Under the pieces are notes generated by a model. It did not search any database. It had not been told where the DNA came from and was given only the letters and a program-made list of their open reading frames with translations. Below, piece after piece: positions 1 through 64,000 of a DNA stretch of 64,000 nt (position 1 is its first letter; each line of letters begins with the position of its first letter). Made by a program: the position numbers and the translations under genes. The DNA is from a virus: positions 1-64,000 of the IMG/VR virus record IMGVR_UViG_3300046012_000505; one strand, written 5' to 3'.

Positions 1-3000
1 GCGTCCGCTTGACCACGCCAGTCCATTCGAGCGACCCAGGCTCCGCACCCTCGGCGCGCTTCTTGAAGAACAGGATGTCCGTCGTCACTTCCGTGCCGGC
101 GTTCTTCTTGAACGCCGACGATGGCAGCCGGACGCCGCCGACGAAATCCGCGCGGTCGGCGAGATAGTCGCGCGCCGACGGGTCGATCTTGTTCATCGTG
201 CCGGCGCTGGTCACGAAGCCGAGCAATCCGCCCGGCCGCACGCTATCGAGCGACTTGGCGAAGAAGTAGTCGTGCAGCATGAAATTGCGCGCCGAATACT
301 TCGGATCGGACTTGATGACCGTGTCCGAGAACGGCGGGTTGCCGATGACCAGATCGAAGGTGTTGTCGGGGATCGGCGTCGCCGTGAAATCGGCGTGCCG
401 GACGCCGGATTCCGGGTATAGCAATTTCGCGATATTGGCCGTCGTGTGGTCGTATTCGATACCCTGGTACTGCGACCGGCCGGCGAGGTCAGGCGGCATC
501 ATGCCGAGGAAGTGGCCGACGCCCATTCCCGGCTCGAACACGAGCCCGCCCTTGAAGCCCATGCCCTCGACGGCATGCCACATCGACCGGATGACATGGT
601 CCGCCGTGTAGTGCGCGTACTGCGTCGACCGCTTCGCCGCGGCGTATTCCTCTGGCGTCAGCAGTTCCTTGAGTCGCGCGCCGACGGTCTCGAAACCCTT
701 GCTGAATTTGCCGTCACTACCCTCAAAGGCACCGGACAGCCCACCCCACCCGACATACTTCGCGAGCGCCGCCTGCTCCTCGCGGGTGGCGGGCCGATCC
801 TCGGCGATGATCCGTTTGGTGAGTTCGATCGCCGCGAGGTTGTCGAGCGCCTTGGTACGGGGCGAACGGCCTTCCTCTACCGCCCCCGGCTCGATGGTGA
901 AGTTTTTGCCAGCGACTTGGCTGTCCGGGGCAGGTCGTCCGGCGGTTCCGGGTTCTGCTCCGCTGACGGTGTCGGGAACTCGATCAGCGTCGCGAACACC
1001 TGCTCCTCCGCCGCCCGGAGCGCCGCCAGGTTCTTCGGCAGGCCGTTCGCCGCCTTGGGCAGGTCCGCTGTCAACTCGCCCAGCATCTCGTGGGCCTGCT
1101 CCGATTTCTGCTGCAGGTGCTGGTCGAGCAGCCCCGTCCGCCGCAGGCTCATGAACAACTGCGGGTCTTGCTGCCTCATCGCCAGCAGGTACGGCGTCTT
1201 GAAGTCCATGACCGGCCTCCTCGCCAGCAGTAGGCTCCTCTCTTGCCGCCAGCGCAAATGGCTTCTTGGTGCTACCCTCTTTGAGCCAATCCTTGAATTG
1301 GTCCATCGAGACAGCATGCAGGCCGCCGATCCGGTCAGCCGCCCTGCCGTCCGAGAAGGCGCCGTGATAGTCGGCCAGCGCTTGCTCCGGCGTGTCGTAG
1401 CCGAGCATGACCTTGTGCTCGTCGAAACGGCCGGTGTCGGCATGGACTTGATCGATGACGAACACCCGGTCCGACTTCGGGTTCGGCCCGATGAACGCGT
1501 CAACGCCCTCGCCGTCCGCGCCCCTGGTGCGCCGGATCTCGCCGTAGTCGGCAGGAAAGTCCTCGACCCGCCAGGCCGGCGGCGTCGCCTTGTCCTCGCG
1601 GACACCGCCCTTTGCCGTCTCGATCTTGATGGGCAAGCCCTGAAAATCCGCATAACCGCCCGCGGCGTTGCCGGCGGCGATCTTGGCCTTGCTCGGCTCA
1701 GGCTCGACGTGACGGCGCACGGATTCCATGTCGGCCGGCGTCTCGACCTTGACCGGGTCGCTGCGCTTGCCGGCAGCGGGCGGGCGATCGGTTACTGCGG
1801 CCGGTTCCGCCCCGCTACCGCGATCGCCCGGATCGCCAGTTTCACGTTCGCCTTGGCCGACCGGACGAGCGCCAACAACCGGCGCCGCTGGTCCGGCGTC
1901 AGGCCCGGCCGGCGCGCCGCCTCCTGGACGATTTGCAACTTCCGCCGGCTGATCGCCAGCATTTCCTGTGCGGTCGGCACTTATGCCCTCCTGATGCTGA
2001 ACATCAAACAACTCCGGGTGCATCGCGGCAAGTACGTGGTCGTATTCGTCGTTGTTCCGCTCCCACGCGCTCTGGATGCCTTCCCCTTCTGCCTGCATGG
2101 CCTCGCGCTCGTGCACGGCGGCGATGATGTCCTCCGGACCCCATCCCTCCGGCGCGTCGATGCCGAGCTCGTGCGCGCGCTCCCTGATCTGGTCATTGAA
2201 TGGCTGCTGTTCCTGCCGTGCTTCGGACCATGCTCGCGCCGCGGTCTCGTCGCGATCCGAGAACACATGCCGACCGGCGAGGTTGTCGCGCACACGCTCG
2301 AACAGGTGGTCGAGATCGGAGTTGGGAGGCGCGTTCGGGTCGTCAGGCGGCAGAAAGCCTGCCTCTTGCGCTTTCTCACGCGCCTCATCGTTGCTCATGC
2401 CGTCCGGGTTCACTAGGCGCCGGCGGAATGGCTTCTCGAGGTGCCACTTGTCCGCGTCCATCGCGCGGAACTCGCCGGTGTCGTCGCGCAGACCGCCATT
2501 AGCCAGCAGGAATTCAATCAGGTCCGTCGGGCGCTTCGGCGCCGGCTCTGCCGCGGCGCGAGGCACGCCGGCCAGCAGGTCGCCACGCCCCGGCAGCGGC
2601 GTCGCCCGCTCGGCGGCCGCCTGCGTGACCCACGTCGGCACGCCGGACGCCGGTGACCCGGCTGGCGCAGCCTGCCCCAAATCACCCAGCCGCGCGGCCT
2701 CGCGCGCCGCCACCGTGCGTGCCTGAGCGTCCGGGTCTCCGACCGTTACCTCGTCAGCCGGATGGCCGAACTTCCGGCGCAGTTCCTGCGCGGCCGCATA
2801 GTCGTCCGCCCGCTGCTCCGCCGTGCGATTCGGGTCGGTCATCGCACGGCGCTCGAGCGCATCTGCCTGCTCGATCGCCCGGATGGCGTCCTCGCCGAGG
2901 ACCGGCGTCGACGGCCGCCGCGCCGGCTGGCGCGCGTTGCGCTCACCCTCCGCCATGAGGTCGAAGGACTCCGCCTCGCTCATCGGCTGGCCGCGCATTG

Positions 3001-4642
3001 GCGCGGCGCTGGCCGCCGCGTCGACGGGGGGCGCCTCCGCGATGGTCCGCATGACGTCGGCAGCGGTGTAGTCGGCCGGCGTGCCGTCGTCGAACCGGAC
3101 GCGGACGTATTGGCCCTGGTCGCCCCAATATTGTTCCACCGTCGCGCCGCGTGGCGGCTGGCCGGGAAAGCTCAGCCCGATCCGCGTATCCGGCGCAGGA
3201 GGCGGAGGAGAACCGGGCGGCACACCGCCACCACTGGGCGCCGCTGGCTGCCAATCGTCCGGACCGGCAGCAGCGCCAGGCGTTGCCTCGTCTTCTCGCT
3301 TGCCGCGGATGCGCTCGATGCCCTTGTGAGCGCCGACAAACCCCGCACCCATGCCGGCGTTCATCGCGTAGCCTTGGGCGATCTCCTCGGGTGTCGCTGG
3401 CTTGCCCTCGGCCAGCCCCGCGGCAACCTGCTGACCGGCACCGATCGCCGGCTGCACGCCGAATATCTGCGCCAGCGCCTCGGAGACCGGTCGCTTGAGC
3501 GCTTCGACCGCGGCGCCCGTGGCGTCCTGGCCTACGGTCTTGCCGAACAGCGAAACGCCCGGCGCCAGTCCCATAGCGGTGCCAAAGGCACCGGCGATGC
3601 CGGTGTCGACCAGCGCCCGGTTCACGGCGTCGTCGTGGCTCAGGTGCTCGGACCGCGCTCGCTGATACGCCGGGGCGATCTCCTGGATCATTGATCCGAG
3701 GCCAAAACCGGCGGCGCTGCCGACCAGGGCACCAGGCGCGCCGGCGACTGCTGTGCCTGCGGCACCGCCGGCGATACCGGTTGCCAGCGACGGCGCCGAA
3801 TGACCAAGACCGTGACCGAACTGCGCTGCCCACCAGTTCGGGCTCGTCCATCCCTCGCTGATCGGAGTTTGCAGCAGCTTCCCGACATAGGAGGTATCGG
3901 GCGTTTCCTCCGGCCGGTCGGCGAACGGGGTCGCCGCCTGCGCCGCTTCCTTGCCGCCCTCTACGATACCGCGCAGGCCCGCGCGCGCGGCGGTGCCGAG
4001 GAATCCCGGATGCGGCGCTTCGTCTGCCGCGCGCGCCACCGGCGCGTGCGCGGGCGTAGCAGCCGGCGCTACCGGGGCCCAATCGTCATCAGGCGCAGCA
4101 ACGGGCTCTGGACGGCCAGCAGCAGCCACGGGACGAGGCGCCGCCGCAGGGATGACCGGCGCCCAGTCATCGGCATCGCTGGCCTCACCGCCCACTGCGC
4201 GCGGCTGACGATTCTGCGCGCGGTCATCAAAGAGGACCTTACCGTCCGGCGTGACAAGATGGTCACTGTCGTTCCAGCGCGGCGCCTTCTCAGGATCGGC
4301 CCACTGACTCTCGTTCGAAAACGTAGCGTGGTACGGCGTCTTCCAATAGTCCGGGTAGTGCAGCCGGTCATCGTTCGGGTCGATCGCCGATTTCGCCTTC
4401 GGATCACCGGCCTGCAGCGCGCTCCAGAAACCACGCATATCGTAGTCAGCGTGCGGGCTCGGGTCGAAAGGGACACTATGCTCGCGCACCCAACTCTGAA
4501 ACTTCGCCTCATCCTCCGGAGGTAACGCGGTCTGATAGCTATCGGCGCGCTTCGCCCACGCCATGTTCCGGTCAAACGGCCGCACCAACGCACCGGCATC
4601 GACCGGCGCGTTGAGCCCAGAGTCGTCCACCCCGTCAGCCAT
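1..4642 (-). CDS. Giant polyvalent phage protein with pyrophosphatase-like and N6-adenine methylase segments (C-terminus beyond left edge)
   Basis: This open frame runs from an ATG at 4642 to the left edge, giving 1,547 codons with no stop; I read the frame through 842-1204 codon by codon and found none. The start overlaps the stop of the upstream gene (TGATG), so translation is probably coupled. Residues about 250-450 are glycine/alanine-rich and hydrophobic, as in ejected virion proteins. Residues about 985-1120 resemble the inorganic-pyrophosphatase domain of phage polyvalent proteins (motifs DAFIGPNPKSDRVFVIDQ and FDEHKVMLGY). From about residue 1290 the sequence is DarB-like: KYVGWGGLSGAF, then methylase motif I-like VFEPGMGVGHFLG and the catalytic NPPF near residue 1434. 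A helicase domain would be expected beyond the edge. Such proteins are thought to be injected with the DNA and to protect it. Long Ala/Pro/Gly/Glu linkers separate the domains, and two small genes seem to be overprinted on them. Confidence 0.9.
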   Translation of the reverse strand, partial: MADGVDDSGLNAPVDAGALVRPFDRNMAWAKRADSYQTALPPEDEAKFQSWVREHSVPFDPSPHADYDMRGFWSALQAGDPKAKSAIDPNDDRLHYPDYWKTPYHATFSNESQWADPEKAPRWNDSDHLVTPDGKVLFDDRAQNRQPRAVGGEASDADDWAPVIPAAAPRPVAAAGRPEPVAAPDDDWAPVAPAATPAHAPVARAADEAPHPGFLGTAARAGLRGIVEGGKEAAQAATPFADRPEETPDTSYVGKLLQTPISEGWTSPNWWAAQFGHGLGHSAPSLATGIAGGAAGTAVAGAPGALVGSAAGFGLGSMIQEIAPAYQRARSEHLSHDDAVNRALVDTGIAGAFGTAMGLAPGVSLFGKTVGQDATGAAVEALKRPVSEALAQIFGVQPAIGAGQQVAAGLAEGKPATPEEIAQGYAMNAGMGAGFVGAHKGIERIRGKREDEATPGAAAGPDDWQPAAPSGGGVPPGSPPPPAPDTRIGLSFPGQPPRGATVEQYWGDQGQYVRVRFDDGTPADYTAADVMRTIAEAPPVDAAASAAPMRGQPMSEAESFDLMAEGERNARQPARRPSTPVLGEDAIRAIEQADALERRAMTDPNRTAEQRADDYAAAQELRRKFGHPADEVTVGDPDAQARTVAAREAARLGDLGQAAPAGSPASGVPTWVTQAAAERATPLPGRGDLLAGVPRAAAEPAPKRPTDLIEFLLANGGLRDDTGEFRAMDADKWHLEKPFRRRLVNPDGMSNDEAREKAQEAGFLPPDDPNAPPNSDLDHLFERVRDNLAGRHVFSDRDETAARAWSEARQEQQPFNDQIRERAHELGIDAPEGWGPEDIIAAVHEREAMQAEGEGIQSAWERNNDEYDHVLAAMHPELFDVQHQEGISADRTGNAGDQPAEVANRPGGGAPAGPDAGPAAPVVGARPVGQGERETGDPGDRGSGAEPAAVTDRPPAAGKRSDPVKVETPADMESVRRHVEPEPSKAKIAAGNAAGGYADFQGLPIKIETAKGGVREDKATPPAWRVEDFPADYGEIRRTRGADGEGVDAFIGPNPKSDRVFVIDQVHADTGRFDEHKVMLGYDTPEQALADYHGAFSDGRAADRIGGLHAVSMDQFKDWLKEGSTKKPFALAAREEPTAGEEAGHGLQDAVPAGDEAARPAVVHEPAADGAARPAPAAEIGAGPRDAGRVDSGPAQGGERPAEEPGGAPGGGGAGVRDADRVPDTVSGAEPGTAGRPAPDSQVAGKNFTIEPGAVEEGRSPRTKALDNLAAIELTKRIIAEDRPATREEQAALAKYVGWGGLSGAFEGSDGKFSKGFETVGARLKELLTPEEYAAAKRSTQYAHYTADHVIRSMWHAVEGMGFKGGLVFEPGMGVGHFLGMMPPDLAGRSQYQGIEYDHTTANIAKLLYPESGVRHADFTATPIPDNTFDLVIGNPPFSDTVIKSDPKYSARNFMLHDYFFAKSLDSVRPGGLLGFVTSAGTMNKIDPSARDYLADRADFVGGVRLPSSAFKKNAGTEVTTDILFFKKRAEGAEPGSLEWTGVVKRT
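877..1209 (-). CDS. Small protein overprinted inside the polyvalent gene (nested, alternate frame)
   Basis: A 110-residue frame starts with ATG at 1209 and lies wholly inside the giant polyvalent gene in a different frame. A near-perfect ribosome binding site, GAGGAGG, stands six bases before the ATG. The product begins MDFKTPYLLAM and continues with a balanced mix of Phe, Tyr, Lys, Met and Ile, with helical segments such as LFMSLRRTGLLDQHLQQK and AAEEQVFATLIEFP. That is unlike the Arg/Ser/Pro-rich text of meaningless frames in this GC-rich DNA. The polyvalent frame over the same bases is a low-complexity Ala/Pro/Gly/Glu linker between its pyrophosphatase-like and methylase parts, so both readings can coexist. 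I do not recognise a function. A chance open frame is the alternative, but the ribosome binding site argues against it. Confidence 0.72.
   Translation of the reverse strand: MDFKTPYLLAMRQQDPQLFMSLRRTGLLDQHLQQKSEQAHEMLGELTADLPKAANGLPKNLAALRAAEEQVFATLIEFPTPSAEQNPEPPDDLPRTAKSLAKTSPSSRGR
1792..1980 (-). CDS. Second small protein overprinted inside the polyvalent gene
   Basis: A 62-residue frame with a GTG start at 1980 is nested in the polyvalent gene in the same alternate frame as the nested gene at 877-1209. The sequence AGGAGGG stands five bases upstream of the GTG. The product (VPTAQEMLAISRRKLQIV onward) looks like two or three basic amphipathic helices and ends RNRPQ. The overlapping polyvalent reading is a Gly/Pro/Ala linker (for example NRPGGGAPAGPDAGPAAP). 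The function is unknown. It is shorter and more Arg-rich than the other nested frame, so it is less certain. Confidence 0.5.
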   Translation of the reverse strand: MPTAQEMLAISRRKLQIVQEAARRPGLTPDQRRRLLALVRSAKANVKLAIRAIAVAGRNRPQ

Positions 4643-7600
4643 CACTCAACCGGGTTGCCAGTGGCGTCGTAGATTTTTCCAGTGGCCCTGTCCCGGAATT
4701 GGCGGCGTCCCGCGCTCCAATCGAGGTTCGGGGCAATGTCGGCAAGCGGCGCCGGTATCTGCGGACGAGCGGCAGGCGCGGCGGCCGTAGCCACGCCTGG
4801 AGCGGACGCCGGGGCAGCGCCGAGGCCGTAGTACGATCGCCACTTGTTCAGCGTGCCCACCGGATCGCCGACGCCGCCGACATCGCCCTTCGACGCTTCG
4901 ACGGCCAGCTTCTCTTGTGCCTGGTGGAGCATCTGCGCGTGCGTACCGGCCGGATCCTTGATGATTGCGAGCGCTTCCTGCGCCGTTTTGGCCGCGCCGC
5001 TATCCATGAGCGTCTTCACCAGCGCCTGCGTCATGCCGGCGTTGCCGCCAGCCTTTCCGGTGATCGATGAGCCCGGGTGGAATACCGGCTTCTCGTCGCC
5101 CTTGGTCGGCAACTGCCACATGCCGGTAACCGGCTGTCCCGACTCCGGGTCGGTGTCCGTGCCCGGCTGCCACTGGTAGCGGCCCATGTTGAGCAGTCCA
5201 GCGTGGTAATCTGCCAGTTCGTGATCGCGCTGCGCCTCGCGCGTGGCTTGGTCCTGCCGCACGCCGAGCTCGCCGCGATGATAGCCAGCAAGTTCATCGA
5301 GCTTCTTCGCCTCGAGCTCGTAGCCCTGCTTCCGGGCTGCGATCTCGTCCTTGCGGTACTGCGCCTCTGTGTCGAGCTTCTGCTGCTCGCGACCGGTCTG
5401 CTGCTGCTCGGCGATCGACTTCAGCCCGTGCTGCAACCCTTCGCCGACGGCGCCGAGCGCCTGCGGGTTGCGGCTCGCGGCCATACCCGCGCCGGCGGTA
5501 GCGAGCGCGAGCCACAGATTGGCGTTCCCGAAGCCGGACGGTGCCGGGTGCGAAGGCGCGGTAGGCTCGGCGGCCGCCGTCGTTGATGGGCCGGCGCTGA
5601 AGCCTGACGGTGCCGGCGGGAACGTGCCCTCGTGCGGCCGGTCGTCATCGCCGGGTGCCCCAAGGCCGCCTGGACCCCACTCGATATCGCCAACTCGGAC
5701 CATGCGACCGCGCCCGGAGACAGGGTCCCCCTGCCAGGTGAGAGTATTGGGATCGATATCGCTGATCGCGCCAGCCTTCGACCCGGGCAGCGGGCCATCG
5801 GTCTGCTGCCCAGAGAACCGCTGCAGGTCCGCCGCTATCGCCTTCTGTTGCGGAGAGAGCGGCGGGCGCGACGGGTCATAAAGTCCATCAGTAGCAGCGC
5901 GCCGCGCCGCCACCCTTGCAACCGCCGCCGGCGATGGCGTCGCGTCAACGCCCATGTCGACGCCGGGCATATTCATCTCCGGGCGGCCATACCGCACGGC
6001 ATCGTCGACAACGGCTGGATCGACGTCATCGCGAGTCGTCGGCGCGAAGCCACGCAGCGGGACCGGCGCGGCGTCAGGCGCGGGCGCCAGTTCGGCAGCT
6101 GACGCGACACCGGCAGGCACTGCCGGCATGCCATCGCGCATCGCCAGAGACGTCGGATGCCCCTCCGGAACGTCCGGAACATCATGGAACAGATTTGGCG
6201 TATTTGCCGGGTTGAAGGCGCGGGCGGCGCCGTGATAGATCGCGCTTCCAACATCCCCGAACCAGTCGCCCGGGTTGACAGGCGGCCGAGAACCCTTGAA
6301 ACCAGCAGGCAGCGTCGGCCCGACGAACGGCACCACATCCGGCTCCGGGCCGAACGTGTCGGCGAAATCGATATCCCCGCCGTCGGCAAACCCAGCGCGC
6401 CCGCCGCGCCGCATGCCGCCGGTCGGCATCGGCGCCGGGGCAAATCCGCTCGGCGCCGACGCGAAGGCCGTCGGCCCCATCTGTTGGTCCGCGCCCGGAT
6501 TCATCGTCTTCGCCGCCATTGCGCGGCGTAGCATCGCGCCCTGCGGCGTCGACGCCGGAACGCGCATCGAAAGCTCGCGCAGTTTCTCGATCGGCATCTG
6601 CGTGTAGTTCTGGTAGGAGCTCTGAAGATTGGCGTTGCCGGCGAACCCGCCGCCAGGCGCCATTGCAGCCGTGCTGACGTCGCCGCCTACATCGAAGTGA
6701 TGGCGCCGACGCACTGTCCCGCCATACCGCTTGCTGTTGTGGACGCGGAATCCGCCGGCGACGTAGGTATGCAGCCCCTCGACCGTAAGGTTGTAGACGT
6801 CATGCACACCATCGGCTCGGGCGATCCGCTCGACCACATGCAGGCCACCATTCCCAAGCGTCAGTTCGTCGCCCGGATTGATCGAGTCCGCGTCGACCCA
6901 GTCACCGCCGCCGGAAAGGAACGGATGCTCGCCCGTCGCGAGAACGAGCCCGTCAATCGAATAGACGGAATGGTTCTCGTGCTTCATCACGTCAGTGACG
7001 GCGCGAGACTCAAGGGCCGAGCCACGATGATCGGCGAACGCTGCGACCAGATCGCCGACGACGATATCCGCTATCGGGCGACTCGTTCCGTCGGCCATGA
7101 GAATGAGAGTCTCGCCGGTGAAGCAGCCGTCTCCGCCGCCGCCGTCGCCGCCGCCATCTCCCCCGCCGCCATCACCCCCGCCGCCGCCGCCACCACCAGC
7201 ATCGGCGCCAGTGCCGCCACCGCCGGCCTCGCCGCCGACGCCGCCCTCGCCATGGCCCGAGCCCGTGCCACTTTCGCCGCCGCCGTTGCCCACCCCGCCT
7301 GCGCCATTGTCGCCGCCAGGCGAACTTCCGACGCCGCCGGGACCTCCCTGCGTCCCGCCTTGCGCATTGTCCGCGCCTACCGAACCGGAGCCTACTCCGG
7401 CGCCATCGGTAGCGCCCGGAGCGCCTTCGCTGTCGACGCCGCCAGCGGATCCCTTCGGGCCCATCGGTTCCGGGCCGCCGAAGACGGAATTGGCCGGCGT
7501 CGGCGGGTCGATCGCGTGACCGATCGTTGCTCCAAGAGACCGGCCGGCGATGGCACCGACAGGACCAAGCAGACCACCGCCGATCGTCGATCCGATGTCC

Positions 7601-9354
7601 CTGCCGATCCCGACCGGGCTTGTGTCGATCCCGATGCTGTCGAGCGCGCTACCGAGGGACATGCCACCCCCCGACGTTGCCCCGCCACCCATGCCGCCCG
7701 CCGGACCGCTGCCGCTGCCGGGATCGCCGCCGCCGGTCGACGTGACCGGCAATCCGGTTGGCGACGCGCTCGCGCCCGTCGCCGCGGGCGAACCAGCCGG
7801 CGGCGTCGTGAACGGCGCGCTGCTCGGAGGCGGCGGCGAATAGTACGACGTCGGATTGATGTCGAGATTTCCGGACGGCGCCCCTCCCGTTCCGGAACCG
7901 CCGCCCGAAGGCACGCCCAGAATCGGGATCGGGATGCCGCGGCCAGGCGACGGCATGAACCCGGAGACGAGACCGATGCCGTTCGCATCTGCGAACCCAC
8001 CTTCCGCGAATCCGCGCCGCACGGCCCCGCCGCGACGAAAATCCGTCGGTACGGCACTGTCCAGCCATGAGACATCGCCGCCGCCGAACCCACCGAGCGA
8101 CCCGCTGACATCGCCGCCGAACCATCCGGCGCCAGCCGACTGACCGCTGGTCGCCGCCTCTGCGGCACCCGCCGACGATCCGCCCGAATCGAACGGCACG
8201 TTCGGACCGTTGTTCGGCCGCAGATTCATTCCGCTGACAGCCTTGGCAGCCGCGAGGGGGTCACCTGCCTCGTATGGCGGCGGAAATGCCGGCGGCCCCT
8301 TGCCGCGCGGTCCCGGCGGCAGATCCGGAATGAACGAGATCGACATATCAGGGATGTCGTGATGCGGCCCGACGAAACCACCGGCCGCACGGTGCGGAAT
8401 GCGACCGCCGCGAGCGGCGAACAGGTTCGTCAGCCACCCGTTCGACCCGAATCCGCCTGTGCCACCGATGACGCCAAGGGCACCGAGCCCCAGCCCGGCA
8501 ATCTGCCCAGTCGTGCTCGGCGCCGGCGATGTCGTCGTGCTCGTGCCGCCGCTATTCCCCCCGATGCCCTCGGTGATATTCGCGAGGTAATTGGTGGTCT
8601 GGAACGGATATGCCTGCCGCTGCAGGAACTGCTCGTACGGGATGTTGATTTCCGACTGCGCCAGTTGCTGCTGGAGCGCGCCGGTCTGCAATTGAGCCGA
8701 CGCGCCGGACAGCGCCGAATTCTGCGCTTCGTTGCCGAGCGCGCCAAACTGCGACGCCGCGTTCTCGGCGAGCCAGTTCTGCGCCTCCTGGGCACCAACG
8801 CCGGTTTGCTGCTCCGTGTTGAACTCGCCGAGCGCCTGGCTGTAGCCTTGGTTTCGCAGCCCGGCGAGGGTCTGGTCCTCGGCGAGCTTCTGCTGCCGCG
8901 CGAGCTCGCCCTGCGCCACGCCCGCGCGGTCACCACCCCATGCACCCTTCGCGATCGCGTTGCCGACGACACCCTGCTGCTGCTCGGCGTTGCTTTCGTC
9001 GATATTGGCGCGCGTCGTGTTGACGACGTCGTTCGTGTACGGCGACTCGTACTGCTGGACAGCCTGCGGCGAGAATGCGGTCGGCGTGACCGGAGTCGTG
9101 CCGGACGACGCAAACCCAGCCGCGGCGTTGATGTACGGGTTGGCCGCCCCTTGCGCATTATTGACGGTGTCGAACGCCTGCTGTTGCGCGGGCGTAAACC
9201 CGGCAACCATCGGGCCGGTGTACTGCTGCAACGGCGCATTGGCCGCCGTGGTCGCGCGCGAGACGACGTTGTTGTAGTTGTCGAGGACGCTCTGCGGCGG
9301 TCCCGACGTCGATGAGACTTGCTGGGTGCCGCCGCCGCTTGAGCCCTTGCACAC
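4642..9354 (-). CDS. Large virion/injection-type protein carrying a Hint (mini-intein) domain
   Basis: This is a 1,570-residue protein. I chose the GTG at 9354 because the product then starts MCKGSSGGGTQQ, a typical N-terminus for this type of podoviral internal or tail-tip protein, and GGAG lies nine bases upstream; a TTG at 9369 has no ribosome binding site. Residues 1-280 are Gln/Asn/Ala-rich and probably helical. A long Gly/Pro/Ala-rich middle follows, and then a complete Hint domain at residues 744-873. The C-terminal part has a helical repeat with many Gln, Glu and Lys residues around residues 1310-1420 (AEQQQTGREQQKLDTEAQYR). It is probably a structural or ejected protein, inferred from position and composition. 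The stop overlaps the start of the polyvalent gene by one base. If the Hint domain splices, the mature protein is about 1,440 residues; if it only cleaves, it yields two fragments. Confidence 0.85.
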   Translation of the reverse strand: MCKGSSGGGTQQVSSTSGPPQSVLDNYNNVVSRATTAANAPLQQYTGPMVAGFTPAQQQAFDTVNNAQGAANPYINAAAGFASSGTTPVTPTAFSPQAVQQYESPYTNDVVNTTRANIDESNAEQQQGVVGNAIAKGAWGGDRAGVAQGELARQQKLAEDQTLAGLRNQGYSQALGEFNTEQQTGVGAQEAQNWLAENAASQFGALGNEAQNSALSGASAQLQTGALQQQLAQSEINIPYEQFLQRQAYPFQTTNYLANITEGIGGNSGGTSTTTSPAPSTTGQIAGLGLGALGVIGGTGGFGSNGWLTNLFAARGGRIPHRAAGGFVGPHHDIPDMSISFIPDLPPGPRGKGPPAFPPPYEAGDPLAAAKAVSGMNLRPNNGPNVPFDSGGSSAGAAEAATSGQSAGAGWFGGDVSGSLGGFGGGDVSWLDSAVPTDFRRGGAVRRGFAEGGFADANGIGLVSGFMPSPGRGIPIPILGVPSGGGSGTGGAPSGNLDINPTSYYSPPPPSSAPFTTPPAGSPAATGASASPTGLPVTSTGGGDPGSGSGPAGGMGGGATSGGGMSLGSALDSIGIDTSPVGIGRDIGSTIGGGLLGPVGAIAGRSLGATIGHAIDPPTPANSVFGGPEPMGPKGSAGGVDSEGAPGATDGAGVGSGSVGADNAQGGTQGGPGGVGSSPGGDNGAGGVGNGGGESGTGSGHGEGGVGGEAGGGGTGADAGGGGGGGGDGGGGDGGGDGGGGDGCFTGETLILMADGTSRPIADIVVGDLVAAFADHRGSALESRAVTDVMKHENHSVYSIDGLVLATGEHPFLSGGGDWVDADSINPGDELTLGNGGLHVVERIARADGVHDVYNLTVEGLHTYVAGGFRVHNSKRYGGTVRRRHHFDVGGDVSTAAMAPGGGFAGNANLQSSYQNYTQMPIEKLRELSMRVPASTPQGAMLRRAMAAKTMNPGADQQMGPTAFASAPSGFAPAPMPTGGMRRGGRAGFADGGDIDFADTFGPEPDVVPFVGPTLPAGFKGSRPPVNPGDWFGDVGSAIYHGAARAFNPANTPNLFHDVPDVPEGHPTSLAMRDGMPAVPAGVASAAELAPAPDAAPVPLRGFAPTTRDDVDPAVVDDAVRYGRPEMNMPGVDMGVDATPSPAAVARVAARRAATDGLYDPSRPPLSPQQKAIAADLQRFSGQQTDGPLPGSKAGAISDIDPNTLTWQGDPVSGRGRMVRVGDIEWGPGGLGAPGDDDRPHEGTFPPAPSGFSAGPSTTAAAEPTAPSHPAPSGFGNANLWLALATAGAGMAASRNPQALGAVGEGLQHGLKSIAEQQQTGREQQKLDTEAQYRKDEIAARKQGYELEAKKLDELAGYHRGELGVRQDQATREAQRDHELADYHAGLLNMGRYQWQPGTDTDPESGQPVTGMWQLPTKGDEKPVFHPGSSITGKAGGNAGMTQALVKTLMDSGAAKTAQEALAIIKDPAGTHAQMLHQAQEKLAVEASKGDVGGVGDPVGTLNKWRSYYGLGAAPASAPGVATAAAPAARPQIPAPLADIAPNLDWSAGRRQFRDRATGKIYDATGNPVE
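6736..7125 (-). other. Hint / mini-intein domain inside the virion protein
   Basis: This stretch encodes 130 residues with the hallmarks of an intein without an endonuclease. Block A begins with Cys (CFTGETLILMADGT), block B is ATGEHPF with its histidine, block F is VYNLTVEGLHTYVA and block G ends in VHN. The next residue is Ser, a permitted +1 nucleophile for splicing. The domain follows a run of Gly and Asp residues rather than sitting in a conserved enzyme site. That is more typical of bacterial intein-like or Hint processing domains than of classical inteins. The residues needed for splicing are all visible; whether it splices or cleaves cannot be read from sequence. Confidence 0.9.
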
Positions 9355-9451
9355 GGATGGTCGCTCCAACTGAGCAACCCATCAGCAAGCGCTGCAAGAA
9401 ATGGGAAGGATTATCGACCGGACCGGCGGCGCGCCGATCGGGGAGATGGCT

Positions 9452-9480
9452 ATTGTACGGCGATGCGAGGTCGCGCGCAA
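9452..9480 (-). promoter_or_regulatory. Sigma-70-like promoter for the virion/polyvalent gene pair
   Basis: Reading the minus strand, TTGCGC (-35) is followed by exactly 17 bases and TACAAT (-10). It lies about 100 bases before the GTG at 9354. The same architecture occurs at 14300 and 16927. Confidence 0.65.
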
Positions 9481-9567
9481 CTGCGCGGTCGGGGATTTGA
9501 CTTTTCTGGAAATGCGCGCTCTGATTGCGCCGGTGTGCAGCAACGAACCATGCGAGCGAGATTCAAT

Positions 9568-9903
9568 ATGAGAACATTTCTGGTCTGCTCTCTTGCCGTC
9601 GCGCTGGCCGGATGCGGCCTCATGAAGGCCAACGAGACGTCCCGCATGGACGCTACGCAGATACAGCAGGTGACGAACTACGATCTATGCAACCGCTATG
9701 TGAACAGTCGGGTGGCCGACATTGAGCGCGACAGGCGCGGGCTCGGAAATTGCCGCTCGCCGGACGACGCGATCAACCGAGCGACCTACATGCAACTCGT
9801 CCCGGTCGGCGCGCAATTGGCCGTGCCGCAACGACCCGCCGTGTCGACGGCAACGTGCAACTCGGTCGGTGGCACGCTGTTCTGCACCGGAGTGACGCAG
9901 TAG
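9568..9903 (+). CDS. Small putative lipoprotein
   Basis: This 111-residue protein is encoded on the plus strand between minus-strand genes. I start it at the ATG at 9568 because the product then opens with a clean lipoprotein signal: MRTFLVCSLAVALAGC, with lipobox LAGC and the acylated cysteine at residue 16. An in-frame ATG at 9550 would only add six residues. The mature part has four further cysteines (LCNRY, NCRS, ATCNS, FCTG) that could form disulfides in the periplasm. Its strand suggests it is expressed separately from the virion genes. It could act in superinfection exclusion or surface alteration, like other phage lipoproteins, but nothing in the sequence proves a role. It ends two bases from the convergent acetyltransferase gene. 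Confidence 0.75.
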   Translation: MRTFLVCSLAVALAGCGLMKANETSRMDATQIQQVTNYDLCNRYVNSRVADIERDRRGLGNCRSPDDAINRATYMQLVPVGAQLAVPQRPAVSTATCNSVGGTLFCTGVTQ

Positions 9904-9905
9904 CC

Positions 9906-10367
9906 TTACGCCGCTGCGGGCGCTGCCCTCACGACGAACAGCGCGCCGATCTGCGGGCCAAGCTGTCGCTCGTACAGCCTGATCTTTGCCTGCGTGCGCT
10001 CGTTGGAGAGCACACCCATCAACAGCGGGCGCTCAAGTTCGCCGGCGGCGTACTTAGCCCATTGCAGCAGCGACTTCGCGTGCTCCGACTTCCGATACGG
10101 CTCGGACACGAAGTTCCATAGGTCTTCGATGTGCTGGTTCTGCGAATACCACCAGTTTCCCACGTAGAGTCCGACGCTCGCCTCGATCACGCCGTCTCCC
10201 CGGATGACGCCGATCACGGCGCGATCACGGTTGATGCCGCGGCCAAGCGCCGCCCTGACCATCGGCTCATCCATCGGCGCCAAGCCGTTCTCGGCGTGCA
10301 TTTCCCTGAGCAGAACCATCATCGGCTCTGCATCGGACGGGGTGGCGAGGCGGACCTCTGAGGGCAT
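9906..10367 (-). CDS. GNAT-family acetyltransferase-like protein
   Basis: This 153-residue protein starts at ATG 10367, with AAGGA six bases upstream. It has the layout of the GNAT fold: an N-terminal strand-helix (VRLATPSDAEPMMVLLREMH), a central strand (DRAVIGVIRG, then ASVGLYVGNWWYS) and an acetyl-CoA-binding loop-helix segment around SEPYRKSEHAKSLLQWAK. A late strand, RPLLMGVLS, and a helix follow. The substrate is unknown. GNAT proteins of this size are common in the structural regions of tailed phages and may modify host or virion proteins. It is the last minus-strand gene before the convergent lipoprotein gene. Confidence 0.75.
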   Translation of the reverse strand: MPSEVRLATPSDAEPMMVLLREMHAENGLAPMDEPMVRAALGRGINRDRAVIGVIRGDGVIEASVGLYVGNWWYSQNQHIEDLWNFVSEPYRKSEHAKSLLQWAKYAAGELERPLLMGVLSNERTQAKIRLYERQLGPQIGALFVVRAAPAAA

Positions 10368-10375
10368 GACGATCC

Positions 10376-10771
10376 TTAGGGGTTGATGGCCTGCCGCTCA
10401 TCGTGCGACGCACCGCGCTCGAAGTGCGCGAGCTCGCGCCGAATCCACGCTTTGAGGCCGACGAGCAATTCCGCATGGTCGCCGAACTGCTGCTCCATCG
10501 TCTTGGCCGCCTCGGCGACCGGCGCGGCCTGCGACACGATGGTTTCGGCGGCGGTCACGGCGCCGGCGAACGCGGCGGCCTGACCCTTCGCCTGGGCGGC
10601 CGCTCCGCCGATTTCCGCGCCGACCAGCGGTGCGGCGGTCTCGGCGACCTTCTCGATCGTATCGAGTGACGCCTGCTGATTGCCGGCCTGCGCGTCGGCC
10701 TGCGCATGGTCGCCGAGCGTCGGGCCGGCGGCGGGTCCTGCGTTTGGGGAATCGTTGCTCTGATCGTCCAT
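10376..10771 (-). CDS. Hypothetical virion-associated protein
   Basis: A 131-residue acidic, Ala/Gln-rich protein starting MDDQSNDSPN at ATG 10771, with AAGGAG six bases upstream; a TTG two codons earlier overlaps that site and is unlikely. The N-terminal 45 residues are low-complexity. The rest is predicted helical (TIEKVAETAAPLVG; MEQQFGDHAELLVGLKAWIRRELAHFE). It lies in the virion gene block between a structural protein and the acetyltransferase. I do not recognise a family. The middle helix is hydrophobic enough (AAAFAGAVTAAETIV) to associate with a membrane. Confidence 0.7.
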   Translation of the reverse strand: MDDQSNDSPNAGPAAGPTLGDHAQADAQAGNQQASLDTIEKVAETAAPLVGAEIGGAAAQAKGQAAAFAGAVTAAETIVSQAAPVAEAAKTMEQQFGDHAELLVGLKAWIRRELAHFERGASHDERQAINP

Positions 10772-10793
10772 GGTCAACTCCTTCTATGGCCGG

Positions 10794-11486
10794 TCAACGG
10801 GCCGGCCCTGGCAATTTCTGCATCTGCTTGATCGTCTTGGCGCGGACGTGTTTCACAAACGCGTCCAGCACGTTATGCCCCCGTCGCAGGGCGAGCTTCT
10901 TGTGGCCCGGGCTCCCATTCGGGTTTCCGCCGCCCAGATTCGGGTGATACGCCACCACCTCCGGCGGGATCACGACCTCGCCACCAGCCGCGACGATCGG
11001 CACGCGGCCCTCGTCGACGCCACCAGACCCGCCGCCGTGCGCGAGGTGCGAGGCGGCTGGCGCGTGCGGGATCGTTGAGCCGCCATGGCGCGGCGCGGCA
11101 TGAATACCGTACGGCATCGAGCCGAACATCTTGTCCGTGACGGCGGCGCCGGCCATCGTATTGCCCTCGCCGAGACCGGAAACGACGTCCGCCGGCAGCA
11201 CGTAGGCGCCGGCGGGGACGTCGAGATTGTGGATGTCGGTGCGCCCGGGCCCGGTCGACTTTATGAGGCCAGCGTTGAAGGGTCTGCCCTTCGACTCCTC
11301 CTCATGATACGCCTCGCGGGCGCCGAACGTCGGCGATGGTGGCGTATAGCCGCCGGCGGCGCGCGCCGTGCGCCGCGCAGTGTTCAATGCGATCGCAATG
11401 GCTTGCTGCCTCGGCTTCCCGGCAGACAACTCGCGCCGGATGTTCTCCGACACGGCACCCCGACTATCGCCCTGAACCAGCGGCAT
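10794..11486 (-). CDS. Conserved phage structural-region protein
   Basis: A 230-residue protein starting at ATG 11486. Its first 40 residues (MPLVQGDSRGAVSENIRREL, then GKPRQQAIAIALNTARR) form a short basic module seen at the N-terminus of many podoviral virion-region proteins. The remainder is Gly/Pro-rich with motifs GAYVLPADVVSGLG and EVVIPPEVVAYHP, followed by a basic C-terminal helix (HNVLDAFVKHVRAKTIKQM). The role is unknown. The leader is only about 22 bases and contains an operator-like palindrome that also supplies the GGAG ribosome binding site, so this gene is probably under direct repressor control. Confidence 0.75.
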   Translation of the reverse strand: MPLVQGDSRGAVSENIRRELSAGKPRQQAIAIALNTARRTARAAGGYTPPSPTFGAREAYHEEESKGRPFNAGLIKSTGPGRTDIHNLDVPAGAYVLPADVVSGLGEGNTMAGAAVTDKMFGSMPYGIHAAPRHGGSTIPHAPAASHLAHGGGSGGVDEGRVPIVAAGGEVVIPPEVVAYHPNLGGGNPNGSPGHKKLALRRGHNVLDAFVKHVRAKTIKQMQKLPGPAR

Positions 11487-11492
11487 TCAATA

Positions 11493-11510
11493 ACTCCACG
11501 GGCCGTGAAT
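11493..11510 (-). promoter_or_regulatory. Operator-like palindrome, copy 1
   Basis: The plus-strand text ACTCCACGGGCCGTGAAT is a near-perfect dyad (half-sites CCACGG and CCGTG). It sits between the -10 box at 11508 and the start codon at 11486. Related sites occur at 40272, 44381, 47663, 51280 and 51365, each upstream of a gene. Confidence 0.6.
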
Positions 11511-11536
11511 ATACACAACCCGCCAGCGGATGCCAA
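11508..11536 (-). promoter_or_regulatory. Sigma-70-like promoter upstream of the gene at 11486
   Basis: On the minus strand TTGGCA is followed by 17 bases and TATATT. The palindrome at 11493-11510 overlaps the end of the -10 box, a classic repressor arrangement. Confidence 0.65.
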
Positions 11537-11542
11537 TACCGC

Positions 11543-12181
11543 CTAATTGATGAACGTCACGGCCATGCCCATGCCCAGCACGTCATCCGCAGCCCCTGTA
11601 GTCGGACTGGCACCGGTGACCTTGAGCACGATGGCGCCCGAATCGGTCTCCGCCCCGTTGATCGGCAGGGCAGCCGCGAACAGCACCGCCCCCGCCTCGC
11701 CGCGGCCGGTCCCGATCTGCACGTTGGCGGCCTGCTTGAATATCTCCATCCGGATATACCAGCCGACGCCGCTCCCGGTCTGCACGCCGGACGAATAGGA
11801 CGAGGCGCCAAAGAACAGCTTGACCGTCTTGTTATCGGCGTTGGCGGCGAATTTGCCGAACGCCTCGATGACGACCCCGCGGCCGACCACGTCGAACGAG
11901 CTGGCCGGGAGCGTGTAGGTGAACAGGGTGTCGTCCGTCGTGTCGGCGCCGTTGCCGATGCCGGCAACGGAGAATTGCGACGAGAGCCGGCCCATCGGCT
12001 CGACGGTGCCGATTCCGACCGCGCCGGCGTTGATGACCGGCGGTATCTTGAACGTGTTCGTCCCGGTGAGCGTTTGGTCGCCCGCAACCGAGAGATAGGT
12101 GGCACCCATCGTCTTCGCGACATTGTTGATCGCGACGACGGCGTTCTTGATCGCGGTGACGACGTCATTGAGACTGCTCAT
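11543..12181 (-). CDS. Putative tail fibre/virion surface protein
   Basis: A 212-residue protein whose ATG at 12181 overlaps the stop of the upstream DNA-stabilisation gene (ATGA). The N-terminus is a short helix (SLNDVVTAIKNAVVAINNVAK). After it comes a beta-rich, Gly/Ser/Thr-rich body typical of fibre or spike proteins (YLSVAGDQTLTGTNTFKIP; GWYIRMEIFKQAANVQIGTG). The phrase TLTGTNTF resembles the repeated elements of phage fibre shafts. It is probably a small fibre or decoration component. No enzymatic motif is visible. Confidence 0.7.
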   Translation of the reverse strand: MSSLNDVVTAIKNAVVAINNVAKTMGATYLSVAGDQTLTGTNTFKIPPVINAGAVGIGTVEPMGRLSSQFSVAGIGNGADTTDDTLFTYTLPASSFDVVGRGVVIEAFGKFAANADNKTVKLFFGASSYSSGVQTGSGVGWYIRMEIFKQAANVQIGTGRGEAGAVLFAAALPINGAETDSGAIVLKVTGASPTTGAADDVLGMGMAVTFIN

Positions 12182-14205
12182 CGCTTACCCGCCGGCGCGC
12201 CGTTATGGAGGATCGACCCCGTTCTCAAAAACACCCCAAGCGCGCTCGTCTCGACCTTGAGAGAGACATATCGGCCGCGGCCGCGCACGATGACGTATTG
12301 GGTGCTCGGCGTGATCGTGAAGGGCCCGAAGGTCTGCACCGGCACATTCGGCGCCGGATAATCGGTCATCACCACCGTGAGCAGCGCGCTGGCGTTGGCG
12401 GGCGGCGCTATGCCAGGCGTCGGCGCCCAGATGAAGTCCGGGATCATGCGCTCGAGGAAGATGTAGTCCGTGCCCCCGTCGAGCAGGAAATAGCCGCTCT
12501 GCCAGTAACTATCGAGCGCGATACCGTCATTGTCGTAGACGCCCGGGAGATCGTGCTGCTGCATGAGCGCGTTGCCGTCGACGCCGATCGGCGGCCCGAG
12601 CGCCGACTGGTCGACCCATGTGGTCCGGACGAGGTTGCCGCAGCACCACGCTTGGTCGACGGTGTTGTAGGTCACGAAACTGTCGATCTCGCCGGTGCCG
12701 GTCGCCGACGGGAAATAGAACGTGATCTCGTTGAACAGCGAATTGACGGCCGCGTGGATCTTGTCGACCTGCTGCGCGTTGAGGTTCTTGAAGATGAAAT
12801 CCCAGACCGTGCAGGGCAGATCGCGAACGCCCTGCCCGTCGAGGATGTAGAAGCTGCGCTGACCCATCCAGACGACGCGCTCGCCGATGACGCCCGCCGC
12901 GTGCCCGGCGACCAGCCCGACCTCGGACGCCACTTTCGTGAATCCGAAGACGAGTGGCGGCTGCACATACTGCATCGCCCACAGGTCGACGTCCGTCCAG
13001 ATCAGACCCTGCTGCGGCGCCTGCACGCCGCCGACAATGCGCGATCCGGTCGGCAGCCGGAAGGAGCCCGCCTGATTGAGCGCCGTCGCCGTCCAGACGG
13101 TGAAGTCGCTGGCATCGGTCCAGCGGATCAGGTTGGGGTCTTGGGTGCCGCTCGTCTCGGCGCCGAGCGCGACGAATATCTGCTGCGGCATCGCGACGAA
13201 CGACGCCGTCATCATCGTCGGGCCGTTCGGCACCAACGTCGCCGGCACCTCGCTCGGCGGTGCCCAGTAGTAGGACGGCCCGTTCGTGTAGTTGCCGATC
13301 AAATCTTGGCCCCAGTTGTCGAGGAACCACTGCCTGACCGGGATGAGGACTGACCCCGGCGACGCTCCGCCATAATCGCCGCCGCCATAATCGCCAGCGC
13401 CGTATCCCGACGTCGCCGTGGCCGACGCGCTGCCGGATGGGATCAGGTACTGGTACTGTGCGTCGCCACCGTTTTCCGACCCCGTCGCATCGGCGTTCGC
13501 GTTGCCGCCCGGCGCGATGAAGAACGTGTTGGCCGTCACCGGAGCGGTGACGACAAACGTGCCAAGAATCACCACCGTGGCTACGGTCGTGGAAATCTGC
13601 ACCGTAAAAAGGTCGCCCGCGATCAGGCCGTGATCGTCAAGGGTGACCTCGATATCCGGCGACCCGTTCGTCGTCGTGAACAGCGGCACCGCCCCGCCGC
13701 CGGTGACACCCGCCGTCGCGTTGCTTGCCGCCGTGATCGTGTAGTTGTCGGCGTCGACGACGGTCTGGACGAGGTAAAACCCCTGGATGATGAGGCCGCC
13801 GACCGATATCGGGACGAAAATATCGACCCAGTCGCCAGCCTCGGCGCCGTGGCCCGTGTCCGTCACGGTGACGGTGGCCGAGCCCAACACCGTCGTGAGC
13901 GCCACGGCGACGTCGTGCGTCACGCGGAGCGGCGTGACGTCGAGGATTTGGCCGCCGGCGAACACCTCGAGCCGCTGGTTGGTGCCCTCAGCGAGGTACG
14001 GGTTGCCGCCGAGGTCGGACCAGACGTGCGAGCCGCGCGCGGTCCCGATCAGCGCCGTCGACGAGATGCGCTGCCAGCCGCCGATTTTCTCTGCCAGGCC
14101 GTCCTTGAAGCGCGCGAACGCGGACGAGCTGTAACCGCCCTCATTGAGAGCCGGCGTATACTGCTGGTTGACGCCCGGCCGGATTTTGAGTGGCGCGAAG
14201 CCCAT
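12178..14205 (-). CDS. Packaged-DNA stabilisation / tail-hub protein (P22 gp10-like role)
   Basis: A 675-residue protein starting MGFAPLKIRPGVNQQYTP at ATG 14205. The opening pattern, including FARFKDGLAEKIGGWQ, is that of the podoviral stabilisation proteins which plug the portal-tail channel. The body from about residue 260 is beta-rich (repeated WT, DLWAMQYVQPP, ERVVWMGQRSFYILDGQGV), consistent with a propeller-like hub. Residues about 101-250 are an inserted beta domain in two tandem halves that is clearly paralogous to residues about 104-250 of the adaptor protein encoded at 18057-19253. A promoter lies about 95 bases upstream. Confidence 0.8.
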   Translation of the reverse strand: MGFAPLKIRPGVNQQYTPALNEGGYSSSAFARFKDGLAEKIGGWQRISSTALIGTARGSHVWSDLGGNPYLAEGTNQRLEVFAGGQILDVTPLRVTHDVAVALTTVLGSATVTVTDTGHGAEAGDWVDIFVPISVGGLIIQGFYLVQTVVDADNYTITAASNATAGVTGGGAVPLFTTTNGSPDIEVTLDDHGLIAGDLFTVQISTTVATVVILGTFVVTAPVTANTFFIAPGGNANADATGSENGGDAQYQYLIPSGSASATATSGYGAGDYGGGDYGGASPGSVLIPVRQWFLDNWGQDLIGNYTNGPSYYWAPPSEVPATLVPNGPTMMTASFVAMPQQIFVALGAETSGTQDPNLIRWTDASDFTVWTATALNQAGSFRLPTGSRIVGGVQAPQQGLIWTDVDLWAMQYVQPPLVFGFTKVASEVGLVAGHAAGVIGERVVWMGQRSFYILDGQGVRDLPCTVWDFIFKNLNAQQVDKIHAAVNSLFNEITFYFPSATGTGEIDSFVTYNTVDQAWCCGNLVRTTWVDQSALGPPIGVDGNALMQQHDLPGVYDNDGIALDSYWQSGYFLLDGGTDYIFLERMIPDFIWAPTPGIAPPANASALLTVVMTDYPAPNVPVQTFGPFTITPSTQYVIVRGRGRYVSLKVETSALGVFLRTGSILHNGAPAGKR

Positions 14206-14299
14206 CTGTTGCGCGCAGCCGCTGTCGGGCAGGCGACTCGCGGGCGTCGCAAGGCGCGGCCAGGAAGATCAGCGGCCCGCAGCGCGCAGAGCCAACGGT

Positions 14300-14328
14300 A
14301 TTCTACGCGGTCGGCAGATGGGGCGCAA
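14300..14328 (-). promoter_or_regulatory. Sigma-70-like promoter for the stabilisation-protein operon
   Basis: Minus strand: TTGCGC, 17-base spacer, TAGAAT. It is almost identical in layout and flanking sequence to the promoter at 16927-16955. Confidence 0.7.
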
Positions 14329-14391
14329 CGCGGGTTTGCATGGTTGCCGCCGGGCGGCGGGCGGTGGTAGGAAGACGGCGAGGGGACGGGC

Positions 14392-15528
14392 ATGACAGAA
14401 CCGAAGCCGCTATTCGTCTTTGGCATCGCGCGATCGGGGACGAACCTCATCGCGCGGATGCTCGATCTCCATCCTTCCGTCGAGATCGCGCTCGATCCCT
14501 TTCTTGCGCTGTTCAAATCATTCCGAAACGCCGCTCAATCGGCGGCCGGCTTGCCGTTCGATCCCGGCGCGCCGTTTCAAGACTATTACTTCGCCCCTGG
14601 CTCCGCCGCTGCTCTCGACGCGATCCTCGCCGCCGATCTCAGCCTGCCGCTCGACCCCGCCGAGCTTCCCGCGCTGCGCGAGCGCATCGCCGGGCGGGCC
14701 GGTCTCGAGGCCGCCGATATCCCGCCCTTCCTCGCGCGTCTGTCCGGCGCGACCTATCGCGAGGCGTTCGCCAGCGGCCTCGCTCTCGTCGCCGCCGCGC
14801 GCGCCAGCGCCATAACCGAATGGGTCGGCGTCAAGGAGTTGTGGACGCTCGAATTCCTGCCGACGCTCGCCCGCGCTTTTCCAGACGCGAAATTCATCAT
14901 CGTCGAACGTGATCCGCGCGCGGTCATCGCCTCGCTGCAAGCAATGGCAGACCGCGACCCGACGCAAGCGGCGCATGCCCCGTCGTATCTCAGGCACTGG
15001 CGCAAGGGCATCGTGCTGGCGCGCCGCTTCGCCGCCGACGCCGCGCTCGGGCCACGCCTCGCCATCGTGCGCTACGAGGATGTCGTCGCCGACCTCGCCG
15101 CCCATGCGCGGCTTTGCCGCTTTCTCGATCTCGTCGAATCGGCCGCGCCCGATCTACGCCGCGCGCCCGACCGGATCGCCGGCGGGGAATGGCTCGGCAA
15201 CAGCAGCTTTGGCGCGCTGCATGGCGTCTCGCCCGCCTCGCTCGACCGCTGGCGGGACAACCTGACGCCGGCGGCGGTCGCTGCCGCCGAAATCATGTGC
15301 GGGCCGGAAATGATGCGCGCCGGCTATGCCGCTAGCCTCGCCGAGCCAGCGCCGGGCGCCCTGCTCGATTTTCTCGCGGCTTCCGATCGCGCGCCGGGCG
15401 GCTGGCGCAGCGATAGTGGCGACGCATTCGCCGAATTCGGCAACGAGGTTTCGCGATCACTGATCGCCGCCGGACAGATCGAGCCCGGTCGCGATACGCT
15501 GAGGCGGTGCTTTTTGGTCGACGGCTAA
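14392..15528 (+). CDS. Sulfotransferase-family protein
   Basis: A 378-residue protein on the plus strand inside the minus-strand virion block, starting at ATG 14392 with AGGGG about seven bases upstream. It has both PAPS-binding signatures of sulfotransferases: the 5'-phosphosulfate loop near the N-terminus (FVFGIARSGTNLIARMLDLH) and the 3'-phosphate-binding segment AKFIIVERDPRAVIASLQAM. These are followed by YLRHWRKG and VRYEDVVADLAAHARLCRFL, also typical of the family. The predicted reaction is transfer of sulfate from PAPS to a hydroxyl or amine of an unknown acceptor, perhaps a host surface glycan or a virion component. The gene ends four bases into the convergent tail-fibre gene. Its orientation suggests a cargo gene with its own expression. 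Confidence 0.85.
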   Translation: MTEPKPLFVFGIARSGTNLIARMLDLHPSVEIALDPFLALFKSFRNAAQSAAGLPFDPGAPFQDYYFAPGSAAALDAILAADLSLPLDPAELPALRERIAGRAGLEAADIPPFLARLSGATYREAFASGLALVAAARASAITEWVGVKELWTLEFLPTLARAFPDAKFIIVERDPRAVIASLQAMADRDPTQAAHAPSYLRHWRKGIVLARRFAADAALGPRLAIVRYEDVVADLAAHARLCRFLDLVESAAPDLRRAPDRIAGGEWLGNSSFGALHGVSPASLDRWRDNLTPAAVAAAEIMCGPEMMRAGYAASLAEPAPGALLDFLAASDRAPGGWRSDSGDAFAEFGNEVSRSLIAAGQIEPGRDTLRRCFLVDG

Positions 15529-16847
15529 TTGCCGATCGCCGCCCAAAAGATGGTCTGCGGGTTCGACGATCCGTTGAAAATCGCGATTTGCGAAGTGGAC
15601 ACGGTGACCGAGCACGAGTTCGCCGGTGGCGAGTTGATATCGTAGGTGGCGAAGGCTGCAAAAACGGCGCCGGGGAACCCTGTAGGGAAGTTGACTGACG
15701 CGCTGCTCGATCCCGAAACGCTGGCCGATCCCCACTGGATAATCAGCCCGCCCGGCAGCTTGTAATAGCCGCTCGAACCGATTGACTTGTTCCCCGCGAA
15801 GCCTGCCGCCGTCAGCCATTGCGTCGCATCGGTTCCGGCCAGCGTCGTTGCCGCCGAGGCCGCCATCGACGCGATCGTCGCCGTCTTCGCCGCGTTGCTC
15901 GCCGCCGCATCCTGGATGACGAGGCTGTCCGAGGTGGTTGGCGTCGCCTTCGTCAGGAGGTCGGACGGTTCCAGATTGGCCGTGATGACTCCCGTCGCAG
16001 CGGAGAAGCTCAATCCGCCATTGGTCGCGTCGGTGATCGAGGCGACGCCCGACGCCGTACCCGAGATAATCTGAAACTGCGTGCCGTCGTATTCGATCTC
16101 GACAAGATCGCCGTTCTGTATCTCGCCGCCGATGCAGGCCGCAGGAGACCCGGTCGGCACCTTCCGAAATACGTTCTTCGCGCCAATGCTGTCGATGTTG
16201 ACCGTCGTCGCCCCGCTGTTCGCCGCTGTCGCGGTGAACGAGTATTTCGCTCCCGTCACGTACGAGGCGGCCGCCGGCGAGTAGGCCAGCGTGATCGCGT
16301 TGCCGGTTCCGCCCACGGTCGGGCGCGTGAAGATTTCCGACGTCGAGATGGTCAGATTGTCGGCCGCCAGGCCGCCCACGGTCAGCGCGCCGCCTACGGT
16401 CAACGCACCGACGAACGCATCGAACCGCTCGGCGATATTCGTCCCGTCGCTTTTCAGCATGACGGTTTGGCCCTGCGGCACGACAACCGTGGCCCCCGGC
16501 GTGCCGACGACCGCGATCGTCAGCGTGAACGCGCCGGACGTCGAATTCTTGACCGAGAAGAACCGATTCCGGCTGGCCGGCCAGAACACGCTGATGTCGC
16601 CGGTCAAGGCGCCCGTGAATATGAAATCCTGGTTGCGTGCCTGATCGGGAGCGCCCTGCACGCTCGCCAGGGTGACGTCCGCGTTGCCCGCGACGCTGAG
16701 GGACAGGATACCCGCGATGGCGCTGTCGATCAGCGTCATGTCCGTGTTGAGGAGCGTACCCCACGCGTTCGCCACGGCCGGGTCGAACGGCGTCGGCTCC
16801 GTCAAGAGGAGGTTCGCGCTGAAAGTCGAGATAGCAGCCTCCAACAA
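15525..16847 (-). CDS. Tail fibre-like protein
   Basis: About 440 residues, beta-rich. The first part contains NLLLTEPTPFDPAVANAWG and LNTDMTLIDSAIAG, a common opening for phage fibre proteins that refers to an N-terminal attachment module. The C-terminus (about 80 residues, from GYYKLPGGLIIQWGSASVSG to IFWAAIGN) matches the gp53-like C-terminal fibre tip, a likely receptor-binding domain. Start choice is uncertain. TTG codons at 16847 and 16844 precede a strong GGAGG, which lies five bases before an ATC codon, so initiation at a non-standard ATC is possible and would remove five residues. It is transcribed from the promoter at 16927. Its last four bases overlap the convergent sulfotransferase gene. 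Confidence 0.8.
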   Translation of the reverse strand: MLEAAISTFSANLLLTEPTPFDPAVANAWGTLLNTDMTLIDSAIAGILSLSVAGNADVTLASVQGAPDQARNQDFIFTGALTGDISVFWPASRNRFFSVKNSTSGAFTLTIAVVGTPGATVVVPQGQTVMLKSDGTNIAERFDAFVGALTVGGALTVGGLAADNLTISTSEIFTRPTVGGTGNAITLAYSPAAASYVTGAKYSFTATAANSGATTVNIDSIGAKNVFRKVPTGSPAACIGGEIQNGDLVEIEYDGTQFQIISGTASGVASITDATNGGLSFSAATGVITANLEPSDLLTKATPTTSDSLVIQDAAASNAAKTATIASMAASAATTLAGTDATQWLTAAGFAGNKSIGSSGYYKLPGGLIIQWGSASVSGSSSASVNFPTGFPGAVFAAFATYDINSPPANSCSVTVSTSQIAIFNGSSNPQTIFWAAIGN

Positions 16848-16926
16848 ATCGCTGTTGGTCGGCTACTCGCGAGCATCGCAATAAGCTGGCCGGTTGACAC
16901 GCCCCGCAGCACGCCGGGCAGGCGCT

Positions 16927-16955
16927 ATTCTACGCTGTCAGCGGGCTGGGTGCAA
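16927..16955 (-). promoter_or_regulatory. Sigma-70-like promoter for the tail fibre gene
   Basis: Minus strand: TTGCAC, 17-base spacer, TAGAAT, about 80 bases before the fibre gene. About 35 bases around it are similar to the promoter at 14300. Confidence 0.7.
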
Positions 16956-16973
16956 CGGCGGCTCCACGGCCCG

Positions 16974-17717
16974 TCAAGTCTGAGGCGGCGTTGCGAGCGG
17001 CGCCGGTGTACGCGAAGTCCAACCCTGGCTCGACCATTTTTTCCGGGCTTCCTCAACGTCCGCCGACTTGAGCAGCGTCTGAAACTGGCTCTCCCACGAC
17101 ACGGCGGTTTGCGGGTCCGATGACATCCCGCCAAAATCGCGCTGGAATCCGTACCACCACACAAGGCTGCCGGCGAGGAACAGGTCCGGGAGATACGTCG
17201 TCAGAAACGTCGTCGTGTTAGCCGCGCTCAACGGCGCCGGCCGCTGCGTCCCAAAGCACTCCACCGTGTAGGCGATATCCGGTGCCGGCGCGACCAGCAC
17301 GCTTACCTGATCCACCGGGCACCAGAACGTCGGCACGCTCGGCGCCGCCGGCGCTGTATCGCTCGGCCACATCGCCTCGAGAGCTTCCTTCGCCATCGGC
17401 AGCAGCGGCGGTTGCCGCACCCCGCCGACGAACACCGCCAGCTGCTCAAGCACCACGTAGACACCCTGATCGGTCGGCAGCGTGAATGTCCGGCTGTCGG
17501 GCGTCAGGGCACCCGTCCTGTCCGTCACCCGCGTCAGCAGCAGGTCGACCTCGCGGTAAATCCGCTGCTCGGCATACTCGATCGCCCGCGGATACGCGAT
17601 GTTGAAGGCTGCGTTCGATGACGGCGAGGCCGACGCCGCATCGGTGATCGTGCCGTCATACTGCAGCAGCACCGCGACGGCGTTGATCCATTCGCTGTAC
17701 GAATACCCTAGCGCCAT
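16974..17717 (-). CDS. Head-tail adaptor/neck protein
   Basis: A 247-residue protein from ATG 17717. It begins MALGYSYSEWINAVAVLLQY and contains AIEYAEQRIYREVDLLLTRV and YLPDLFLAGSLVWWYGFQRDFG. This is the pattern of the mainly helical adaptor proteins that bind below the portal in podoviruses, with the C-terminal helices pairing with the portal ring. It lies next to the second adaptor-like gene and a Zn-binding protein. The exact place in the neck cannot be read from sequence. Confidence 0.75.
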   Translation of the reverse strand: MALGYSYSEWINAVAVLLQYDGTITDAASASPSSNAAFNIAYPRAIEYAEQRIYREVDLLLTRVTDRTGALTPDSRTFTLPTDQGVYVVLEQLAVFVGGVRQPPLLPMAKEALEAMWPSDTAPAAPSVPTFWCPVDQVSVLVAPAPDIAYTVECFGTQRPAPLSAANTTTFLTTYLPDLFLAGSLVWWYGFQRDFGGMSSDPQTAVSWESQFQTLLKSADVEEARKKWSSQGWTSRTPAPLATPPQT

Positions 17718-17720
17718 CGG

Positions 17721-18050
17721 TCACTCGTCCCAGATTTGCAGCGATGGATTCGGCGGGGTCGCTGACTGAGTCGCCGACTCGCCGACATCCTCGGCGGCGT
17801 AGTTTTCAGGCCGCGGGTTTGCCACCGGGACGGGATCAGGCGGAATGATGCGGGCGCGCAGCTGCTCGTTGGGCACGTCTAAACACGGCCGGCATACAAG
17901 AACCTGTAAGTTGATGAGCTTAGTGCCGGCCCAGCCCCATTGGAATTGCAAATCCCGAAGATTGAAAAGTCGGGAGCACCGATCACAGACCGCGAATGCG
18001 CGCGGCGATCTTGGGTCGACACGCGCGTGACCATGGAATCGCCATGCCAT
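17721..18050 (-). CDS. Small protein with a zinc-binding motif
   Basis: A 109-residue protein starting MAWRFHGHARVDPRSPRAFA at ATG 18050. It contains two CxxC knuckles, CDRC (residues 22-25) and CRPC (about 53-56), separated by about 27 residues, which suggests one zinc ribbon. The C-terminal half is Pro-rich and probably disordered. It sits between two adaptor genes with spacings of 3 and 6 bases, so it is co-translated with them. Proteins of this kind recur beside podoviral adaptor genes; the function is not known to me. Confidence 0.75.
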   Translation of the reverse strand: MAWRFHGHARVDPRSPRAFAVCDRCSRLFNLRDLQFQWGWAGTKLINLQVLVCRPCLDVPNEQLRARIIPPDPVPVANPRPENYAAEDVGESATQSATPPNPSLQIWDE

Positions 18051-18056
18051 GTCAGG

Positions 18057-19253
18057 TCACCGGTAATACGACGAGAGGCCGGGAGAGATAAACAGACCGA
18101 CTCCCTCCTCGGCATCCTGCTTAGACGCCTTCATCCAAGCCTCTGCCGCCTCCTGCTTCAATTCCGCGACTGTGGTCGGCGGCGGCGGCGGGAACTTCCG
18201 CGCGAGCTTGGCAGCCAGGCCGGACGCGAACGCCTCAAAAAACCGCTGCGGCATGTCCATGGTGACGCCGCCGTTCATCACGGCATCCTGGATCTGTGTG
18301 ACGGTCCATGCGTAGAGCACATACGGCCCGTTGCCGTCCGGCACCATCCACAGCGTCGCGGTCGGATTGATCGTGCGGAGGAAGAACACACTGGTCGGAA
18401 ACCCCTGCTCCTCCTTGTTCGGCTGGGCCGCGTATTCGGTGCGCGAGATCGGGACAATGACGCGATCGAGCGGCGCGACGTTCGGCAATTGGTTCTCGAG
18501 TTGCGCCTGCCCCGCGTTCTCCGATACGGTCTCGCCGGATGCCGCATTCGCCGGCGCCGTGATCGTGAACACGCTAGAGCTCGTCACTGAAGCGACCGCA
18601 TACGAGCCAGAGAGCGTCAGGCCGCCTACCGTGACCGCCACCGGGACCGAGAACGGCACGCCGACCACGAGACCGTGGTTCGCCAGCGTCACGGTCACAG
18701 TGGGTGAGCCCAGCGTGGTCGCGAACGACGGCGTCAACCCGCCGGCAACCACCGAGCTCGTCGCGTTGCTCGCTGCGGCGATCGTGTAATTGTTGACGTC
18801 GACGACCGCGGCGATCTCGTAGAAGCCGAAAAGCACGATGCCGCCGACGGCGATCTGCACCACGACCGACATCCAGTTTCCGACCGCCATTCCGTGATTC
18901 GGCTGGTTGACATTCACGCTCGCCGAGCCAAGCGTCGTCGTGAAGACGCTCGACAGGTTGACCGGGTTACCGACCTGAAATTGCCGGATGAACCAGTCCG
19001 TGACCGCGATCACATTCGTCGGCAGCGCGTAAGTCGCGACGCCGGGCACCGTCGGGATGGCGAGGAGGTCTTGCTTCCAGGCGTTGGGCCCATCTTCGAC
19101 ATTCCAATCCGCAAGCAGCAGATTCGCGCTCATGCGGGCTTGGTAAAAATGATTCGCCGTGAGCGACGGCGGATGTATCTGGCAACGCGCGAAAGCCTCG
19201 AGCGTGAGATCGCCGAGGCTAGGCGCGAACGCAGTGGTGCCGCTGGATACCAC
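18057..19253 (-). CDS. Adaptor-like structural protein with inserted beta domain
   Basis: A 398-residue protein with a GTG start at 19253; AAGGAG lies five bases upstream. The outer parts (residues 1-100 and 260-398) resemble phage adaptor proteins: LGDLTLEAFARCQIHPPSLT, SANLLLADWNVEDGPNAWK, VIVPISRTEYAAQPNKEEQG and MPQRFFEAFASGLAAKLARK. A beta-rich block of two tandem units has been inserted at about residues 104-250, between DWFIRQFQVGN and the VIVPISRTEY strand. Each unit contains a NHG motif (QPNHGMAVGNW and LANHGLVVGVP). The same block occurs in the stabilisation protein at 12178-14205. The inserted domain probably faces the virion exterior. Confidence 0.8.
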   Translation of the reverse strand: MVSSGTTAFAPSLGDLTLEAFARCQIHPPSLTANHFYQARMSANLLLADWNVEDGPNAWKQDLLAIPTVPGVATYALPTNVIAVTDWFIRQFQVGNPVNLSSVFTTTLGSASVNVNQPNHGMAVGNWMSVVVQIAVGGIVLFGFYEIAAVVDVNNYTIAAASNATSSVVAGGLTPSFATTLGSPTVTVTLANHGLVVGVPFSVPVAVTVGGLTLSGSYAVASVTSSSVFTITAPANAASGETVSENAGQAQLENQLPNVAPLDRVIVPISRTEYAAQPNKEEQGFPTSVFFLRTINPTATLWMVPDGNGPYVLYAWTVTQIQDAVMNGGVTMDMPQRFFEAFASGLAAKLARKFPPPPPTTVAELKQEAAEAWMKASKQDAEEGVGLFISPGLSSYYR

Positions 19254-19262
19254 CGCGGCTCC

Positions 19263-19931
19263 TTACCCGCCCTTGCCGCCCGCCTGCCGAACGACCAGCG
19301 TGGCGGCGCCCGGGTTGGTCTGCGAGTTCAGCGTGAGCCGGACCCACGCCGGCGGAGCGGTATAGACGTCGTTCGCCTTGATCGTCTGGCTGGCGAGGTT
19401 GGGGTGCGGCTGCCAGGTCATTGACTGCACTGGCACCGCGACCTGCGGCAGCATGAGGTTGGGATCATCGACCGACGACTCGACGGTGTAGTTGACGACA
19501 CCGGTGACATCGACACCGAGATCGACCGGCCCGAACCCCATGTCATCCAACCGCGCCCACGCCGAGCTCGCCACGCCGTTCGTGCCGACGGTCACGGCCG
19601 CGGTCCAGCCGCCGCCGGCCGGCGTCGCCGAAATCAGGGTCTTGTAGTCGAGGACGGACGCGACCGTTCCGCCGGCGCCGGACGGCACAGCGAGCGTCTC
19701 GCCCTGCCTGGCGCCATAGCGATCGGTTCCGACCAGCACCAGCGTGCGCGCGCCGCCCTCGTTGCCGTAGGTCAGCAGGACGCGCCGTGGCGCATCGAGC
19801 GTGGCGACGCCGCCGGACACCAGCGAACCGTTGAGGGTCAGCGCCGTGCCGGACGTCGGCGTCTGTGATAGGGCGATGTTGTTCGCCGACGGGGCCGCAA
19901 GAGGACCGGCAGTCAGGGTGATGGGCCGCAC
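19263..19931 (-). CDS. Conserved virion-region protein, beta-rich
   Basis: A 222-residue protein with a GTG start at 19931; AAAGGAG lies eight bases upstream. The sequence is dominated by short strands and turns (GGARTLVLVGTDRYGARQGE; NYTVESSVDDPNLMLPQVA; PPAWVRLTLNSQTNPGAAT), as in capsid decoration or tail proteins. No enzymatic motif is visible. It lies between the capsid group and the adaptors and has the usual size of a podoviral minor structural protein. The end (RQAGGKGG) is a short basic tail. Confidence 0.65.
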   Translation of the reverse strand: MRPITLTAGPLAAPSANNIALSQTPTSGTALTLNGSLVSGGVATLDAPRRVLLTYGNEGGARTLVLVGTDRYGARQGETLAVPSGAGGTVASVLDYKTLISATPAGGGWTAAVTVGTNGVASSAWARLDDMGFGPVDLGVDVTGVVNYTVESSVDDPNLMLPQVAVPVQSMTWQPHPNLASQTIKANDVYTAPPAWVRLTLNSQTNPGAATLVVRQAGGKGG

Positions 19932-19967
19932 GATCAGCGCTCCTTTACTGAGGCGCCGGTTAAGCCC

Positions 19968-20177
19968 TCACGCCGAACCGATGCCGGGATACTTGCGATG
20001 CACGGCCGAGCGTACGGCAGCGCGTTCCGCCGGCGACCCGTTGCCCGATACGCGAGCCAGCGCATTCCGCGCGTGACTCGCATTCTCGATCGGATACCGC
20101 CGTCCCGGCAGCGCAAAGTCGCCGCCCGGGATGCGGTCACGCTGAGCGGCCGTCAGGCGGCCGCCGCGCGCCCGGTT
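19968..20177 (-). CDS. C-terminal partner frame without a usual start codon; probable +1 frameshift extension of the 20176-20475 gene
   Basis: This frame encodes a conserved-looking domain (RLTAAQRDRIPGGDFALPGR, then RRYPIENASHARNALARV and AVRSAVHRKYPGIGSA) but has no ATG, GTG or TTG at its beginning. It is open back to a TGA upstream without any usual start. The gene before it ends GGT-CCC-TAA-C. A +1 slip of tRNA-Pro from CCC to CCT at that stop codon would read on into this frame as ...DGP-NRARGGRLTAAQ. CCC followed by a stop and a U/pyrimidine is a documented kind of +1 shift site in phages (Listeria phage PSA). The other explanations are a CTG start at 20156, a natural frameshift mutation or a sequencing error. 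The domain is common in phage proteins of the virion region. Confidence 0.6.
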   Translation of the reverse strand, partial: NRARGGRLTAAQRDRIPGGDFALPGRRYPIENASHARNALARVSGNGSPAERAAVRSAVHRKYPGIGSA

Positions 20178-20475
20178 AGGGACCGTCTTCCGCGTTGCCG
20201 GTGTCGGCGTCGTGATCGCGCGCGTTGGTGATCTTCGAGGCGGTCGACAGCGGGCTCATATCGGCGCCGGCGCGGCCGCCGCGCTTGCGGCCCGGCCGGT
20301 CTAGGCGATGCTTCTTCGCCTTGTGGTGCTCGCCGTCGACGTGCTTCTTGACCTTGCCGCCGTGCTTCTTCTCGTCGGCTTCCTTCTCGACCTCGGAGCC
20401 CTGAGCGTTGTACGGCTTCGGGTGAACCGCCGGTTCGATCTTGCCGCCCGCGGCCTTATGACGTGCTCGGCTCAT
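20176..20475 (-). CDS. Small, highly basic/charged virion-region protein
   Basis: A 99-residue protein from ATG 20475, with AAAAGGAG seven bases upstream. It is rich in Lys, His, Gly and Glu (PKPYNAQGSEVEKEADEKKH, HGGKVKKH, PGRKRGGRAGAD), a type that occurs repeatedly in this phage (see 26967-28110). The KxGGR/GGKV phrases are probably disordered and could bind nucleic acid. It ends at CCC-TAA, where a +1 frameshift would extend it by about 68 residues. Confidence 0.75.
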   Translation of the reverse strand: MSRARHKAAGGKIEPAVHPKPYNAQGSEVEKEADEKKHGGKVKKHVDGEHHKAKKHRLDRPGRKRGGRAGADMSPLSTASKITNARDHDADTGNAEDGP

Positions 20476-20533
20476 CTGCGAACTCCTTTTGCCCGGATCC
20501 GTGGGCTCGGGCGGCGCGAGGCGCCGCGAAAGG

Positions 20534-21463
20534 TTAGGCCTGGGTGACGCCGACCAGCCCCTTGGCCGTCGCGATATTCGCCAACTGCGGGGTTGCGCTG
20601 ATGATGAGGCGCCGCGTGTTGTTAGATGCCGTCTGCATCGCGTAGGTGCCGCGCACGTCGCCGGTGGTCGCCGTCGCCGGGTCGGTCGTCACAGCCGCCG
20701 TGAACCCGGTGGTCGCCGAGATCAGCGTCGCGTCCGGCATGTAGATCTGGACGTACTGGAACCGGTCGACACGCATCGGGAAGCCGATCGTGTCGCTCTG
20801 GCCGACGCTCAGGTTCGCACCCGACAGCGTGCCCGCCGGCGTGATCGAGGCGACGTACTTGAACGCCTTCTTGCTCGTCGCCACGCCCGTATTGGCGAGC
20901 GTGACGGTCTCCGTCACCGGGTACCAGTAGATGTCGTACCCGCGGACCGTCGCCGTGCCGCCGCTGTCGTCGCCGGCCGACGTGAACTGCAGCGCCCGCG
21001 CGAGCGCCTTCGTCGGATCCCAGAGGTTATTGCCGCCAGACTGCCCGAACGCCACCGCACCAGACTGGCCGTCGATGGCGAGCAGCCCCGTGACCGTCGC
21101 GCCCGTGTCCGACCGCGTGATCGACTGGCCGACGGTGATGCCGGCCGCGGTCGACGAAGCGAGCGTCAGCGGCGTGCCAGCGGTCGGAACCTGCGCCGCG
21201 GCGATCGCGTTCGTCGTGATCGTCGACGGCACCTGATCGATCAACACGATCCGGCTGCAGCCCAGCCAGCCATACGTGCCCGTCGACTTGCCGCCGGGCT
21301 GATAGGCGAACGGGTAGCGCGGGTCCATGATCCCGAGCCCCTGATCGAACAGGGACGGTCCGCGATGCGGATTGCTGTCCTGCGCCTGACCGACCTGGCT
21401 GCCAGGCGGCGTGGCGGCCGCGCCGAAGACGACCAGAGGGCCGGCGAGTGCGTCGAGTGCCAT
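20534..21463 (-). CDS. Putative minor capsid/virion protein
   Basis: A 309-residue protein starting at ATG 21463, which overlaps the stop of the homing-endonuclease gene by one base (TAATG). The protein is beta-rich with many Gly, Thr and Ala residues. Visible phrases are DPRYPFAYQPGGKSTGTYGW, VRGYDIYWYPVTETVTLAN and DRFQYVQIYMPDATLISATT. Its place next to the capsid gene and its composition suggest a capsid-associated or decoration protein. Because the nuclease gene separates it from the capsid gene, the two were probably adjacent before that gene arrived. Confidence 0.7.
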   Translation of the reverse strand: MALDALAGPLVVFGAAATPPGSQVGQAQDSNPHRGPSLFDQGLGIMDPRYPFAYQPGGKSTGTYGWLGCSRIVLIDQVPSTITTNAIAAAQVPTAGTPLTLASSTAAGITVGQSITRSDTGATVTGLLAIDGQSGAVAFGQSGGNNLWDPTKALARALQFTSAGDDSGGTATVRGYDIYWYPVTETVTLANTGVATSKKAFKYVASITPAGTLSGANLSVGQSDTIGFPMRVDRFQYVQIYMPDATLISATTGFTAAVTTDPATATTGDVRGTYAMQTASNNTRRLIISATPQLANIATAKGLVGVTQA

Positions 21464-22527
21464 TACGCGGAGTCCTTCTTGGTCAGCGGGACGACGTTGT
21501 CCGGCGCCGGATCGGCTTGCAACGCGCGATGGCGCTCGAGGTAATCGGCGGCGGTGCGCAGCAGCCAGGGGTCGTCACCGACCAAGCCGAGCATCGCGTT
21601 GCAGGCAGTGCACAGCAGGTCGCGCGGCTGATCGGTCGCGTGGTCATGGTCGACGCAAAGCTGCTTGAGGGTGCCCTTTTGGCTCTGCCTCTCCGCGCGA
21701 CGACAGATCGCGCACGCGCCATTCTGCGCGGCGAGCATGCGCTTGTAGTCCCCATCGCTCAGGCCGAACCGGCCGAGATGGTAGTTCCGCTTGGCGGCGA
21801 CAGTTCCGTTCTCTTCGCGCTTCCACGGGAGCCGCCATGTGGCGTTGCCGGGGCCGATCGGGGCCGAATGCCTCACACGCATGAGCACATGATCGGCATC
21901 GGGCGGCTCGCCCATCTCGGCGAGAAACGCATCGAGCGAATCCCACCCGACAAGATGCGGCGCCCGCTGGATCGTCTCGTACCGAGCCCACCGCTGGCGG
22001 CGAGTCTCGCTTGGGTGACGAGGCATCAGCGTTCCGACGTCCGCCGGAACATCAGAACTCACCGCAGCATCATATGCAGCCGCCGCCTCCCCTGGCGTAT
22101 CGAAGACGCCGAGAAAGATGCGCCGATAGTTGCGCGTGAATGACGCGATCCACTTGCCCTTCTCAGAATTCCAGCTTACGCCCTTCAGGCCGCTGGTGTT
22201 CGTGCTGCGAATCTTGCCGCGGCGCGCAGTGGCACCTGCCGTCTCTTCGCGCAAATTTTCGATGCGCGCGTCGGTGCCGTCTCCGTTCCTCGGCACAACA
22301 TTGCCCGCAGGCCACTCACCGTGAACATAAAGCCACGCAAGTCGGCGGGCGTGATACTTCCGGCCGAATAGACCGATCAGCCAAGAATCTCTCCCGCCCG
22401 GATTGCCGGCCCTGGTGCCCACCGCTGCTCGATGGCCGGACGGCTTCTTCCAGGTGAAAACCCCGGTCGACGGATCGTAGCCCAGAACGTCGCGAAGCTG
22501 CTCTGCAGTGATATCGTCACGCGCCAT
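21463..22527 (-). CDS. Homing endonuclease: HNH + AP2 + endonuclease VII domains
   Basis: A 354-residue protein; I start it at ATG 22527 because GAGGAGG lies eight bases upstream (earlier in-frame codons have no such site). Domain order is: an N-terminal HNH_3-like module with YDPSTGVFTWKKPSGHRA and ARRLAWLYVHGEWPAGNVV plus NGDGTDARIENLR; an AP2 DNA-binding module (TSGLKGVSWNSEKGKWIASF to FLGVFDTPGEAAAAYDAA); and a C-terminal recombination endonuclease VII module (QNGACAICRR, LCVDHDHATDQPRDLLCTAC, NAMLGLVGDD) with its zinc cysteines and the DHDH active-site histidines. Free-standing genes like this cut DNA and spread by copying into phages that lack them. It interrupts the capsid operon and has its own TTGACT promoter-like element upstream. 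Confidence 0.9.
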   Translation of the reverse strand: MARDDITAEQLRDVLGYDPSTGVFTWKKPSGHRAAVGTRAGNPGGRDSWLIGLFGRKYHARRLAWLYVHGEWPAGNVVPRNGDGTDARIENLREETAGATARRGKIRSTNTSGLKGVSWNSEKGKWIASFTRNYRRIFLGVFDTPGEAAAAYDAAVSSDVPADVGTLMPRHPSETRRQRWARYETIQRAPHLVGWDSLDAFLAEMGEPPDADHVLMRVRHSAPIGPGNATWRLPWKREENGTVAAKRNYHLGRFGLSDGDYKRMLAAQNGACAICRRAERQSQKGTLKQLCVDHDHATDQPRDLLCTACNAMLGLVGDDPWLLRTAADYLERHRALQADPAPDNVVPLTKKDSA

Positions 22528-22556
22528 GTCAATAACCTCCTCGTTAAGTCTCGAAG

Positions 22557-22586
22557 AGGATACTTCATAGCGACGGGCGCAGTCAA
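22557..22586 (-). promoter_or_regulatory. Possible promoter of the homing endonuclease gene
   Basis: Minus strand TTGACT, 18-base spacer, TATCCT, ending about 30 bases before the start codon. The surrounding DNA is less GC-rich than the neighbourhood. Confidence 0.4.
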
Positions 22587-22668
22587 CAGCGGTATTCTCT
22601 ACCGCCTCAACTCCATCCCGGATATGCGCAATCGCTGCGAACACGTTAACCGAAGCTCCTGTTATAGC

Positions 22669-23583
22669 TTAGGAAGTCGGAAAACTTGCGTAGGCCGCTC
22701 TCGGATTATAATATCCGAAAGAGTACCGTTCGTATCCTTTTACGAGCAAGTTATCAGTGGTGAACTCTACCTGCATATCGGTCTCAAAAGCGATTCGCTC
22801 CATGTACGCGAGGCCCTTGATGTTGGTCAGCAGGAACCACGCGAAGGCGCTGGTCAGATAGTCGTTGACCAGGTAGCCCTCAGGCAGGCCACCGGCGGTG
22901 CTGCGGATCGCGTTCACGTCGTTGTCCGCGGTGCCGGGCCGGAGCTCGGTCTGCAGGAGGCGGATGGCGATCGGCTCGAGCTCGGGCGGGACGATGAGCT
23001 TGCGGCCGCGCGCGTGCATCTTCAGGTTGGCCTGATCGATGAAGTTGCGGCGGATCGAGATCATGGCCGACAGCAGGGTCGCCTCGTTGAGGTCGACCTG
23101 GACGCTCGGCGTGTTGGCGTACGTGTTGCCGTCGACCGGGTGCGCGGTCGAGAACAGCGCGACACCGTCGCCGCCGACCGCGCTGTTGAGCACGTTGCCG
23201 GTGTTCAGCACGTTGGCGCCGTAGATTTCCTTCGTCTGCGTGAAGGACTCCATGAGGCCGAGGTTCGACGGCTGGAACTGCGTCTTGTAGAGGTTGTCGT
23301 CGATCGCCTTGCGGGTGATCGCGTAGCCAAGAGCGATCTCGTTGTGCTCCTGGTTGAACGTGAACCGCTGGCCCGCGTTGTTGTCGAAGGTCGTTGCCTG
23401 ACCTTCGGTTTTCAGCGCGGCGAAGCCGAGATAGCGCGCCTCGACCGTGCGTTCGAGGGCCATCTCCGACTTCATGTAGTCGAAGATCTTGTCGTATTGC
23501 TTCTCGATCTGCTGATACTTGCCCGTGACCTCGCGGAGGCCCGGGAACAGCAGGTTGGCGATACTCGCGAGTGCGACCGGCAT
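22669..23583 (-). CDS. Major capsid protein
   Basis: A 304-residue protein from ATG 23583 with GGAGC six bases upstream. It opens with ASIANLLFPGLREVTGKY and an N-terminal helix (QQIEKQYDKIFDYMKSEMAL). It continues with the segments expected of an HK97-fold Mu-gpT-like subunit: GYAITRKAIDDNLYKTQF, LFSTAHPVDG, ARGRKLIVPPELEPIAIRLL and, near the end, VKGYERYSFGYYNPRAAY. The length is normal for this class, with no long cleaved delta domain. Its neighbours are a decoration-type protein upstream and, two genes further, the scaffold-like protein. The call is from motif recognition plus position. Confidence 0.85.
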   Translation of the reverse strand: MPVALASIANLLFPGLREVTGKYQQIEKQYDKIFDYMKSEMALERTVEARYLGFAALKTEGQATTFDNNAGQRFTFNQEHNEIALGYAITRKAIDDNLYKTQFQPSNLGLMESFTQTKEIYGANVLNTGNVLNSAVGGDGVALFSTAHPVDGNTYANTPSVQVDLNEATLLSAMISIRRNFIDQANLKMHARGRKLIVPPELEPIAIRLLQTELRPGTADNDVNAIRSTAGGLPEGYLVNDYLTSAFAWFLLTNIKGLAYMERIAFETDMQVEFTTDNLLVKGYERYSFGYYNPRAAYASFPTS

Positions 23584-23604
23584 GGTTTGCTCCTACGCTA
23601 TCCG

Positions 23605-24219
23605 TTAGACGCCGGTCGTCCCGACCTTGAGCGCGCTCTGGTTCAGAACCACCTCAACCTGATTGCCGGCCGTGGTGATGTCCGTGCCATTGACGCCAGG
23701 CGGGTCCTGGACGAGGCCAATGAGGGTGAGCGGCAGCGTGTTGGTGGTGGCGAGCGAGGCGTAGTCGAGATACGCGCCGCTGATGCCGCTGAGCGCGTTG
23801 CCCGTGCCGACCTGCCAGTTGAAATTGGCGCCGAGGTCGGCGAGGACCGCGGGACCGCCCGACGCGCTTGACGCGCCGGTGCCGACCCAGCAGCGGAAGA
23901 CCACGCTCGGGTCGAAGCAGATGAAGGCTTTCGTGTCGACCGTCTGTGCGACACCGGCGTAGCTCTGCGCCCAGGGCGAGCCGGACGACGTCGCCTGCAG
24001 TTCGCAGCCGAGGAAGATGCCGAGCGTGCCCTGCGTCGGGATCGAGCCGATCGCGACGCGATCGATGTAGCCGCTGGCGAGGGCGACGACGGGGTCGCCG
24101 CGGAAGAATGAATGAGTGTTCGCGGCGGCGATGAGCCGTTGCGTGACCTGATCGTTCCAAGCGGCGCCATCGACGCGGCGCACAGGCTGGAAGCCGTTCG
24201 GGGAAAACACGTTCGCCAT
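23605..24219 (-). CDS. Capsid-associated (decoration/head-fibre type) protein
   Basis: A 204-residue protein starting MANVFSPNGFQPVRRVDGAA at ATG 24219. This opening is typical of a small protein encoded immediately before the capsid gene in podoviruses of proteobacteria. The body is beta-rich: FFRGDPVVALASGYIDRVAI, GTLGIFLGCELQATSSG and FICFDPSVVFRCWVGTG. It probably coats the capsid or assists its assembly. It lies 21 bases before the capsid start, so the two are expressed together. Confidence 0.75.
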   Translation of the reverse strand: MANVFSPNGFQPVRRVDGAAWNDQVTQRLIAAANTHSFFRGDPVVALASGYIDRVAIGSIPTQGTLGIFLGCELQATSSGSPWAQSYAGVAQTVDTKAFICFDPSVVFRCWVGTGASSASGGPAVLADLGANFNWQVGTGNALSGISGAYLDYASLATTNTLPLTLIGLVQDPPGVNGTDITTAGNQVEVVLNQSALKVGTTGV

Positions 24220-24454
24220 GGCCGACCCTTCGGTCTTGACCTTGGCCGTCGCGAGCGTCGCGCGACTTAGGTTGGTGTGGGGGAGCGATCCGGCGGAGAC
24301 CGCTTAGCTTTGCTTCCGGTCCCGTGGCGTCACGGCAGAAGCGGGAACCTGGAGTGGGCCGGCCCGGCTCACTGTGCTGCCGAGGCAGCGAATTTCAGTT
24401 GCGCAGGATAATCGGCGAATTTGTCGAGCGCAAGAAAAATTATTCACGCGCTGT

Positions 24455-24476
24455 GGAGGGCGCTCGCGCGCCCTCC
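24455..24476 (-). terminator. Strong hairpin after the 24485 gene; probable terminator or attenuator
   Basis: A perfect 9-base-pair stem (GGAGGGCGC / GCGCCCTCC) with a GCGA tetraloop begins eight bases after the stop codon at 24485. A run of five T's on the transcript follows only about 16 bases later, so it is not a textbook intrinsic terminator. It may instead reduce read-through between the scaffold and capsid genes. The rest of the 265-base gap to 24219 holds no gene that I can support. Confidence 0.5.
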
Positions 24477-24484
24477 CGCGACGG

Positions 24485-25051
24485 TCATTCCTCCGGCACC
24501 CGCAGCGGCTCATAGCTGCGGCCGAGTTTCGTGTTCGCGCGCACCGACGGATGGTCGCGCGTGAACGTGCCTTCCGGCGCGGCGCCGCCCTTGAGCTGAG
24601 TCTCCTTTCGATGGACCTGCTCCATTGCGTCATCGAACCCTTCCTTGCGCGCTTCCTCGGTCAGATAGGCCGGCCGCTCCATGAGCACCTGGCCGTCGAG
24701 CCGGATCGCGCCGTCCTTGTCGGCGACGTCGGGCACGAGCTCGGGATGGCGGGAGGCCGGCACCGGGCGCCAATGGTTCTCGCGCAGCGCGATCTGGTGC
24801 CGGCCGTCCGGCTTGCCATAGACCGACTCGCGCTTCCACTCGTACGACATCCCTGGCGGGATCATCGACTGCGGGATATGGAACGCGTCGTCGTTCCTGG
24901 TGCGCTGGCGGCGGAGCCGTTGCCCCTCGGCGCGGACAGGCTCGCGGGCTTCCGATGCGGCGCGCTGCTTCGGTGCGGCCTTGATGCGCGCGCCGGCGGG
25001 GCGCTGGGCGCGCTGCAACGGCTCGGCGGCTGTCTCGTTGCTCTCGCTCAT
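24485..25051 (-). CDS. Conserved hypothetical protein of the capsid operon
   Basis: A 188-residue protein starting MSESNETAAEP at ATG 25051, with AAGGAAGG six bases upstream. The N-terminal 60 residues are Arg/Ala/Gln-rich and disordered. A conserved core follows: FHIPQSMIPPGMSYEWKRES, then GRHQIALRENHWRPVPASRH, VPDVADKDGAIRLDGQVLME and EARKEGFDDAMEQVHRKETQ. It lies 13 bases downstream of the scaffold-like gene. I recognise it as a protein type that accompanies podoviral capsid genes but know of no assigned function. Confidence 0.75.
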   Translation of the reverse strand: MSESNETAAEPLQRAQRPAGARIKAAPKQRAASEAREPVRAEGQRLRRQRTRNDDAFHIPQSMIPPGMSYEWKRESVYGKPDGRHQIALRENHWRPVPASRHPELVPDVADKDGAIRLDGQVLMERPAYLTEEARKEGFDDAMEQVHRKETQLKGGAAPEGTFTRDHPSVRANTKLGRSYEPLRVPEE

Positions 25052-25064
25052 GTCCATTCCTTCC

Positions 25065-26096
25065 TTAGAACCGGCGGCCTTCGGCGATCGCCTTCTGTTT
25101 CTGCTGCGCATAAACCACCTCGGGATCGCGCGGCAGCTTGGTCACCGGGTCGACGCCGATGATGTCCGGCGTGAGGGTGAGGCGGGCGATTTGCCGCTCC
25201 TCGGCGGACAGTGTCACGGCGACGCGACCATCGCCGCGCGGGGCATCGGCGGTCGGCACGACGCGCGACGGCGCCGCGGCAGCGACGGGGCGGGCCGGCG
25301 CAGCGGCAGCAGCCGGAGCTGCGGCGGCTGCCGCGGCGGCCGCACGGTCGATGACGGGCGCGGCAGCCGACGACGTGGCATCGCTGGCAGCCGCCGGCGC
25401 CGACGCAGCGCCTGGCTGGCGCAGGCCCACCGCTTCCTCGATTTCCTTGTAGTAATCGGGGTGCGCGACCGTGATGCCCTTGACGCTTTCGAGATAGCCG
25501 GCGGTGCCGTTGACCTTGGCACGGAACGCCGGGTCGCTGAAATACTGCGGGTGCGACCGGATCCACGCGGCGCTCGTCGGCGGGATCGAGCGCAAGAACT
25601 GCTCCTGCTGCTCGCTGGCGCTGAGCTGCGCCGGCGCGTTCTTCTCCTGCTCGCGCTGACGCTCGATCGCGGTCTTGCCGTCCTCGAGTTGCACGAGGCG
25701 CGCGCCGGTGACCGACATCTTCTGCTGGATTTCGGCCGCTTTGCCGAACTCCCCAGCCTCCATGGCGACGGCGTAGTCCTTCGTCATCGTCTCGAGCGAC
25801 GTCTTCGTGCTGGCGAGCGCGTTGACCACCGAGTCGTACTCGGCGCCGCGTGCGGCGGCGGTCTGCTGACGCTCGCGGGCGGCGGCGTCGTTGGCCCGCT
25901 GGGTCGCATCGGCCGCAGCGCGCGCGTCGTGCGCCGACTGGTCGCGCAGCGCCTTCTTCTCCGCTTCCGACGCAGCCAGCTGCGACTTGAGATCGTCCAG
26001 CCCCTTCTGAGGATCGTCGGCGGCTACCTCGGCCGCCGCAGCGGCGCCGTCGGCCGAGATCACGATGGTCGTCGGCTCGAGAATTTCGTCCGGCAT
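25065..26096 (-). CDS. Scaffold-like protein
   Basis: A 343-residue protein from ATG 26096. A long coiled-coil segment, residues about 30-180 (QLAASEAEKKALRDQSAHDA, ARERQQTAAARGAEYDSV, QLEDGKTAIERQREQE), is followed by a conserved patch (AAWIRSHPQYFSDPAFRAKV, then GITVAHPDYYKEIEEAVGL), an Ala/Pro-rich linker and a C-terminal helix ending VYAQQKQKAIAEGRRF. Helical proteins of this size just before the capsid gene usually act as scaffolds for procapsid assembly. The assignment rests on position and composition, not on sequence identity. Confidence 0.65.
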   Translation of the reverse strand: MPDEILEPTTIVISADGAAAAAEVAADDPQKGLDDLKSQLAASEAEKKALRDQSAHDARAAADATQRANDAAARERQQTAAARGAEYDSVVNALASTKTSLETMTKDYAVAMEAGEFGKAAEIQQKMSVTGARLVQLEDGKTAIERQREQEKNAPAQLSASEQQEQFLRSIPPTSAAWIRSHPQYFSDPAFRAKVNGTAGYLESVKGITVAHPDYYKEIEEAVGLRQPGAASAPAAASDATSSAAAPVIDRAAAAAAAAAPAAAAAPARPVAAAAPSRVVPTADAPRGDGRVAVTLSAEERQIARLTLTPDIIGVDPVTKLPRDPEVVYAQQKQKAIAEGRRF

Positions 26097-26109
26097 TGCT
26101 CGCCCTCGC

Positions 26110-26562
26110 TTAGTAGAACATGTCCGGCCGCGCGACCTTGCCGGCGATCAGGACGTCGTTGATGATCTTGCAGGGGACCTTTTCGAAGGTGCCCGGCGGC
26201 TGGTAGTCGACGTTGTGCCCGTCGCTGTACGAGAAGGCGACCCAGTCGCCGACATCGACCTTGTCGGGCCCGAAGTCGTTGCTCTCGTCGGACTTGAAGG
26301 CGAGATGCCCCATCGCGAGGACGAGGCCGATCTTGCCCTGCCACTCGTCCTCCTTCTTGGTGGACTCGGCAACGGCGAGATTGTCGCTCAGGCGGTCGCG
26401 GATGAACGTCGCGACGAGCACGCGCTGGCCGAATATCTGCAGCCCCTTGAGGTCCGGGAATTTCGCCATGATCTTCTTGCGCTCGGCGGCCGGGTCGAAC
26501 CCCGACTGAGTTGCCGGCGGCACGCCGTGGATAAATCGCTGTGGCACCAGCAATCGTGACAA
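26110..26562 (-). CDS. GroES-like (co-chaperonin fold) phage protein
   Basis: A 150-residue protein. I favour a TTG start at 26562 because GGAGG lies five bases upstream and the previous stop codon is one base away. The core (LKGLQIFGQRVLVATFIRD, KKEDEWQGKIGLVLAMGHLA, DVGDWVAFSYSDGHNVDY, CKIINDVLIAGKV) has the strand pattern and the E/K-x-x-G-K-V-x-x-V-G and V-G-D-x-V-x-F signatures of GroES. In phages such proteins help fold the capsid subunit, as T4 gp31 does. It is encoded directly before the scaffold, consistent with that role. A classical mobile loop (around STKKED) is short, so its chaperone activity is an inference. Confidence 0.65.
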   Translation of the reverse strand: MSRLLVPQRFIHGVPPATQSGFDPAAERKKIMAKFPDLKGLQIFGQRVLVATFIRDRLSDNLAVAESTKKEDEWQGKIGLVLAMGHLAFKSDESNDFGPDKVDVGDWVAFSYSDGHNVDYQPPGTFEKVPCKIINDVLIAGKVARPDMFY

Positions 26563-26563
26563 A

Positions 26564-26752
26564 TCAACCTCCAGTGAGTTGCTTGTTGACGTCCTCGGCA
26601 TGGCCGAGGGCTTCTCGTAGACCTGCAATGTGTTGGCAGCGACCCTTGTAGTCGGCGAAATCGGCAGCGGTGCCGTTCGCGACACTCTCGGTCGCCTCGG
26701 CGATTCGCTCGACGAGACGGGTGCGCAGCATGTCGAAGAATTGGTAGCTCAT
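26564..26752 (-). CDS. Small helical conserved protein
   Basis: 62 residues, starting MSYQFFDMLRTRLVERIAEA at ATG 26752. It is a two-helix protein with the second helix around YKGRCQHIAGLREALGHAED. The start overlaps the upstream stop by four bases (ATGA), and its own stop is one base before the next start. This kind of short protein is frequent in podoviral head operons. The function is unknown. Confidence 0.75.
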   Translation of the reverse strand: MSYQFFDMLRTRLVERIAEATESVANGTAADFADYKGRCQHIAGLREALGHAEDVNKQLTGG

Positions 26753-26970
26753 GGGGTGGGCGACTCGGCGACAGGTTCGGCCGCCGGCTCATCGACCGCC
26801 ACCGCGATCATCACGATGCGGAACGGACCGCCCGGGAGATCGGCAAGCTTCATCTGCGCTTCCTTGAGCGCAGTGACCATGCTTTCCGCCGGGATCGTGA
26901 GGGTCTTTTCGTCTCCGCCCAGCGAGGGCTTGTAGGCGATATCCCAGCGCGGGATAGGGGGAGCGGTCAT
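26749..26970 (-). CDS. Small conserved protein of the head operon
   Basis: 73 residues from ATG 26970, overlapping the upstream stop by four bases. Strand-helix content is visible: RWDIAYKPSLGGDEKTLTIP, then MVTALKEAQMKLADLPGGPF and RIVMIAVAVDEPAAEPVA. No family was recognised. Both ends overlap neighbouring genes, so translation is probably coupled through the group at 26110-27493. Confidence 0.7.
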   Translation of the reverse strand: MTAPPIPRWDIAYKPSLGGDEKTLTIPAESMVTALKEAQMKLADLPGGPFRIVMIAVAVDEPAAEPVAESPTP

Positions 26971-27299
26971 TTTCGCTTGCGTCCCACCCTGCCGCCGCGG
27001 CGATCGCCTTCCGGCGCATCGAGCTTCGGGCTCACCGCGCGGGCGAAATCTCGGTTCTTCCGCAACTGCTCCTGGTTGTCCCGCGGCTCGCGCGCGATTT
27101 CCTCGTCGCTCACCGTGGAGCCTTCGCGGTAGGCGCCGCGCATGGCGCTATCCGCCGCCAGCGAGTCGGTGAATTTCCGGCCGCCAACCTCGATCGGCCC
27201 GCTGTTGCCGTAGCCGTCGGCCGAGCCGCCGGACGCATACCCGGCGCGGGCGAGGTACGCCTGCGCCTTGGCATGATGCTTGTTGCCAGCATGTCGCAT
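26967..27299 (-). CDS. Basic conserved protein of the head operon
   Basis: 110 residues from ATG 27299, which overlaps the upstream stop (TAATG). It opens MRHAGNKHHAKAQAYLARAG, contains GPIEVGGRKFTDSLAADSAM and ends in a Lys/Arg/Gly tail (RRGGRVGRKRK). The basic ends suggest nucleic acid binding. Its companion genes up to 28110 share the same GGR/GGK basic composition. Function unknown. Confidence 0.7.
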   Translation of the reverse strand: MRHAGNKHHAKAQAYLARAGYASGGSADGYGNSGPIEVGGRKFTDSLAADSAMRGAYREGSTVSDEEIAREPRDNQEQLRKNRDFARAVSPKLDAPEGDRRGGRVGRKRK

Positions 27300-27493
27300 T
27301 ATTTGCGACCCGGCTCGCCGGCCTTCGAGCGCGTCGGCTCGGCCGCCATGTCATCGTGCCGTTCGAATTTGCGGGCGTTCGCCACGTAGTCAGCGTCCGC
27401 GTCGACATGCGCGCCGTTCGGCGGCATGCCCTTCGCCCGCTCGAGTTCGAGATCGACCGGGTTGATCCGCCCGCGCGACATCCCGCCTGTCAT
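27299..27493 (-). CDS. Small charged protein of the head operon
   Basis: 64 residues (MTGGMSRGRINPVDLELERA ... DDMAAEPTRSKAGEPGRK). The ATG at 27493 overlaps the upstream stop by four bases; a second ATG four codons later is also possible. It is charged and probably disordered with one helix (DADADYVANARKFERHD). Function unknown. Confidence 0.65.
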   Translation of the reverse strand: MTGGMSRGRINPVDLELERAKGMPPNGAHVDADADYVANARKFERHDDMAAEPTRSKAGEPGRK

Positions 27494-28110
27494 CGAGCGC
27501 CCTTCCGGACCGCCGGGATATCCTCGCCGGTCGGCTTCTTGCCGTAGGCGCGAATCTTCTCCAAGCGCCCCTCGCCGCTGCCGGCGCCGTCGTCGATGAT
27601 CGACTCGACCTTGCCGCCATCCTTGCGGCCGACGCGCCCGCCGGCCTTGTGCGGCATCCCCATCGGGGCGCCGGCGCCGACCGGCGGACCCATCGGCGGC
27701 CGCGGCGGCATGACGGGCGGACCGCCAGGCGGCGGACCGGGCGGCAGAACGACCGGCGGGTGCGGCGGCGGCATCATGGCGGGGCCGGCACCGGCCCCGG
27801 GAGCGCCACCGCCCTGCGGTGCGATGATAACGTTGACCTTCGTGTGGCCGCCGCCCTTGGTGCGGCCGCCCTTCTTGCGGCCGGGGCGATCGAGTCGCAT
27901 CTTCGCCGGTCCGCCTTCCGCGCGACCGCCGGTCTTCAATTTCAGTTTGGTCTTCGGCTCGCCGGCATGATCGTGCGACTCGTGCTGCGAGATCGCGCGC
28001 TCGACCATGCGCTTGTCCTGAGCCTCGTCGTTCGCACGGCCCCCTGACATGCGGTGCAGCTTCTCGCTGTGATGCTTGCTCGACTGGCGGCGAAGGGCTG
28101 CGTGCGACAT
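27490..28110 (-). CDS. Basic, proline-rich conserved protein of the head operon
   Basis: 206 residues from ATG 28110. The N-terminus is His/Arg/Ser-rich (MSHAALRRQSSKHHSEKLHR). Two GGR/KxGGR basic clusters flank a Pro/Gly/Met-rich linker of about 60 residues (PPPHPPVVLPPGPPPGGPP), and the C-terminus is a more ordered EKIRAYGKKPTGEDIPAV. It resembles the 20176 and 26967 products in composition. It may bind DNA or RNA during packaging; that is an inference from charge only. Confidence 0.65.
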   Translation of the reverse strand: MSHAALRRQSSKHHSEKLHRMSGGRANDEAQDKRMVERAISQHESHDHAGEPKTKLKLKTGGRAEGGPAKMRLDRPGRKKGGRTKGGGHTKVNVIIAPQGGGAPGAGAGPAMMPPPHPPVVLPPGPPPGGPPVMPPRPPMGPPVGAGAPMGMPHKAGGRVGRKDGGKVESIIDDGAGSGEGRLEKIRAYGKKPTGEDIPAVRKGAR

Positions 28111-28112
28111 GC

Positions 28113-28186
28113 GGGCGCTCCGGTGCGATAGCCGCGCGGCAACGCCGCAGCGGTGGTGCTATCGCGTTCCCGATCCCGGAGCGCCC
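28113..28186. repeat. Nested inverted repeats forming one long potential hairpin
   Basis: An 11-base outer repeat (GGGCGCTCCGG at 28113 and CCGGAGCGCCC at 28176) encloses an 8-base inner repeat (GCGATAGC at 28125 and GCTATCGC at 28158) and a GC-rich core. It directly precedes the start codon of the 27490-28110 gene. It could be a structured leader RNA, a terminator after the HNH gene or a protein-binding site. Confidence 0.45.
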
Positions 28187-28292
28187 GGCCTCGATCACGC
28201 TAAACCGCCCAACCGCCAACCGGAGCACCCGGAGGTTTGGCTGGACAACGCCAGAACTACACGATGCGTGGAGAAAGCGCAAGCGGCCTGGC

Positions 28293-28913
28293 TTAGCTCT
28301 CGAGCGGCACGTTCCAGTAAAGCCAACTGCCAAAGTCCTCGCGGACGTCGGTCGGTAGGAACTCCAGCCCGGCGCGCAGCAGTTCCGCCGCCGTCGGCTG
28401 ACGCGGCTCCTTGAGCGGCCGCAGCCGACCATGCGCCGCGATTACGCCGCGCCGGCCACTGTGGTTGGCGTCCTTGTCGCCCTTCACGCCGTTGCAGTCC
28501 AGGCAAGCCGTCAGGATGTTCGTCCAGACGGTCTTGCCGCCCTTCGAACGCGGGACGAGGTGATCGAACGTGAGCTCGTTCGAGGGAAACGGCCCACCGC
28601 AATACTGACACCGGAATCGGTCTCGCAGCAAAATCGAGCGCCGGCAGAATTTCGGGGCGCCCGACACCGGCGCATACTGGCGAAGCGCTACGACCTTCGG
28701 GACAGCGACCGTGCACGACGGCGAATGGAAGAACGCATCTTCCCACGTCTCGACGACAGTCACGCGATCGCGATACTGCGCATGCACGGCCGCCTGCGCC
28801 GAGATCAGCGACAACGGCCACGTCGACAGCGGCTGGAAATCGGCGTTGAGCACGAGCGTGCGAAGCCCGGCGGCCGGCAGCGGTCTTCGTTGGGCCTCGC
28901 GAGCGGTTTGCAT
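28293..28913 (-). CDS. HNH endonuclease (McrA-like)
   Basis: 206 residues from ATG 28913, with GGAG six bases upstream. The N-terminal part (LRTLVLNADFQPLSTWPLSL, AVHAQYRDRVTVVETWEDAF) and the C-terminal HNH core match the bacterial/phage family whose active site is FRCQYCGGPFPSNELTFDHL followed by VPRSKGGKTVWTNILTACLD and CNGVKGDK. The two CxxC pairs bind zinc and the DH and N residues form the HNH site. It may be a homing nuclease or a packaging-associated nuclease. It stands between the tRNA cluster and the head operon, a place where mobile nucleases often sit. Confidence 0.9.
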   Translation of the reverse strand: MQTAREAQRRPLPAAGLRTLVLNADFQPLSTWPLSLISAQAAVHAQYRDRVTVVETWEDAFFHSPSCTVAVPKVVALRQYAPVSGAPKFCRRSILLRDRFRCQYCGGPFPSNELTFDHLVPRSKGGKTVWTNILTACLDCNGVKGDKDANHSGRRGVIAAHGRLRPLKEPRQPTAAELLRAGLEFLPTDVREDFGSWLYWNVPLES

Positions 28914-28929
28914 GGTCGTCTCCGATGGA

Positions 28930-29004
28930 TGGTGCCGGATGAAGGAATCGAACCCTCGCCGCCTGCGTACGAAACAGGAGCGCTACCACTACGCTCAATC
29001 CGGC
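28930..29004 (-). tRNA. tRNA-Thr (CGT)
   Basis: Acceptor GCCGGAT pairs with ATCCGGC and CCA is encoded. Anticodon loop TTCGTAC gives CGT. The T-loop is canonical. It is the last gene of the array in the direction of transcription. Confidence 0.9.
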
Positions 29005-29009
29005 TATGC

Positions 29010-29084
29010 TGGTAGGGCCACGGAGAATCGAACTCGCGATCTACCGGTTAAAAGCCGGCAGCTCTGCCATTGAGCTATGGCCCC
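29010..29084 (-). tRNA. tRNA-Lys (TTT)
   Basis: Acceptor GGGGCCA with TGGCCCT, encoded CCA. Anticodon loop CTTTTAA gives TTT. The T-loop TTCGATT is canonical. Confidence 0.92.
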
Positions 29085-29090
29085 ATAGTT

Positions 29091-29167
29091 TGGTGCGCGG
29101 CCCGAGACTCGAACTCGGAACATCCGGGATTTGAAGCCGGCGCCTCTGCCTATTGGGCCAGCCGCGC
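29091..29167 (-). tRNA. tRNA with Leu anticodon (CAA), short variable arm
   Basis: Acceptor GCGCGGC with GCCGCGC, A73, CCA. Canonical spacing places the loop TTCAAAT, anticodon CAA, on a stem with one C-C mismatch. The variable region is only five bases, unlike a normal tRNA-Leu. A shifted reading as UCA (opal suppressor) gives a worse stem. Confidence 0.7.
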
Positions 29168-29170
29168 GAT

Positions 29171-29246
29171 TGGTGGTCCCGCCGGGAGTCGAACCCGGAA
29201 TCTCCCGCTTCGGAGGCGGGCGCTCTGTCCATTGAGCCACGAGACC
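29171..29246 (-). tRNA. tRNA-Arg (CCG)
   Basis: Acceptor GGTCTCG with CGGGACC, CCA encoded. Anticodon stem CCCGC/GCGGG, loop CTCCGAA gives CCG. Confidence 0.93.
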
Positions 29247-29250
29247 ATGT

Positions 29251-29322
29251 TGGCGACCCCGGCTGGATTCGAACCAGCAAAGGCGCGTTTAGAAGACGCG
29301 CGCGCATCCAATGCGCGGGGCC
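29251..29322 (-). tRNA. tRNA-Arg (TCT), shortened D arm
   Basis: Acceptor GGCCCCG with CGGGGTC, G73, CCA. Anticodon stem CGCGT/ACGCG, loop CTTCTAA gives TCT. The D arm is minimal, a GCAT/ATGC stem with a three-base loop; total length is 72. Confidence 0.8.
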
Positions 29323-29329
29323 ATGAAAT

Positions 29330-29407
29330 TGGCGCTCCCGGAGGGACTCGAACCCCCATTTTTCCAGATTCGTAATCTGGTGCCATCTCCAGTTAGGCGA
29401 CGGAAGC
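29330..29407 (-). tRNA. tRNA-Arg (ACG)
   Basis: Acceptor GCTTCCG with CGGGAGC, G73, CCA. Anticodon stem CCAGA/TCTGG, loop TTACGAA gives ACG, normally read with inosine. Confidence 0.9.
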
Positions 29408-29408
29408 A

Positions 29409-29482
29409 TGGAGCCGCGGACGGGATTTGAACCCGCGTTGCGCTGATTGAAAATCAACTGTCCTACCTTAGACGACCGCGGC
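29409..29482 (-). tRNA. tRNA-Glu (TTC)
   Basis: Acceptor GCCGCGG with CCGCGGC, U73, CCA. Anticodon loop TTTTCAA gives TTC. Only one base separates it from the neighbouring Arg gene. Confidence 0.9.
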
Positions 29483-29486
29483 AAAA

Positions 29487-29561
29487 TGGTGGGCAACCGG
29501 CGAATCGAACGCCGCACATCTTGGATGTCGACCAAGCGCTCTGCCAATGAGCTAGTCGCCC
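29487..29561 (-). tRNA. tRNA-Val (GAC)
   Basis: Acceptor GGGCGAC with GTTGCCC, A73, CCA. Anticodon stem CTTGG/CCAAG, loop TCGACAT gives GAC. Position 33 is C rather than the usual U. Confidence 0.88.
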
Positions 29562-29566
29562 GTAAC

Positions 29567-29642
29567 TGGTGCTCCGTGAGGGACTCGAACCCCCGAATGC
29601 CTCGGTGTAAACGAGGTGACTTTGCCGCTTGTCGAACGGAGC
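29567..29642 (-). tRNA. tRNA-Val (TAC)
   Basis: Acceptor GCTCCGT with ACGGAGC, A73, CCA. Anticodon stem CCTCG/CGAGG, loop TTTACAC gives TAC. Confidence 0.92.
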
Positions 29643-29651
29643 AAATTGAGT

Positions 29652-29710
29652 GCGGGGCGAGGGCGTGGCTGGCCATGTCACAGCCCTTTGGACTCGCGAT
29701 CTCGCCCCGC
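29652..29710. repeat. Ten-base inverted repeat inside the tRNA array
   Basis: GCGGGGCGAG at 29652 and CTCGCCCCGC at 29701 are perfect inverted copies 39 bases apart. No T-arm, anticodon arm or CCA is visible, so I do not call it a tRNA. It may be a processing signal or a decayed tRNA. It lies in a roughly 100-base gap between tRNA-Val and tRNA-Pro. Confidence 0.5.
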
Positions 29711-29744
29711 AGCGGACGACGCTCCTATCGCGCTCTCCGCAAGA

Positions 29745-29819
29745 TGGTCGGAGTGAGAGGAATCGAACCCCCATAGTCCTGCTCCCAAAGCAGGCGATCA
29801 GCCATTGACCCACACTCCG
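29745..29819 (-). tRNA. tRNA-Pro (TGG)
   Basis: Acceptor CGGAGTG with CACTCCG (C1-G72 as in bacterial tRNA-Pro), A73, CCA. Anticodon stem CCTGC/GCAGG, loop TTTGGGA gives TGG. Confidence 0.93.
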
Positions 29820-29823
29820 ATGA

Positions 29824-29899
29824 TGGTGCCCCCGACAGGATTCGAACCTGCGGCCTCCGAGTTAGGATCTCGGCGCACGTCCAATCGTGCTACGAGGGC
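29824..29899 (-). tRNA. tRNA-Arg (CCT)
   Basis: Acceptor GCCCTCG with CGGGGGC, A73, CCA. Anticodon stem CCGAG/CTCGG, loop ATCCTAA gives CCT. Confidence 0.93.
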
Positions 29900-29902
29900 A
29901 AT

Positions 29903-29980
29903 TGGTCAGCGTGGCAGGATTTGAACCTGCGGTCTCCTGCGTCCGAGGCAGGCACTTTTGCCAGGCTAAGCTACACGCTG
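29903..29980 (-). tRNA. tRNA-Pro (CGG)
   Basis: Acceptor CAGCGTG with CACGCTG, A73, CCA. Anticodon stem CCTGC/GCAGG, loop CTCGGAC gives CGG. Confidence 0.93.
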
Positions 29981-29986
29981 AAAATC

Positions 29987-30063
29987 TGGCGCCCACGACG
30001 AGGATCGAACTCGCCGCAAACCGGATCGACAATCCGGCCCCGTCACCAGCTGGGTCCGTGGGC
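29987..30063 (-). tRNA. tRNA-Asp (GTC)
   Basis: Acceptor GCCCACG with CGTGGGC, G73 as expected for Asp, CCA. Anticodon stem CCGGA/TCCGG, loop TTGTCGA gives GTC. Confidence 0.93.
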
Positions 30064-30127
30064 ATGAAAGGTTCGCCGCGCTGCTGCTCATCAGGACCTA
30101 TGCAGCACGGCTACGCCGGCCGGCGAT

Positions 30128-30200
30128 TGGTGGCCCAGGTGGGGTTCTTACCCACATTGTCCTGCTTAAGAGGCAGGCCCGATTGTCCGGTCACTGAGCC
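30128..30200 (-). tRNA. tRNA-Lys (CTT), unusual T-loop
   Basis: Acceptor GGCTCAG with CTGGGCC, A73, CCA. Anticodon stem CCTGC/GCAGG, loop CTCTTAA gives CTT. The T-loop reads TAAGAAC instead of TTCGANT, while the T-stem GTGGG/CCCAC is intact. Confidence 0.8.
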
Positions 30201-30207
30201 GTCGTGT

Positions 30208-30282
30208 TGGTAGTCGCGCGTGGAATCGAACCACGATCTCGCCCTTATCAAGAGCGTCCTCTGCCATTGAGATTACGCGACC
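30208..30282 (-). tRNA. tRNA-Ile (GAT)
   Basis: Acceptor GGTCGCG with CGCGACT, A73, CCA. Anticodon stem CGCTC/GGGCG, loop TTGATAA gives GAT. Confidence 0.92.
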
Positions 30283-30286
30283 AAAC

Positions 30287-30369
30287 TGGTGAGCCGGTGA
30301 GAAGTCGAATCTCTCCCCGAAGGAATGGATTTACAGTCCACCTGCCAGAACCGCTGGCTTTCCCGACCC
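30287..30369 (-). tRNA. tRNA-Tyr (GTA)
   Basis: Acceptor GGGTCGG with CCGGCTC, A73, CCA. Loop CTGTAAA gives GTA. It has the long variable arm expected for bacterial tRNA-Tyr (TCCTTCGGGGA). Confidence 0.9.
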
Positions 30370-30375
30370 GTGATA

Positions 30376-30449
30376 TGGAGCCCCAGCGCGGTACTGACCC
30401 GCGATACCCGCCTTACCAAAGCGGTGCACTGCCATTGTGCTACAGGGGC
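30376..30449 (-). tRNA. tRNA-Thr (GGT), unusual T-loop
   Basis: Acceptor GCCCCTG with CTGGGGC (one mismatch), U73, CCA. Anticodon stem CCGCT/GGCGG, loop TTGGTAA gives GGT. The T-loop (GTCAGTA) lacks the usual TTC. Confidence 0.78.
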
Positions 30450-30452
30450 GAT

Positions 30453-30540
30453 TGGCGGAGCGGCGGGAATTCGAATCCCACACCGTGAGGTGCGCAGAGC
30501 TTAGCAGGCTCGCTCGGCGCCCTGACCGATTGCGCGCTCC
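30453..30540 (-). tRNA. tRNA-Ser (GCT)
   Basis: Acceptor GGAGCGC with CCGCTCC, G73, CCA. Loop CTGCTAA gives GCT on a four-pair stem. It has a long variable arm (class II), as expected for Ser. Its 5' half overlaps the end of the small protein gene at 30501-30647. Confidence 0.85.
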
Positions 30541-30647
30541 ATACGTTTCCTCGAATACAGCCTCCTGCTGCGCACGATGCGCGGCCGGAAGATTCGCTCA
30601 CCGAGCGCCTTCGCCGCGGCGCTCCGGGATTTCTTCGGCTTGCGCAT
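30501..30647 (-). CDS. Tiny basic protein overlapping a tRNA gene
   Basis: 48 residues from ATG 30647, with AAGGAG six bases upstream. The product is extremely basic (MRKPKKSRSAAAKALGERIF, then RPRIVRSRRLYSRKR) and the last 13 residues (MERAIGQGAERAC) are encoded by the 5' half of tRNA-Ser(GCT). The first 35 residues look like a complete small conserved phage protein, so the extension into the tRNA may be the result of loss of an older stop codon. A nucleic acid-binding role is likely from charge. It is the only protein gene inside the tRNA array. Confidence 0.65.
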   Translation of the reverse strand: MRKPKKSRSAAAKALGERIFRPRIVRSRRLYSRKRMERAIGQGAERAC

Positions 30648-30661
30648 GGCGCGCTCCTTGT

Positions 30662-30750
30662 TGGCGGAAGGCGGAGGAATCGAACCCCGATCGCTCATCA
30701 CGAACCCCTGGTTTTCAGGACCAGTTGCCAGCCATTTAGCGGCACCTTCC
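30662..30750 (-). tRNA. tRNA-Ser (TGA)
   Basis: Acceptor GGAAGGT with GCCTTCC, G73, CCA. Anticodon stem CTGGT/ACCAG, loop CCTGAAA gives TGA. Long variable arm, class II. Confidence 0.93.
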
Positions 30751-30755
30751 ATAAT

Positions 30756-30833
30756 TGGTACTCGCGGTCGGATTCGAACCGACACTGTCTTCCTTCTGAG
30801 GGAAGCGACTCCTTCCAGTTGGTCTACGCGAGC
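30756..30833 (-). tRNA. tRNA with Leu anticodon (CAG), short variable arm
   Basis: Acceptor GCTCGCG with CGCGAGT, A73, CCA. Anticodon stem CTTCC/GGAAG, loop CTCAGAA gives CAG. The variable region is five bases (class I), not the long arm of ordinary tRNA-Leu. Confidence 0.85.
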
Positions 30834-30834
30834 A

Positions 30835-30911
30835 TGGTGCATGCGGAGAGATTCGAACTCTCACTTGACGGCTTCTCGAACCGCTTCCTCTGCCAGTTGG
30901 GATACGCATGC
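30835..30911 (-). tRNA. tRNA with Leu anticodon (GAG), short variable arm
   Basis: Acceptor GCATGCG with CGCATGC, A73, CCA. Anticodon stem GCGGT/GCCGT, loop TCGAGAA gives GAG with C at position 33. The variable region is five bases. Confidence 0.78.
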
Positions 30912-30913
30912 GT

Positions 30914-30988
30914 TGGTGCGGGCGTAGGGAGTCGAACCCTAAGAGCCTGGGGTTTAAGCCCGGCTGCGTCGCCGTGCGCCACGCCCGC
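30914..30988 (-). tRNA. tRNA with Leu anticodon (TAA), short variable arm
   Basis: Acceptor GCGGGCG with CGCCCGC, A73, CCA. Loop CTTAAAC gives TAA on a stem with one mismatch. The variable region is five bases. A shift by one would read UUA (ochre suppressor) but would lose U33. Confidence 0.72.
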
Positions 30989-30993
30989 GTTGT

Positions 30994-31069
30994 TGGCGTC
31001 CCGTGGGGGAATCGAACCCACCGTTCCCGACTTGAGAGGCCGGTTTCCGAACCACTAGAAGAACGGGAC
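30994..31069 (-). tRNA. tRNA-Glu (CTC)
   Basis: Acceptor GTCCCGT with ACGGGAC, G73, CCA. Anticodon stem CCGGC/GTCGG, loop CTCTCAA gives CTC. Confidence 0.92.
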
Positions 31070-31073
31070 ATGA

Positions 31074-31144
31074 TGGAAGCCGGTGACGGTAGCGCGCCGC
31101 CCTCGGGAGCTTCAAAGGCTCCCTCACTCCTTGAGCAACCGGCC
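31074..31144 (-). tRNA. tRNA-Gln (TTG), atypical arms
   Basis: Acceptor GGCCGGT with ACCGGCT, U73, CCA. Anticodon stem GGAGC/GCTCC, loop CTTTGAA gives TTG. The D arm is short and the T-loop (CGCGCTA) is non-canonical; total length is 71. Confidence 0.65.
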
Positions 31145-31149
31145 AGAGA

Positions 31150-31224
31150 TGGAAGCGATCGGGGGAGTCGAACCCACCATCAGCGCGTTCAGAGCGCGCC
31201 GTCCTACCGTTGAACGAGATCGCC
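31150..31224 (-). tRNA. tRNA-Gln (CTG)
   Basis: Acceptor GGCGATC with GATCGCT, U73, CCA. Anticodon stem GCGCG/CGCGC, loop CTCTGAA gives CTG. Confidence 0.92.
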
Positions 31225-31225
31225 A

Positions 31226-31300
31226 TGGAGCCCGCGGCGCAGAATCGAACTCGCGTCGGCCAGGTACAGGCTGGCTGCTCTGCCACTGAGCTACACGGGC
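31226..31300 (-). tRNA. tRNA-Thr (TGT)
   Basis: Acceptor GCCCGTG with CGCGGGC, U73, CCA. Anticodon stem GCCAG/CTGGC, loop CCTGTAC gives TGT. Confidence 0.92.
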
Positions 31301-31303
31301 AAT

Positions 31304-31377
31304 TGGGGTGAAGCCGGGGATCGAACCCTGCTCTCCGCGTTCACAGCGCGGTGTCCTGCCACTGAACGAGCCTCACC
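31304..31377 (-). tRNA. tRNA-His (GTG)
   Basis: Acceptor GTGAGGC with GCTTCAC, the His-specific C73 and a genomically encoded extra G at -1, CCA. Anticodon stem CCGCG/CGCGG, loop CTGTGAA gives GTG. Confidence 0.95.
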
Positions 31378-31384
31378 ATCGACT

Positions 31385-31456
31385 TGGAGTCGCAGTCGGG
31401 AATTGAACCCGACCGCGCGGTTTTGCAGACCGCGCCGTCCGCCTGGACACCGCGAC
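31385..31456 (-). tRNA. tRNA-Cys (GCA)
   Basis: Acceptor GTCGCGG with CTGCGAC, U73 as expected for Cys, CCA. Anticodon stem GCGGT/ACCGC, loop CTGCAAA gives GCA. Short D-loop. Confidence 0.92.
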
Positions 31457-31459
31457 AGT

Positions 31460-31530
31460 TGGCACCAGCGGAAGGAATCGAACCCTCGTCCAGGCGTTTG
31501 GAGTGCCTGTTGGCGCCACGCCACGCTGGT
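31460..31530 (-). tRNA. tRNA-Trp (CCA), shortened D arm
   Basis: Acceptor ACCAGCG with CGCTGGT, G73 as expected for Trp, CCA. Loop CTCCAAA gives CCA on a stem with one mismatch. The D arm is GGCG/CGCC with a three-base loop. Confidence 0.82.
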
Positions 31531-31533
31531 AAT

Positions 31534-31610
31534 TGGCTCCTCACCCAGGACTCGAACCTGGAACGACGAGATTAACAGTCTCGCTCCCGTGCCGACCGGG
31601 ACCGTGAGGA
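31534..31610 (-). tRNA. tRNA-Asn (GTT)
   Basis: Acceptor TCCTCAC with GTGAGGA, G73, CCA. Anticodon stem CGAGA/TCTCG, loop CTGTTAA gives GTT. Confidence 0.94.
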
Positions 31611-31618
31611 ATAAAACT

Positions 31619-31694
31619 TGGAGCGGACGGCCGGAATCGAACCGTGCTTAGGGCGGTTTGGAAGACCGCTGGGCAGCCAATGCCCCACATCCGC
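31619..31694 (-). tRNA. tRNA-Gly (TCC)
   Basis: Acceptor GCGGATG with CGTCCGC, U73, CCA. Anticodon stem GCGGT/ACCGC, loop CTTCCAA gives TCC. Confidence 0.94.
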
Positions 31695-31697
31695 AAT

Positions 31698-31773
31698 TGG
31701 TGCCGCCCCTCGGGATCGAACCGAGATATCCGGTTCTTCAAACCGGCGCCTTGACCACGTCGGCCAGAGCGGC
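31698..31773 (-). tRNA. tRNA-Phe (GAA)
   Basis: Acceptor GCCGCTC with GGGCGGC, A73, CCA. Anticodon stem CCGGT/ACCGG, loop TTGAAGA gives GAA. Confidence 0.93.
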
Positions 31774-31885
31774 AAATGGGAAACAGGAGGTCTGACTGGT
31801 GAGGCCAGTATTCTCCTGCCCGGCATCGCGACAGACAGGGGACCACCCTGCCCGCCCTAGCCCCATCGTGCGCCAATCGGCGCGT

Positions 31886-31957
31886 TGGTTGCAGCGGTCG
31901 GAGTCGAACCGACGCGACTGAGTTTATGAGACTCAGCGGGAACCGTTCCTCACTGCA
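31886..31957 (-). tRNA. tRNA-Met (CAT), shortened D arm
   Basis: Acceptor TGCAGTG with CGCTGCA, A73, CCA. Anticodon stem TGAGT/ACTCA, loop CTCATAA gives CAT. The D-loop is about three bases. It could be elongator Met or an Ile2-type tRNA; the U1-A72 pair argues against a bacterial initiator, although not decisively. Confidence 0.82.
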
Positions 31958-31958
31958 A

Positions 31959-32053
31959 TGGTAGTCGTCGTAGGTTTCGAACCTACCCGTTCCAGGCCGT
32001 CCGCCCGGTCTCGCGCGCTTATAAGGCGCACCCGCTCACCAGAGCCGACGACC
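31959..32053 (-). tRNA. tRNA-Ile (TAT) with long variable arm
   Basis: Acceptor GGTCGTC with GACGACT, A73, CCA. Anticodon stem TGCGC/GCGCG, loop CTTATAA gives TAT. About 27 bases separate the anticodon stem from the T-stem GTAGG/CCTAC, a class II-type variable arm that is abnormal for Ile. Total length is 95. Confidence 0.75.
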
Positions 32054-32058
32054 AAATA

Positions 32059-32132
32059 TGGAGCGTCCGCCGGTAATCGAAACCGGTCCTTCTCGTTGGC
32101 AACGAGAGGCTCGACCCTCGAGCTACGGACGC
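32059..32132 (-). tRNA. tRNA-Gly (GCC)
   Basis: Acceptor GCGTCCG with CGGACGC, U73, CCA. Anticodon stem TCTCG/CGAGA, loop TTGCCAA gives GCC. Confidence 0.94.
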
Positions 32133-32136
32133 GAAT

Positions 32137-32211
32137 TGGTGGACCTATGGGTAGTCGAAACCCAAGACAGTGATCTTGCAAAGATCGCCCGCTGTTCCGC
32201 AGCTTAGGCCC
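32137..32211 (-). tRNA. tRNA-Ala (TGC)
   Basis: Acceptor GGGCCTA with TAGGTCC, A73, CCA. Loop TTTGCAA gives TGC on a GATC/GATC stem. It is the first tRNA of the array in the direction of transcription. Confidence 0.9.
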
Positions 32212-32330
32212 ATAGCGGCACGCATGGCTGCGCGCCGCGAAATTCTGCCGACGCTTGAAACCAGCCTGCCCCGCCGGTCCGCATCTCTGCGGGTTTGATC
32301 GGAGCCGAACTACAAGCCGCCGTAACAAAC

Positions 32331-32359
32331 AAAAAACCCTCTCCGGGTGAGGGAGAGGG
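32331..32359 (-). terminator. Intrinsic terminator upstream of the tRNA array
   Basis: On the minus strand a perfect 8-base-pair stem (CCCTCTCC / GGAGAGGG) with a seven-base loop is followed directly by TTTTTT and then GTTTG. It ends transcripts coming from the portal region. The remaining 119 bases to tRNA-Ala hold no gene and presumably the array promoter, which I could not identify. Confidence 0.85.
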
Positions 32360-32594
32360 CTTGGTCTTCGTGACCTGTGGTGCTGCGGTTTACGCGCTCC
32401 ACCCCTCTCCGGTCGTACCCATCCCGTGATTTCTCGCGGGTTGATAGGCGCACGCAATGGCGAACCGCCGGACCGATCGCGTCGGTTCCGGAAGTATCTG
32501 CCAGGCGGTTGTGCGTAACGATTTCATGTGGGGGAAGATGCTCGCGAGTTGCGGCGGTGTCAACAGGAATTCACGGAGCGTTCATTTTTTCAGA

Positions 32595-32822
32595 TCACGC
32601 GCGATCAGAGATTCCGCGGAGCCGGTCACGGCGATGCAAAAACTCCGCTTCACTCTTTGGCAGTCCGCAATCGCAATTTGAATCGACGCAGATATTGCCG
32701 GCCCCGCCAAAAACTACAGGATGGTCGACATTCCACTCAGCCCAAACGGCCGCAGACACGGCGTCGATGCCGGCCTCACGATGATGGTCCGTCCAACTTC
32801 TGACTCTTGACGCCCTATCCAT
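32595..32822 (-). CDS. Possible small protein, unrecognised
   Basis: A 75-residue frame from ATG 32822 (GGAG about ten bases upstream). The product has a plausible composition (REAGIDAVSAAVWAEWNVDH, ending KSEAEFLHRRDRLRGISDRA) and a DH followed by two cysteines, faintly like an HNH remnant, but no complete motif. The surrounding 350 bases are clearly less GC-rich than the phage average, which suggests recent acquisition. It might be a decayed homing nuclease. The stretch 32360-32594 holds nothing else that I can support. Confidence 0.35.
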   Translation of the reverse strand: MDRASRVRSWTDHHREAGIDAVSAAVWAEWNVDHPVVFGGAGNICVDSNCDCGLPKSEAEFLHRRDRLRGISDRA

Positions 32823-32845
32823 TGTCTACCAACTCCGTTCTGTAA

Positions 32846-35485
32846 TCAAATCACCCGCGGATGACCACTCGGCGGTTTCGCGAGACCACCTTTGTCGCGA
32901 GCGGCCTTCGCGGCTGCTTCGCGCTCGGCCTCGGCAGCGGCCATCTCGTCGGCGTGGTGACGGTCCTCCTGAGCGATGACGTCGCGGTGGTGCTCGTCCG
33001 CCTGCCGGTGCTCGGCGACGCCGCGCAGGTGCTCGCGGATTACGCCGCCAGTCTTGGCGCCCATCTCGGCGGCGTGCCGATCGGCATCGGCGGAAAGCTC
33101 GTTCCTCTGCTGGATATGATCCGACACGAGGCCAGCCGCGTGACGCGCCTGCTCAGCGGCCAAGCTGTCGCTGTGCTGCTGCAAGTCTGACGCGATGCCG
33201 GCGTGCGTCTTCGCCAGGTCGGCATTCGCCTTGATCTGTTCCGTCTCCTCGCGCATGCCGGCGACACGCTCGCGCGACTCGCGATCGGCGGCGCGATCGG
33301 CGGACTCGACGGCCACCTCGCGGGCACGCGCGTCTTGCGCGGCCTTCGCCTCGATCGCGTCCTGCGCACTCTGCGCCGCGTTGGCCTGCTGCTTATTCGC
33401 CTCGGTCGAGGCTTTCAACTGCAGCGCCGCCATCTTCGCCGGGTCCGGCGGCGGCGCACCAGGCGCCGGTGCGCCGGGCGGAGGCGGTGGCGCGAACAGC
33501 TTCTGGTAATTGCCGATCCCGATCATCTTCAAGATCATGCTATCGACCGCCTTGCCGTCGTACAGCCCGGGGTTCATCGCCTGCAGCTGCTTGATGGCGA
33601 CCGCCTTCATGATCCGCTGCATGTGGCTCGAGGTGTTCGGGTCGGCGGCCGGCACGATGTCGCACTTTTCGAGCGCGGCGATGAACTGCGCCTGTTTCCA
33701 CGGCTTCGCGCATTTCGGATTGTGGCGCCAGAACGCTTCCGGGTCTTCGCGGAACCTCTCTTTGAGCAGCTGGAATTCCTCGCTCTGCGCGGCGTGCAGG
33801 CGGACGTGCACCGCTGACAGCATCTTGCCGGCCTGCTCAATGAGCGCCAGAGTCGTGCCGACCGGCGCGTCCTGGCGCCCCTCGCCGACCTGGAGCTCGG
33901 CCGTGCCGCCGACGCGCTGGCCGGTGGTCTCGACGTCCTTGACCAGCATCGCGAGCCCTTGGCCCACGTCCTTGTAGGGCAACGGCATCACGACGTTCTG
34001 AATGGGCTGCGAGCCGGTCTGGATTTTCGCGCCCATGCCGGGCCCGACGCGGAACACGTTGGTCTGCTGGCGACCAACCGAGTCGGCGTACAGGAAGCCG
34101 GGAAAAGACGCGAACATGCCGGTGTCGAGCATCATGCGCCACGCCGCGGTCAGCGCCTTGTCGGCATTGCCGAGCAGGTGCAGCAGGCCGATGTCGTAGA
34201 AGCCCATGGCGGGGATGAACGGGAATTTGACGAACACCCGCTTGGGCAGGCAGTTGATGTCGTCCTTCTTCCAGTTGCGGCGTATCTCGAGGATTTGCCG
34301 GCTGTCCTTGTCAAGCGTCACCCGGTAGGGAAGCTCCAGCCCGGTCGGCTTGCCGTCGCTGTCGACGTGCTCGAGCCCCTTGATGTTCAGTTCCGTGTAG
34401 CACTCGTAGATCGTGAACTGCGCGTCTTCCGGCCGCTGCATCCGATCATTGAAGCCCTGCACCATCGCGATGGTCGTATCGACGGCGTTCGGCTGGTAGG
34501 TCGGCTGGCCGGCGGTGAGGCTCCCGAGGTTGCGGTAGACGCCGGCGATCTGCATGCGGACCAGCGTCGAGCGGCGCATGAGAATACGGTGCGTGACGCG
34601 TCCGGAATCCTCGAAGTCGTTCGCGGCGTTCGACACGATGAGGTCCGACGCATCGACCGAGCGCGAGATCGGCATCCGGCGGATCGGGCAGTTGTAGACC
34701 TTCTTGAACCCGGCGCCGCCGAAGCCGACCCAAAACAGCATCCGGTCCGTGTCGGGCCGATAGCCCTTATCTGTCGCGGTCAGGTAGTGGTTGAAGTCTT
34801 TCTCTAGCGCTTCGGCGAGATCGTCGCCGTCCTCATCGGTCTGCGCGTTTGGATCGGCGGAGGCGGCCGCGGGGTCCGGACCGTCCGTCAGTTCCGGGCC
34901 GCCGTTGTGGCCGATGCCAGGCGGAGCGCCCGGCGGCGGCGCAGGCTTGATCGGCGAGTCGTCGCGGACCTTGACTGGTCCGCCGGCTGGCAGCAGCTCG
35001 GCGCTGGCATTCGACTGGAACCGGATCACGGCCTCGGTGAGCAGCGGGTGACGGACCGTCGACATGCCCTCGACCGGCGCCGATGCCGTGCCGGTGTCGC
35101 CGCGCGGCTCCTCGAGCTTGAAGCCCAGCAACTCGATGCCGGCCGCGCGGGTTTGCAGCCATTCGTCGCGCGACTGGTCGTCCTGCTGGATCGCGTCGCT
35201 CAATTGCGAGGCGATGCGCCCGAGCTCGCCGGGATCGATGAAGTCGGCGAGGTTGGCGTCGTGGTCTTCGGGGTTGATTTTCTTCGCCGCCGGCGACTGC
35301 GGGCTGAGGTCGATCTTTACCGAGCCATCCTCGACCTCGATTTTGAGCGCGCCGGAAGCCGGGTCCGCCGTTCCCTCGGCGGTTTCCTCGCCGGGCAGGA
35401 TGATAACCGTCGACTCGCCGGGCTCATCGTTCGCGGCGGCCGGCTCCGGCGCCGGCATGAACCCTCTGGCGAGATTGGCGACCAT
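32846..35485 (-). CDS. Portal protein
   Basis: An 879-residue protein from ATG 35485 (a second ATG nine codons on, after GAGGG, is possible). The central region, residues about 120-620, has portal features: DDQSRDEWLQTRAAGIELLG, DRMLFWVGFGGAGFKKVYNC, KRVFVKFPFIPAMGFYDIGL, VGGTAELQVGEGRQDAPVGT and LSAVHVRLHAAQSEEFQLLK. It forms the twelve-subunit ring through which DNA is packaged and ejected. The C-terminal 200 residues are a long Ala/Gln/Glu/Arg coiled coil, like the barrel of P22-type portals, and explain the large size. It lies downstream of the terminase genes as expected. Confidence 0.88.
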   Translation of the reverse strand: MVANLARGFMPAPEPAAANDEPGESTVIILPGEETAEGTADPASGALKIEVEDGSVKIDLSPQSPAAKKINPEDHDANLADFIDPGELGRIASQLSDAIQQDDQSRDEWLQTRAAGIELLGFKLEEPRGDTGTASAPVEGMSTVRHPLLTEAVIRFQSNASAELLPAGGPVKVRDDSPIKPAPPPGAPPGIGHNGGPELTDGPDPAAASADPNAQTDEDGDDLAEALEKDFNHYLTATDKGYRPDTDRMLFWVGFGGAGFKKVYNCPIRRMPISRSVDASDLIVSNAANDFEDSGRVTHRILMRRSTLVRMQIAGVYRNLGSLTAGQPTYQPNAVDTTIAMVQGFNDRMQRPEDAQFTIYECYTELNIKGLEHVDSDGKPTGLELPYRVTLDKDSRQILEIRRNWKKDDINCLPKRVFVKFPFIPAMGFYDIGLLHLLGNADKALTAAWRMMLDTGMFASFPGFLYADSVGRQQTNVFRVGPGMGAKIQTGSQPIQNVVMPLPYKDVGQGLAMLVKDVETTGQRVGGTAELQVGEGRQDAPVGTTLALIEQAGKMLSAVHVRLHAAQSEEFQLLKERFREDPEAFWRHNPKCAKPWKQAQFIAALEKCDIVPAADPNTSSHMQRIMKAVAIKQLQAMNPGLYDGKAVDSMILKMIGIGNYQKLFAPPPPPGAPAPGAPPPDPAKMAALQLKASTEANKQQANAAQSAQDAIEAKAAQDARAREVAVESADRAADRESRERVAGMREETEQIKANADLAKTHAGIASDLQQHSDSLAAEQARHAAGLVSDHIQQRNELSADADRHAAEMGAKTGGVIREHLRGVAEHRQADEHHRDVIAQEDRHHADEMAAAEAEREAAAKAARDKGGLAKPPSGHPRVI

Positions 35486-35569
35486 TGGCGCGCACAGACC
35501 CTGATGCGGCCAGCCCGCGGCGTCGCGGAACAGCGGCAGAGGAGGTCACCCGGCAGCGCGCCAGGAAGG

Positions 35570-35998
35570 TTAGCGGCGAGAGAATAGCACGGGTGCCCGG
35601 TCGAGGGTAAGGGCCGCTGGCGACCCTCGGCTGGCGCCGGAATGGCCCGCCAACTCCCGCTCCATAGCGCGGCGCATCGCCGCGCGCCTCGACGCCTTCG
35701 CCCGCCCGCGGGCCAACGCCTCGGCAGGCGCGGCAAGGGAGCAGAGCGTTTCCGGGAGATCGCGCCCTCTATAGGCAGCAACGAACTCTTCCGCCGTCAT
35801 GTCGCCCTTGACGTTGTTGCAGCGGTAGCAAGCAGCGACGATGTTGCGGGCGCCACGACCGCCCCGCGAGCGCGGGAGGACGTGGTCGCGGGTGACGCTA
35901 TTCGGGCGGCCGTAGGCCAGCACCATCTCGCGCCGGCAGTAGTGGCAACGGCCGCGGGATCGCTGGAAGAGGTGATTCAGAGAAGGTCCAGAAGGCAT
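35570..35998 (-). CDS. HNH endonuclease
   Basis: 142 residues if started at the ATG at 35998 (MPSGPSLNHLFQRS); an upstream TTG would add 12. The HNH core is complete: GRCHYCRREM, then VTRDHVLPRSRGGRGARNIV and ACYRCNNVKGDM, with two CxxC zinc knuckles and the DH/N active-site residues. It is followed by an Arg/Ala-rich tail. HNH genes near terminase and portal can assist packaging, or it may be a homing nuclease; the domain is only about 75 residues of the total. The 257 bases to the next gene (36010-36254) hold no supported feature. Confidence 0.85.
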   Translation of the reverse strand: MPSGPSLNHLFQRSRGRCHYCRREMVLAYGRPNSVTRDHVLPRSRGGRGARNIVAACYRCNNVKGDMTAEEFVAAYRGRDLPETLCSLAAPAEALARGRAKASRRAAMRRAMERELAGHSGASRGSPAALTLDRAPVLFSRR

Positions 35999-36254
35999 GG
36001 CACACTCGCGCGACGCAAACGACAGGGCGACCAACTAGGATCGCTTCAACCACTGTCCGCGTTTTGCGTGCGAGCGCTGCATGATGGTCCCGTATAGCAA
36101 ATAGCCTGGCCGCACGACAGCCAAAACTAACGCGGTGGTCGACGCCTTTGCGGGGATGATCTTCCCGGGGCCCGCATTCAAAGCGCCTCTTTAATAGGGG
36201 TCGTTACCTTCCCGAAACTGACGCCACCGCTCGCCTGCCAGCATTTCCCCCGAA

Positions 36255-36737
36255 TTACTCCACGCCCTCGCCGATCGGCGGGAACGCCTTGCCGAGTTCA
36301 TCGATGCCGCGCGCGGTCAGCCGGCATCTCGGCGCCGCCGTCTCATGCTGCCAAACGGCACCGGACCCGGTCCAATTCACCTGCTGGCGATGGACGCCGA
36401 ATTCGATCCAGCCGGGCCCGAGCAGATGCCGAAGACTTCCGACATTCACCTCGATCCCCTGCGGCCCCCTCGCGCCGGCAAGGTCGAGACGCCGCAACTC
36501 CTCGAGTTCCTTCGCCGTCGGCTCCCGAAACAGTTCCGGCCGATCCCGCCGCCGCGTCGCCTCGCGCCACGCGTTCGCCGCCCGATCGTGCGCTGCGGAG
36601 AACCGCCCGGCCGCCGACTTGAACTGCTCGTCGCGCTTCTGAGCGATCAGCGCGTTCTCGACGCTCTTGATCGCCGCCGTCGAGAACAGCAGCGCCTCGA
36701 GGTCGTCGCTGTCGATGGTGACCGGCACGCCCGTCAC
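36255..36737 (-). CDS. Hypothetical protein
   Basis: 160 residues from a GTG at 36737 that overlaps the stop of the preceding gene by four bases (GTGA). The N-terminal half is helical (VTIDSDDLEALLFSTAAIKS, SVENALIAQKRDEQFKSAAG). The rest holds GIEVNVGSLRHLLGPGWIEF and a C-terminal ARGIDELGKAFPPIGEGVE. I do not recognise a family. Its place between portal and terminase suggests a minor packaging or early virion gene. Confidence 0.7.
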   Translation of the reverse strand: MTGVPVTIDSDDLEALLFSTAAIKSVENALIAQKRDEQFKSAAGRFSAAHDRAANAWREATRRRDRPELFREPTAKELEELRRLDLAGARGPQGIEVNVGSLRHLLGPGWIEFGVHRQQVNWTGSGAVWQHETAAPRCRLTARGIDELGKAFPPIGEGVE

Positions 36738-37078
36738 TGCGCGCCGCCCTCGGTCACGAAGTCGCGATACAGCGACGGCGTTTCCGCGGTGATCCGCTCG
36801 AAACTGTCCCGACACCGCTGCGTGTTGAACCCGACCGGCGCCCGGTAGCCATCGACGATCGGCCGCGGCTTGCCGTCCAGGCCCTGCCCCATCCCGACCA
36901 GCATCGGAACCGGTGGGTTCGCACAGCAGGCGCCGAACTTCGATCCCGGCGCGTTAGGCAGGTACGCCGTGCACATGCCGCATGACTCGATCTCCTGCTC
37001 GACGGACGGCCGGATGATCGGCGACGATGGCGCGTCGTTCGCGACGGCGGGAAGTTCGAATTCGGGTAGGTCGGCCAT
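36734..37078 (-). CDS. Small cysteine-containing protein
   Basis: 114 residues from ATG 37078. A cysteine cluster CGMC...GACCANPP at residues about 33-53 suggests bound zinc. The C-terminal part (NTQRCRDSFERITAETPSLY, then RDFVTEGG) is helical. It overlaps the next gene by four bases. Proteins with this CGMC/CC arrangement occur in phages next to terminase genes, but no role is known to me. Confidence 0.7.
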   Translation of the reverse strand: MADLPEFELPAVANDAPSSPIIRPSVEQEIESCGMCTAYLPNAPGSKFGACCANPPVPMLVGMGQGLDGKPRPIVDGYRAPVGFNTQRCRDSFERITAETPSLYRDFVTEGGAQ

Positions 37079-37095
37079 CTATCCCCTCGTCTTCC

Positions 37096-37347
37096 TCACG
37101 GCATAACCGCCATCAACCCCTCGCGGTGCACCGACAGAATGAAATCCCGCTGGCGCAGATCACTGTCCGACAACCCGGTCGCCGCTATCTCCGCCAGCTT
37201 CGCCTTCGCCTCATCGACCAGCGCCGGGTTCAAAGCCGCCGCATCGGCAAATGCCGCCGTCACTTTGGCGACCGGTTCCTGAGAAAGCACCTTGGCGCGG
37301 TAGTAGCGGCCGAGGAAGTCGTCGAGGGTGACGATAGGCGGAGTCAT
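37096..37347 (-). CDS. Small hypothetical protein
   Basis: 83 residues from ATG 37347, chosen because it overlaps the upstream stop by four bases (ATGA). The sequence is helical: IVTLDDFLGRYYRAKVLSQE, then ALNPALVDEAKAKLAEIAAT and SDLRQRDFILSVHREGL. No family recognised. Confidence 0.65.
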   Translation of the reverse strand: MTPPIVTLDDFLGRYYRAKVLSQEPVAKVTAAFADAAALNPALVDEAKAKLAEIAATGLSDSDLRQRDFILSVHREGLMAVMP

Positions 37348-37634
37348 GCAAACCACCATGCGAGCGCGCGCCTGATCGCCGATTTTCTCGGAACCTTTGT
37401 TCTGTCGAGCGTTACCAGCGCAGCATCTCGCACAGCCAGTATCGGACGCCCTCTTGTGGCGACGAGAATGGCATCAAAATCCTCGCGAGGAATTATGACT
37501 AGCTGCTGGGGATACTGCAGGTCCGGCCAATGACTGGATACGAGACCGGGAAGGCTGGTATCGAATGTCCTAACCTTGCCTCCGGACTCAGCCACGCCGG
37601 CCGATATTTTCACGCTGAGATCGAAGGCGCTCAC
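37344..37634 (-). CDS. Small hypothetical protein
   Basis: 96 residues from ATG 37634, overlapping its upstream neighbour by four bases. Visible strands include LVSSHWPDLQYPQQLVIIPR and FDAILVATRGRPILAVRDAA, with a basic C-terminus. The coupled XRE gene just upstream suggests a possible two-gene regulatory or toxin/antitoxin-like unit, but sequence alone does not prove that. Confidence 0.65.
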   Translation of the reverse strand: MSAFDLSVKISAGVAESGGKVRTFDTSLPGLVSSHWPDLQYPQQLVIIPREDFDAILVATRGRPILAVRDAALVTLDRTKVPRKSAIRRALAWWFA

Positions 37635-37864
37635 CGCCTCGCCTCCACCCCAACCGCCTTCCCGCGATCATCGAACGTCGGCCGCACACCGCCCTTGGCG
37701 AGCGCCGTCCTGATCGCCGACAGCGCACGCTCGCCGGGCATCCGGTTCCGTCGCTCGAAATTCACCACCGTCGCCGCGCTCAACCGCGAGCGAGTCGCCA
37801 ACTCGACTTGCGTCCAGCCAAGCCAGCCACGAGCCGCGCGACACTGTTTGGAGGTGATTATCAT
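37631..37864 (-). CDS. XRE-family DNA-binding regulator
   Basis: 77 residues, starting MIITSKQCRAARGWLGWTQV at ATG 37864. A Cro/CI-type helix-turn-helix spans residues about 5-60: QCRAARGWLGWTQVELATRS, then LSAATVVNFERRNRMPGERA. This matches the small alphaproteobacterial XRE regulators with the VNFERGRR-like recognition helix. The C-terminus is short (FDDRGKAVGVEARR), so it is a single-domain DNA binder. It lies between large terminase and a small coupled gene. It is one candidate for the protein that binds the repeated palindromes of this phage. Confidence 0.85.
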   Translation of the reverse strand: MIITSKQCRAARGWLGWTQVELATRSRLSAATVVNFERRNRMPGERALSAIRTALAKGGVRPTFDDRGKAVGVEARR

Positions 37865-37941
37865 ATTTTCTAAATACGGCTGTCTCCACGCTACGTCAAT
37901 TATTTTCTGCCATGCCGCCCGGCCGACCGGCCAGTTCGCCC

Positions 37942-39756
37942 TCACGTCGGATAGAGCGGCCGCAACCTCTGCGGCACGCGGAACGACTCCTCGTATGCCG
38001 CGTCCTGCTCGTCGTTTCGCACGGCGAGCCCGCGGTCGCGTAGGTGCTGCAGCGCCTGAGTCGCAGTGTCGGTGATGTCACGGCCGCCGCGGGGGAAGAT
38101 CGCCATGTCGGAAATCACAGTTTCCGCCCAGGCGGGGTACGCCCAACGATCTTCCTTTGCGATGAACAACTGCGGGGCAAATATAATGCCGTTCGAATAC
38201 AGGTGCACGACCGAGTGCGCGCGCGCCACCTTGTCGCCCTTCGGCGTGATGAGCTCGACGCCCCAATCCTCGTTCGCGTACAGGCGCCGCAACTCAGACG
38301 CGACGTCAAGCCCGTTCGCCTTCGCCTCGATCAGCAGCGTGTCGATCCGATAATTCCTGCACGCATGCACCGTCCACTCGACAATGCCCCAGAACTTCTG
38401 CTGCTCGCGCAACCACTCCCGGCAGGTGTCCGCGTGCTTCATCCCGGTCACCGCCTGGCAGAGGTGGCAGTAGGTCGTCGCGATCTGCGCTTCGTCCGGC
38501 ACCGGCGGCCCGTGCAGCTCGAGGTGCTTCTTCCAGCCATACACCAGCATGATCTTCGACCGCTGGTCATCGTCCAAGCGCACCAACTGGTTCCCGTCCG
38601 TGATGAGCCGCGGCCCAAGCTTCTTCACGCCCGTGTCGCGCCACACTCCCCAGATCGTCAGCGCGCTCGGATCATTCTCCTGTTTCTCGGTCAGCGCGGT
38701 ATCGAGCGACGCCACCAGATATTCGAAGGGCGGATAGACGATCCGGCCGCCTGAGTCGCGTTCCGGATGATCGAGCGGCGGATAGAGGCCCCACCATTTA
38801 CGCTTGAAGATGCCGCCGCCGCGAGGAGCGGGCAGCTGTTGCAGCTGCGCGGCCGCTGCATATTCTCCGATGTCGTTTTTAAGCTTGGCGACGACACTCG
38901 ACGTGAACCGCTCAGGGAACGCGAGATCGCCGTCCTCAGACCGGGGATCTTCCCATGTGCGGGTCGGCTCGCCGTCCTCGTCGACCGCCAGCACCGTCAC
39001 ACAGCGGCGGGCGCTGTCGTACTCCATGGGGACCATGTAGTAGACGTAGTCCATTTCTTTCGAGAGAATGGTGCCGGTCACATCGCTTTCGTGCGTTCTC
39101 TGCTGGATGACTACGATCGCGCTTTCTTCCGGGTCGTTGATGCGAGTTGGCACCACCTCGGTGAACCAACGATTGGTCTCATTGCGAACCACATCGGACT
39201 CAACGGACTTGATAGAATTTGGATCGTCCGCGATGACGCGATCTCCGCGCTCCCCAGTGCCGACACCCCCGACGCTTGATGCCAATTTCCAGCCAGATTT
39301 GTTGTTCTCCGGCTTGGTAACGGTGTCGCGCGTGACCTCGAAACGATCACCCCAGAGTTTCTGAAATTCCGGCGAGCGGATGACCTGCAAAAACTTGCCG
39401 TTGTCTCGGACAGTGAGTCCCTGCGAATACGACGCGGCGAGATACCGCATCGACGGCATGTTGCGCGGGCCCCATTCCCACGCCGGCCAGAACACGGATG
39501 AACTCAAGCTCTTGAGAAAGCCTGGCGGCACCCCAAGGAGAAGCCGCTTTATGTGCCCATCCGTCACGGCGGTCAGGTGCTCGCACAACCCATCAATCGC
39601 CCAGCCGCGGACGAACTCGCGTTCCGGCTCGACGACATGCCATAGGTGCGCGATGAACTCGACAAGCGACGCCTCACACCGCGCCTTGATCTCCGCCCGC
39701 CGTTCGAGCTCGTCGCGGACAAGCTGGCGGAGTGACGCGCGGTCGGCCCGGATCAT
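37942..39756 (-). CDS. terL: Terminase large subunit
   Basis: 604 residues from ATG 39756, overlapping the small-subunit gene by four bases. ATPase motifs: Walker A-like GVPPGFLKS at residues 75-83, Walker B RVIADDP with acidic residues at 177-178, and the coupling motif IVVIQQRTHESDVTG near 215-228. The nuclease part has the catalytic Asp in YLVASLDTAL (about 352), LLIEAKANG, and DMAIFPRGGRDITDTATQAL near the end. An unusual four-Cys/His patch (TTYCHLCQAVTGMKHADTC) at about 425-445 may bind zinc. It powers packaging and cuts the DNA. Confidence 0.95.
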   Translation of the reverse strand: MIRADRASLRQLVRDELERRAEIKARCEASLVEFIAHLWHVVEPEREFVRGWAIDGLCEHLTAVTDGHIKRLLLGVPPGFLKSLSSSVFWPAWEWGPRNMPSMRYLAASYSQGLTVRDNGKFLQVIRSPEFQKLWGDRFEVTRDTVTKPENNKSGWKLASSVGGVGTGERGDRVIADDPNSIKSVESDVVRNETNRWFTEVVPTRINDPEESAIVVIQQRTHESDVTGTILSKEMDYVYYMVPMEYDSARRCVTVLAVDEDGEPTRTWEDPRSEDGDLAFPERFTSSVVAKLKNDIGEYAAAAQLQQLPAPRGGGIFKRKWWGLYPPLDHPERDSGGRIVYPPFEYLVASLDTALTEKQENDPSALTIWGVWRDTGVKKLGPRLITDGNQLVRLDDDQRSKIMLVYGWKKHLELHGPPVPDEAQIATTYCHLCQAVTGMKHADTCREWLREQQKFWGIVEWTVHACRNYRIDTLLIEAKANGLDVASELRRLYANEDWGVELITPKGDKVARAHSVVHLYSNGIIFAPQLFIAKEDRWAYPAWAETVISDMAIFPRGGRDITDTATQALQHLRDRGLAVRNDEQDAAYEESFRVPQRLRPLYPT

Positions 39757-40253
39757 TTAGGCGAGAACCCAGCCGGCGGCGGGTCCGGTTGCTCGTCGAC
39801 CTCGCTGTATTCCGTCTCGTCCAGCTCGAGCAGCATGTGCTCGAGTTGTTCCGTCGGCATCTGGTCGAGCGATGGAAAGGTGATTTCCTTCCGCTGGACG
39901 AAGTGGCCTTTGAACTTGCCGATTAGCTCGATGGCAGAGAGGGCGGGTTTGTGCATGCCGGCCTGCGCCGCGGCGACGTAGGTCTTCCACGCCTCCTTCA
40001 TCAACCGGTTCGGCGTCATCTCCGTCGGGTCGAGATCGGCGTCGACAGGCGCCGCCGGCGCCGGCACGACGATCTGCCGCTCAGCGCGTATCTCGTCGAC
40101 GCGGGCGATCACCTGGCCCCAATACGGGCCAGCCTTGATGCCGTCGAGCGCGCCGGCCGAGAAGCCGGACAGCCGCACAGCCTCCGTCTCGCTCTGCCCC
40201 TCAGCGAGAAGGGCGGCGAGATTTTCGTATTTTGGATAGGGAATCTCCGCCAT
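39753..40253 (-). CDS. Putative terminase small subunit
   Basis: 166 residues from ATG 40253. The N-terminus looks like a helix-turn-helix (ENLAALLAEGQSETEAVRLS, GFSAGALDGIKAGPYWGQVI), as expected for the DNA-recognising subunit. The C-terminus (FKGHFVQRKEITFPSLDQMP, then an acidic tail) would contact the large subunit. The four-base overlap with terL and the position support the call. An operator-like palindrome lies about 20 bases upstream. Confidence 0.75.
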   Translation of the reverse strand: MAEIPYPKYENLAALLAEGQSETEAVRLSGFSAGALDGIKAGPYWGQVIARVDEIRAERQIVVPAPAAPVDADLDPTEMTPNRLMKEAWKTYVAAAQAGMHKPALSAIELIGKFKGHFVQRKEITFPSLDQMPTEQLEHMLLELDETEYSEVDEQPDPPPAGFSPK

Positions 40254-40271
40254 GACAGCAGGATAGCGGAA

Positions 40272-40290
40272 ACTCCACGGACCGTGAAGT
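40272..40290 (-). promoter_or_regulatory. Operator-like palindrome, copy 2
   Basis: ACTCCACGGACCGTGAAGT on the plus strand, the same dyad as at 11493. It lies directly upstream of the terminase small-subunit gene. A weak -10 (TACTTC on the minus strand) overlaps its distal end. Confidence 0.6.
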
Positions 40291-40299
40291 AGGCGCCGA

Positions 40300-40497
40300 T
40301 CAGCGGACTCGGACCATCACCTCGTTCACTACCCCGCCAGCAGCCCACACCGCGACCGGCTCACCCTGGAACAGCAGACGCCAGCCGCGTCGCCCACCCT
40401 CATCGAAGGACCGTTGCTGGAGGATCGGGAGCTCGCGCTTGATGCGGTGGAAGTCCTCCACCGTGCGCCGGACCCAGTGAGGCGCTTGGTCGGTCAT
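40300..40497 (-). CDS. Small hypothetical protein
   Basis: 65 residues from ATG 40497, overlapping the J-domain gene by four bases. The sequence (APHWVRRTVEDFHRIKRELP, then RRGWRLLFQGEPVAVWAAGG) suggests one helix and a small sheet. No family recognised. Confidence 0.65.
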   Translation of the reverse strand: MTDQAPHWVRRTVEDFHRIKRELPILQQRSFDEGGRRGWRLLFQGEPVAVWAAGGVVNEVMVRVR

Positions 40498-41147
40498 CGG
40501 GTGGCCGGCGAGGTGAACCGCGGCCATATCTGCATGGTGATCGGCTCGGGCGGCGGCGGAGGATCGACGCGGAAATCGTAGTCGCCGAGCGCGAGAATCG
40601 CGGCGTCCACGGTTTTCTCAGTGGCAGTCATGGCGGCAAGCTGGGTGTCGATCGCCACCATCCTCGACAGCACGATCTCGCCGAGGCGGTTCGGGCGGCC
40701 AGGCTTCGCGGTGATCCTCTCGGCGAGCGCGGCCCAATTCGGCCGCGAGTCGATCAGGCCGGCGCGGTGCTTATCGAGGTGTTCGCGTTGTGCGCGGATA
40801 TGCTTGAACATGACCTTGATGAGGTCCGTCCGCGCCACGGCCTGCACGCCGCCTGTCTTGGCGATCTCCTGCAGCGCGGCGTCCAGCGCGTTCGACAGCA
40901 TGCCCATCAGGGCGACGTGCGAGTTATCGACCGCCGTCGGATCGATGGCGCCAGTCGCGTCGTATTTCGCGCGGCGAGCCTCGTCCGTCAGCACGTCGTG
41001 CGCGAGCTTGATGCGATCGAATACCTCAGCGTCGCCACCGACGTCGGGATGCGCCTTCTTGGCGAGCCGGCGGTACGCCGTGCGGACCTGCGCGGTCGTG
41101 GCATCGCGGGGCAGGCCGAGGAGCGCGTAGGGGTCGAGCGGACTCAC
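40494..41147 (-). CDS. J-domain (DnaJ-like) protein
   Basis: 217 residues with a GTG start at 41147 overlapping the upstream stop by four bases. The first 65 residues are a full J domain: PYALLGLPRDATTAQVRTAY, the HPD tripeptide at 33-35 (KKAHPDVGGD) and FDRIKLAHDVLTDEARRAKY. The remaining 150 residues are helical and not related to the Gly/Phe or zinc regions of DnaJ. J domains stimulate the ATPase of Hsp70 (DnaK), so this protein probably recruits the host chaperone to a phage target, possibly in replication or assembly. It is the last but one gene of the coupled small-gene cassette. Confidence 0.88.
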   Translation of the reverse strand: MSPLDPYALLGLPRDATTAQVRTAYRRLAKKAHPDVGGDAEVFDRIKLAHDVLTDEARRAKYDATGAIDPTAVDNSHVALMGMLSNALDAALQEIAKTGGVQAVARTDLIKVMFKHIRAQREHLDKHRAGLIDSRPNWAALAERITAKPGRPNRLGEIVLSRMVAIDTQLAAMTATEKTVDAAILALGDYDFRVDPPPPPEPITMQIWPRFTSPATR

Positions 41148-41395
41148 TTCCCCGGCTGCTTCCTGCCGGCCGCGGCGTATGCGTAGTCGAGCACGCCGGG
41201 GTTTACGTAGCCCGCTATCCTGGCCACTTCCATGGCGCCCAGCAGCAGGTCCAGCGTCCTGCGAACATCGTCGCGCTCGCGTGCGAACTGAGCGGCCTTA
41301 CCGACGTGATCCCGGCAAATCCGCTCGTGGCTCGACCGCGTCATCATCGCGACCGGTCGCTTGGTGCTGGCCTTCTTGGTCGGCTTCATGCTCAT
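41144..41395 (-). CDS. Small hypothetical protein
   Basis: 83 residues from ATG 41395 (ATGA overlap upstream, GTGA overlap downstream). Basic N-terminus (MSMKPTKKASTKRPVAMMTR) followed by helices (VGKAAQFARERDDVRRTLDL, LLGAMEVARIAGYV). No family recognised. Confidence 0.65.
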   Translation of the reverse strand: MSMKPTKKASTKRPVAMMTRSSHERICRDHVGKAAQFARERDDVRRTLDLLLGAMEVARIAGYVNPGVLDYAYAAAGRKQPGK

Positions 41396-41877
41396 CCGGC
41401 AAAATCCGTGTCGAACACCGCCGCGCACCCCGCGCAGAGGAACAGATGCGTTGGACGCGGTCGGATCGCTGGAATGTCGCTGTCACTCGTGCCGTGACGC
41501 AACTCCACGCCTTCCGGCACTGGACGCGTCTTCACGTTGTCGTAGCGAACCTGACCGCCGTGCATGTCGCAGAGAACGAAGGCGCGATACGAGGCGGGCT
41601 GCGGCTGCGGGGCGAGCCCCTTCCTCGCCAACTCGACGAGCGCCATGATCGTCGGCGGATCGGCGAGCCCGACGTGCAGCATGAGAGCGCGGCGGTCATC
41701 CGGGCTGAACGCGAAATGAGAGTTGAGCGTGTCGCACACCGGGCCGTCCGCGCAGACCACCTGCCGATCGTCAGGCCAGTCGGGCATGCTGTCATCCAGC
41801 CATCCGCCCGGCGCGACCTTGTCGGCGGCAGTCGCCGCGGCGGCGAGCTTGTCGAGTAGTTCGGCGGTTATCGTCAT
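41392..41877 (-). CDS. Hypothetical protein with possible zinc site
   Basis: 161 residues from ATG 41877, overlapping both neighbours by four bases. Motifs: MTITAELLDKLAAAATAADK, SMPDWPDDRQVVCADGPVCD, CDMHGGQVRYDNVKTRPVPE and a C-terminal LFLCAGCAAVFDTD. The CxxC with other cysteines and histidines suggests a metal-binding fold. No enzymatic assignment is possible. It is translated together with the HslV-like protein. Confidence 0.65.
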   Translation of the reverse strand: MTITAELLDKLAAAATAADKVAPGGWLDDSMPDWPDDRQVVCADGPVCDTLNSHFAFSPDDRRALMLHVGLADPPTIMALVELARKGLAPQPQPASYRAFVLCDMHGGQVRYDNVKTRPVPEGVELRHGTSDSDIPAIRPRPTHLFLCAGCAAVFDTDFAG

Positions 41878-42323
41878 GCCGGCGGCTCCAACTGCAGCAC
41901 GTCCACCTCGCCACCGCAGTGGGCGCTGTACCTGATCGCGACGTCGACGGCTTGCACGGCGCTCGCGCCCATGGCCAGCGCGCCGTAGGCCACCTTCTCC
42001 CCGATGCCGATGGCGTAGAATGGCGCGACGGTGCGGAATGGATTCCCAAATTCGTCGACGAAGAAAACATCGCCGCACGGTCTCGCAATGATTGCCTCGA
42101 AGCTGATGTCGTTTTCTTCGATCTTGAACCGACTGCCGAGGTCGGCATACGGCGAACGAACCCATGCGAGATATCTCTCGCCAATCCCTGCTCTGCCGCA
42201 TACGCCAACGACAGAGCCATCGGCCGCCCGCGCGATCTTCGATGTCGATCCGACGAGGACGTCGCCGCCCCACAGCGCTGTGTCGGCTGCGAGCACGCCA
42301 GCCCGATAGCAGACTATCGTCAC
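41874..42323 (-). CDS. HslV-like Ntn-hydrolase (proteasome-type) protein
   Basis: 149 residues from ATG 42323. The product begins M-TIVCYRAGVLAADTALW: a Thr right after Met that can become the nucleophile, an Asp in AAD and a Lys in STSKIARA, the classical Thr/Asp/Lys set of HslV and proteasome beta subunits. It continues with GSVVGVCGRAGIGERYLAWV, FYAIGIGEKVAYGALAMGAS and AVDVAIRYSAHCGGEVDVLQ. Phage homologues of this family exist and are thought to be peptidases; no HslU-like unfoldase is encoded here. Start and stop overlap neighbours by four bases. Confidence 0.8.
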   Translation of the reverse strand: MTIVCYRAGVLAADTALWGGDVLVGSTSKIARAADGSVVGVCGRAGIGERYLAWVRSPYADLGSRFKIEENDISFEAIIARPCGDVFFVDEFGNPFRTVAPFYAIGIGEKVAYGALAMGASAVQAVDVAIRYSAHCGGEVDVLQLEPPA

Positions 42324-42496
42324 CGCCGCTCCTCCTTCGCCCTCATCCGCGCGTCATCCGCCATGTCGGCGAGTCGGTCGCGCATCGCCGGGTACGCCCG
42401 CTCGGATGCGATCTCCTCGGCAAGGTCATCGGGGCATCCGGCATCAACCAACTTGTTTCGGATGCGATCGTATTCGGCGATGTAGAGGTCTTTCAC
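42320..42496 (-). CDS. Small hypothetical protein
   Basis: 58 residues with a GTG start at 42496 (GTGA overlap). It is helical and charged (DLYIAEYDRIRNKLVDAGCP, DDLAEEIASERAYPAMRDRL, ADMADDARMRAKEERR). Function unknown. Confidence 0.6.
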   Translation of the reverse strand: MKDLYIAEYDRIRNKLVDAGCPDDLAEEIASERAYPAMRDRLADMADDARMRAKEERR

Positions 42497-42657
42497 TTCG
42501 CCGCCCTCCCCTTCGCCGCATCCGCCCGCAGCTTCCTCATGAAGGCGCGATACCGGCAGAGCGCGCAGCAGAACCGCTTGCTGGCGACGCGCTTGGGGAA
42601 CTTGTCGCCGCACTCGGCGCATGTGCCGCTGGGGTATCGACGCGCCGGCACGCTCAT
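42493..42657 (-). CDS. Tiny zinc-ribbon protein
   Basis: 54 residues from ATG 42657 (ATGA overlap). Two CxxC pairs, CAEC and CCALC/CALC, lie 17-20 residues apart in PSGTCAECGDKFPKRVASKR and FCCALCRYRAFMRKL, a single treble-clef or ribbon. The Arg/Lys-rich tail suggests nucleic acid binding. Confidence 0.7.
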   Translation of the reverse strand: MSVPARRYPSGTCAECGDKFPKRVASKRFCCALCRYRAFMRKLRADAAKGRAAK

Positions 42658-42827
42658 AGGGTCAGCAGCCACAGGACGCCGATCGCAACGATCGCAATAT
42701 CGGTGAAGATGCCAGCGGCCCACGCGTTCAGCCATCGGGCGCTGCGCTTTGCCAAGCATCCGGGCACGAATATAGGGAACGGGTAAAACGTCACCCCGGC
42801 GAGGAAGCCGCGCACTCGCTCGGTCAT
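42654..42827 (-). CDS. Tiny membrane protein
   Basis: 57 residues from ATG 42827. It has two hydrophobic segments, VRGFLAGVTFYPFPIFVPGC and AAGIFTDIAIVAIGVLWLLTL-like at the C-terminus, joined by a basic loop. Overlaps both neighbours by four bases. One of several tiny membrane proteins in this cassette that could be holin- or pore-like, though nothing proves it. Confidence 0.65.
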   Translation of the reverse strand: MTERVRGFLAGVTFYPFPIFVPGCLAKRSARWLNAWAAGIFTDIAIVAIGVLWLLTL

Positions 42828-42949
42828 ATGAGTGCACAGAGAACGAATAACGGGAGTGCGAAGATCAACACTCCCCCGACCGGTGACCACGCGATCGCAG
42901 CGAAGGCGAGCGCGAGTCCCGCGATGGCAATACCCTTACCGACCGTCAC
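42824..42949 (-). CDS. Tiny two-helix membrane protein
   Basis: 41 residues with a GTG start at 42949 (GTGA overlap) and a stop overlapping the next ATG. It is almost entirely hydrophobic: GIAIAGLALAFAAIAW and GVLIFALPLFVLCALI are two transmembrane segments joined by SPVG. Its coupling on both sides makes it a convincing gene despite its size. Function unknown. Confidence 0.65.
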   Translation of the reverse strand: MTVGKGIAIAGLALAFAAIAWSPVGGVLIFALPLFVLCALI

Positions 42950-43203
42950 GCCACCTTCTCCGCGACCTTCCGCTCGACCAGCGCAACCACATCGCTGACG
43001 AGCGCCTTCGCCGGCGGCACATCCGTGATGTCGTCCATCTCGATGCCGAACTCATCCTCGAGCGCCATGGCGAGGTCGACACCGTCGAGGCTGTCGGCGT
43101 TGAGGTCGTCGCGAAGTCGCGCGCTGGCTGTCACGCGCTCGACGTCGACGCCCAGCCGGTCGGCCAGCACGTCGCGCACCCGGTCGGCGATCGACGCGCT
43201 CAT
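42946..43203 (-). CDS. Acyl carrier protein
   Basis: 85 residues from ATG 43203, overlapping both neighbours by four bases. It has the normal ACP length and layout. Helix I is SIADRVRDVLADRLGVDVER; the attachment motif is LNADSLDGVDLAMALEDEFG with the phosphopantetheine serine at residue 38; and IEMDDITDV leads to the last helix (LVSDVVALVERKVAEKVA). It should be converted to holo-ACP by host enzymes. In a phage it could supply acyl groups for modifying a protein, lipid or DNA base, or could sequester host cofactor. No acyltransferase partner is obvious except the GNAT protein at 9906. Confidence 0.92.
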   Translation of the reverse strand: MSASIADRVRDVLADRLGVDVERVTASARLRDDLNADSLDGVDLAMALEDEFGIEMDDITDVPPAKALVSDVVALVERKVAEKVA

Positions 43204-43889
43204 GCGATGGGCGTCCAGCCGAAGCCGAGCACCGCCGTCGGGAACGGCTTGTGGACGCGCCGCGGCTCCTCGTCGGGGATCGGGGGCTTGGCGGGGCGCA
43301 TGGGGACGAGGACGTTGTCACGCTCCACTGCGTCGTCGGCGAGAGACTGGGTGACCGGCGGGGCCGGGCGCCATGCGGCGAGCTCGGCGTGTAGAGCGTC
43401 GATGATATGGTCACGCTCCAGCACGGCAGCGCGCAGATCGCGGTTCGCGCCCTCCAACTGCTCGACGCGCTGGTCGGCCGCCCGCTCGCTGCGCACCAAG
43501 GCGTCGAGATCGCCGCGCGAGATGGTGACGGAGTCGGCGGCATGCCCGCCCAGCAGCTTCGCCGCCACCTCGGCGCGGAGCAATTCGGTCTGATAGGTCG
43601 CCGGCGAGCCGTTCTTGAAGCGCTCCCACTCGGCATCGCTGTACACGAACCGGCTCGCGGCATCCCGCATCGCCCGGGCGACAGCCTCCAAATTCGCCGA
43701 CGCCGGCTCTCGCCACAACCCGGTATACCGACTTGGCATGGGATCCAGCTTCACCTGCGTCTCACGGTCGCCCCGCATATCGCCGGCATGCCCGCTAGCG
43801 CACCGCTCCGCATGCACCCCGTACTGCCCGCAGAACACGCAGAACGGCCCCGCCTGCTTCTGGAACTGCGCACCATCGGTGGTCGTCAT
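43200..43889 (-). CDS. Hypothetical protein with zinc knuckle and coiled coil
   Basis: 229 residues from ATG 43889 (four-base overlap). Residues 16-35 hold a CVFCGQYGVHAERC knuckle. The middle has helices, including a coiled coil (ERAADQRVEQLEGANRDLRA, AVLERDHIIDALHAELA). The C-terminus is Pro-rich and ends FPTAVLGFGWTPIA. No family recognised; similar coiled-coil proteins are frequent in phage early regions. Confidence 0.65.
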   Translation of the reverse strand: MTTTDGAQFQKQAGPFCVFCGQYGVHAERCASGHAGDMRGDRETQVKLDPMPSRYTGLWREPASANLEAVARAMRDAASRFVYSDAEWERFKNGSPATYQTELLRAEVAAKLLGGHAADSVTISRGDLDALVRSERAADQRVEQLEGANRDLRAAVLERDHIIDALHAELAAWRPAPPVTQSLADDAVERDNVLVPMRPAKPPIPDEEPRRVHKPFPTAVLGFGWTPIA

Positions 43890-44167
43890 CCGCCTGCCTC
43901 CCTGTCCGCCGCTACCTCGCGCATATCGGCCGCCACCTCGATCGCCCGCGCGTCACGATCCAACCGATCGTAATCCGCAATCACCTTCGCGATCCGGCTG
44001 ATCGTTGCTAGCCGCGCCATCGGGTTTGGCGACCCGAGGCCGAGGTGTTCGATCACAGTTACCGCACGCTCCCAGGCATTATGCCGAGCGTGCGGCCGAT
44101 GACCCGTTGGGTAAGGCAGGGGGAAGTCTGGGATCGGCGAATCTGAGATGACGCTGTGCTTGTTCAT
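43886..44167 (-). CDS. Small hypothetical protein
   Basis: 93 residues from ATG 44167 (ATGA overlap). It has HNAWERAVTVIEHLGLGSPN and ISRIAKVIADYDRLDRDARA helices and a charged end. No family recognised. Confidence 0.6.
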   Translation of the reverse strand: MNKHSVISDSPIPDFPLPYPTGHRPHARHNAWERAVTVIEHLGLGSPNPMARLATISRIAKVIADYDRLDRDARAIEVAADMREVAADREAGG

Positions 44168-44367
44168 GCGGCGGTCTTTCGCTTGCCGCGGCGCAGCCAT
44201 GGCGGGATGCGCGAGGCAGCGAGGAAGTCGCGACGGCTCATCCCGCGATGCACGGTCATGGAATGCGTCGCGCCATCGATGCGGCCGATCGTCTTGATCT
44301 CCTTCGGATAGCCCTTCGCGCGGAGGATCACGTTGACGCTGTTTTTCTTTCCGGGTCCCGTTCTCAT
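44164..44367 (-). CDS. Small basic hypothetical protein, first gene of an operator-controlled unit
   Basis: 67 residues from ATG 44367. The product is basic (MRTGPGKKNSVNVILRAKGY, KEIKTIGRIDGATHSMTVHR, IPPWLRRGKRKTAA). It is the first gene after a promoter (44403) and an operator-like palindrome (44381), so the whole downstream coupled cassette to 40300 is probably under that repressor. Confidence 0.65.
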   Translation of the reverse strand: MRTGPGKKNSVNVILRAKGYPKEIKTIGRIDGATHSMTVHRGMSRRDFLAASRIPPWLRRGKRKTAA

Positions 44368-44380
44368 CTTCGCTTCACCG

Positions 44381-44400
44381 ACTCCACGTTACGTGGATTT
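44381..44400 (-). promoter_or_regulatory. Operator-like palindrome, copy 3
   Basis: ACTCCACGTTACGTGGATTT on the plus strand: half-sites TCCACGT and ACGTGGA form a perfect dyad. It lies 13 bases before the ATG at 44367. Confidence 0.65.
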
Positions 44401-44402
44401 CC

Positions 44403-44431
44403 TACCTACGCCCATCGCCATCCGTTTGCAA
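44403..44431 (-). promoter_or_regulatory. Sigma-70-like promoter for the cassette starting at 44367
   Basis: Minus strand TTGCAA, 17-base spacer, TAGGTA, immediately upstream of the palindrome at 44381. Confidence 0.55.
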
Positions 44432-44454
44432 CGGGCATTTTCTCACCCGCTCAA

Positions 44455-44682
44455 TTATTCGACGAACGGACCGCCGTATATGCAGCGACCGGCCGCGCTA
44501 TCGTGCCAGCACACAGAGCACGCCGCGCACCTGACGGCTCGATACCGCGGCGGCCCATACGGCAGGACGGGACTCAGCAGCCGACCCACCCGCACCGGCC
44601 GCGATCCTGGCAGCCAGTATCGCACCTCGTCGATTGGCACGCCGATCAGCGGGACACCGCGAGAGTCGACGGGTGAGGTCAC
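44455..44682 (-). CDS. Small cysteine-containing protein
   Basis: 75 residues with a GTG start at 44682 overlapping the upstream stop by four bases. It contains GVPLIGVPIDEVRYWLPGSR and a C-terminal cysteine set CAACSVCWHDSAAGRC that may bind zinc. The stop is followed by the promoter at 44431-44403, so it is the last gene of the unit starting near 47654. Confidence 0.6.
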   Translation of the reverse strand: MTSPVDSRGVPLIGVPIDEVRYWLPGSRPVRVGRLLSPVLPYGPPRYRAVRCAACSVCWHDSAAGRCIYGGPFVE

Positions 44683-45065
44683 CCCCACAGAACCCGCCGT
44701 ATCTGCACATCGATCTCATATTTCGCGCGCAACCGCTCGAGCTGTTTTCGCGCCTTCCACGCCGGCGACGGCGACCGCAAGCATGCAATGTCGGGATCAA
44801 GTCCACCGACGCGCACCGCCGCCATTCGATAAGCCTCCGAATGCGCCTGCTCGCGCAGTCGGTCGAGTTGTTTTCCCAATGCCTGACCGATACCCCCGTA
44901 GTACTGCTGGGGTATCGGCGCCGGCGGCTCACCGAGAGCGCCAGCCGCCGACACGGCCGTCGTCGCCCGCGCCAACACGGACGGCAGCGCCGACGCCACG
45001 CTTGGCAGCGTAACCGGAGCCGCGCCGAGCAGCTTCATGATCGACCGTCTCGTCAGCGCCATCAT
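44679..45065 (-). CDS. Protein with twin-arginine-like signal sequence
   Basis: 128 residues from ATG 45065 (ATGATG; the second ATG at 45062 is equally possible). The N-terminus, MMALTRRSIMKLLGAAPVTL, has the RRSIMKLL pattern of Tat export signals, followed by a hydrophobic stretch and ALPSVLARATTAVSAAGALG as a possible cleavage zone. The rest is helical and charged (IGQALGKQLDRLREQAHSEA, AWKARKQLERLRAKYEIDVQ). Phage proteins exported by Tat are uncommon. With the two tiny membrane proteins just upstream it may form a host-lysis or envelope unit. That is inference. Confidence 0.7.
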   Translation of the reverse strand: MMALTRRSIMKLLGAAPVTLPSVASALPSVLARATTAVSAAGALGEPPAPIPQQYYGGIGQALGKQLDRLREQAHSEAYRMAAVRVGGLDPDIACLRSPSPAWKARKQLERLRAKYEIDVQIRRVLWG

Positions 45066-45223
45066 CGGCAAATCTTCTCCGCTATGTGCCACACCGAAGC
45101 ACCGATCAACATGAGCAGAATCCCGCGCACAAGGCCAACGTGCTCGCCGCCCCAGTCCAGCGCGACCCAGAACGCCAACGCGCAGACCACCTGGACCGCT
45201 ACCCATCCGATGCGCGCCATCAT
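45062..45223 (-). CDS. Tiny membrane protein
   Basis: 53 residues from ATG 45223. Two transmembrane segments: IGWVAVQVVCALAFWVAL and HVGLVRGILLMLIGASVW, with a basic C-terminus (HIAEKICR). Overlaps on both sides are four bases. It could be a holin-like pore former, but two-helix membrane proteins have many roles in phages. Confidence 0.68.
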   Translation of the reverse strand: MMARIGWVAVQVVCALAFWVALDWGGEHVGLVRGILLMLIGASVWHIAEKICR

Positions 45224-45327
45224 CGCTTACCTCGCCACCAAGCGGCCAGCCAGGCGACACCGCCGGCCGCCAGCCACACAGCCCCGCTGACGCCAAGCAC
45301 CCAGAGCAGGGACCAGAGCCAGATCAC
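45220..45327 (-). CDS. Tiny single-helix membrane protein
   Basis: 35 residues with a GTG start at 45327 (GTGA overlap). MIWLWSLLWVLGVSGAVWLA then AGGVAWLAAWWRGKR: Trp-rich and hydrophobic, one or two membrane passes with a positive C-terminus. Coupled on both sides. Confidence 0.62.
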   Translation of the reverse strand: MIWLWSLLWVLGVSGAVWLAAGGVAWLAAWWRGKR

Positions 45328-45824
45328 GCCGACCACGCCCGGTTCACCCACACGTCGCTCATCACGTCATGAACCCAATCCGCCGACCGCTCGATGAACA
45401 GCCGCGTCGGTCCCGGCAATCTCAGCAGGTCGACCGCCGACACATTCGGCAGCCGGCTCACCGCATCGATGGTCAGCGTCTCGTACGGCACGGCGAGCTC
45501 GTCGGTAGCCGTGTCGACGGCCAGTGCGTCGCTCGGGTCGTCGACCCACGACAGGTTTCCGCGCTCGTCCAGCGCCAGCGCCCCAGACAGCGTCGCCCAT
45601 GTCGTCAGATCGCCAACCCGCGACCAATCCACCATCTTCGGAACCGTCTCGCCGAACAGAACCATCGGCGCGTCGCTGAACCGCACGTCCACCCGCTCGG
45701 CCGCGATCTCAAGCGGCACGATCCGCGACCGGTGGGCCGGCTCAGGCACCGGGCCGTTCACCCGACGTCCAAACACGGTCGTCAACCACGCGCGTTCGCC
45801 AGCCGTCAGCCCTTCGTCCGCCAT
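45324..45824 (-). CDS. Hypothetical protein
   Basis: 166 residues from ATG 45824 with GGAGG five bases upstream. Motifs: LTAGERAWLTTVFGRRVNGP, RIVPLEIAAERVDVRFSDAP, PKMVDWSRVGDLTTWATLSG and LLRLPGPTRLFIERSADWVH. The mixed alpha/beta content suggests a globular protein. No family recognised. Confidence 0.65.
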   Translation of the reverse strand: MADEGLTAGERAWLTTVFGRRVNGPVPEPAHRSRIVPLEIAAERVDVRFSDAPMVLFGETVPKMVDWSRVGDLTTWATLSGALALDERGNLSWVDDPSDALAVDTATDELAVPYETLTIDAVSRLPNVSAVDLLRLPGPTRLFIERSADWVHDVMSDVWVNRAWSA

Positions 45825-45825
45825 A

Positions 45826-46011
45826 TCAGCCTCCCGCCTCATCACCCGGCCAGCGCGCTCGCTCGTACGCATCCACCGCCGTCATTAGCGCGTCGAGACG
45901 GTCGCCGTCCGGCGTGCCACGCGGCAAGCCCCACAGCCGCTCGATTTCCCGCAGAGCAAGCTGGTGCGATGCATCGTCGGTCACGGTCACGGGTAGCGCG
46001 GTGTCAGCCAT
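45826..46011 (-). CDS. Small HigA N-terminus-like protein without HTH
   Basis: 61 residues from ATG 46011. The core, LALREIERLWGLPRGTPDGD then RLDALMTAVDAYERARWP, matches the N-terminal helical part of HigA-type antitoxins (pattern EIE-R-L-x(2-4)-PGTPEGDRLD-x-L-x-x-L-V-E-AYE) but lacks the following helix-turn-helix. It may be a truncated antitoxin, a dimerisation-only protein or an anti-toxin decoy. No toxin gene is adjacent. Confidence 0.6.
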   Translation of the reverse strand: MADTALPVTVTDDASHQLALREIERLWGLPRGTPDGDRLDALMTAVDAYERARWPGDEAGG

Positions 46012-46012
46012 C

Positions 46013-46912
46013 TCAGCCTCCCACGCTCGCCACCAGTCCGATGGTGGGCGCCTCCTCCGCTATCCGCGCAACCGCCTCTCCGCCATCCAATACCCTCGCC
46101 GCCTCGCGCAGCAGGGATCGAAGCCTTCGCACCTCGGCATCGACCTGGAGCGCTTGGGCCCGCCGCTTCACCTCACCGAGCACGGAGTATTCCGAGGCAT
46201 CTGCCGGCATGCCGAACGCCGTGCGGATGCCAGCCAGCGCGGCCTTCGCCTGCTCAGCTTCGGCCGCGGCCTCGACGCGCGCGTTCTCCACGATCTGCTT
46301 TGCCTTAGCGGTCGCCTTGTCGAGAACCTCGCGCGCGCTCTTGGGAGCCGCTAGATATTCCGCGATATCCTTCCCGAGGCGCTCACCGATCTTCCGCCTG
46401 GCGCGCGCATCGACCAAGTTGTCGTGCTCTCGCCGGTAGTAGTCGCTGGCGTGATAGCGATCAGCCGTTTCTCCCGCGCCAGAGCGCGCACCCTGCGCCA
46501 CATTGATCAGCCGCAGCCACGCGCCAGTCGGCAACTCGATCCGCTGCAGCGTCGGCCGCCGGAGGTGACGCCACATCTTGGACCCGCGCACGATCAGGCC
46601 GCAGCCCGACGGAATGTCCTTCAGTGTGCACAGCCCCTGCGGCACCGCGAAGGTAACGCCGCCGGCTATCTTCAAATACTTCTGCCACTTCCCGCCGGTC
46701 AGATCGGAGCGCAGATCGGCGACCGATATTTTTACCTCGTATGCGACGAGCTCCGGATGGTCGTAGCTCCACCGCTTGAGCGCGTAGACGTCGGGCCGCG
46801 ATTGCCCGCTGCCTAGCACCGCCATGTTCTGCCAGACCCATCGTTCGCCGCCACACCGCAGGTGCAGCGCCAGGTCATTCGCGAGATGATCGTGGCCCCA
46901 ATCGACGGTCAT
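46013..46912 (-). CDS. MmcB-like putative nuclease with C-terminal coiled coil
   Basis: 299 residues from ATG 46912. The N-terminal 130 residues follow the MmcB/PD-(D/E)xK pattern: DWGHDHLANDLALHLRCGGE, NMAVLGSGQSRPDVYALKRW, ELVAYEVKISVADLRSDLTG and YLKIAGGVTFAVPQGLCTLK, with catalytic D in RPDVY and E-x-K in YEVK. The C-terminal half is an Ala/Glu/Lys coiled coil. MmcB is an alphaproteobacterial DNA damage-response protein, so this may act on DNA ends or in mutagenesis. The coiled coil is not part of MmcB. Confidence 0.7.
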   Translation of the reverse strand: MTVDWGHDHLANDLALHLRCGGERWVWQNMAVLGSGQSRPDVYALKRWSYDHPELVAYEVKISVADLRSDLTGGKWQKYLKIAGGVTFAVPQGLCTLKDIPSGCGLIVRGSKMWRHLRRPTLQRIELPTGAWLRLINVAQGARSGAGETADRYHASDYYRREHDNLVDARARRKIGERLGKDIAEYLAAPKSAREVLDKATAKAKQIVENARVEAAAEAEQAKAALAGIRTAFGMPADASEYSVLGEVKRRAQALQVDAEVRRLRSLLREAARVLDGGEAVARIAEEAPTIGLVASVGG

Positions 46913-46922
46913 CGCAGGTACT

Positions 46923-47243
46923 TCATCGAGCGGCGGGCGTGGTCGGCACGCCGAGTTGCGCCAAGACGGCGGAACTGTGGCCATGCTCGCGGGCGTGACG
47001 CATGAGGGCTATCATGAAGCCGTCGACATTGACGGCGCCACCTTCGCACCAGCATCGCCCGAGCGTGTCGGCGAGCCGAAGCATGAAGGGGACATTTTCC
47101 GGAAGCGTCACCGTTCGACCGACTGACCCCGCATCGTCATAGCCGACCATCGCGAGGAACCCGATCCCGCGCTCCTCGCACTTCCGCGCCAGATCACTCA
47201 GCGCCGGAGCGATTTCCTCGTCATAGAATTTTTCGTCGTTCAC
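46923..47243 (-). CDS. Small hypothetical protein
   Basis: 106 residues from a GTG at 47243; GGAGG lies seven bases upstream. Mostly helical: DEEIAPALSDLARKCEERGI, GFLAMVGYDDAGS, MLRLADTLGRCWCEGGAVNV, GFMIALMRHAREHGHSS. No family recognised, although similar proteins are known from phages of alphaproteobacteria. Confidence 0.65.
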   Translation of the reverse strand: MNDEKFYDEEIAPALSDLARKCEERGIGFLAMVGYDDAGSVGRTVTLPENVPFMLRLADTLGRCWCEGGAVNVDGFMIALMRHAREHGHSSAVLAQLGVPTTPAAR

Positions 47244-47266
47244 GGGCAGTCCTCCCTCCATCGGCG

Positions 47267-47455
47267 TCACCCCCGCACCCCCGCAGCAGGTGACGACGTC
47301 GTTCGAACCGCCTTCGCCAGCGTGGCTTCCGCCGAGCTCAATCGCGACACCGCAGCGGGCACCGCAGCCGTGTCCTTCCACGCATCGGCCTGACACAGCG
47401 CCAGGCGCGCGGCGGCCCACTCAATCGCCGCGGTCTCTACCTCGCTACTCGCCAT
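47267..47455 (-). CDS. Small helical protein
   Basis: 62 residues from ATG 47455, with GGAGG five bases upstream. Helical and Ala-rich (VETAAIEWAAARLALCQADA, VSRLSSAEATLAKAVRT). Its first codons overlap the previous gene by 11 bases. Function unknown. Confidence 0.62.
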   Translation of the reverse strand: MASSEVETAAIEWAAARLALCQADAWKDTAAVPAAVSRLSSAEATLAKAVRTTSSPAAGVRG

Positions 47456-47654
47456 CCCGCCCTCCATGCTCGCCAGCGCGCGCCTCAATCCGCCGCAGCC
47501 GCTCCAACTCCGCCGACCGACGCTTCCGCCGAGCCCGCTCGTTACACGCCCGCCCGCAATACGCGTGCGACGCCCGCAACTTCGAGATCGGCTTCCCACA
47601 CGTCGCGCAGGTCCGCAACCCCGTCACCGGCACATCAGCCAAGCCGCCCGTCAT
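47445..47654 (-). CDS. Small zinc-ribbon protein
   Basis: 69 residues from ATG 47654. It holds CATCGKPISKLRASHAYCGR and ACNERARRKRRSAEL, two cysteine pairs of a treble-clef type found in small phage proteins (compare 42493 and 62335). The helix after the ribbon is very basic, so DNA or RNA binding is likely. First gene after a promoter and operator. Confidence 0.68.
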   Translation of the reverse strand: MTGGLADVPVTGLRTCATCGKPISKLRASHAYCGRACNERARRKRRSAELERLRRIEARAGEHGGRDGE

Positions 47655-47662
47655 CTCGCAAA

Positions 47663-47680
47663 ACTCCACAATCCGTGGAT
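47663..47680 (-). promoter_or_regulatory. Operator-like palindrome, copy 4
   Basis: ACTCCACAATCCGTGGAT on the plus strand; half-sites TCCAC and GTGGA. It is placed between the -10 box at 47681 and the start codon at 47654, as in copies 1 and 3. Confidence 0.6.
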
Positions 47681-47709
47681 GATATACGCGTGTATGAAGA
47701 TCATGGGAA
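47681..47709 (-). promoter_or_regulatory. Promoter of the unit starting at 47654
   Basis: Minus strand TTCCCA, 17-base spacer, TATATC. The 200 bases further upstream (47710-47911) hold no gene that I can support. Confidence 0.45.
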
Positions 47710-47911
47710 GGAAAAAATTATTACGGGCGAGGGGAGAACGTGAGAAAAGCCGGTGGGTTTTTCTGGCAGCGGTCCCCACCCCACCCCTCGAACACTCTGA
47801 CGCGCGCTCGCCGATCCGCCTGGCAGGGTCGGCGCCGGCCGGGCAACCCGCCGACCGACGGCGCACCCAGGTCAGCGCGCCGTCGTCGTGGTTGGGCCGC
47901 CAGCGAGCGGA

Positions 47912-48547
47912 TCAGCGCCCACCGCGCCCGATCGATGGCGTCTGTGACGCTGTTCGTGGCGGCCGAGCCGTGTCACTGCCCACGAGCGAGGCGTCAGCGG
48001 CCTGCCTCAGCAACCGATAGAGCGTCGAGCGGTCTATACCGAACGTCGCGGCGACGCGTGAAGCCGATTCCTTCGGGTTGCTCATCAGCAGCCGCGCCTG
48101 CTCGATCTGGTGCGGGGCAAGCTTCGGCCGCCGGCCGCCGACCTTCCCGCGTGCTCGAGCGGCGACAAGCCCGGCATTGGTCCGCTCCCGGATCAGGTCG
48201 CGCTCCATCTCGGCGAGCGCGGCCATCATGTGGAAGAACATCCGACCCGCCGGCGTCGACGTGTCGATCGTGTCGGTGATCGAGCGGAAGGCGACGCCGC
48301 GATCGGCCAAGGTGCGAACGAGGTCGACCAGCTGGTGCACGGTGCGGCCGAGCCGGTCGAGCTTCCAGACCATGAACGCGTCGCCATCGCGCAGATCGGC
48401 GATCGCCTTGGCGAGCTCCGGGCGGTCCAGGCGGGATCCGCTGGCCGTCTCGGTGTAGACGCGCTCGCAGCCGGCCCGCTGCAGGGCGTCGAGTTGGAGG
48501 TCGAGGAGCTGGTCATCGGTCGAGACGCGAGCGTAGCCTATCAGCAT
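47912..48547 (-). CDS. Serine recombinase (resolvase/invertase family)
   Basis: 211 residues from ATG 48547. The start MLIGYARVSTDDQLLDLQLD has the catalytic Ser at residue 9. RVYTETASGSRLDRPEL, FMVWKLDRLGRTVHQLVDLV, AGRMFFHMMAALAEMERDLI and RERTNAGLVAARARGKVGGR are all conserved family segments. A C-terminal helix-turn-helix (ASRVAATFGIDRSTLYRLLR) gives DNA binding. Small serine recombinases resolve cointegrates or invert DNA. Inverted repeats upstream resemble its binding sites. It may keep replicated phage or plasmid-prophage genomes monomeric. Confidence 0.92.
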   Translation of the reverse strand: MLIGYARVSTDDQLLDLQLDALQRAGCERVYTETASGSRLDRPELAKAIADLRDGDAFMVWKLDRLGRTVHQLVDLVRTLADRGVAFRSITDTIDTSTPAGRMFFHMMAALAEMERDLIRERTNAGLVAARARGKVGGRRPKLAPHQIEQARLLMSNPKESASRVAATFGIDRSTLYRLLRQAADASLVGSDTARPPRTASQTPSIGRGGR

Positions 48548-48933
48548 GGCGGCGGTTCCCCTGAAAGTGTTGCACAAACGACAATAACTCTACCATCGCC
48601 ACTTTGATTATGCAACAGCATCAATGAGACTGAGGGGTGGCGCGGTCGCGTCGTCCGATCAACCTTCGCGCGACCGTCGCACAACCCACCGTTTGTGCAA
48701 CGCACTGGACCATCTACCAATCCGGTCATATGACCGCCGAGGCGTCCGGCGGCTGGTCGGCCGGCCAGTCGGGCACCGCGCCGCCGTGGTCGATGATGTT
48801 CGCTTCGAGGGCGCCGAGCGCCAAGGTCGCCGACCAACTGCCGACCGGCCACCAACCTCGCCCGCCTCACGGCGCTGACCCTAGCTCGCCCTAGCATCAG
48901 CCTTTCGATCAGCCTATCCACCGTCGCCGCCAT
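48541..48933 (-). CDS. Possible small gene, frame uncertain
   Basis: A frame starts at ATG 48933 with GGAGG five bases upstream and opens convincingly (MAATVDRLIERLMLGRARVS, AVRRARLVAGRQLV). After about 35 residues the same frame turns Arg/Pro-rich, while another frame ending at 48726 gives protein-like text (LGALEANIIDHGGAVPDWPA). This suggests either a frameshift or a short gene of about 70 residues. The last third of the open frame runs across the resolvase-site repeats and is unlikely to be protein. Confidence 0.35.
   Translation of the reverse strand: MAATVDRLIERLMLGRARVSAVRRARLVAGRQLVGDLGARRPRSEHHRPRRRGARLAGRPAAGRLGGHMTGLVDGPVRCTNGGLCDGRAKVDRTTRPRHPSVSLMLLHNQSGDGRVIVVCATLSGEPPPC
48570..48700. 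promoter_or_regulatory. Candidate resolvase (res) site
   Basis: Upstream of the resolvase gene there are two inverted repeats built from the same half-site. TTGCACAA (48570) faces TTATGCAA (48608), and TCGCACAA (48677) faces TTGTGCAA (48693). Tn3-type res sites consist of two or three such dyads next to the resolvase gene. Dyad spacing differs between the two, as in known res subsites. Confidence 0.5.
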
Positions 48934-48944
48934 CGTTCCCTCCA

Positions 48945-49348
48945 TTGTTGAGTCAACCTCTCAACCACACCTATCGCGGGACGTGACACGCTCCAAAATC
49001 CCGTGGCCCCCTTGTGTCACACCCCGTCACCCCCTCTCTGTCTCTCTTACCACTTTGAAAAGAAAGAAAGAAAGAAAGGGGGGCCACGGATTTCGCACAT
49101 CTCCACCCATATACACACGCGCACATCACGCGCGCACCTGAAGGGGTGTCTCCCGAGCGTGTCACCTGTGGCCCCCCCCTAAAAGATTGCTATAAATCAA
49201 ACACATGACAGAGACAGAGGGAGGGCAACAGCCTGTGACACAGGGGGGCGACAAGGCTCGATCTGGGGCGTGTCACGTAGACTGGGGCGATAGTCGAACG
49301 GTCGGCGTGCACGTTAATCGTGTGTGATGTAGGTGACACGCTGGAGGG
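48945..49348. other. Origin-like non-coding region with GTGTCAC repeats and a long inverted repeat
   Basis: No gene fits in these 400 bases. Six copies of GTGTCAC or its complement lie at 48983, 49014, 49159, 49235, 49270 and 49333. A 15-16-base inverted repeat (48996-49011 against 49078-49093, one base different) encloses a pyrimidine tract followed by a GAAA-repeat purine tract. The region stands directly after the replication ATPase gene. Iterons, a dyad and a skewed tract beside a replication gene are what one expects of an origin. It could also be a terminator or packaging-related site. Confidence 0.5.
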
Positions 49349-51133
49349 CTATTCGGTCGGATCGATGGCTTTGAAGGGGACGGCGACGGCACGGAAGGAC
49401 GACCCGTGGCCGAATTTCATCGAGGATTTGGACTTGATCGCACCCGGAGCGCGGGCGAGCGGCACGGCCCATTGGACGGCCCAGGAGGTGTCGCGGAGGA
49501 CGCGCTCGAGGGCAGAGTGCGAGTTTGCGAACCACACGTAGTAGCCGTCTCCAGCGCCCGGGTAGGGTGCCTCGGCGGACGGCGTGGAGCCAAGCGGGTT
49601 GAGCCGCTCGACGCGTATCCCGTAACGCCGCAGATAGACCAAGGCGTTGTCCGGCGGGATCACCTCATCCTGATACTCCTTGGCCACGCTGGCTATGAGA
49701 TCGCCAATCGTGCGCTCGTAGATCGAGCCGTTGCCGAGACGCAAAATGACGACCTGCTGGCAGATGAACGAGAGCAGCTTGGCGTGGTCCGGCGTCGAAT
49801 TCGCCTCGATCGCAGCCTCGTTGATCCAGCCGAGCTTGATGATCGACTCGCGGGCCTGATCGATCGTCAGGGTCTTGGAGTGGTGCAGCGCCGCGGCGCC
49901 AGCGAGCAGCACCCCTAATTGGTCGCCATTGCGGCGGCTTGGCATGATCTCCGCAGCTGCCTTCGCATAGGTCTCGGCGTTGGCGCGGATCGCCGGCAGG
50001 AGGGCCAACGAGCGGCTTAGGAGACGGGTCGAGAAGTCCTTTGTCAGCGTCTTGGCCGTCATCGCGCTGATCGTCTCGAAATGTTCGGCGATCGCACGCT
50101 TCATATCGCTGGTATTGCCTTCCGGACCCAGCAACTGGATCACCGTGAAGCGCGACTCGTCGGCCTGTTCGGTCAGCATGGGCTGGACCGACGAGAAGCA
50201 CATGGACGACCGCACGCGGTATTGCTGCCCCTTACCGGCATCGCCGCCCTTGACGATCGGCGCACCGCCTTCGGTCGACGCGGCCCGGGCGAATTCGATG
50301 ATGGTCTGGAGGCGCTCACGATCGCGCGGGTTTTTGGTGTCCGCCTCGTCGAAGATGACCGGGCGCGCATCGGATTTGAGCGCCTGGCGCAAGCCGGGCT
50401 CCGTCGTTCGAGACTGCACGGAGAGGGCGATGCCGGACAGAGACGCCTCTACGATGTGCTCCTGCACCCAGGACTTGCCGGAGCCGGGCGGCGCGCATAT
50501 CCAGATGTGAGGGCGCCATGCCAGCGCACCGCAAAGAGGCGCCACGACGCACCAGCCGGCCAGGATGGTAGCCATCCAGGGCCGCTCCCATCGCAGCAGC
50601 TCGCACAACTCGAAGAACCGCCGCGCCTCGTCATTGTCGAGCCGAGGACCTGGGTTGATGCCGAACGATGTGGCTTCCTCGTAGATATTGGTGGTGTCAA
50701 ACGACGCGACGGGCTGCCGCTCGCCGTCGACGATGAGATGGTCGCCCAGGTGCAGGACGACGCGCTTGCGGTCCCACCACGCGCCACGGCCGCGCAGCCG
50801 GTCGATGTTGAACACGCCGGCGCGCAGGCACGCCTGGATGAGCGCGTTGATGGCTGCAGGACGGTCGTAACCACCCTTCTTCGGGTATTCCCGTTCCCAG
50901 TAATGCAGCGGCGCCAGCCCGAGCAGCGTGCCGTCATTGCTCAACGCCCGGCCGTTCGCCTCAGTGATTTGGCCGGATCTGCGCGCGAGGAAGTAATAGA
51001 CGCCGTGATTGTGCCCTAGCGCCCGGAATTCCGTCTCATCGAGCGAGACCTCAGCCGACTCGCCGCCGGGCTTGGCCCGCTTGGCGGCTTTGCGCGCATC
51101 GGCGAGCGGAACGACTCTCTCGTCGTCTGGCAC
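49349..51133 (-). CDS. P-loop replication ATPase (primase-helicase type)
   Basis: 594 residues with a GTG start at 51133. Residues 30-150 resemble the N-terminal part of phage primase-helicase-like proteins (HNHGVYYFLARRSGQITEAN, AWWDRKRVVLHLGDHLIVDG). A P-loop ATPase follows: Walker A WICAPPGSGKSWVQEHIVEA (residues about 211-230), SRTTEPGLRQALKSDARPVI, Walker B FDEAD (261-265), and VRSSMCFSSVQPMLTEQADE with ESRFTVIQLL as the arginine-finger area. No TOPRIM or zinc-binding primase domain is seen. It probably unwinds or loads at the adjacent origin-like region. The C-terminal 90 residues include NALVYLRRYGIRVERLNP and a beta-rich end. Confidence 0.82.
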   Translation of the reverse strand: MPDDERVVPLADARKAAKRAKPGGESAEVSLDETEFRALGHNHGVYYFLARRSGQITEANGRALSNDGTLLGLAPLHYWEREYPKKGGYDRPAAINALIQACLRAGVFNIDRLRGRGAWWDRKRVVLHLGDHLIVDGERQPVASFDTTNIYEEATSFGINPGPRLDNDEARRFFELCELLRWERPWMATILAGWCVVAPLCGALAWRPHIWICAPPGSGKSWVQEHIVEASLSGIALSVQSRTTEPGLRQALKSDARPVIFDEADTKNPRDRERLQTIIEFARAASTEGGAPIVKGGDAGKGQQYRVRSSMCFSSVQPMLTEQADESRFTVIQLLGPEGNTSDMKRAIAEHFETISAMTAKTLTKDFSTRLLSRSLALLPAIRANAETYAKAAAEIMPSRRNGDQLGVLLAGAAALHHSKTLTIDQARESIIKLGWINEAAIEANSTPDHAKLLSFICQQVVILRLGNGSIYERTIGDLIASVAKEYQDEVIPPDNALVYLRRYGIRVERLNPLGSTPSAEAPYPGAGDGYYVWFANSHSALERVLRDTSWAVQWAVPLARAPGAIKSKSSMKFGHGSSFRAVAVPFKAIDPTE

Positions 51134-51279
51134 GGATCAGACCGACACGCGGAGCGGCATGAAATCCCCCATAAACCGCCGAGCATCGGCGGGGTTGGAC
51201 CGGGCGCGCAGGCTGTGGGGGACAGCCCACGCACCCAGTCCTCACGTTGATTGCAGGTCAACGCGGCGCCACAGAATAC

Positions 51280-51292
51280 TCACAAAATGTGG
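51280..51292 (-). promoter_or_regulatory. Operator-like site upstream of the replication ATPase gene
   Basis: TCACAAAATGTGG on the plus strand is a variant of the repeated palindrome (half-sites TCAC and GTGG). It lies in the 326-base divergent region 51134-51459, which holds promoters for both directions but no gene that I can confirm. Confidence 0.45.
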
Positions 51293-51364
51293 ATTGGTGG
51301 TAGCCCGAAATAGCGGGGAACACGGCTTGATTGTGGCTATCTACGCTGATCGCTGACTGAGATA

Positions 51365-51379
51365 TTCACATTTTGTGAA
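51365..51379 (+). promoter_or_regulatory. Operator-like palindrome upstream of the early operon
   Basis: TTCACATTTTGTGAA is a near-perfect dyad (TTCACA/TGTGAA). The pair with the 51280 site suggests a repressor binding twice in the divergent control region. Confidence 0.5.
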
Positions 51380-51388
51380 CTTTAGCGG

Positions 51389-51417
51389 TTGACAATGCGT
51401 GGAGTCGGTAGCAGAAA
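51389..51417 (+). promoter_or_regulatory. Early promoter (-35 TTGACA)
   Basis: A consensus TTGACA stands ten bases after the palindrome at 51365. The -10 17 bases later (CAGAAA) is poor, so the promoter may need an activator or a different spacing. It faces the plus-strand operon beginning at 51460. Confidence 0.45.
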
Positions 51418-51459
51418 TGAGGGACCGGAAGCTGGTTCCGGTCGCACGGAGAAAACGAC

Positions 51460-51747
51460 ATGACTCACGCCTTCATAATCACCAGGGATTGCCTCGAAAA
51501 ACGCGACATCACCGTCATCGGACCGCGCAACGCGAACGACGGTCTGGTTGCCCAACTGAAGGACGGCGGCGGTCGCGCCTTCCGCATGCTCGATGACGAC
51601 GGCGAGGTCTACTACGAGGGCCGCATCCTCACGAGCGACGGCCCCGGCTCGCAAGACGACTTCGCCCCGCTCGATTGCTACGGCGAGCCGAATGCGGGCT
51701 GCACGTCCATCCAATATCGCCAAGGCGCCGTCTGGAAATCCCTCTGA
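51460..51747 (+). CDS. Early-operon hypothetical protein
   Basis: 95 residues from ATG 51460 with GGAG eight bases upstream, the first gene of the plus-strand operon. Sequence: MTHAFIITRDCLEKRDITVI, RAFRMLDDDGEVYYEGRIL, DFAPLDCYGEPNAGCTSIQY. A small acidic alpha/beta protein of a type widespread in phages and plasmids; function unknown. Confidence 0.75.
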   Translation: MTHAFIITRDCLEKRDITVIGPRNANDGLVAQLKDGGGRAFRMLDDDGEVYYEGRILTSDGPGSQDDFAPLDCYGEPNAGCTSIQYRQGAVWKSL

Positions 51748-51817
51748 CCCATCGCAGCGCGGCGGGTCCGTCCAGCCGCGTCACGATGCGCCAGAGCATC
51801 CGACCGAGAGGCACGCC

Positions 51818-52015
51818 ATGAGAGTCAAAATCTACGATATCGACAGCAACACGGGCGAGCAGACCCTGCGCGGCGAGGACGCTACCTTGGCCATGTTCGA
51901 CGACGACGACGACCGGCATTGGGTCGAGCACGAACTGCGGTCGCGCGGCCGCTCGTATGTCGGCGGCGGCGCTGCCCCGCTCGTCCTGCTGGTGCGCGCC
52001 GGAGACGCCCAGTGA
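51818..52015 (+). CDS. Small acidic hypothetical protein
   Basis: 65 residues from ATG 51818 (MRVKIYDIDSNTGEQTLRGE, TLAMFDDDDDRHWVEHELRS, SYVGGGAAPLVLLVRAGD). Its stop overlaps the next GTG by four bases. Function unknown. Confidence 0.68.
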   Translation: MRVKIYDIDSNTGEQTLRGEDATLAMFDDDDDRHWVEHELRSRGRSYVGGGAAPLVLLVRAGDAQ

Positions 52016-52443
52016 CCCGCCGCGCCATCCGTCGCGGCCTCATCTACGCCGCCATCGTGATCGTGCCGTGGGCCGTCATAGGCGTGGGCTGCGCGATGCT
52101 GGCGGGCTGCGCTGGCGCGCCGCTGACAATCAGCGACGATCCGATGGCGCCGCCGCGTGCTGCCGTCTACCGGGCGATCGGTGAGCGCGACCCGTCGTTC
52201 GCGTTTCCTGCCTGTTACGATCTCGCGTTTGCCGCCTTCGATCGGATGCGCGCAGCGGGCGAGCATCCCATTCTCGTCGCCGCCCTCACCGAGACCGGCG
52301 AGGGTCATATGCTCGTCGAGGCTGACGGGCTGGCTTTTGACAACCGCTACTCGCGTCCGCAGCCGATCGACAGCCTACCCTACCGCTGGATCGAGGCGAG
52401 CGCCGACGGCGTGTCGTGGTTCAAGGCGGGAGTCGTGCAGTGA
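52012..52443 (+). CDS. Membrane-anchored transglutaminase-like cysteine peptidase candidate
   Basis: 143 residues with a GTG start at 52012 (GTGA overlap). The N-terminus has a basic run and a membrane segment (RRGLIYAAIVIVPWAVIGVG) ending in a lipobox-like LAGC. The rest follows the bacterial transglutaminase-like cysteine peptidase pattern: a Cys-containing helix (FPACYDLAFAAFDRMRAAGE), then LVAALTETGEGHMLVEADGL and AFDNRYSRPQPIDSLPYRWI, giving a plausible Cys/His/Asp triad (C in ACYDL, H in GEGHM, D in FDN). It would act in the periplasm. The match is by motif only. Confidence 0.65.
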   Translation: MTRRAIRRGLIYAAIVIVPWAVIGVGCAMLAGCAGAPLTISDDPMAPPRAAVYRAIGERDPSFAFPACYDLAFAAFDRMRAAGEHPILVAALTETGEGHMLVEADGLAFDNRYSRPQPIDSLPYRWIEASADGVSWFKAGVVQ

Positions 52444-52568
52444 CCGCCGAGACCCGCGCGATCGTCCGAAACACCCTCGCCTACGTCGCGATCGTGGTTG
52501 GTTCCTGGAGCGCCGTGCTGGCGGTCATCGCGCTGCTTAGGGCGCTGATCGCCGGAGTCGTTCAGTGA
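52440..52568 (+). CDS. Tiny membrane protein
   Basis: 42 residues with a GTG start at 52440 and a stop overlapping the next GTG (both GTGA). One long hydrophobic stretch (LAYVAIVVGSWSAVLAVIAL, LRALIAGVV) is a membrane helix. Coupling on both sides supports it. Confidence 0.62.
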   Translation: MTAETRAIVRNTLAYVAIVVGSWSAVLAVIALLRALIAGVVQ

Positions 52569-52825
52569 AGACCGGACCGCGCCTGTTCTGCGGCATCTAC
52601 CCGTGCGGGCTGGTGTTCGCCGATCGCCACGTCGAGGTCGCGGGCGACTACAAGCGCCTCGCGTTCCTGCCCTACCGCACGCTGGTGGTGGAGTTCGAGA
52701 AGGACTGCCCTGCAGCGCTCCGCGCCGAGATCGCGGCCGACATCGCGCGGATGGCGCTGCGGGCCGGCGACGAATTCCAGATCAGCACCAGCGGCCAGAC
52801 GATCATCCTTGGAGGCGGGAAGTGA
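52565..52825 (+). CDS. Hypothetical early protein
   Basis: 86 residues with a GTG start at 52565. Alternating strands and one helix: PRLFCGIYPCGLVFADRHVE, DYKRLAFLPYRTLVVEFEKD, CPAALRAEIAADIARMALRA. It reads as a small alpha/beta protein with no enzymatic motif. It is coupled on both sides by GTGA overlaps. Confidence 0.7.
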   Translation: MKTGPRLFCGIYPCGLVFADRHVEVAGDYKRLAFLPYRTLVVEFEKDCPAALRAEIAADIARMALRAGDEFQISTSGQTIILGGGK

Positions 52826-53025
52826 TCGACAACGGCACCCCACCAGCGATCCAAGCCGCGATGGCGCGCCGGCCCAAACTCACCGTCACCGGACTGCCGG
52901 GCCGCAGCGACGACTTCACCGTCTACCCGCTCACGCTGGCCGACGCGGAGAAGATGGCCGAGCGGTACGCCGCGAAGCATCCCGGCTGCAGCGTCACGAT
53001 CACGTCAGCCGGAGCCGCACCATGA
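52822..53025 (+). CDS. Hypothetical early protein
   Basis: 67 residues with a GTG start at 52822, overlapping neighbours by four bases. Sequence: PPAIQAAMARRPKLTVTGLP, DDFTVYPLTLADAEKMAERY. Small alpha/beta protein, function unknown. Confidence 0.66.
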   Translation: MIDNGTPPAIQAAMARRPKLTVTGLPGRSDDFTVYPLTLADAEKMAERYAAKHPGCSVTITSAGAAP

Positions 53026-53237
53026 CCGACTTCGCCATCGCGAACGAGCGTCCCGGCGACTGCGCGAAGTGCCACGGCACCGGGCGCTACCGTTGGGGCG
53101 GCCGCACGGTCAACGGGCAGTGGCGCGGCCACGAAGGCGACTGCCATTCGTGCCGGGGAACGGGCCGGCAGACCGAGCAGGATATCCGCCGGAACCGCGC
53201 CTACAACCGCCGGAAAATTTCCACGATTTCACTCTGA
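53022..53237 (+). CDS. DnaJ-type zinc-finger small protein
   Basis: 71 residues from ATG 53022 (ATGA overlap). It carries two CxxCxGxG motifs, CAKCHGTG and CHSCRGTG, which form one zinc centre as in the cysteine-rich domain of DnaJ, without any J domain. The C-terminus is basic. Such proteins are common in phage early regions; they may bind protein or RNA. Confidence 0.78.
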   Translation: MTDFAIANERPGDCAKCHGTGRYRWGGRTVNGQWRGHEGDCHSCRGTGRQTEQDIRRNRAYNRRKISTISL

Positions 53238-53258
53238 CCAGCAGCAGGAGAAACGACC

Positions 53259-53804
53259 ATGCCGAAAATCTACATCGTCCAAGCCGAACACCCCGCTGTG
53301 CCGGGCCGGCCGATCAGCGCCCACGCGACGATGGTGGGTGCACTGGCGCGCGCGCTGGAGCTTGTGAACATCATCCGCGAGGCTGTCGAGTTACCACAAA
53401 TCGCCAAGTTGGCAGATGAGGCGGCGCTTGATGCCGCGCTCGCCCAAGTGGCGACCGCTAGCGACTATGCGTTCGACCCCGAGGGTGATGAGGGCGATTT
53501 CGACGTCTGGATTACCTCGCTCGATTTGCAGGGCGACGCGGAAGCCGTCGCGGTGCCGCGCACGGTATTAGCCGATCTTCTCAAACTTGCGGCCACGGCG
53601 CCGGCCTATGCCACGAGTGGCCAGCAATGGGCCGTTCGGGCGGTATGGGACGCGCGTGGGCTTGAGGGCGCCACGGCCGCGCCAGAGGCGTCCGCTCCGG
53701 CGACGCGACATTTCGCGCATACCGAGGAATCCTGCCCGTCGAAGCACTGGAACGACGGCGACGACGTTTGCGCCGACTGCGGCGCCGACTTGCAGGGAGC
53801 CTGA
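53259..53804 (+). CDS. Hypothetical protein with C-terminal zinc ribbon
   Basis: 181 residues from ATG 53259 with GGAG about eight bases upstream. N-terminal strand-helix (KIYIVQAEHPAVPGRPISAH, VGALARALELVNIIREAVEL), a central acidic helix, and a C-terminal CPSKHWNDGDDVCADCGADL cluster. An early-type protein with no identified role. Confidence 0.7.
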   Translation: MPKIYIVQAEHPAVPGRPISAHATMVGALARALELVNIIREAVELPQIAKLADEAALDAALAQVATASDYAFDPEGDEGDFDVWITSLDLQGDAEAVAVPRTVLADLLKLAATAPAYATSGQQWAVRAVWDARGLEGATAAPEASAPATRHFAHTEESCPSKHWNDGDDVCADCGADLQGA

Positions 53805-53879
53805 CCCTCTCGCCAGCGCGCTCGCCCACCACCGGGCGCGCTGGAATGAAGGCCAGACGACCAGCAGAGGGAGAAGCAG

Positions 53880-54164
53880 ATGAAATCGTTCGCCGACGTG
53901 AAACGCCGCCTGCAGATCGGCACCGTGCTCGAGTGCGTCGAGAACACCTATCGACCGGAACTGAACGGCACGCGCCGCATCGTCACGAAGGTGCAGGGCA
54001 ACGCGATCCGCTGGCGCAACACAGACGAAGCGCCCGACGCGCGCCCGAGCTGGACGCCGTTTCCGCCCGCCAGCAACACCGCGATCGTCGACGCCGACAC
54101 TTTCCAACTCTCACTCAAGCGCGATGGCCACTACGTGCGCCTGCGCTTCATCGACGCCGCCTAA
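53880..54164 (+). CDS. Hypothetical early protein
   Basis: 94 residues from ATG 53880 with AGGGAGAAG upstream. Beta-rich small domain: SFADVKRRLQIGTVLECVEN, GTRRIVTKVQGNAIRWRN, GHYVRLRFIDAA. Resembles short phage proteins with an SH3-like strand order, but I cannot name a family. Confidence 0.7.
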   Translation: MKSFADVKRRLQIGTVLECVENTYRPELNGTRRIVTKVQGNAIRWRNTDEAPDARPSWTPFPPASNTAIVDADTFQLSLKRDGHYVRLRFIDAA

Positions 54165-54191
54165 CCAGCAACCCCGAGAACGGAGAGACAG

Positions 54192-54626
54192 ATGAGCAAA
54201 TTCCACGTCCACCTATACGCGACCGTTCGCGTCAAGATGTGCGACGTCGAAGCCGCCGACCAAGGCGCGGCCGTGCGCGAGGCTGTGCGCCTGTTCGATG
54301 GCGATGCGACCTTCAGCCGGTTCAACGAGAACGTCGCCTATGCCGACGAGATTACCGCCGCGCTAGTCGACACCGTCGGGGACGAACAATTCTCCGAGAG
54401 CCGCACCTACACGCCCGATGGCGAGCCGGACAGTGGAGCGGCACGTAGGATCGACGCCGCCACGGTCGCGGAGGCAATCACCGTCCTGCGCCGCCTGCAC
54501 GCCACCCTTGAGGGAGAGTGGGCCGACCCCGCCGCCTACGGCATGCCGATCGAGAACCCCGACCACAACCACCACGACGACATGATGGCGCTGCGTGGCG
54601 TCATAGCCAAGCTCCCCTCGCCCTGA
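54192..54626 (+). CDS. Hypothetical early protein
   Basis: 144 residues from ATG 54192. N-terminal strand/helix (KFHVHLYATVRVKMCDVEAA, DQGAAVREAVRLF) and a helical C-terminus (DAATVAEAITVLRRLHATLE, HHDDMMALRGVIAKLPS). No family recognised. The repeated spacer-plus-AGGAG pattern shows that it is translated independently. Confidence 0.7.
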   Translation: MSKFHVHLYATVRVKMCDVEAADQGAAVREAVRLFDGDATFSRFNENVAYADEITAALVDTVGDEQFSESRTYTPDGEPDSGAARRIDAATVAEAITVLRRLHATLEGEWADPAAYGMPIENPDHNHHDDMMALRGVIAKLPSP

Positions 54627-54701
54627 TCGCAGCTAGAGCGCCGGCACCACGCGCCGACGCTCACTGCTGCAATCGGCAGCGTCATCAACCGGAGACCTAC
54701 C

Positions 54702-55145
54702 ATGTCGAACGTGAAACTGAAGAACGAACTCACCCGCCAGATCAACAGCGCAATCGCCAGCGGCGTATTCGCCCGGCTGTGCGGCGGGCTGCCCGGCCTC
54801 GAGGTCTCCACCGCGCTGAAGGACGGCGCCATCGGCATCGACATCGAGCGGTCGCCGGTCGACCTCGTGAGCCATGACGTACTCGAGCCGAGCGATCACG
54901 GCTACGTCTACAAGATCACCTTTGCCGACGACAGCACGCCCGAGGGCGCCGCGATCAAGGCGGCACTCCGCGAAATCGCCGAGCGGGTCATCCAGCGGCA
55001 CGCGCGCTACCGGATCCACGTCACCGGCCGCTGCATGGGGCAGCAAGTCGACAGGATGCGCGCAGGCCAGTCCGTCGAGACGGTCACGGTCCCGCCAGCC
55101 GCGATCGTCGCGGCGCCGGCAGCCGACCTGTTCGCCGCGCTCTGA
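54702..55145 (+). CDS. Hypothetical early protein
   Basis: 147 residues from ATG 54702. Helical start (KLKNELTRQINSAIASGVFA), a beta core (AIGIDIERSPVDLVSHDVLE, YVYKITFADDSTPEG) and a helix with RYRIHVTGRCMGQQVDRM. Function unknown. Confidence 0.7.
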   Translation: MSNVKLKNELTRQINSAIASGVFARLCGGLPGLEVSTALKDGAIGIDIERSPVDLVSHDVLEPSDHGYVYKITFADDSTPEGAAIKAALREIAERVIQRHARYRIHVTGRCMGQQVDRMRAGQSVETVTVPPAAIVAAPAADLFAAL

Positions 55146-55215
55146 CGCACTGCGAGCGGCAGGGGTCGCACCCGGCCGCTCCGATGTGCACCAGACCAGA
55201 AGAAGGGGAGACACG

Positions 55216-55485
55216 ATGACCAAGCACACCGCCGAGCCGTGGACGGCAACCGATATCGGCACGCTTCACGGCAAGGATAGCCAATTCATAGCCGAGCTAG
55301 GTGGCATGCGGGCCGAGGCGGATCTGCGCCGCATCGCCGCTTGCGTCAACGCCTGCGCCGGCATTTCCACGCAACAACTGGAAGCGTTCGCCTTCGTCAT
55401 GAGGCCCGGGAGTGACAGACCGTTCGATCGCCTGGCGACAAAAGAGGCGTGGCGCAAACTGCGCGTCGCCCAGGCCACCCCATGA
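55216..55485 (+). CDS. Small early protein of a widespread phage family
   Basis: 89 residues from ATG 55216. The start MTKHTAEPWTATDIGTLHGK and the segment ADLRRIAACVNACAGISTQQ, then LEAFA, match a small phage/plasmid protein type defined by TPEPW...D..RIVACVNACAG.S.E.LE. No biochemical role is known to me. Its stop overlaps the next ATG by four bases. Confidence 0.75.
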   Translation: MTKHTAEPWTATDIGTLHGKDSQFIAELGGMRAEADLRRIAACVNACAGISTQQLEAFAFVMRPGSDRPFDRLATKEAWRKLRVAQATP

Positions 55486-55643
55486 CCCGCAAACCCGTCA
55501 TCTACAACGGCCGGCCGATCGGCGAGGCGTCGACTTGGCGCGAGGTCGACGAGCTTATCGCCGAGCAGGGCCGCCCGATGTCCGGCGGCGATCGAGTGTC
55601 CGAGGGACCGGACGGATTTCACATCGAGACGAGGAGGAAATAG
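55482..55643 (+). CDS. Small hypothetical protein
   Basis: 53 residues from ATG 55482 (ATGA overlap): KPVIYNGRPIGEASTWREVD, ELIAEQGRPMSGGDRV. A small beta/alpha protein; function unknown. Confidence 0.65.
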   Translation: MTRKPVIYNGRPIGEASTWREVDELIAEQGRPMSGGDRVSEGPDGFHIETRRK

Positions 55644-55645
55644 CC

Positions 55646-56176
55646 ATGTCAGACCGTAGCAGCGCCAGCATCGACATCGGCGGGAAACTTGCCGCCGACA
55701 AGATCGACGAACTCGCCGACGCCATCGAGAGCGAGGGAGTCGGACTCGATTGGGGCGAGTATCTCGACGCCGCCGGCGCGCGTGCCGCAATCGTCGACGC
55801 GTTCACCAGCAAGGGACCGCTGCGCCTCATGGCGAACGAGGTACGCGGCGGCGCGTTCGAGTCGCTGGAATCCATCTGCCGCGAACTCGGCCTCACCTAC
55901 TGCCGAGGCGACGACGGGCGCTACACATGGACGGCCAGCCTCGTCTACTGGGAGCCGGGATTTGCCGAGCCGCAGGAATGGAACGGCACCGTCGACAACC
56001 ACACCCCGCAACTCGACGCCTGGAAAATCCGCAAACTACTCGGCCCGCAGTGCGACAACATCGCTGCCCTGCGCGCCGAACTCGACCTGATGGACAAAGC
56101 CGAGAAGTTCGCCATCCCGCTCGTGATTGAGGGCGATATCGTTGAGCCGGCCGACGACGAGGCGACGGCGCAATGA
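55646..56176 (+). CDS. Hypothetical protein
   Basis: 176 residues from ATG 55646 with GAGGAGG about nine bases upstream. N-terminal helices (KLAADKIDELADAIESEGVG, ARAAIVDAFTSKGPLRLMAN), then GGAFESLESICRELGLTYCR and YTWTASLVYWEPGFAEPQEW, and a helical end. It may be a small DNA-mimic or regulatory protein given its acidity, but this is speculative. Confidence 0.7.
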   Translation: MSDRSSASIDIGGKLAADKIDELADAIESEGVGLDWGEYLDAAGARAAIVDAFTSKGPLRLMANEVRGGAFESLESICRELGLTYCRGDDGRYTWTASLVYWEPGFAEPQEWNGTVDNHTPQLDAWKIRKLLGPQCDNIAALRAELDLMDKAEKFAIPLVIEGDIVEPADDEATAQ

Positions 56177-56367
56177 CCGGCGCCGACATGTGCGCGTGGA
56201 GAACCCGTCTCGCGCTGCGCCAGGAGGACGCCGCGTCGCTCATCGGCTGCTCCAGCCGCCGGCTACGCAGCTACGAGCACGACGACGCGATTATCCCGAG
56301 GAAGATCGAACTCGCGTGTGAGGCGATCGAGGCACGTTTAACGAGGGGGAATGAAAATGCAGCGTGA
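56173..56367 (+). CDS. Small XRE-like HTH protein
   Basis: 64 residues from ATG 56173 (ATGA overlap). The HTH is MCAWRTRLALRQEDAASLIG and CSSRRLRSYEHDDAIIPRKI, the pattern of small phage XRE regulators. It lies directly before the methyltransferase gene, which it overlaps by 11 bases, an arrangement like the controller proteins of restriction-modification systems. A second candidate for the operator-binding repressor. Confidence 0.75.
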   Translation: MTGADMCAWRTRLALRQEDAASLIGCSSRRLRSYEHDDAIIPRKIELACEAIEARLTRGNENAA

Positions 56368-59038
56368 GATCGAGGTCGACAACTTCGCGGGCGGCGGCGG
56401 CGCGTCCACTGGCATCGAGATGGCGACAGGGCGCCCGATCGCCATCGCGGTGAACCACGACGAAGAAGCCATCGCGATGCACGCCGCCAATCATCCCGAC
56501 ACGGAACATATGTGCCAGTCCGTGTGGCGCGCTGATCCCCGCGACGTGGCGCGCGGGCGCCCCGTCGGCCTCGCGTGGTTCTCGCCCGATTGCTTTCCAG
56601 CCGGCACAATGGTTCTGACGCGCGACGGCTACCGCGCGATCGAGGAGATTCAAGCCGGCGACGAAGTGCTCACGCACAGGCTGCGCTGGAAAAAAGTCAC
56701 CGAGACGCACCAAACCACCAAGCCTGTGCTGACGCTACGCGGGCACGGCCATCCAGGCTTGACCGTGAGCCATGAGCATCCGTTCTATGCGCGCCAGCGA
56801 CCGGCGCCGGTTTGGAACAATGATCGCCGGTCTTACGAGTGGAATTTGAACGAGCCGAGATGGGCGCCAGCATCGATGCTGGATCGCGGATGGTACTGGG
56901 GCACGCCGCGCCAGTTTCCCCCGTCAGAAGCTCCCGCCGTTGGCGGCCGCGGAATGATGGTCGACGAAAGCCTGATGTGGCTCGCCGGCCGCTATCTCGG
57001 CGATGGCTGGTCTCGCATCACAGAAACGCGCGCCGAACTTGTCATAATCTGCGGCAAGCATGAGCATCAAACCCTCCGCGCGACGCTGGAGGCATGGCCG
57101 CGCCAGGGTTACCGTGCGGGACACAACGAACTTGCATGGCATTGGCGCGAGGTCGAGACCGCCTATCAGGGATCAACCAATCATCGCGGCCTTGTCGAGT
57201 GGCTACGCTCGCACTTCGGTCACGGGGCCGGCACGAAGACCGTGCCAGCATGGGCCTTGGGTCTATCCGACCACCTGCGCCGCGCTCTGCTGCAAGGCTA
57301 CCTCAGCGCCGACGGCAACCGCGATCACGCCAAGGCTTTCGTCGAGTGCAACACAATCTCTAAAGCTCTCGCCTTCGGCATCAAGGCGCTGGCTAATAGC
57401 CTGGGTCACACCGCAGGAATCTATCTCAACAGCAATAACACCACTACCATCGAGGGCCGCATTGTCTCGGCGCAACCGATTTACAAGCTGCGCTGGCGGG
57501 ATGAAGTCTCGGCACTTCACGAGCAGACGCGCACCGAGAACGGCATCGAATGGTGTCCCATCCGTGAGCAGTCTGACACGGGGCAATCAGCCACGGTCTA
57601 TAACATCGGCGTTGAGGACGACGAGAGCTATATCGTCGAGGGGATCATCGTCCACAACTGCAAGCACTTCTCCAAGGCGAAGGGCAGTCAGCCCGTCAAG
57701 CGCAACATCCGCGACCTCGCCTGGGTGGTGATCCATTGGGCGAAGCTCGTGCAGCCGCGCATCATCATGCTGGAGAACGTCGAGGAATTCCGCGATTGGG
57801 GTCCGCTGATCGAGGGCGTCGACGGTAAGATGGTTCCCTGCCCGCTCCGCAAGGGGCTGACCTATCGCCGCTGGAAACGGGAGTTGGTGAAGCTCGGATA
57901 CCGCGTCGAGGACCGCGAGCTACGCGCCTGCGACTACGGTGCGCCGACCATCCGCAAGCGCCTGTTCGTCATCGCGCGGCGCGACGGCCTGCCGATCATT
58001 TGGCCGGCGCCTACGCACGCCCCTCTTCGGCTAAGCCAGGATGGCATCGTTACGGAGTGGGCACGCGGACATGGCCTGACACTTAAGGACATCCAAAACC
58101 TCAAGCCGTACCGCACCGCGGCAGACTGCATCGACTGGTCTATTCCTTGCCCGTCGATCTTCGAGCGCGATCGCCCGCTGGCCGAGAACACCATGCGGCG
58201 TATCGCGGCAGGCATCAAACGCTACGTGATCGACGCGGCCACGCCATTCATCGTGCCGGTGACGCACCACGGCGACAGCCGAGTCCACGGCATCGACGAG
58301 CCGCTCCGTACCGTGACCACGGCACCCCGAGGCGAACACGCCCTGGTGACGCCGTTCATCGCCCCGCGCTACGGCGAGCGCCCGGGCCAGGAGCCGCGCA
58401 CCCACGCCGCCGACAAGCCGATCCCGACCATCGTTCCGACCGCGAACGGCGCCCGGCTAGTCGCGGCGTTCATGGCGCAGCACAATACCGGGATGGTAGG
58501 CCACCCGATGACCAAGCCTCTCTCCACCATCATCCAACGCGGAACGACGCAGGGTCTCGTGACGTCCAACCTCGTCAAGCTGCGCGGCACCTGCAAGGAC
58601 GGCCAGCCAGTCGACGAGCCGGCGCCGACGATCACCGCCGGCGGATGGCACATCGGCGAAGTCCGCGCCTTCCTCATCAAGTATTTCGGCACCGACCAGG
58701 ATCCGCGCCTGGAGGAGCCGATGCACACCGTCACGACGCGCGACCGCTTCGGCCTCGTCACCGTGGCCGGCGAGGAATACCAGATTGTCGACATTGGGAT
58801 GCGGATGCTGACCCCGCGCGAGCTTTTCCGGGCGCAGGGCTTCCCGGAATCGTACATCATCGATCCGATGTTCAACGGAAAGCCCCTGACGAAGACATCC
58901 CAGGTCCGCTGCTGCGGCAACTCTGTCTGTCCGCCGCTGTCCGAGGCGCTTGTCCGGGCGAATTACGTGCCCGATCAGGTCGCGCCGACGCGGCGCCGTC
59001 CAGCCGCCGTCCAGCCTGTCGTCGCGGCGCTGTTCTGA
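56357..59038 (+). CDS. DNA C5-cytosine methyltransferase interrupted by an intein
   Basis: 893 residues from ATG 56357 (an ATG two codons earlier is poorly spaced from the GAGGGGG site). The methyltransferase halves are residues 1-78 and 435-893. Motif I-like VDNFAGGGGASTGIEMATGR, then VAVNHDEEAIAMHAANHPDT, then FSPDC-KHFSKAKG as motif IV with the catalytic Cys, then IIMLENVEEFRDWGPL (motif VI, ENV). The C-terminal part has LTPRELFRAQGFPESYIID and VRCCGNSVCPPLSEALV as motifs IX and X. The intein (356 residues) lies between SPD and the catalytic Cys, so the enzyme is dead until splicing. It probably protects phage DNA from host restriction. Confidence 0.93.
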   Translation: MQREIEVDNFAGGGGASTGIEMATGRPIAIAVNHDEEAIAMHAANHPDTEHMCQSVWRADPRDVARGRPVGLAWFSPDCFPAGTMVLTRDGYRAIEEIQAGDEVLTHRLRWKKVTETHQTTKPVLTLRGHGHPGLTVSHEHPFYARQRPAPVWNNDRRSYEWNLNEPRWAPASMLDRGWYWGTPRQFPPSEAPAVGGRGMMVDESLMWLAGRYLGDGWSRITETRAELVIICGKHEHQTLRATLEAWPRQGYRAGHNELAWHWREVETAYQGSTNHRGLVEWLRSHFGHGAGTKTVPAWALGLSDHLRRALLQGYLSADGNRDHAKAFVECNTISKALAFGIKALANSLGHTAGIYLNSNNTTTIEGRIVSAQPIYKLRWRDEVSALHEQTRTENGIEWCPIREQSDTGQSATVYNIGVEDDESYIVEGIIVHNCKHFSKAKGSQPVKRNIRDLAWVVIHWAKLVQPRIIMLENVEEFRDWGPLIEGVDGKMVPCPLRKGLTYRRWKRELVKLGYRVEDRELRACDYGAPTIRKRLFVIARRDGLPIIWPAPTHAPLRLSQDGIVTEWARGHGLTLKDIQNLKPYRTAADCIDWSIPCPSIFERDRPLAENTMRRIAAGIKRYVIDAATPFIVPVTHHGDSRVHGIDEPLRTVTTAPRGEHALVTPFIAPRYGERPGQEPRTHAADKPIPTIVPTANGARLVAAFMAQHNTGMVGHPMTKPLSTIIQRGTTQGLVTSNLVKLRGTCKDGQPVDEPAPTITAGGWHIGEVRAFLIKYFGTDQDPRLEEPMHTVTTRDRFGLVTVAGEEYQIVDIGMRMLTPRELFRAQGFPESYIIDPMFNGKPLTKTSQVRCCGNSVCPPLSEALVRANYVPDQVAPTRRRPAAVQPVVAALF
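56591..57658 (+). mobile_element. Intein with LAGLIDADG homing endonuclease
   Basis: 356 residues (79-434 of the precursor). Block A: CFPAGTMVLTRDGYRAIEEI; block B: LTVSHEHPFYAR; two LAGLIDADG motifs, LAGRYLGDG (209-217) and LLQGYLSADG (311-320); block F: VYNIGVEDDESYIVEGIIVH; block G: VHN followed by Cys. All splicing residues (Cys1, block B His, His-Asn, +1 Cys) are present. The endonuclease would cut intein-free alleles at the most conserved point of the methyltransferase gene. Confidence 0.95.
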
Positions 59039-59168
59039 GTATCGAGAGAAACCGCACCAAGCACTTTTTTCAATTATTTTTCGCTAATGAAATCAAGGGG
59101 CACGATTCAAAAAACCCTTGATATTGGCCTGTTTCTGCAATTTCCGAAAACTCGATATGCTACAATAG

Positions 59169-59198
59169 CACTGTCAGCCGGTGGAACGGCTGGCAGTG
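59169..59198. promoter_or_regulatory. Imperfect hairpin and AT-rich promoter-like region before the 59222 gene
   Basis: CACTG-T-CAGCCG pairs with CGGCTG-G-CAGTG around a GTGGAA loop. It follows a TACAAT (59161-59166) in a stretch (59050-59170) far richer in A+T than the rest of the window. The hairpin could be a leader regulatory element of the following gene. No protein gene is visible in 59039-59221. Confidence 0.4.
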
Positions 59199-59221
59199 TC
59201 GAAAGCAAGATGGAGATGAAA

Positions 59222-59506
59222 ATGGGTTGGATTATGTTGCCGAAACCCGGAGCGAAAGATGGACCTTGCAAGGGGAATTGTAAACACCTCGATTGCAAGG
59301 CGACGAAGCAGGAGGCCGAATGCCTCTGCACGCATTGTCAGAAGCCGATCGGCTTCGAGACGAAGTTCTATATCGACCGCCCGGAGTCGGGCATCAGCGT
59401 CGTCGGCCAGCGCATCTACTCGCACTTCCTCTGCGCGATCAAAGCCGCCGACGAGAGGCGCAAGAAACTTCCGCCGCTCGACCTCGGCCATCTAGGCGCT
59501 ATGTAA
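59222..59506 (+). CDS. Small multi-cysteine protein
   Basis: 94 residues from ATG 59222, with GGAG six bases upstream; two earlier in-frame ATGs are less well placed. The N-terminal half has six cysteines (GPCKGNCKHLDCKATKQEAE, CLCTHCQKPIG), enough for two zinc sites. The rest is mixed (FETKFYIDRPESGISVVGQR, YSHFLCAIKAADERRKK). It has its own upstream promoter-like region. Function unknown. Confidence 0.7.
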   Translation: MGWIMLPKPGAKDGPCKGNCKHLDCKATKQEAECLCTHCQKPIGFETKFYIDRPESGISVVGQRIYSHFLCAIKAADERRKKLPPLDLGHLGAM

Positions 59507-59512
59507 TCGGCT

Positions 59513-59538
59513 GGCCGCGCTCCTAACCGGGCGCGGCC
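59513..59538. terminator. Hairpin between convergent genes
   Basis: GGCCGCGC (59513) and GCGCGGCC (59531) form an 8-base-pair stem around the last codons of the convergent gene at 59523. No T-run follows on either strand, so it may work as a weak bidirectional terminator. Confidence 0.4.
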
Positions 59539-60503
59539 GCCGCCACAAATATCCGCGGTATCGCCCGGTAAGCCAACTTCTGCAGCGCTTCCCCGTGCTC
59601 TGTGCTATCGCCGGTCAGCCCCGTCGCCTCAATTAGCAGCCGGCGAGCGCGGCCAGATTTCCAGTTGAGTACGCAGCAGCCCGGCGCTCCGGCCGCGCCC
59701 GCCTCGTTCCACGCGGCCGGCGTCGCATACACCCTTACCGCTTTACCATCCTCGAGACGCTGTTCCGCATGAGCCCATCCGACGATGTCGAGTCCGCCTT
59801 CTCTGACCCACCACTTCGCTGGCTCTTTCGGATCCCAGGCGACGATATCGGCGACGTCCAGCCAGCGCGGCCGCGTGGCGACCGTGGTGCCGCACCACTC
59901 ATCGAGTACCGGCTGCATCGCCTCGCGAATGATCTCTACCGGGCAGTCCTCACAATCGGCCGCCAGCAGCGCCGGCTCGACGTGCTCGATATAGCAGAAA
60001 TCCATGAGCCACCGGGCGCGCCCTTCCTTGTCCGTTGGTGCTAAATTCAGCCACGCTAGGCGGTCCGCATACGACCACAACGACGGCTCCCGAGCTTCGT
60101 ACAGCGGCAAAGTCGCCAGCCAGCGCCCTTCCGGGTCCGGCTCCCAATACTTGCTTCCCACGGACGCGCGGACGGCTCCAAGCGGCATCGGCGCCGGCTC
60201 AGACGGCCACCAGGACGGCACGCCAGCCTCAAAACCCAAGTCGGAATCGACGATATCCGCGTGCGGTGGCAACAGCACGCCAGGCGCCATCGTCAGCGCC
60301 GCATCGAGCAGCTGTGGAAACGATTCAGCGAACCGCTTTCGGTTCCGTCGCGCCCATGCCTCCCACGCCTCGACGGCAATGGACGACCGCAGATTGCCGC
60401 TTCGTTCGCGTATCTGACCGTCGACGAGCCCGCGAATCGCGCGCCGAACCGCCAGGGCGCGCGACTGCTCGACCGTCAGCCCGCTACCCAAACAGCCCGC
60501 CAT
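59523..60503 (-). CDS. Hypothetical protein
   Basis: 326 residues from ATG 60503; its first 20 bases overlap the VRR-NUC gene. Helical N-terminus (RALAVRRAIRGLVDGQIRER), a Trp-rich middle (VPSWWPSEPAP, KYWEPDPEGRWLATLPLYEA, LWSYADRLAWLNLAPTDKEG) and a C-terminal half with GLDIVGWAHAEQRLEDGKAV, YATPAAW and SGRARRLLIEATGLTGD. I do not recognise it. The gene lies in a DNA-metabolism block, so a replication or repair role is possible. Confidence 0.7.
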   Translation of the reverse strand: MAGCLGSGLTVEQSRALAVRRAIRGLVDGQIRERSGNLRSSIAVEAWEAWARRNRKRFAESFPQLLDAALTMAPGVLLPPHADIVDSDLGFEAGVPSWWPSEPAPMPLGAVRASVGSKYWEPDPEGRWLATLPLYEAREPSLWSYADRLAWLNLAPTDKEGRARWLMDFCYIEHVEPALLAADCEDCPVEIIREAMQPVLDEWCGTTVATRPRWLDVADIVAWDPKEPAKWWVREGGLDIVGWAHAEQRLEDGKAVRVYATPAAWNEAGAAGAPGCCVLNWKSGRARRLLIEATGLTGDSTEHGEALQKLAYRAIPRIFVAAAAPG

Positions 60504-60882
60504 CGAGCGCCGCCTGCGCGTCCGCGACCGAGCGGGCGACGACCGCGACGCCGCCGAAATCCGTCACCATCGCGAGGAACCGCTTCTGCGCGTCAGACGC
60601 TCGCCCGGTATCTCCCTTGGTCTCGACCGCAACGAACCGCGCGATCGACCGCCCGACCATTGCCGGCGTAATCAGCACGCGCTGCAGCCCGATGATATCC
60701 GAGCCGCCCTCGACCATACCGGCCCGCAGCGGTCGCGGATTGCGGATCAACACCGAACCGTCCTGCAGCCGCGTGACATCGCCCGCCCAGCCCATGCCCG
60801 TGTTGACCCGGAACGCCCGCACGTCCGGCCGGCTGCCGACGGCCAGCAGGACAGATTTCAGGACCGGTGACTCGCGCGTCAT
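60484..60882 (-). CDS. VRR-NUC domain nuclease
   Basis: 132 residues from ATG 60882, overlapping the helicase gene by four bases. The PD-(D/E)xK signature of the VRR-NUC family is visible: GMVEGGSDIIGLQRVLITPA, then RFVAVETKGDTGRASDAQKR and FLAMVTDFGGVAVVARSVAD, with D in GSDIIG and E-x-K in VETK as active site. Phage VRR-NUC proteins are thought to be structure-specific nucleases acting on branched DNA. Paired with an SF2 helicase, it may resolve replication or recombination intermediates. Confidence 0.88.
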   Translation of the reverse strand: MTRESPVLKSVLLAVGSRPDVRAFRVNTGMGWAGDVTRLQDGSVLIRNPRPLRAGMVEGGSDIIGLQRVLITPAMVGRSIARFVAVETKGDTGRASDAQKRFLAMVTDFGGVAVVARSVADAQAALDGGLFG

Positions 60883-62330
60883 CCCGCGCGCCTTTGCCCG
60901 CGCAGGACGTGCATCGCCCAAGTGCGCCGGTACTTCTTCGCCTTCGCGATTTTGTAGAGCTTTTCGATGTCGGTCCCGGCCCAGGCGAGCGACTCCTTGT
61001 AGGTCATCGCCTTCAGCCGATCGGCTTCCGGGTCGCGCCGGAACTCGACGAGCTCGCCGTCGACCTGCTCGGGACCAGGGCGCCCGACGACCTTGAAGGG
61101 TTTGCCGCATGCCGGGCAGGCGGTCAGCGTGGCGGCGCAAACGGCGAAACACTGGTCGCACTGACGGATGGCCGGACCGTCCTCGCTCGCCTCAGACTTC
61201 CGCCGCTTCTTCCGCCCTTCCAGACTCCACTCGCGCACGTCGTCAGGCAGCCCGTGCATGTGGCAGCAGCCGGCGTGATCGAGCAGGATGGCATAGGGTT
61301 TCGGACCCGCCGCGATCGCCGCGCGCCGCCCCCCCACCGTGGTCAGATCAAATCCAGGCGCGTAGACCGGGCGCAGCACGCGGCCACACTGCTGCAGGAA
61401 CAGCCCGAGCGACTGGGTAGGTCGCAGCAGGATAGCCACCTCCGCGCCCGGCACGTCGTAGCCTTCGCCGAACAGATCGACGTTCGATAGACCCTGGACC
61501 TGCTCCTTCGCAAAGGCCCGCGTGCCGGCCATGCGCGTGCCAGGATCGGTATTGCCATCGATATGGAGAAACGAAAACCCGGCGCCCCCGAATTGCGCCG
61601 CGACGTGCTCGCTGTGCTTGATCGAGACGCAGAACACCAGGGCGCGCTTGCCGGCGGCGAGTCGGCGGTAATGGTCGACGGCATCGCCCGTAATTGTCGG
61701 TTTATCCATCGCCGCGACAAGCTCGGCCGCAACGTAGTCGCCCATCCGGGTTTGCACCTCGGCGAGGTCAGGGCGCGTCGGCGCGTACAGCCGATATGGC
61801 GAGAGATAGCCTTGCTCAATCAATTCCGCGACCGTCGGCCCGACGATGATTTCGCTGAAATGGTTGCCGAGCCCGCGACCATCGAGACGCTCCGGCGTGG
61901 CGGTCACGCCCAGCACAAAGGCGTTCGGGTACGCGGCCATGATCTTTTCCCAGGAGCCGGCCGCAGCATGGTGCGCCTCGTCGACCACGATCATGTCGAA
62001 GCCCGGGTACTGATCCAGCCGGCGCACCAGCGTTTGCACGGACGCTACCTGCACCGCTCCCTTTCGGCCAGTCCGACCGCCGGCTATGACGCCGTGTTCG
62101 ACGCCCATCTCGTCGAGCGCGCGGCTGGTTTGGTCGAGCAGTTCCTGACGATGGACGAGTATACAGATACGCTTGCCACGCGCCGCCGCACCACGGGCGA
62201 TGTAGACGAACATCACCGTCTTGCCGGATCCGGTAGGGCTCACGGCCAGCACGCGCCGCTTGCCGGCAGAGAAGGCTGCTCGGATCGACGTAACGAACGA
62301 AGTCTGGTAGTCGCGGAGGTCGAAACTCAC
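60879..62330 (-). CDS. Superfamily 2 DNA helicase
   Basis: 483 residues from ATG 62330. Helicase motifs: Q-like LRDYQTSFVTSIRAAF, I AVSPTGSGKTVMF, Ia VHRQELLDQ, II VVDEAHHAAAGSW (DEAH), III GVTATPERLDGRGLG, IV ALVFCVSIKHSEHVAAQF, V VDLFGEGYDVPGAEVAILL, VI FLQQCGRVLRPVY. After the RecA-like core a CxxC...CxxC zinc module (RQCDQCFAVCAATLTACPAC) and a helical tail follow. This is the common phage repair/replication helicase related to RecG/UvsW-like DEAD helicases in layout. Confidence 0.92.
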   Translation of the reverse strand: MSFDLRDYQTSFVTSIRAAFSAGKRRVLAVSPTGSGKTVMFVYIARGAAARGKRICILVHRQELLDQTSRALDEMGVEHGVIAGGRTGRKGAVQVASVQTLVRRLDQYPGFDMIVVDEAHHAAAGSWEKIMAAYPNAFVLGVTATPERLDGRGLGNHFSEIIVGPTVAELIEQGYLSPYRLYAPTRPDLAEVQTRMGDYVAAELVAAMDKPTITGDAVDHYRRLAAGKRALVFCVSIKHSEHVAAQFGGAGFSFLHIDGNTDPGTRMAGTRAFAKEQVQGLSNVDLFGEGYDVPGAEVAILLRPTQSLGLFLQQCGRVLRPVYAPGFDLTTVGGRRAAIAAGPKPYAILLDHAGCCHMHGLPDDVREWSLEGRKKRRKSEASEDGPAIRQCDQCFAVCAATLTACPACGKPFKVVGRPGPEQVDGELVEFRRDPEADRLKAMTYKESLAWAGTDIEKLYKIAKAKKYRRTWAMHVLRGQRRAG

Positions 62331-62334
62331 CGAC

Positions 62335-62610
62335 TCACCCGCCCCTCAGCCGGACATTCTCATACCGAAGCCCGCGATACAGTTCCGCCTCTCTCCCCAG
62401 ATCCGCCGGCGTCAGCGTCTCCGGCGCGCTGTACGGATTTCCCGCCGCCCGCTCATGCACCCGGAAATGCGCCGGCGAGCAGAATCGCCGGGTCTTGTAT
62501 TTGCTCGCCGGCTCGTTCGGCCGCCGGGGAATCGCCTCGCCGCAGTGCTGGCAGAACCGCACGGCGTAGGGTACGGCGCGCGGCGACGCGGCGATCGGGT
62601 CGGAGGTCAC
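62335..62610 (-). CDS. Small zinc-binding protein
   Basis: 91 residues with a GTG start at 62610 (GTGA overlap). Cysteine pairs in FCQHCGEAIPRRPNEPASKY and RRFCSPAHFRVHE form a treble-clef zinc site like that of the 47445 protein. The C-terminus (LTPADLGREAELYRGLRYEN) is a helix. DNA or RNA binding is likely. Confidence 0.7.
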   Translation of the reverse strand: MTSDPIAASPRAVPYAVRFCQHCGEAIPRRPNEPASKYKTRRFCSPAHFRVHERAAGNPYSAPETLTPADLGREAELYRGLRYENVRLRGG

Positions 62611-62933
62611 GGGATTTCTGTCTCGACGCGACGGAGGCAGTCCACGGCGGCGCCGATGACGGAGGCCGGCGCGCCCGATGGTTCGCGACCTACGCCAGCG
62701 GCGATATCGGCGAGCGAGTCGCCGTGCTGCAGGCAACGAGAGACGAGAACGGCCACGTCGTCGAGGAGGTGATCCCGCTCGCTGCCGACCTGGCCGCCGC
62801 CACGCAGGAATGTTTCGACGATTCTGCCGTCGCGCGCGAAGCCAGCTGTGACATGGATGCGCTTGCCGCCATCGAGCGGCCACCGAATGTTGTCAGTTGC
62901 GTTGTTGCGCCGATCCGGCGGACGCTCTCTCAT
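62607..62933 (-). CDS. TSCPD-domain protein
   Basis: 108 residues from ATG 62933 (four-base overlaps with both neighbours). It matches the TSCPD domain known from the C-terminus of class II ribonucleotide reductase and as free proteins: GKRIHVTAGFARDGRIVETF, GSERDHLLDDVAVLVSRCLQ, HGDSLADIAAGVGREPSGAP and SVIGAAVDCLRRVE. In phages it may assist or regulate nucleotide reduction; no reductase is in this window. Confidence 0.78.
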   Translation of the reverse strand: MRERPPDRRNNATDNIRWPLDGGKRIHVTAGFARDGRIVETFLRGGGQVGSERDHLLDDVAVLVSRCLQHGDSLADIAAGVGREPSGAPASVIGAAVDCLRRVETEIP

Positions 62934-63148
62934 CTCGCTTTCCTCGAATAATTCGGGTGAGGAATGCCCTTCATCGCCCGCGCGCCGCCGCGCGACCGCA
63001 GCGGGATGCCGGACGCCGCGAGATAGGCCCGAACGGGCGATTTTGTGTATCCGAGGATCTTCGCGACCTCGCGCATCGTCTTGCCCTCGCCGTAAAGGCG
63101 GATGGCTGCCGCGAGAGGGAATACACGGCCGAGGCGGGCGCGGGTCAT
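62930..63148 (-). CDS. Small helix-turn-helix protein
   Basis: 72 residues from ATG 63148 (ATGA overlap). Resolvase-like HTH: LAAAIRLYGEGKTMREVAKI, LGYTKSPVRAYLAASGIPLR. The C-terminus is basic. A DNA-binding helper of the adjacent methyltransferase or of a nuclease is plausible. Confidence 0.68.
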   Translation of the reverse strand: MTRARLGRVFPLAAAIRLYGEGKTMREVAKILGYTKSPVRAYLAASGIPLRSRGGARAMKGIPHPNYSRKAR

Positions 63149-64000
63149 GCCACCACCCCGGTGAACAGCGGAGCGTCGAGCCCGCTGAGTTTCGCGATGC
63201 GATGCCGGATGTCGGCCGCGTATTGGTCCTCGCGTTCGATCAGGATGCACTCGAACCCCTCGCGAAGGCAGGCGACGCCGGTAGTGCCGCTGCCGGAGAA
63301 CGGGTCGAGAACTAGGCCGCCTGGCGGTGTGACGAGGCGCGCGAGCCAGCGCATGAGCGCCACGGGCTTGACTGTGGGGTGCTTGCTGTCGCAGCGATCA
63401 TCGGCGTCGGCCTTGGCGGAGAAGAAGAAGCGGGCGGCGGAACTGCTACCGCAACCCGGGAAAGCCGCCAGCACATCATCGCTGCCATCAAGCAGCAAAT
63501 TTGCCGGCCAGCGCCCTGTCGGGTCGTAATTCTCTCGATCCTTCGAGAACTTGCCATAGACCCGATTTGTCATCGGCCCAGTGCCAAAATCGCCGTGCTG
63601 GTTTTTGCCCTTGCTCTCGACTTCGTCCCCGTCGCCGGCAAACTCGACCCTGCACCCGTCGATGTTCAGCGCGCCCGTCCCCCACTTGAGAACATTAGCC
63701 GCGACGGTCGATTCCGAGAGAGGCTTGCGCGCAAGGCAGATCGGCTCCCAAGCCGGTTTAATGGCAGTGCCCCACCCTTCCCAGATGGCGGCGTCCGCCG
63801 TGGCCGGCGCCGTCACCGCATGGGTATAGGTCCGGTCGCCCAACTTCTCCCAGGTGCCATCCTTGCCCTGGTCGGCGCCGGGCCGGATGCGACGCACGGT
63901 AGGACCTTCTTCGATGACCTCGCGCGTCGCACCAGCCGCCTTGTCGATTCCTTTGCTGACATCGTGAGACTTTGGGAATCCTGTTGCGAAGGCCCAGCCC
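63145..64000 (-). CDS. Site-specific DNA methyltransferase, C-terminal part (N-terminus beyond right edge)
   Basis: At least 284 residues; the frame stays open to 64000 and reads WAFATGFPKSHDVSKGIDKA at the edge, so it starts outside the window. Features of adenine/N4-cytosine methyltransferases: WEPICLARKPLSESTVAANV, GTGALNIDGCRVE, KHPTVKPVALMRWLARLVTP and DPFSGSGTTGVACLREGFEC (AdoMet loop), then ILIEREDQYAADIRHRI. The order, with the DPPY catalytic motif expected upstream, is that of the beta class. Together with the C5 methyltransferase and the DarB-like methylase it gives three DNA modification activities. Confidence 0.9.
   Translation of the reverse strand, partial: GWAFATGFPKSHDVSKGIDKAAGATREVIEEGPTVRRIRPGADQGKDGTWEKLGDRTYTHAVTAPATADAAIWEGWGTAIKPAWEPICLARKPLSESTVAANVLKWGTGALNIDGCRVEFAGDGDEVESKGKNQHGDFGTGPMTNRVYGKFSKDRENYDPTGRWPANLLLDGSDDVLAAFPGCGSSSAARFFFSAKADADDRCDSKHPTVKPVALMRWLARLVTPPGGLVLDPFSGSGTTGVACLREGFECILIEREDQYAADIRHRIAKLSGLDAPLFTGVVA

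Follow-up and report, generated by a model that had tools for sequence, protein, structure and literature searches.

The virus record IMGVR_UViG_3300046012_000505 (101 kb), whose first 64,000 nt we analysed as "the window," carries at 28930-32211, on the minus strand, an array of 36 tRNA genes with 36 different anticodons for all 20 amino acids, each gene encoding its CCA end. We propose, with somewhat more confidence than doubt, that this is a phage array of a known type that furnishes the virus's own elongator tRNAs for nearly every codon, replacing host tRNAs that are cut or depleted. The leucine tRNAs within that array nevertheless outweigh the array itself in importance: all four have lost the long variable arm and, if this shape is confirmed, a textbook structural rule breaks down in much of the phage world.

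Detection of the tRNA genes

At its default settings ARAGORN called 31 tRNA genes, all on the minus strand, while the 80% threshold (-ps80) added exactly five on that strand, each within a gap and each with a terminal CCA: Lys(CTT) (30128-30200), Tyr(GTA) (30287-30368), Ser(GCT) (30453-30540) and Ser(TGA) (30662-30750)—both with a long variable arm and G73—and Gln(TTG) (31074-31144). The sequence-only reading had claimed 36 tRNAs on one strand in 3.3 kb, with no anticodon repeated, all amino acids represented and an encoded CCA, and the structure-aware calls bear out every part of that description. The lowered threshold also yielded six spurious plus-strand matches, either antisense or overlapping, which number gives a gauge of the false positives at that setting. 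Infernal with the Rfam model reported 23 tRNAs at the gathering score when the window was searched and 26 when the 101-kb record was; a low threshold brought in further ones, Lys(CTT), Tyr and Ser(TGA) among them. Gln(TTG) and Ser(GCT) were recognised by ARAGORN and inspection only, the former being the weakest call, with a degenerate T-loop that has no TTCRA. Tyr and Ser are the only isotypes that the default run did not call, and those singled out beforehand as possibly unreal—Ala (with G3:U70), Trp (G73), Gln(CTG) (48.6 bits) and Met—were all called in that run.

Apart from the leucine genes, the following were found by both ARAGORN at default and Infernal/Rfam: Gly(GCC) (32059-32132), Phe(GAA) (31698-31773), Gly(TCC) (31619-31694), Trp(CCA) (31460-31530; weak D arm; Infernal in the 101-kb record), His(GTG) (31304-31377, these ends being read from the sequence, with 31304 lying one base past ARAGORN's end), Thr(TGT) (31226-31300), Gln(CTG) (31150-31224), Glu(CTC) (30994-31069), Thr(GGT) (30376-30449), Ile(GAT) (30208-30282), Pro(CGG) (29903-29980), Arg(CCT) (29824-29899), Pro(TGG) (29745-29819), Val(TAC) (29567-29642), Val(GAC) (29487-29561), Glu(TTC) (29409-29482), Arg(ACG) (29330-29407), Arg(TCT) (29251-29322; Infernal in the 101-kb record), Arg(CCG) (29171-29246), Lys(TTT) (29010-29084) and Thr(CGT) (28930-29004). 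The ARAGORN default run likewise called Ala(TGC) (32137-32211), Ile(TAT) (31959-32053), Met(CAT) (31886-31957), Asn(GTT) (31534-31610), Cys(GCA) (31385-31456) and Asp(GTC) (29987-30063). The rest of the 101-kb record held no further tRNA.

The resulting density, 36 genes in 3.28 kb or 11 tRNAs/kb, exceeds the at least two genes per kb and at least 15 genes that define a phage tRNA gene cluster, and the anticodon census assigns at least one tRNA to each amino acid; 36 draws without repetition from a pool of 43 anticodons would occur by chance with p ~ 2e-10. Upstream, an intrinsic terminator on the minus strand (32334-32362; 11-bp stem, loop of 7, T-run; fold z = -3.5) separates the portal gene from the array, in agreement with the strong terminator that had been claimed there. 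At about 30100 the motif CTGATGAG resembled a hammerhead core, which likeness we attribute to chance, since the motif lacks a suitable stem II and gave no Rfam match at E 10.

Identity elements and decoding capacity

The bacterial identity elements are largely kept—G3:U70 in Ala, G-1:C73 in His, the long arm plus G73 in Ser, C1:G72 plus A73 in Pro, and A73, A15-U48 and A20a in three of the four tRNA-Leu—so that the array tRNAs, to judge from their sequences, for the most part look chargeable. Decoys that absorbed anticodon nucleases or tRNA-modifying toxins would have no need of charging, nor of identity elements beyond the anticodon arm, yet those of Ala, His, Leu and Ser have been retained; accordingly, although the T6 tRNA-Tyr may be either a decoy or a supplement (PMC13096335) and Gln(TTG), Leu(TAA) and Ile(TAT) are degenerate or odd in shape, we regard a decoy function as highly improbable. 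Ile(TAT), of 95 nt, has a variable region of ~26 nt and thus a class II shape in place of the class I shape usual for tRNA-Ile, its isotype being assigned from the anticodon only.

Compared with the Acidisoma tRNAs of like isotype—Acidisoma being an uncertain proxy for the host—9 of the 36 tRNAs have a different discriminator base; His is among those nine, probably because the end of its gene was misread in Acidisoma. These discriminators, along with the three degenerate or odd members, are observations that speak against a replacement pool. An attempt to name the donor of the tRNAs through the nearest Acidisoma tRNA was abandoned, since just 20 of the 36 chose their own isotype and the genes are too diverged.

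The anticodon stem of the sole CAT tRNA is without the three G-C pairs that mark an initiator; the tRNA is therefore of the elongator type, so that the start of translation depends on the host. In addition, the Leu codon CUA has no reader, and under strict wobble 7 codons amounting to 92.8 per 1000 (9.3%) of the phage codons are unread, GCC (53 per 1000) among them, a count that would fall if U34 were able to read whole four-codon boxes. The set thus falls short of self-sufficient decoding, for which an initiator and readers for all 61 sense codons would be needed. The independence from host tRNAs suggested by the sequence-only reading consequently holds to the extent that the set is non-redundant and covers 20 amino acids, but goes too far in view of the missing initiator, the unread CUA and the failure to find an aminoacyl-tRNA synthetase in a search of the products of about 45 of the 134 predicted genes; "replacement pool" fits the set better.

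Gene number and codon demand are uncoupled: Ala, with 13.6% of the codons, has one tRNA, and Leu UUA, with 0.03%, has its own. This provision of one gene per anticodon, whatever the demand, argues for replacement and not codon tuning. Codon compensation, in which the tRNAs would boost the codons used more by the phage than by the host, has been reported for XacN1 (PMC5852040) and is named in PMC10264068 as the account of phage tRNAs that enjoys the widest acceptance; here, however, rare and frequent codons are served alike, and the GCC and GCU codons of the phage have no dedicated tRNA, which makes compensation an improbable explanation.

As we envisage the replacement pool, the array would be expressed as one unit behind the terminator, host synthetases would charge the phage tRNAs, and the pool might then sustain elongation when a tRNA-targeting defence or host decay cuts or depletes the host tRNAs, whereas initiation, charging and modification would remain dependent on the host.

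Genomic context

The virus, a bacterial one of ~100 kb, is probably temperate. Its structural genes are of the podovirus type, and a tyrosine integrase (PF00589) lies at 84479-85531 of the genome. An integrase scan across bacterial genomes found no relative and hence neither a direct host nor an attB, and a resolvase search for clues to the host returned broad plasmid matches only, at ~60%. Relatives in the capsid family include prophages in Rhizobium and Acidisoma isolates; as those relatives have 0-5 tRNA genes each, the array is not required for the lifestyle of that family, an observation likewise contrary to a replacement pool. The integrase and the prophages would also suit a role for the array in tRNA-dependent lysogeny or in growth within hosts of differing tRNA sets, but published tRNA-dependent lysogeny takes one tRNA of the disrupted isotype and not 36 (PMC13015707), and no tRNA, whole or fragmentary, could be discerned next to the integrase, so that such a role appears quite improbable.

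Outside the window the phage encodes an Rnl2-type RNA ligase (PF09414, E 3e-17; PHROG RNA ligase, 5e-20), whose EKVDGTN represents the KxDG motif of the nucleotidyltransferase fold and places it in the T4 Rnl2 family, with a score below the NCBIfam Rnl2 equivalog cut-off. That this ligase repairs tRNAs is no more than a possibility, because the products of about 45 of the 134 predicted genes, when searched, yielded no polynucleotide kinase or other PNK-type end-healing enzyme. Lar-like and DarB-like anti-restriction proteins are encoded as well, and these, together with the ligase, make a defence against tRNA damage plausible, as they do an arms race over such damage with the host; the earlier suggestion that degradation of tRNA by the host or its defences may underlie the array is in that respect plausible. 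Precedent for phage tRNAs that counter tRNA-cleaving defences is described in PMC10264068, PMC11555353 and PMC13096335.

Leucine tRNAs without the long variable arm

Leu(TAA) (30914-30988), Leu(GAG) (30835-30911), Leu(CAG) (30756-30833) and Leu(CAA) (29091-29167), all found on the minus strand by ARAGORN at default and by Infernal/Rfam, are class-I shaped, with a variable loop of 5 nt in place of the class II long arm. The LeuRS determinants A73, A15-U48, G18G19 and A20a are complete in three of them, Leu(TAA) being without A15 and A20a. These complete cloverleaves and leucine determinants oppose two explanations that we considered and set aside, namely that the short genes are ARAGORN artefacts or that they are other isotypes bearing leucine anticodons.

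All five tRNA-Leu of Acidisoma are long-armed, and a screen of 58 alphaproteobacterial genomes matched the long form in 25 and the short form in none; this screen rests on Leu(CAA) patterns, which replaced Leu(CAG) patterns that were uninformative because, with C fixed at position 32, their long-arm positive control matched 2 of 96. Short tRNA-Leu do turn up in many IMG/VR contigs, as well as in phages whose hosts span ten genera or more, and those from phages of hosts in several phyla group together. In a phage sample collected blind to leucine, A15-U48 and A20a were present in 12/12 short tRNA-Leu versus 24/217 other short tRNAs (p = 4e-11), and 16/17 tRNA-Ser of that sample still had their arm, as did 79/79 from additional IMG/VR loci. 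To our knowledge, arm-less leucine tRNAs are otherwise reported only from animal mitochondria, and we found no report of short-armed phage tRNA-Leu in the open-access literature that was searched.

The leucine arm may have been lost because the bacterial LeuRS, which ignores it (PMC9976931), has no need of it, and the serine arm kept because SerRS depends on it; shedding the leucine arm may also deprive host nucleases of a handle. We entertain, with doubt and confidence in equal measure, the view that the short phage tRNA-Leu are still leucine acceptors and pass from phage to phage even where the bacterial hosts belong to different phyla. On this view, the short tRNA-Leu and the arms that Ile(UAU), Lys, Asn, Thr and Cys have acquired in some phages show that the class I/II rule does not bind phage tRNAs so long as synthetases still recognise them, possibly to the end of evading nucleases that recognise the variable region. 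That the leucine arm loss was selected mainly for escape from such nucleases, and not merely tolerated, seems rather unlikely: retron-Eco7 and Septu do cleave the variable loop of tRNA-Tyr, which in T5 resists through a distinctive loop (PMC13096335), the short forms cluster across hosts of several phyla, and arms have been gained by other isotypes in some phages, such as Lys, Asn, Thr and Cys in XacN1; but relaxed constraint predicts the pattern of short Leu and long Ser too, given the indifference of LeuRS to the arm. We know of no nuclease specific to long-armed tRNA-Leu. The pattern of arm lost in Leu and kept in Ser constitutes evidence, read from sequence, of selection on phage tRNAs to be charged, and makes it possible to test directly whether tRNAs change shape in evolution so as to elude host nucleases.

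Comparison with known phage tRNA repertoires

The complete set had been considered a departure from the usual phage arrays; its completeness stands, but a 2019 survey listed eight phage tRNA clusters with complete 20-isotype sets (PMC6409571), XacN1 carries 26 canonical tRNAs per terminal repeat that cover all 20 amino acids (PMC5852040), and one IMG/VR contig, met by chance, has 37 tRNAs with 36 anticodons and 20 isotypes, so that the present array is a further member of an established type. What it provides is a clean, very dense case of a phage that brings a nearly whole elongator pool and has both an integrase and an RNA ligase, a case well suited to telling tRNA replacement from codon compensation.

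Like the phage tRNA gene clusters described (PMC6409571, PMC5966550)—dense, on one strand, with >2 genes/kb, 15-37 genes and in some instances all 20 isotypes—the array is compact, though its 11 tRNAs/kb lie slightly over the reported ~2-10/kb, and it accompanies podovirus-type structural genes and an integrase, whereas the 2019 maximum for Podoviridae was 23 tRNAs. The Xanthomonas phage XacN1, by contrast, is a jumbo phage with its tRNAs dispersed among ORFs, its tRNA-Leu long-armed and its Lys, Asn, Thr, Cys and Gly tRNAs lengthened. The Cluster M mycobacteriophage Estes, which also has an integrase, and the Gordonia phage Sixama share the large repertoire and the short tRNA-Leu, but have actinobacterial hosts and tRNAs that extend across 5-6 kb, interspersed with ORFs. 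The Shigella phage Sf14 has 26 tRNAs, for 19 amino acids, with three tRNA-Leu all of 77-79 nt, on whose variable loop or arm the paper is silent (PMC12482277). Finally, the combination of an RNA ligase with phage tRNAs recalls T4-type tRNA repair and the T5/retron-Eco7 tRNA replacement, both directed against tRNA cleavage, with the difference that no PNK-type end-healing enzyme appeared here among the approximately 45 of 134 genes searched.

The tRNA array and its genomic setting

With default settings ARAGORN predicted 31 tRNA genes at 28930-32211, each on the minus strand, and at its 80% threshold exactly five more on that strand (Lys-CTT, Tyr-GTA, Ser-GCT, Ser-TGA, and Gln-TTG), each of which filled a gap in the default list and ended in CCA, the noise level of that threshold being six plus-strand matches. 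Infernal, run on the 101-kb record, placed 26 tRNAs above the Rfam cut-off, with several of the remaining ones scoring lower. Structure-aware prediction thereby bore out the sequence-only reading of 36 genes with 36 different anticodons, 20 amino acids, and an encoded CCA in all; Gln-TTG was the weakest, and Leu-TAA and Ile-TAT were irregular. No tRNAs were found outside the array in the rest of the record. Two gaps in the array (29643-29744 and 31774-31885) contain strong hairpins (z -3.4 and -2.2) without an Rfam match, which structures are possible processing elements or decayed tRNAs.

The record, whose 101,002 bp begin with the 64 kb of the window, encodes a portal (32846-35485), a large terminase (37942-39756), a major head protein (22669-23583), and an ejection-type protein, which genes identify the phage as podovirus-like. 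A tyrosine integrase (genome 84479-85531), together with capsid relatives (69-73%) in contigs of Rhizobium and Acidisoma isolates, suggests that the phage is probably temperate and its host probably an alphaproteobacterium. Since relatives recognized by portal, terminase, or capsid protein mostly have 0 tRNAs and at most five, the array represents a lineage-specific acquisition. The strong terminator said to set the array off from the portal unit is indeed present between the portal gene and the array (32362-32334, minus strand); no sigma-70 match was found on that strand between the terminator and the first tRNA.

HNH endonuclease genes are often located at phage tRNA arrays; here one, resembling IscB HNH domains, lies just after the array (28293-28853) and another just before the portal gene (35570-35926). 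Near the integrase, a tRNA-like stretch (GCTGCGG...CCGCAGC plus a T-arm-like motif) at about 4497-4606 of L010, a locus beyond the window (genome 86997-87106), received neither an ARAGORN nor an Rfam call and is a possible attP remnant. The record ends cut two same-strand genes (2-4642, DarB-like, and genome 92362-101001), which may be parts of one giant gene broken up by circular permutation; accordingly, the genome may be almost entirely contained in this record, in circularly permuted form. A cytosine-5 DNA methylase (56351-59038) is split by an intein that contains a LAGLIDADG endonuclease domain, and a sulfotransferase (PF13469; 14392-15528, plus strand), on the opposite strand inside the structural gene block, is likely a moron gene.

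Decoding capacity and codon demand

When anticodon coverage was compared with phage codon usage, as the earlier reading had proposed, standard wobble (with inosine for ACG) left seven sense codons unread, a gap of 92.8 codons per 1000 consisting chiefly of Ala GCC; if U34 reads a whole four-codon box, the sole unread codon is Leu CUA (2.3 per 1000). The anticodon stem of the single CAT tRNA (UGAGU/ACUCA) lacks the initiator's three G-C pairs, so that the phage cannot start translation with its own tRNAs. The set does serve the 20 amino acids free of repeats, but the suggested independence from the host is too strong a term in view of the missing initiator and Leu CUA reader. Because gene number does not follow demand (Ala, with 13.6% of the codons, has one gene), one replacement per anticodon fits better than codon compensation, as judged on phage codons.

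Leucine tRNAs without the long variable arm

The four tRNA-Leu of the array measure 75-78 nt with a variable loop of 5 nt, whereas all five of Acidisoma, an uncertain host proxy, are long. Elsewhere, absence of the long arm from tRNA-Leu is reported for animal mitochondria only. Similar short tRNA-Leu occur in phages of Streptomyces, Mycobacterium, Rhodococcus, Gordonia, Enterococcus, Lactobacillus, Vibrio, Pseudomonas, Stenotrophomonas, Shigella, Sinorhizobium, Klebsiella, Erwinia, and Salmonella, and the pattern is general. In a census of 12 phages, chosen without regard to leucine tRNA, 12 of 21 tRNA-Leu were short versus 1 of 17 tRNA-Ser (p = 0.0015). Relaxed constraint would explain this directly: SerRS needs the long arm and LeuRS ignores it, and in the census Leu lost the arm and Ser kept it.

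The E. coli LeuRS requires A73, A15-U48, G18G19, and A20a and dispenses with the arm (PMC9976931). These determinants are complete in three of the array's four tRNA-Leu, while A15-U48 plus A20a occur in only 2 of its 28 other short tRNAs; in the census, both determinants were present in 12/12 short tRNA-Leu versus 24/217 other short tRNAs (p = 4e-11). A live alternative, which the present data fit as well as relaxed constraint, is that shortening lets the tRNAs evade nucleases recognizing the variable region, as retron-Eco7 and Septu cut the variable loop of tRNA-Tyr, which cutting the T5 tRNA-Tyr resists through its distinctive loop (PMC13096335).

In IMG/VR the short Leu(CAA) pattern was found at no fewer than 80 loci, at least 70 being confirmed tRNA-Leu(CAA), which counts indicate existence rather than frequency. 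Among 58 alphaproteobacterial genomes the long pattern occurred in 25 and the short one once, at a site without an ARAGORN tRNA call. After removal of the arm and the anticodon, the nearest neighbour was likewise short for 77 of 87 short genes and long for 41 of 48 long ones, and the tree required 14 changes of state versus at least 31 in shuffles, in analyses to which 70-nt genes lend little resolution; a small number of old losses that then passed between phages would thus fit better than many recent ones.

The array's putative Ile(TAT) tRNA (31959-32053), Ile by anticodon only, combines that anticodon with a class II body of 95 nt; long Ile(TAT), of 91-95 nt, are also found in Stenotrophomonas phage DLP_6 and Lactobacillus phage Semele. 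In Xanthomonas phage XacN1, the tRNAs for Lys, Asn, Thr, Cys, and Gly measure 86-91 nt and have apparent long variable arms, as if class I isotypes had gained arms, the opposite of the loss in Leu.

Use of the array and comparison with known sets

According to the established elements of bacterial tRNA identity, those read by the synthetases outside the anticodon are largely kept (Ala G3:U70, His G-1:C73, Pro C1:G72, Ser long arm and G73, Gly U73, Trp G73), which speaks against the tRNAs being decoys alone. Among the other phage products are one Lar-like and one DarB-like anti-restriction protein and a T4 Rnl2-type RNA ligase of 213 aa that has an EKVDGTN motif (PF09414, E 3e-17; 14567-15208 of L009, the other locus beyond the window; genome 77567-78208), whose role could be tRNA repair or recombination. 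The neighbours of the ligase gene code for an AAA_24 ATPase and a nuclease resembling RecE (DUF3799). A search of the products of about 45 of the 134 predicted genes revealed no end-healing kinase. RNA ligase genes beside or near tRNAs are also present in the Streptomyces phage Tomas, the Microbacterium phage A3Wally, and the Mycobacterium phage Estes; these ligases, the identity elements, and the phage's own ligase and anti-restriction genes make protection against a tRNA-cleaving defence the most likely use of the array.

We found no description of arm-less phage tRNA-Leu in the open-access literature, within which they appear undescribed so far. The array by itself belongs to an already known sort of phage tRNA set: complete sets have been reported (PMC5852040; eight clusters in PMC6409571), and an unrelated 118.9-kb viral contig (IMGVR_UViG_3300044706_000074), come upon by chance, carries 37 tRNAs with 36 anticodons and 20 isotypes.
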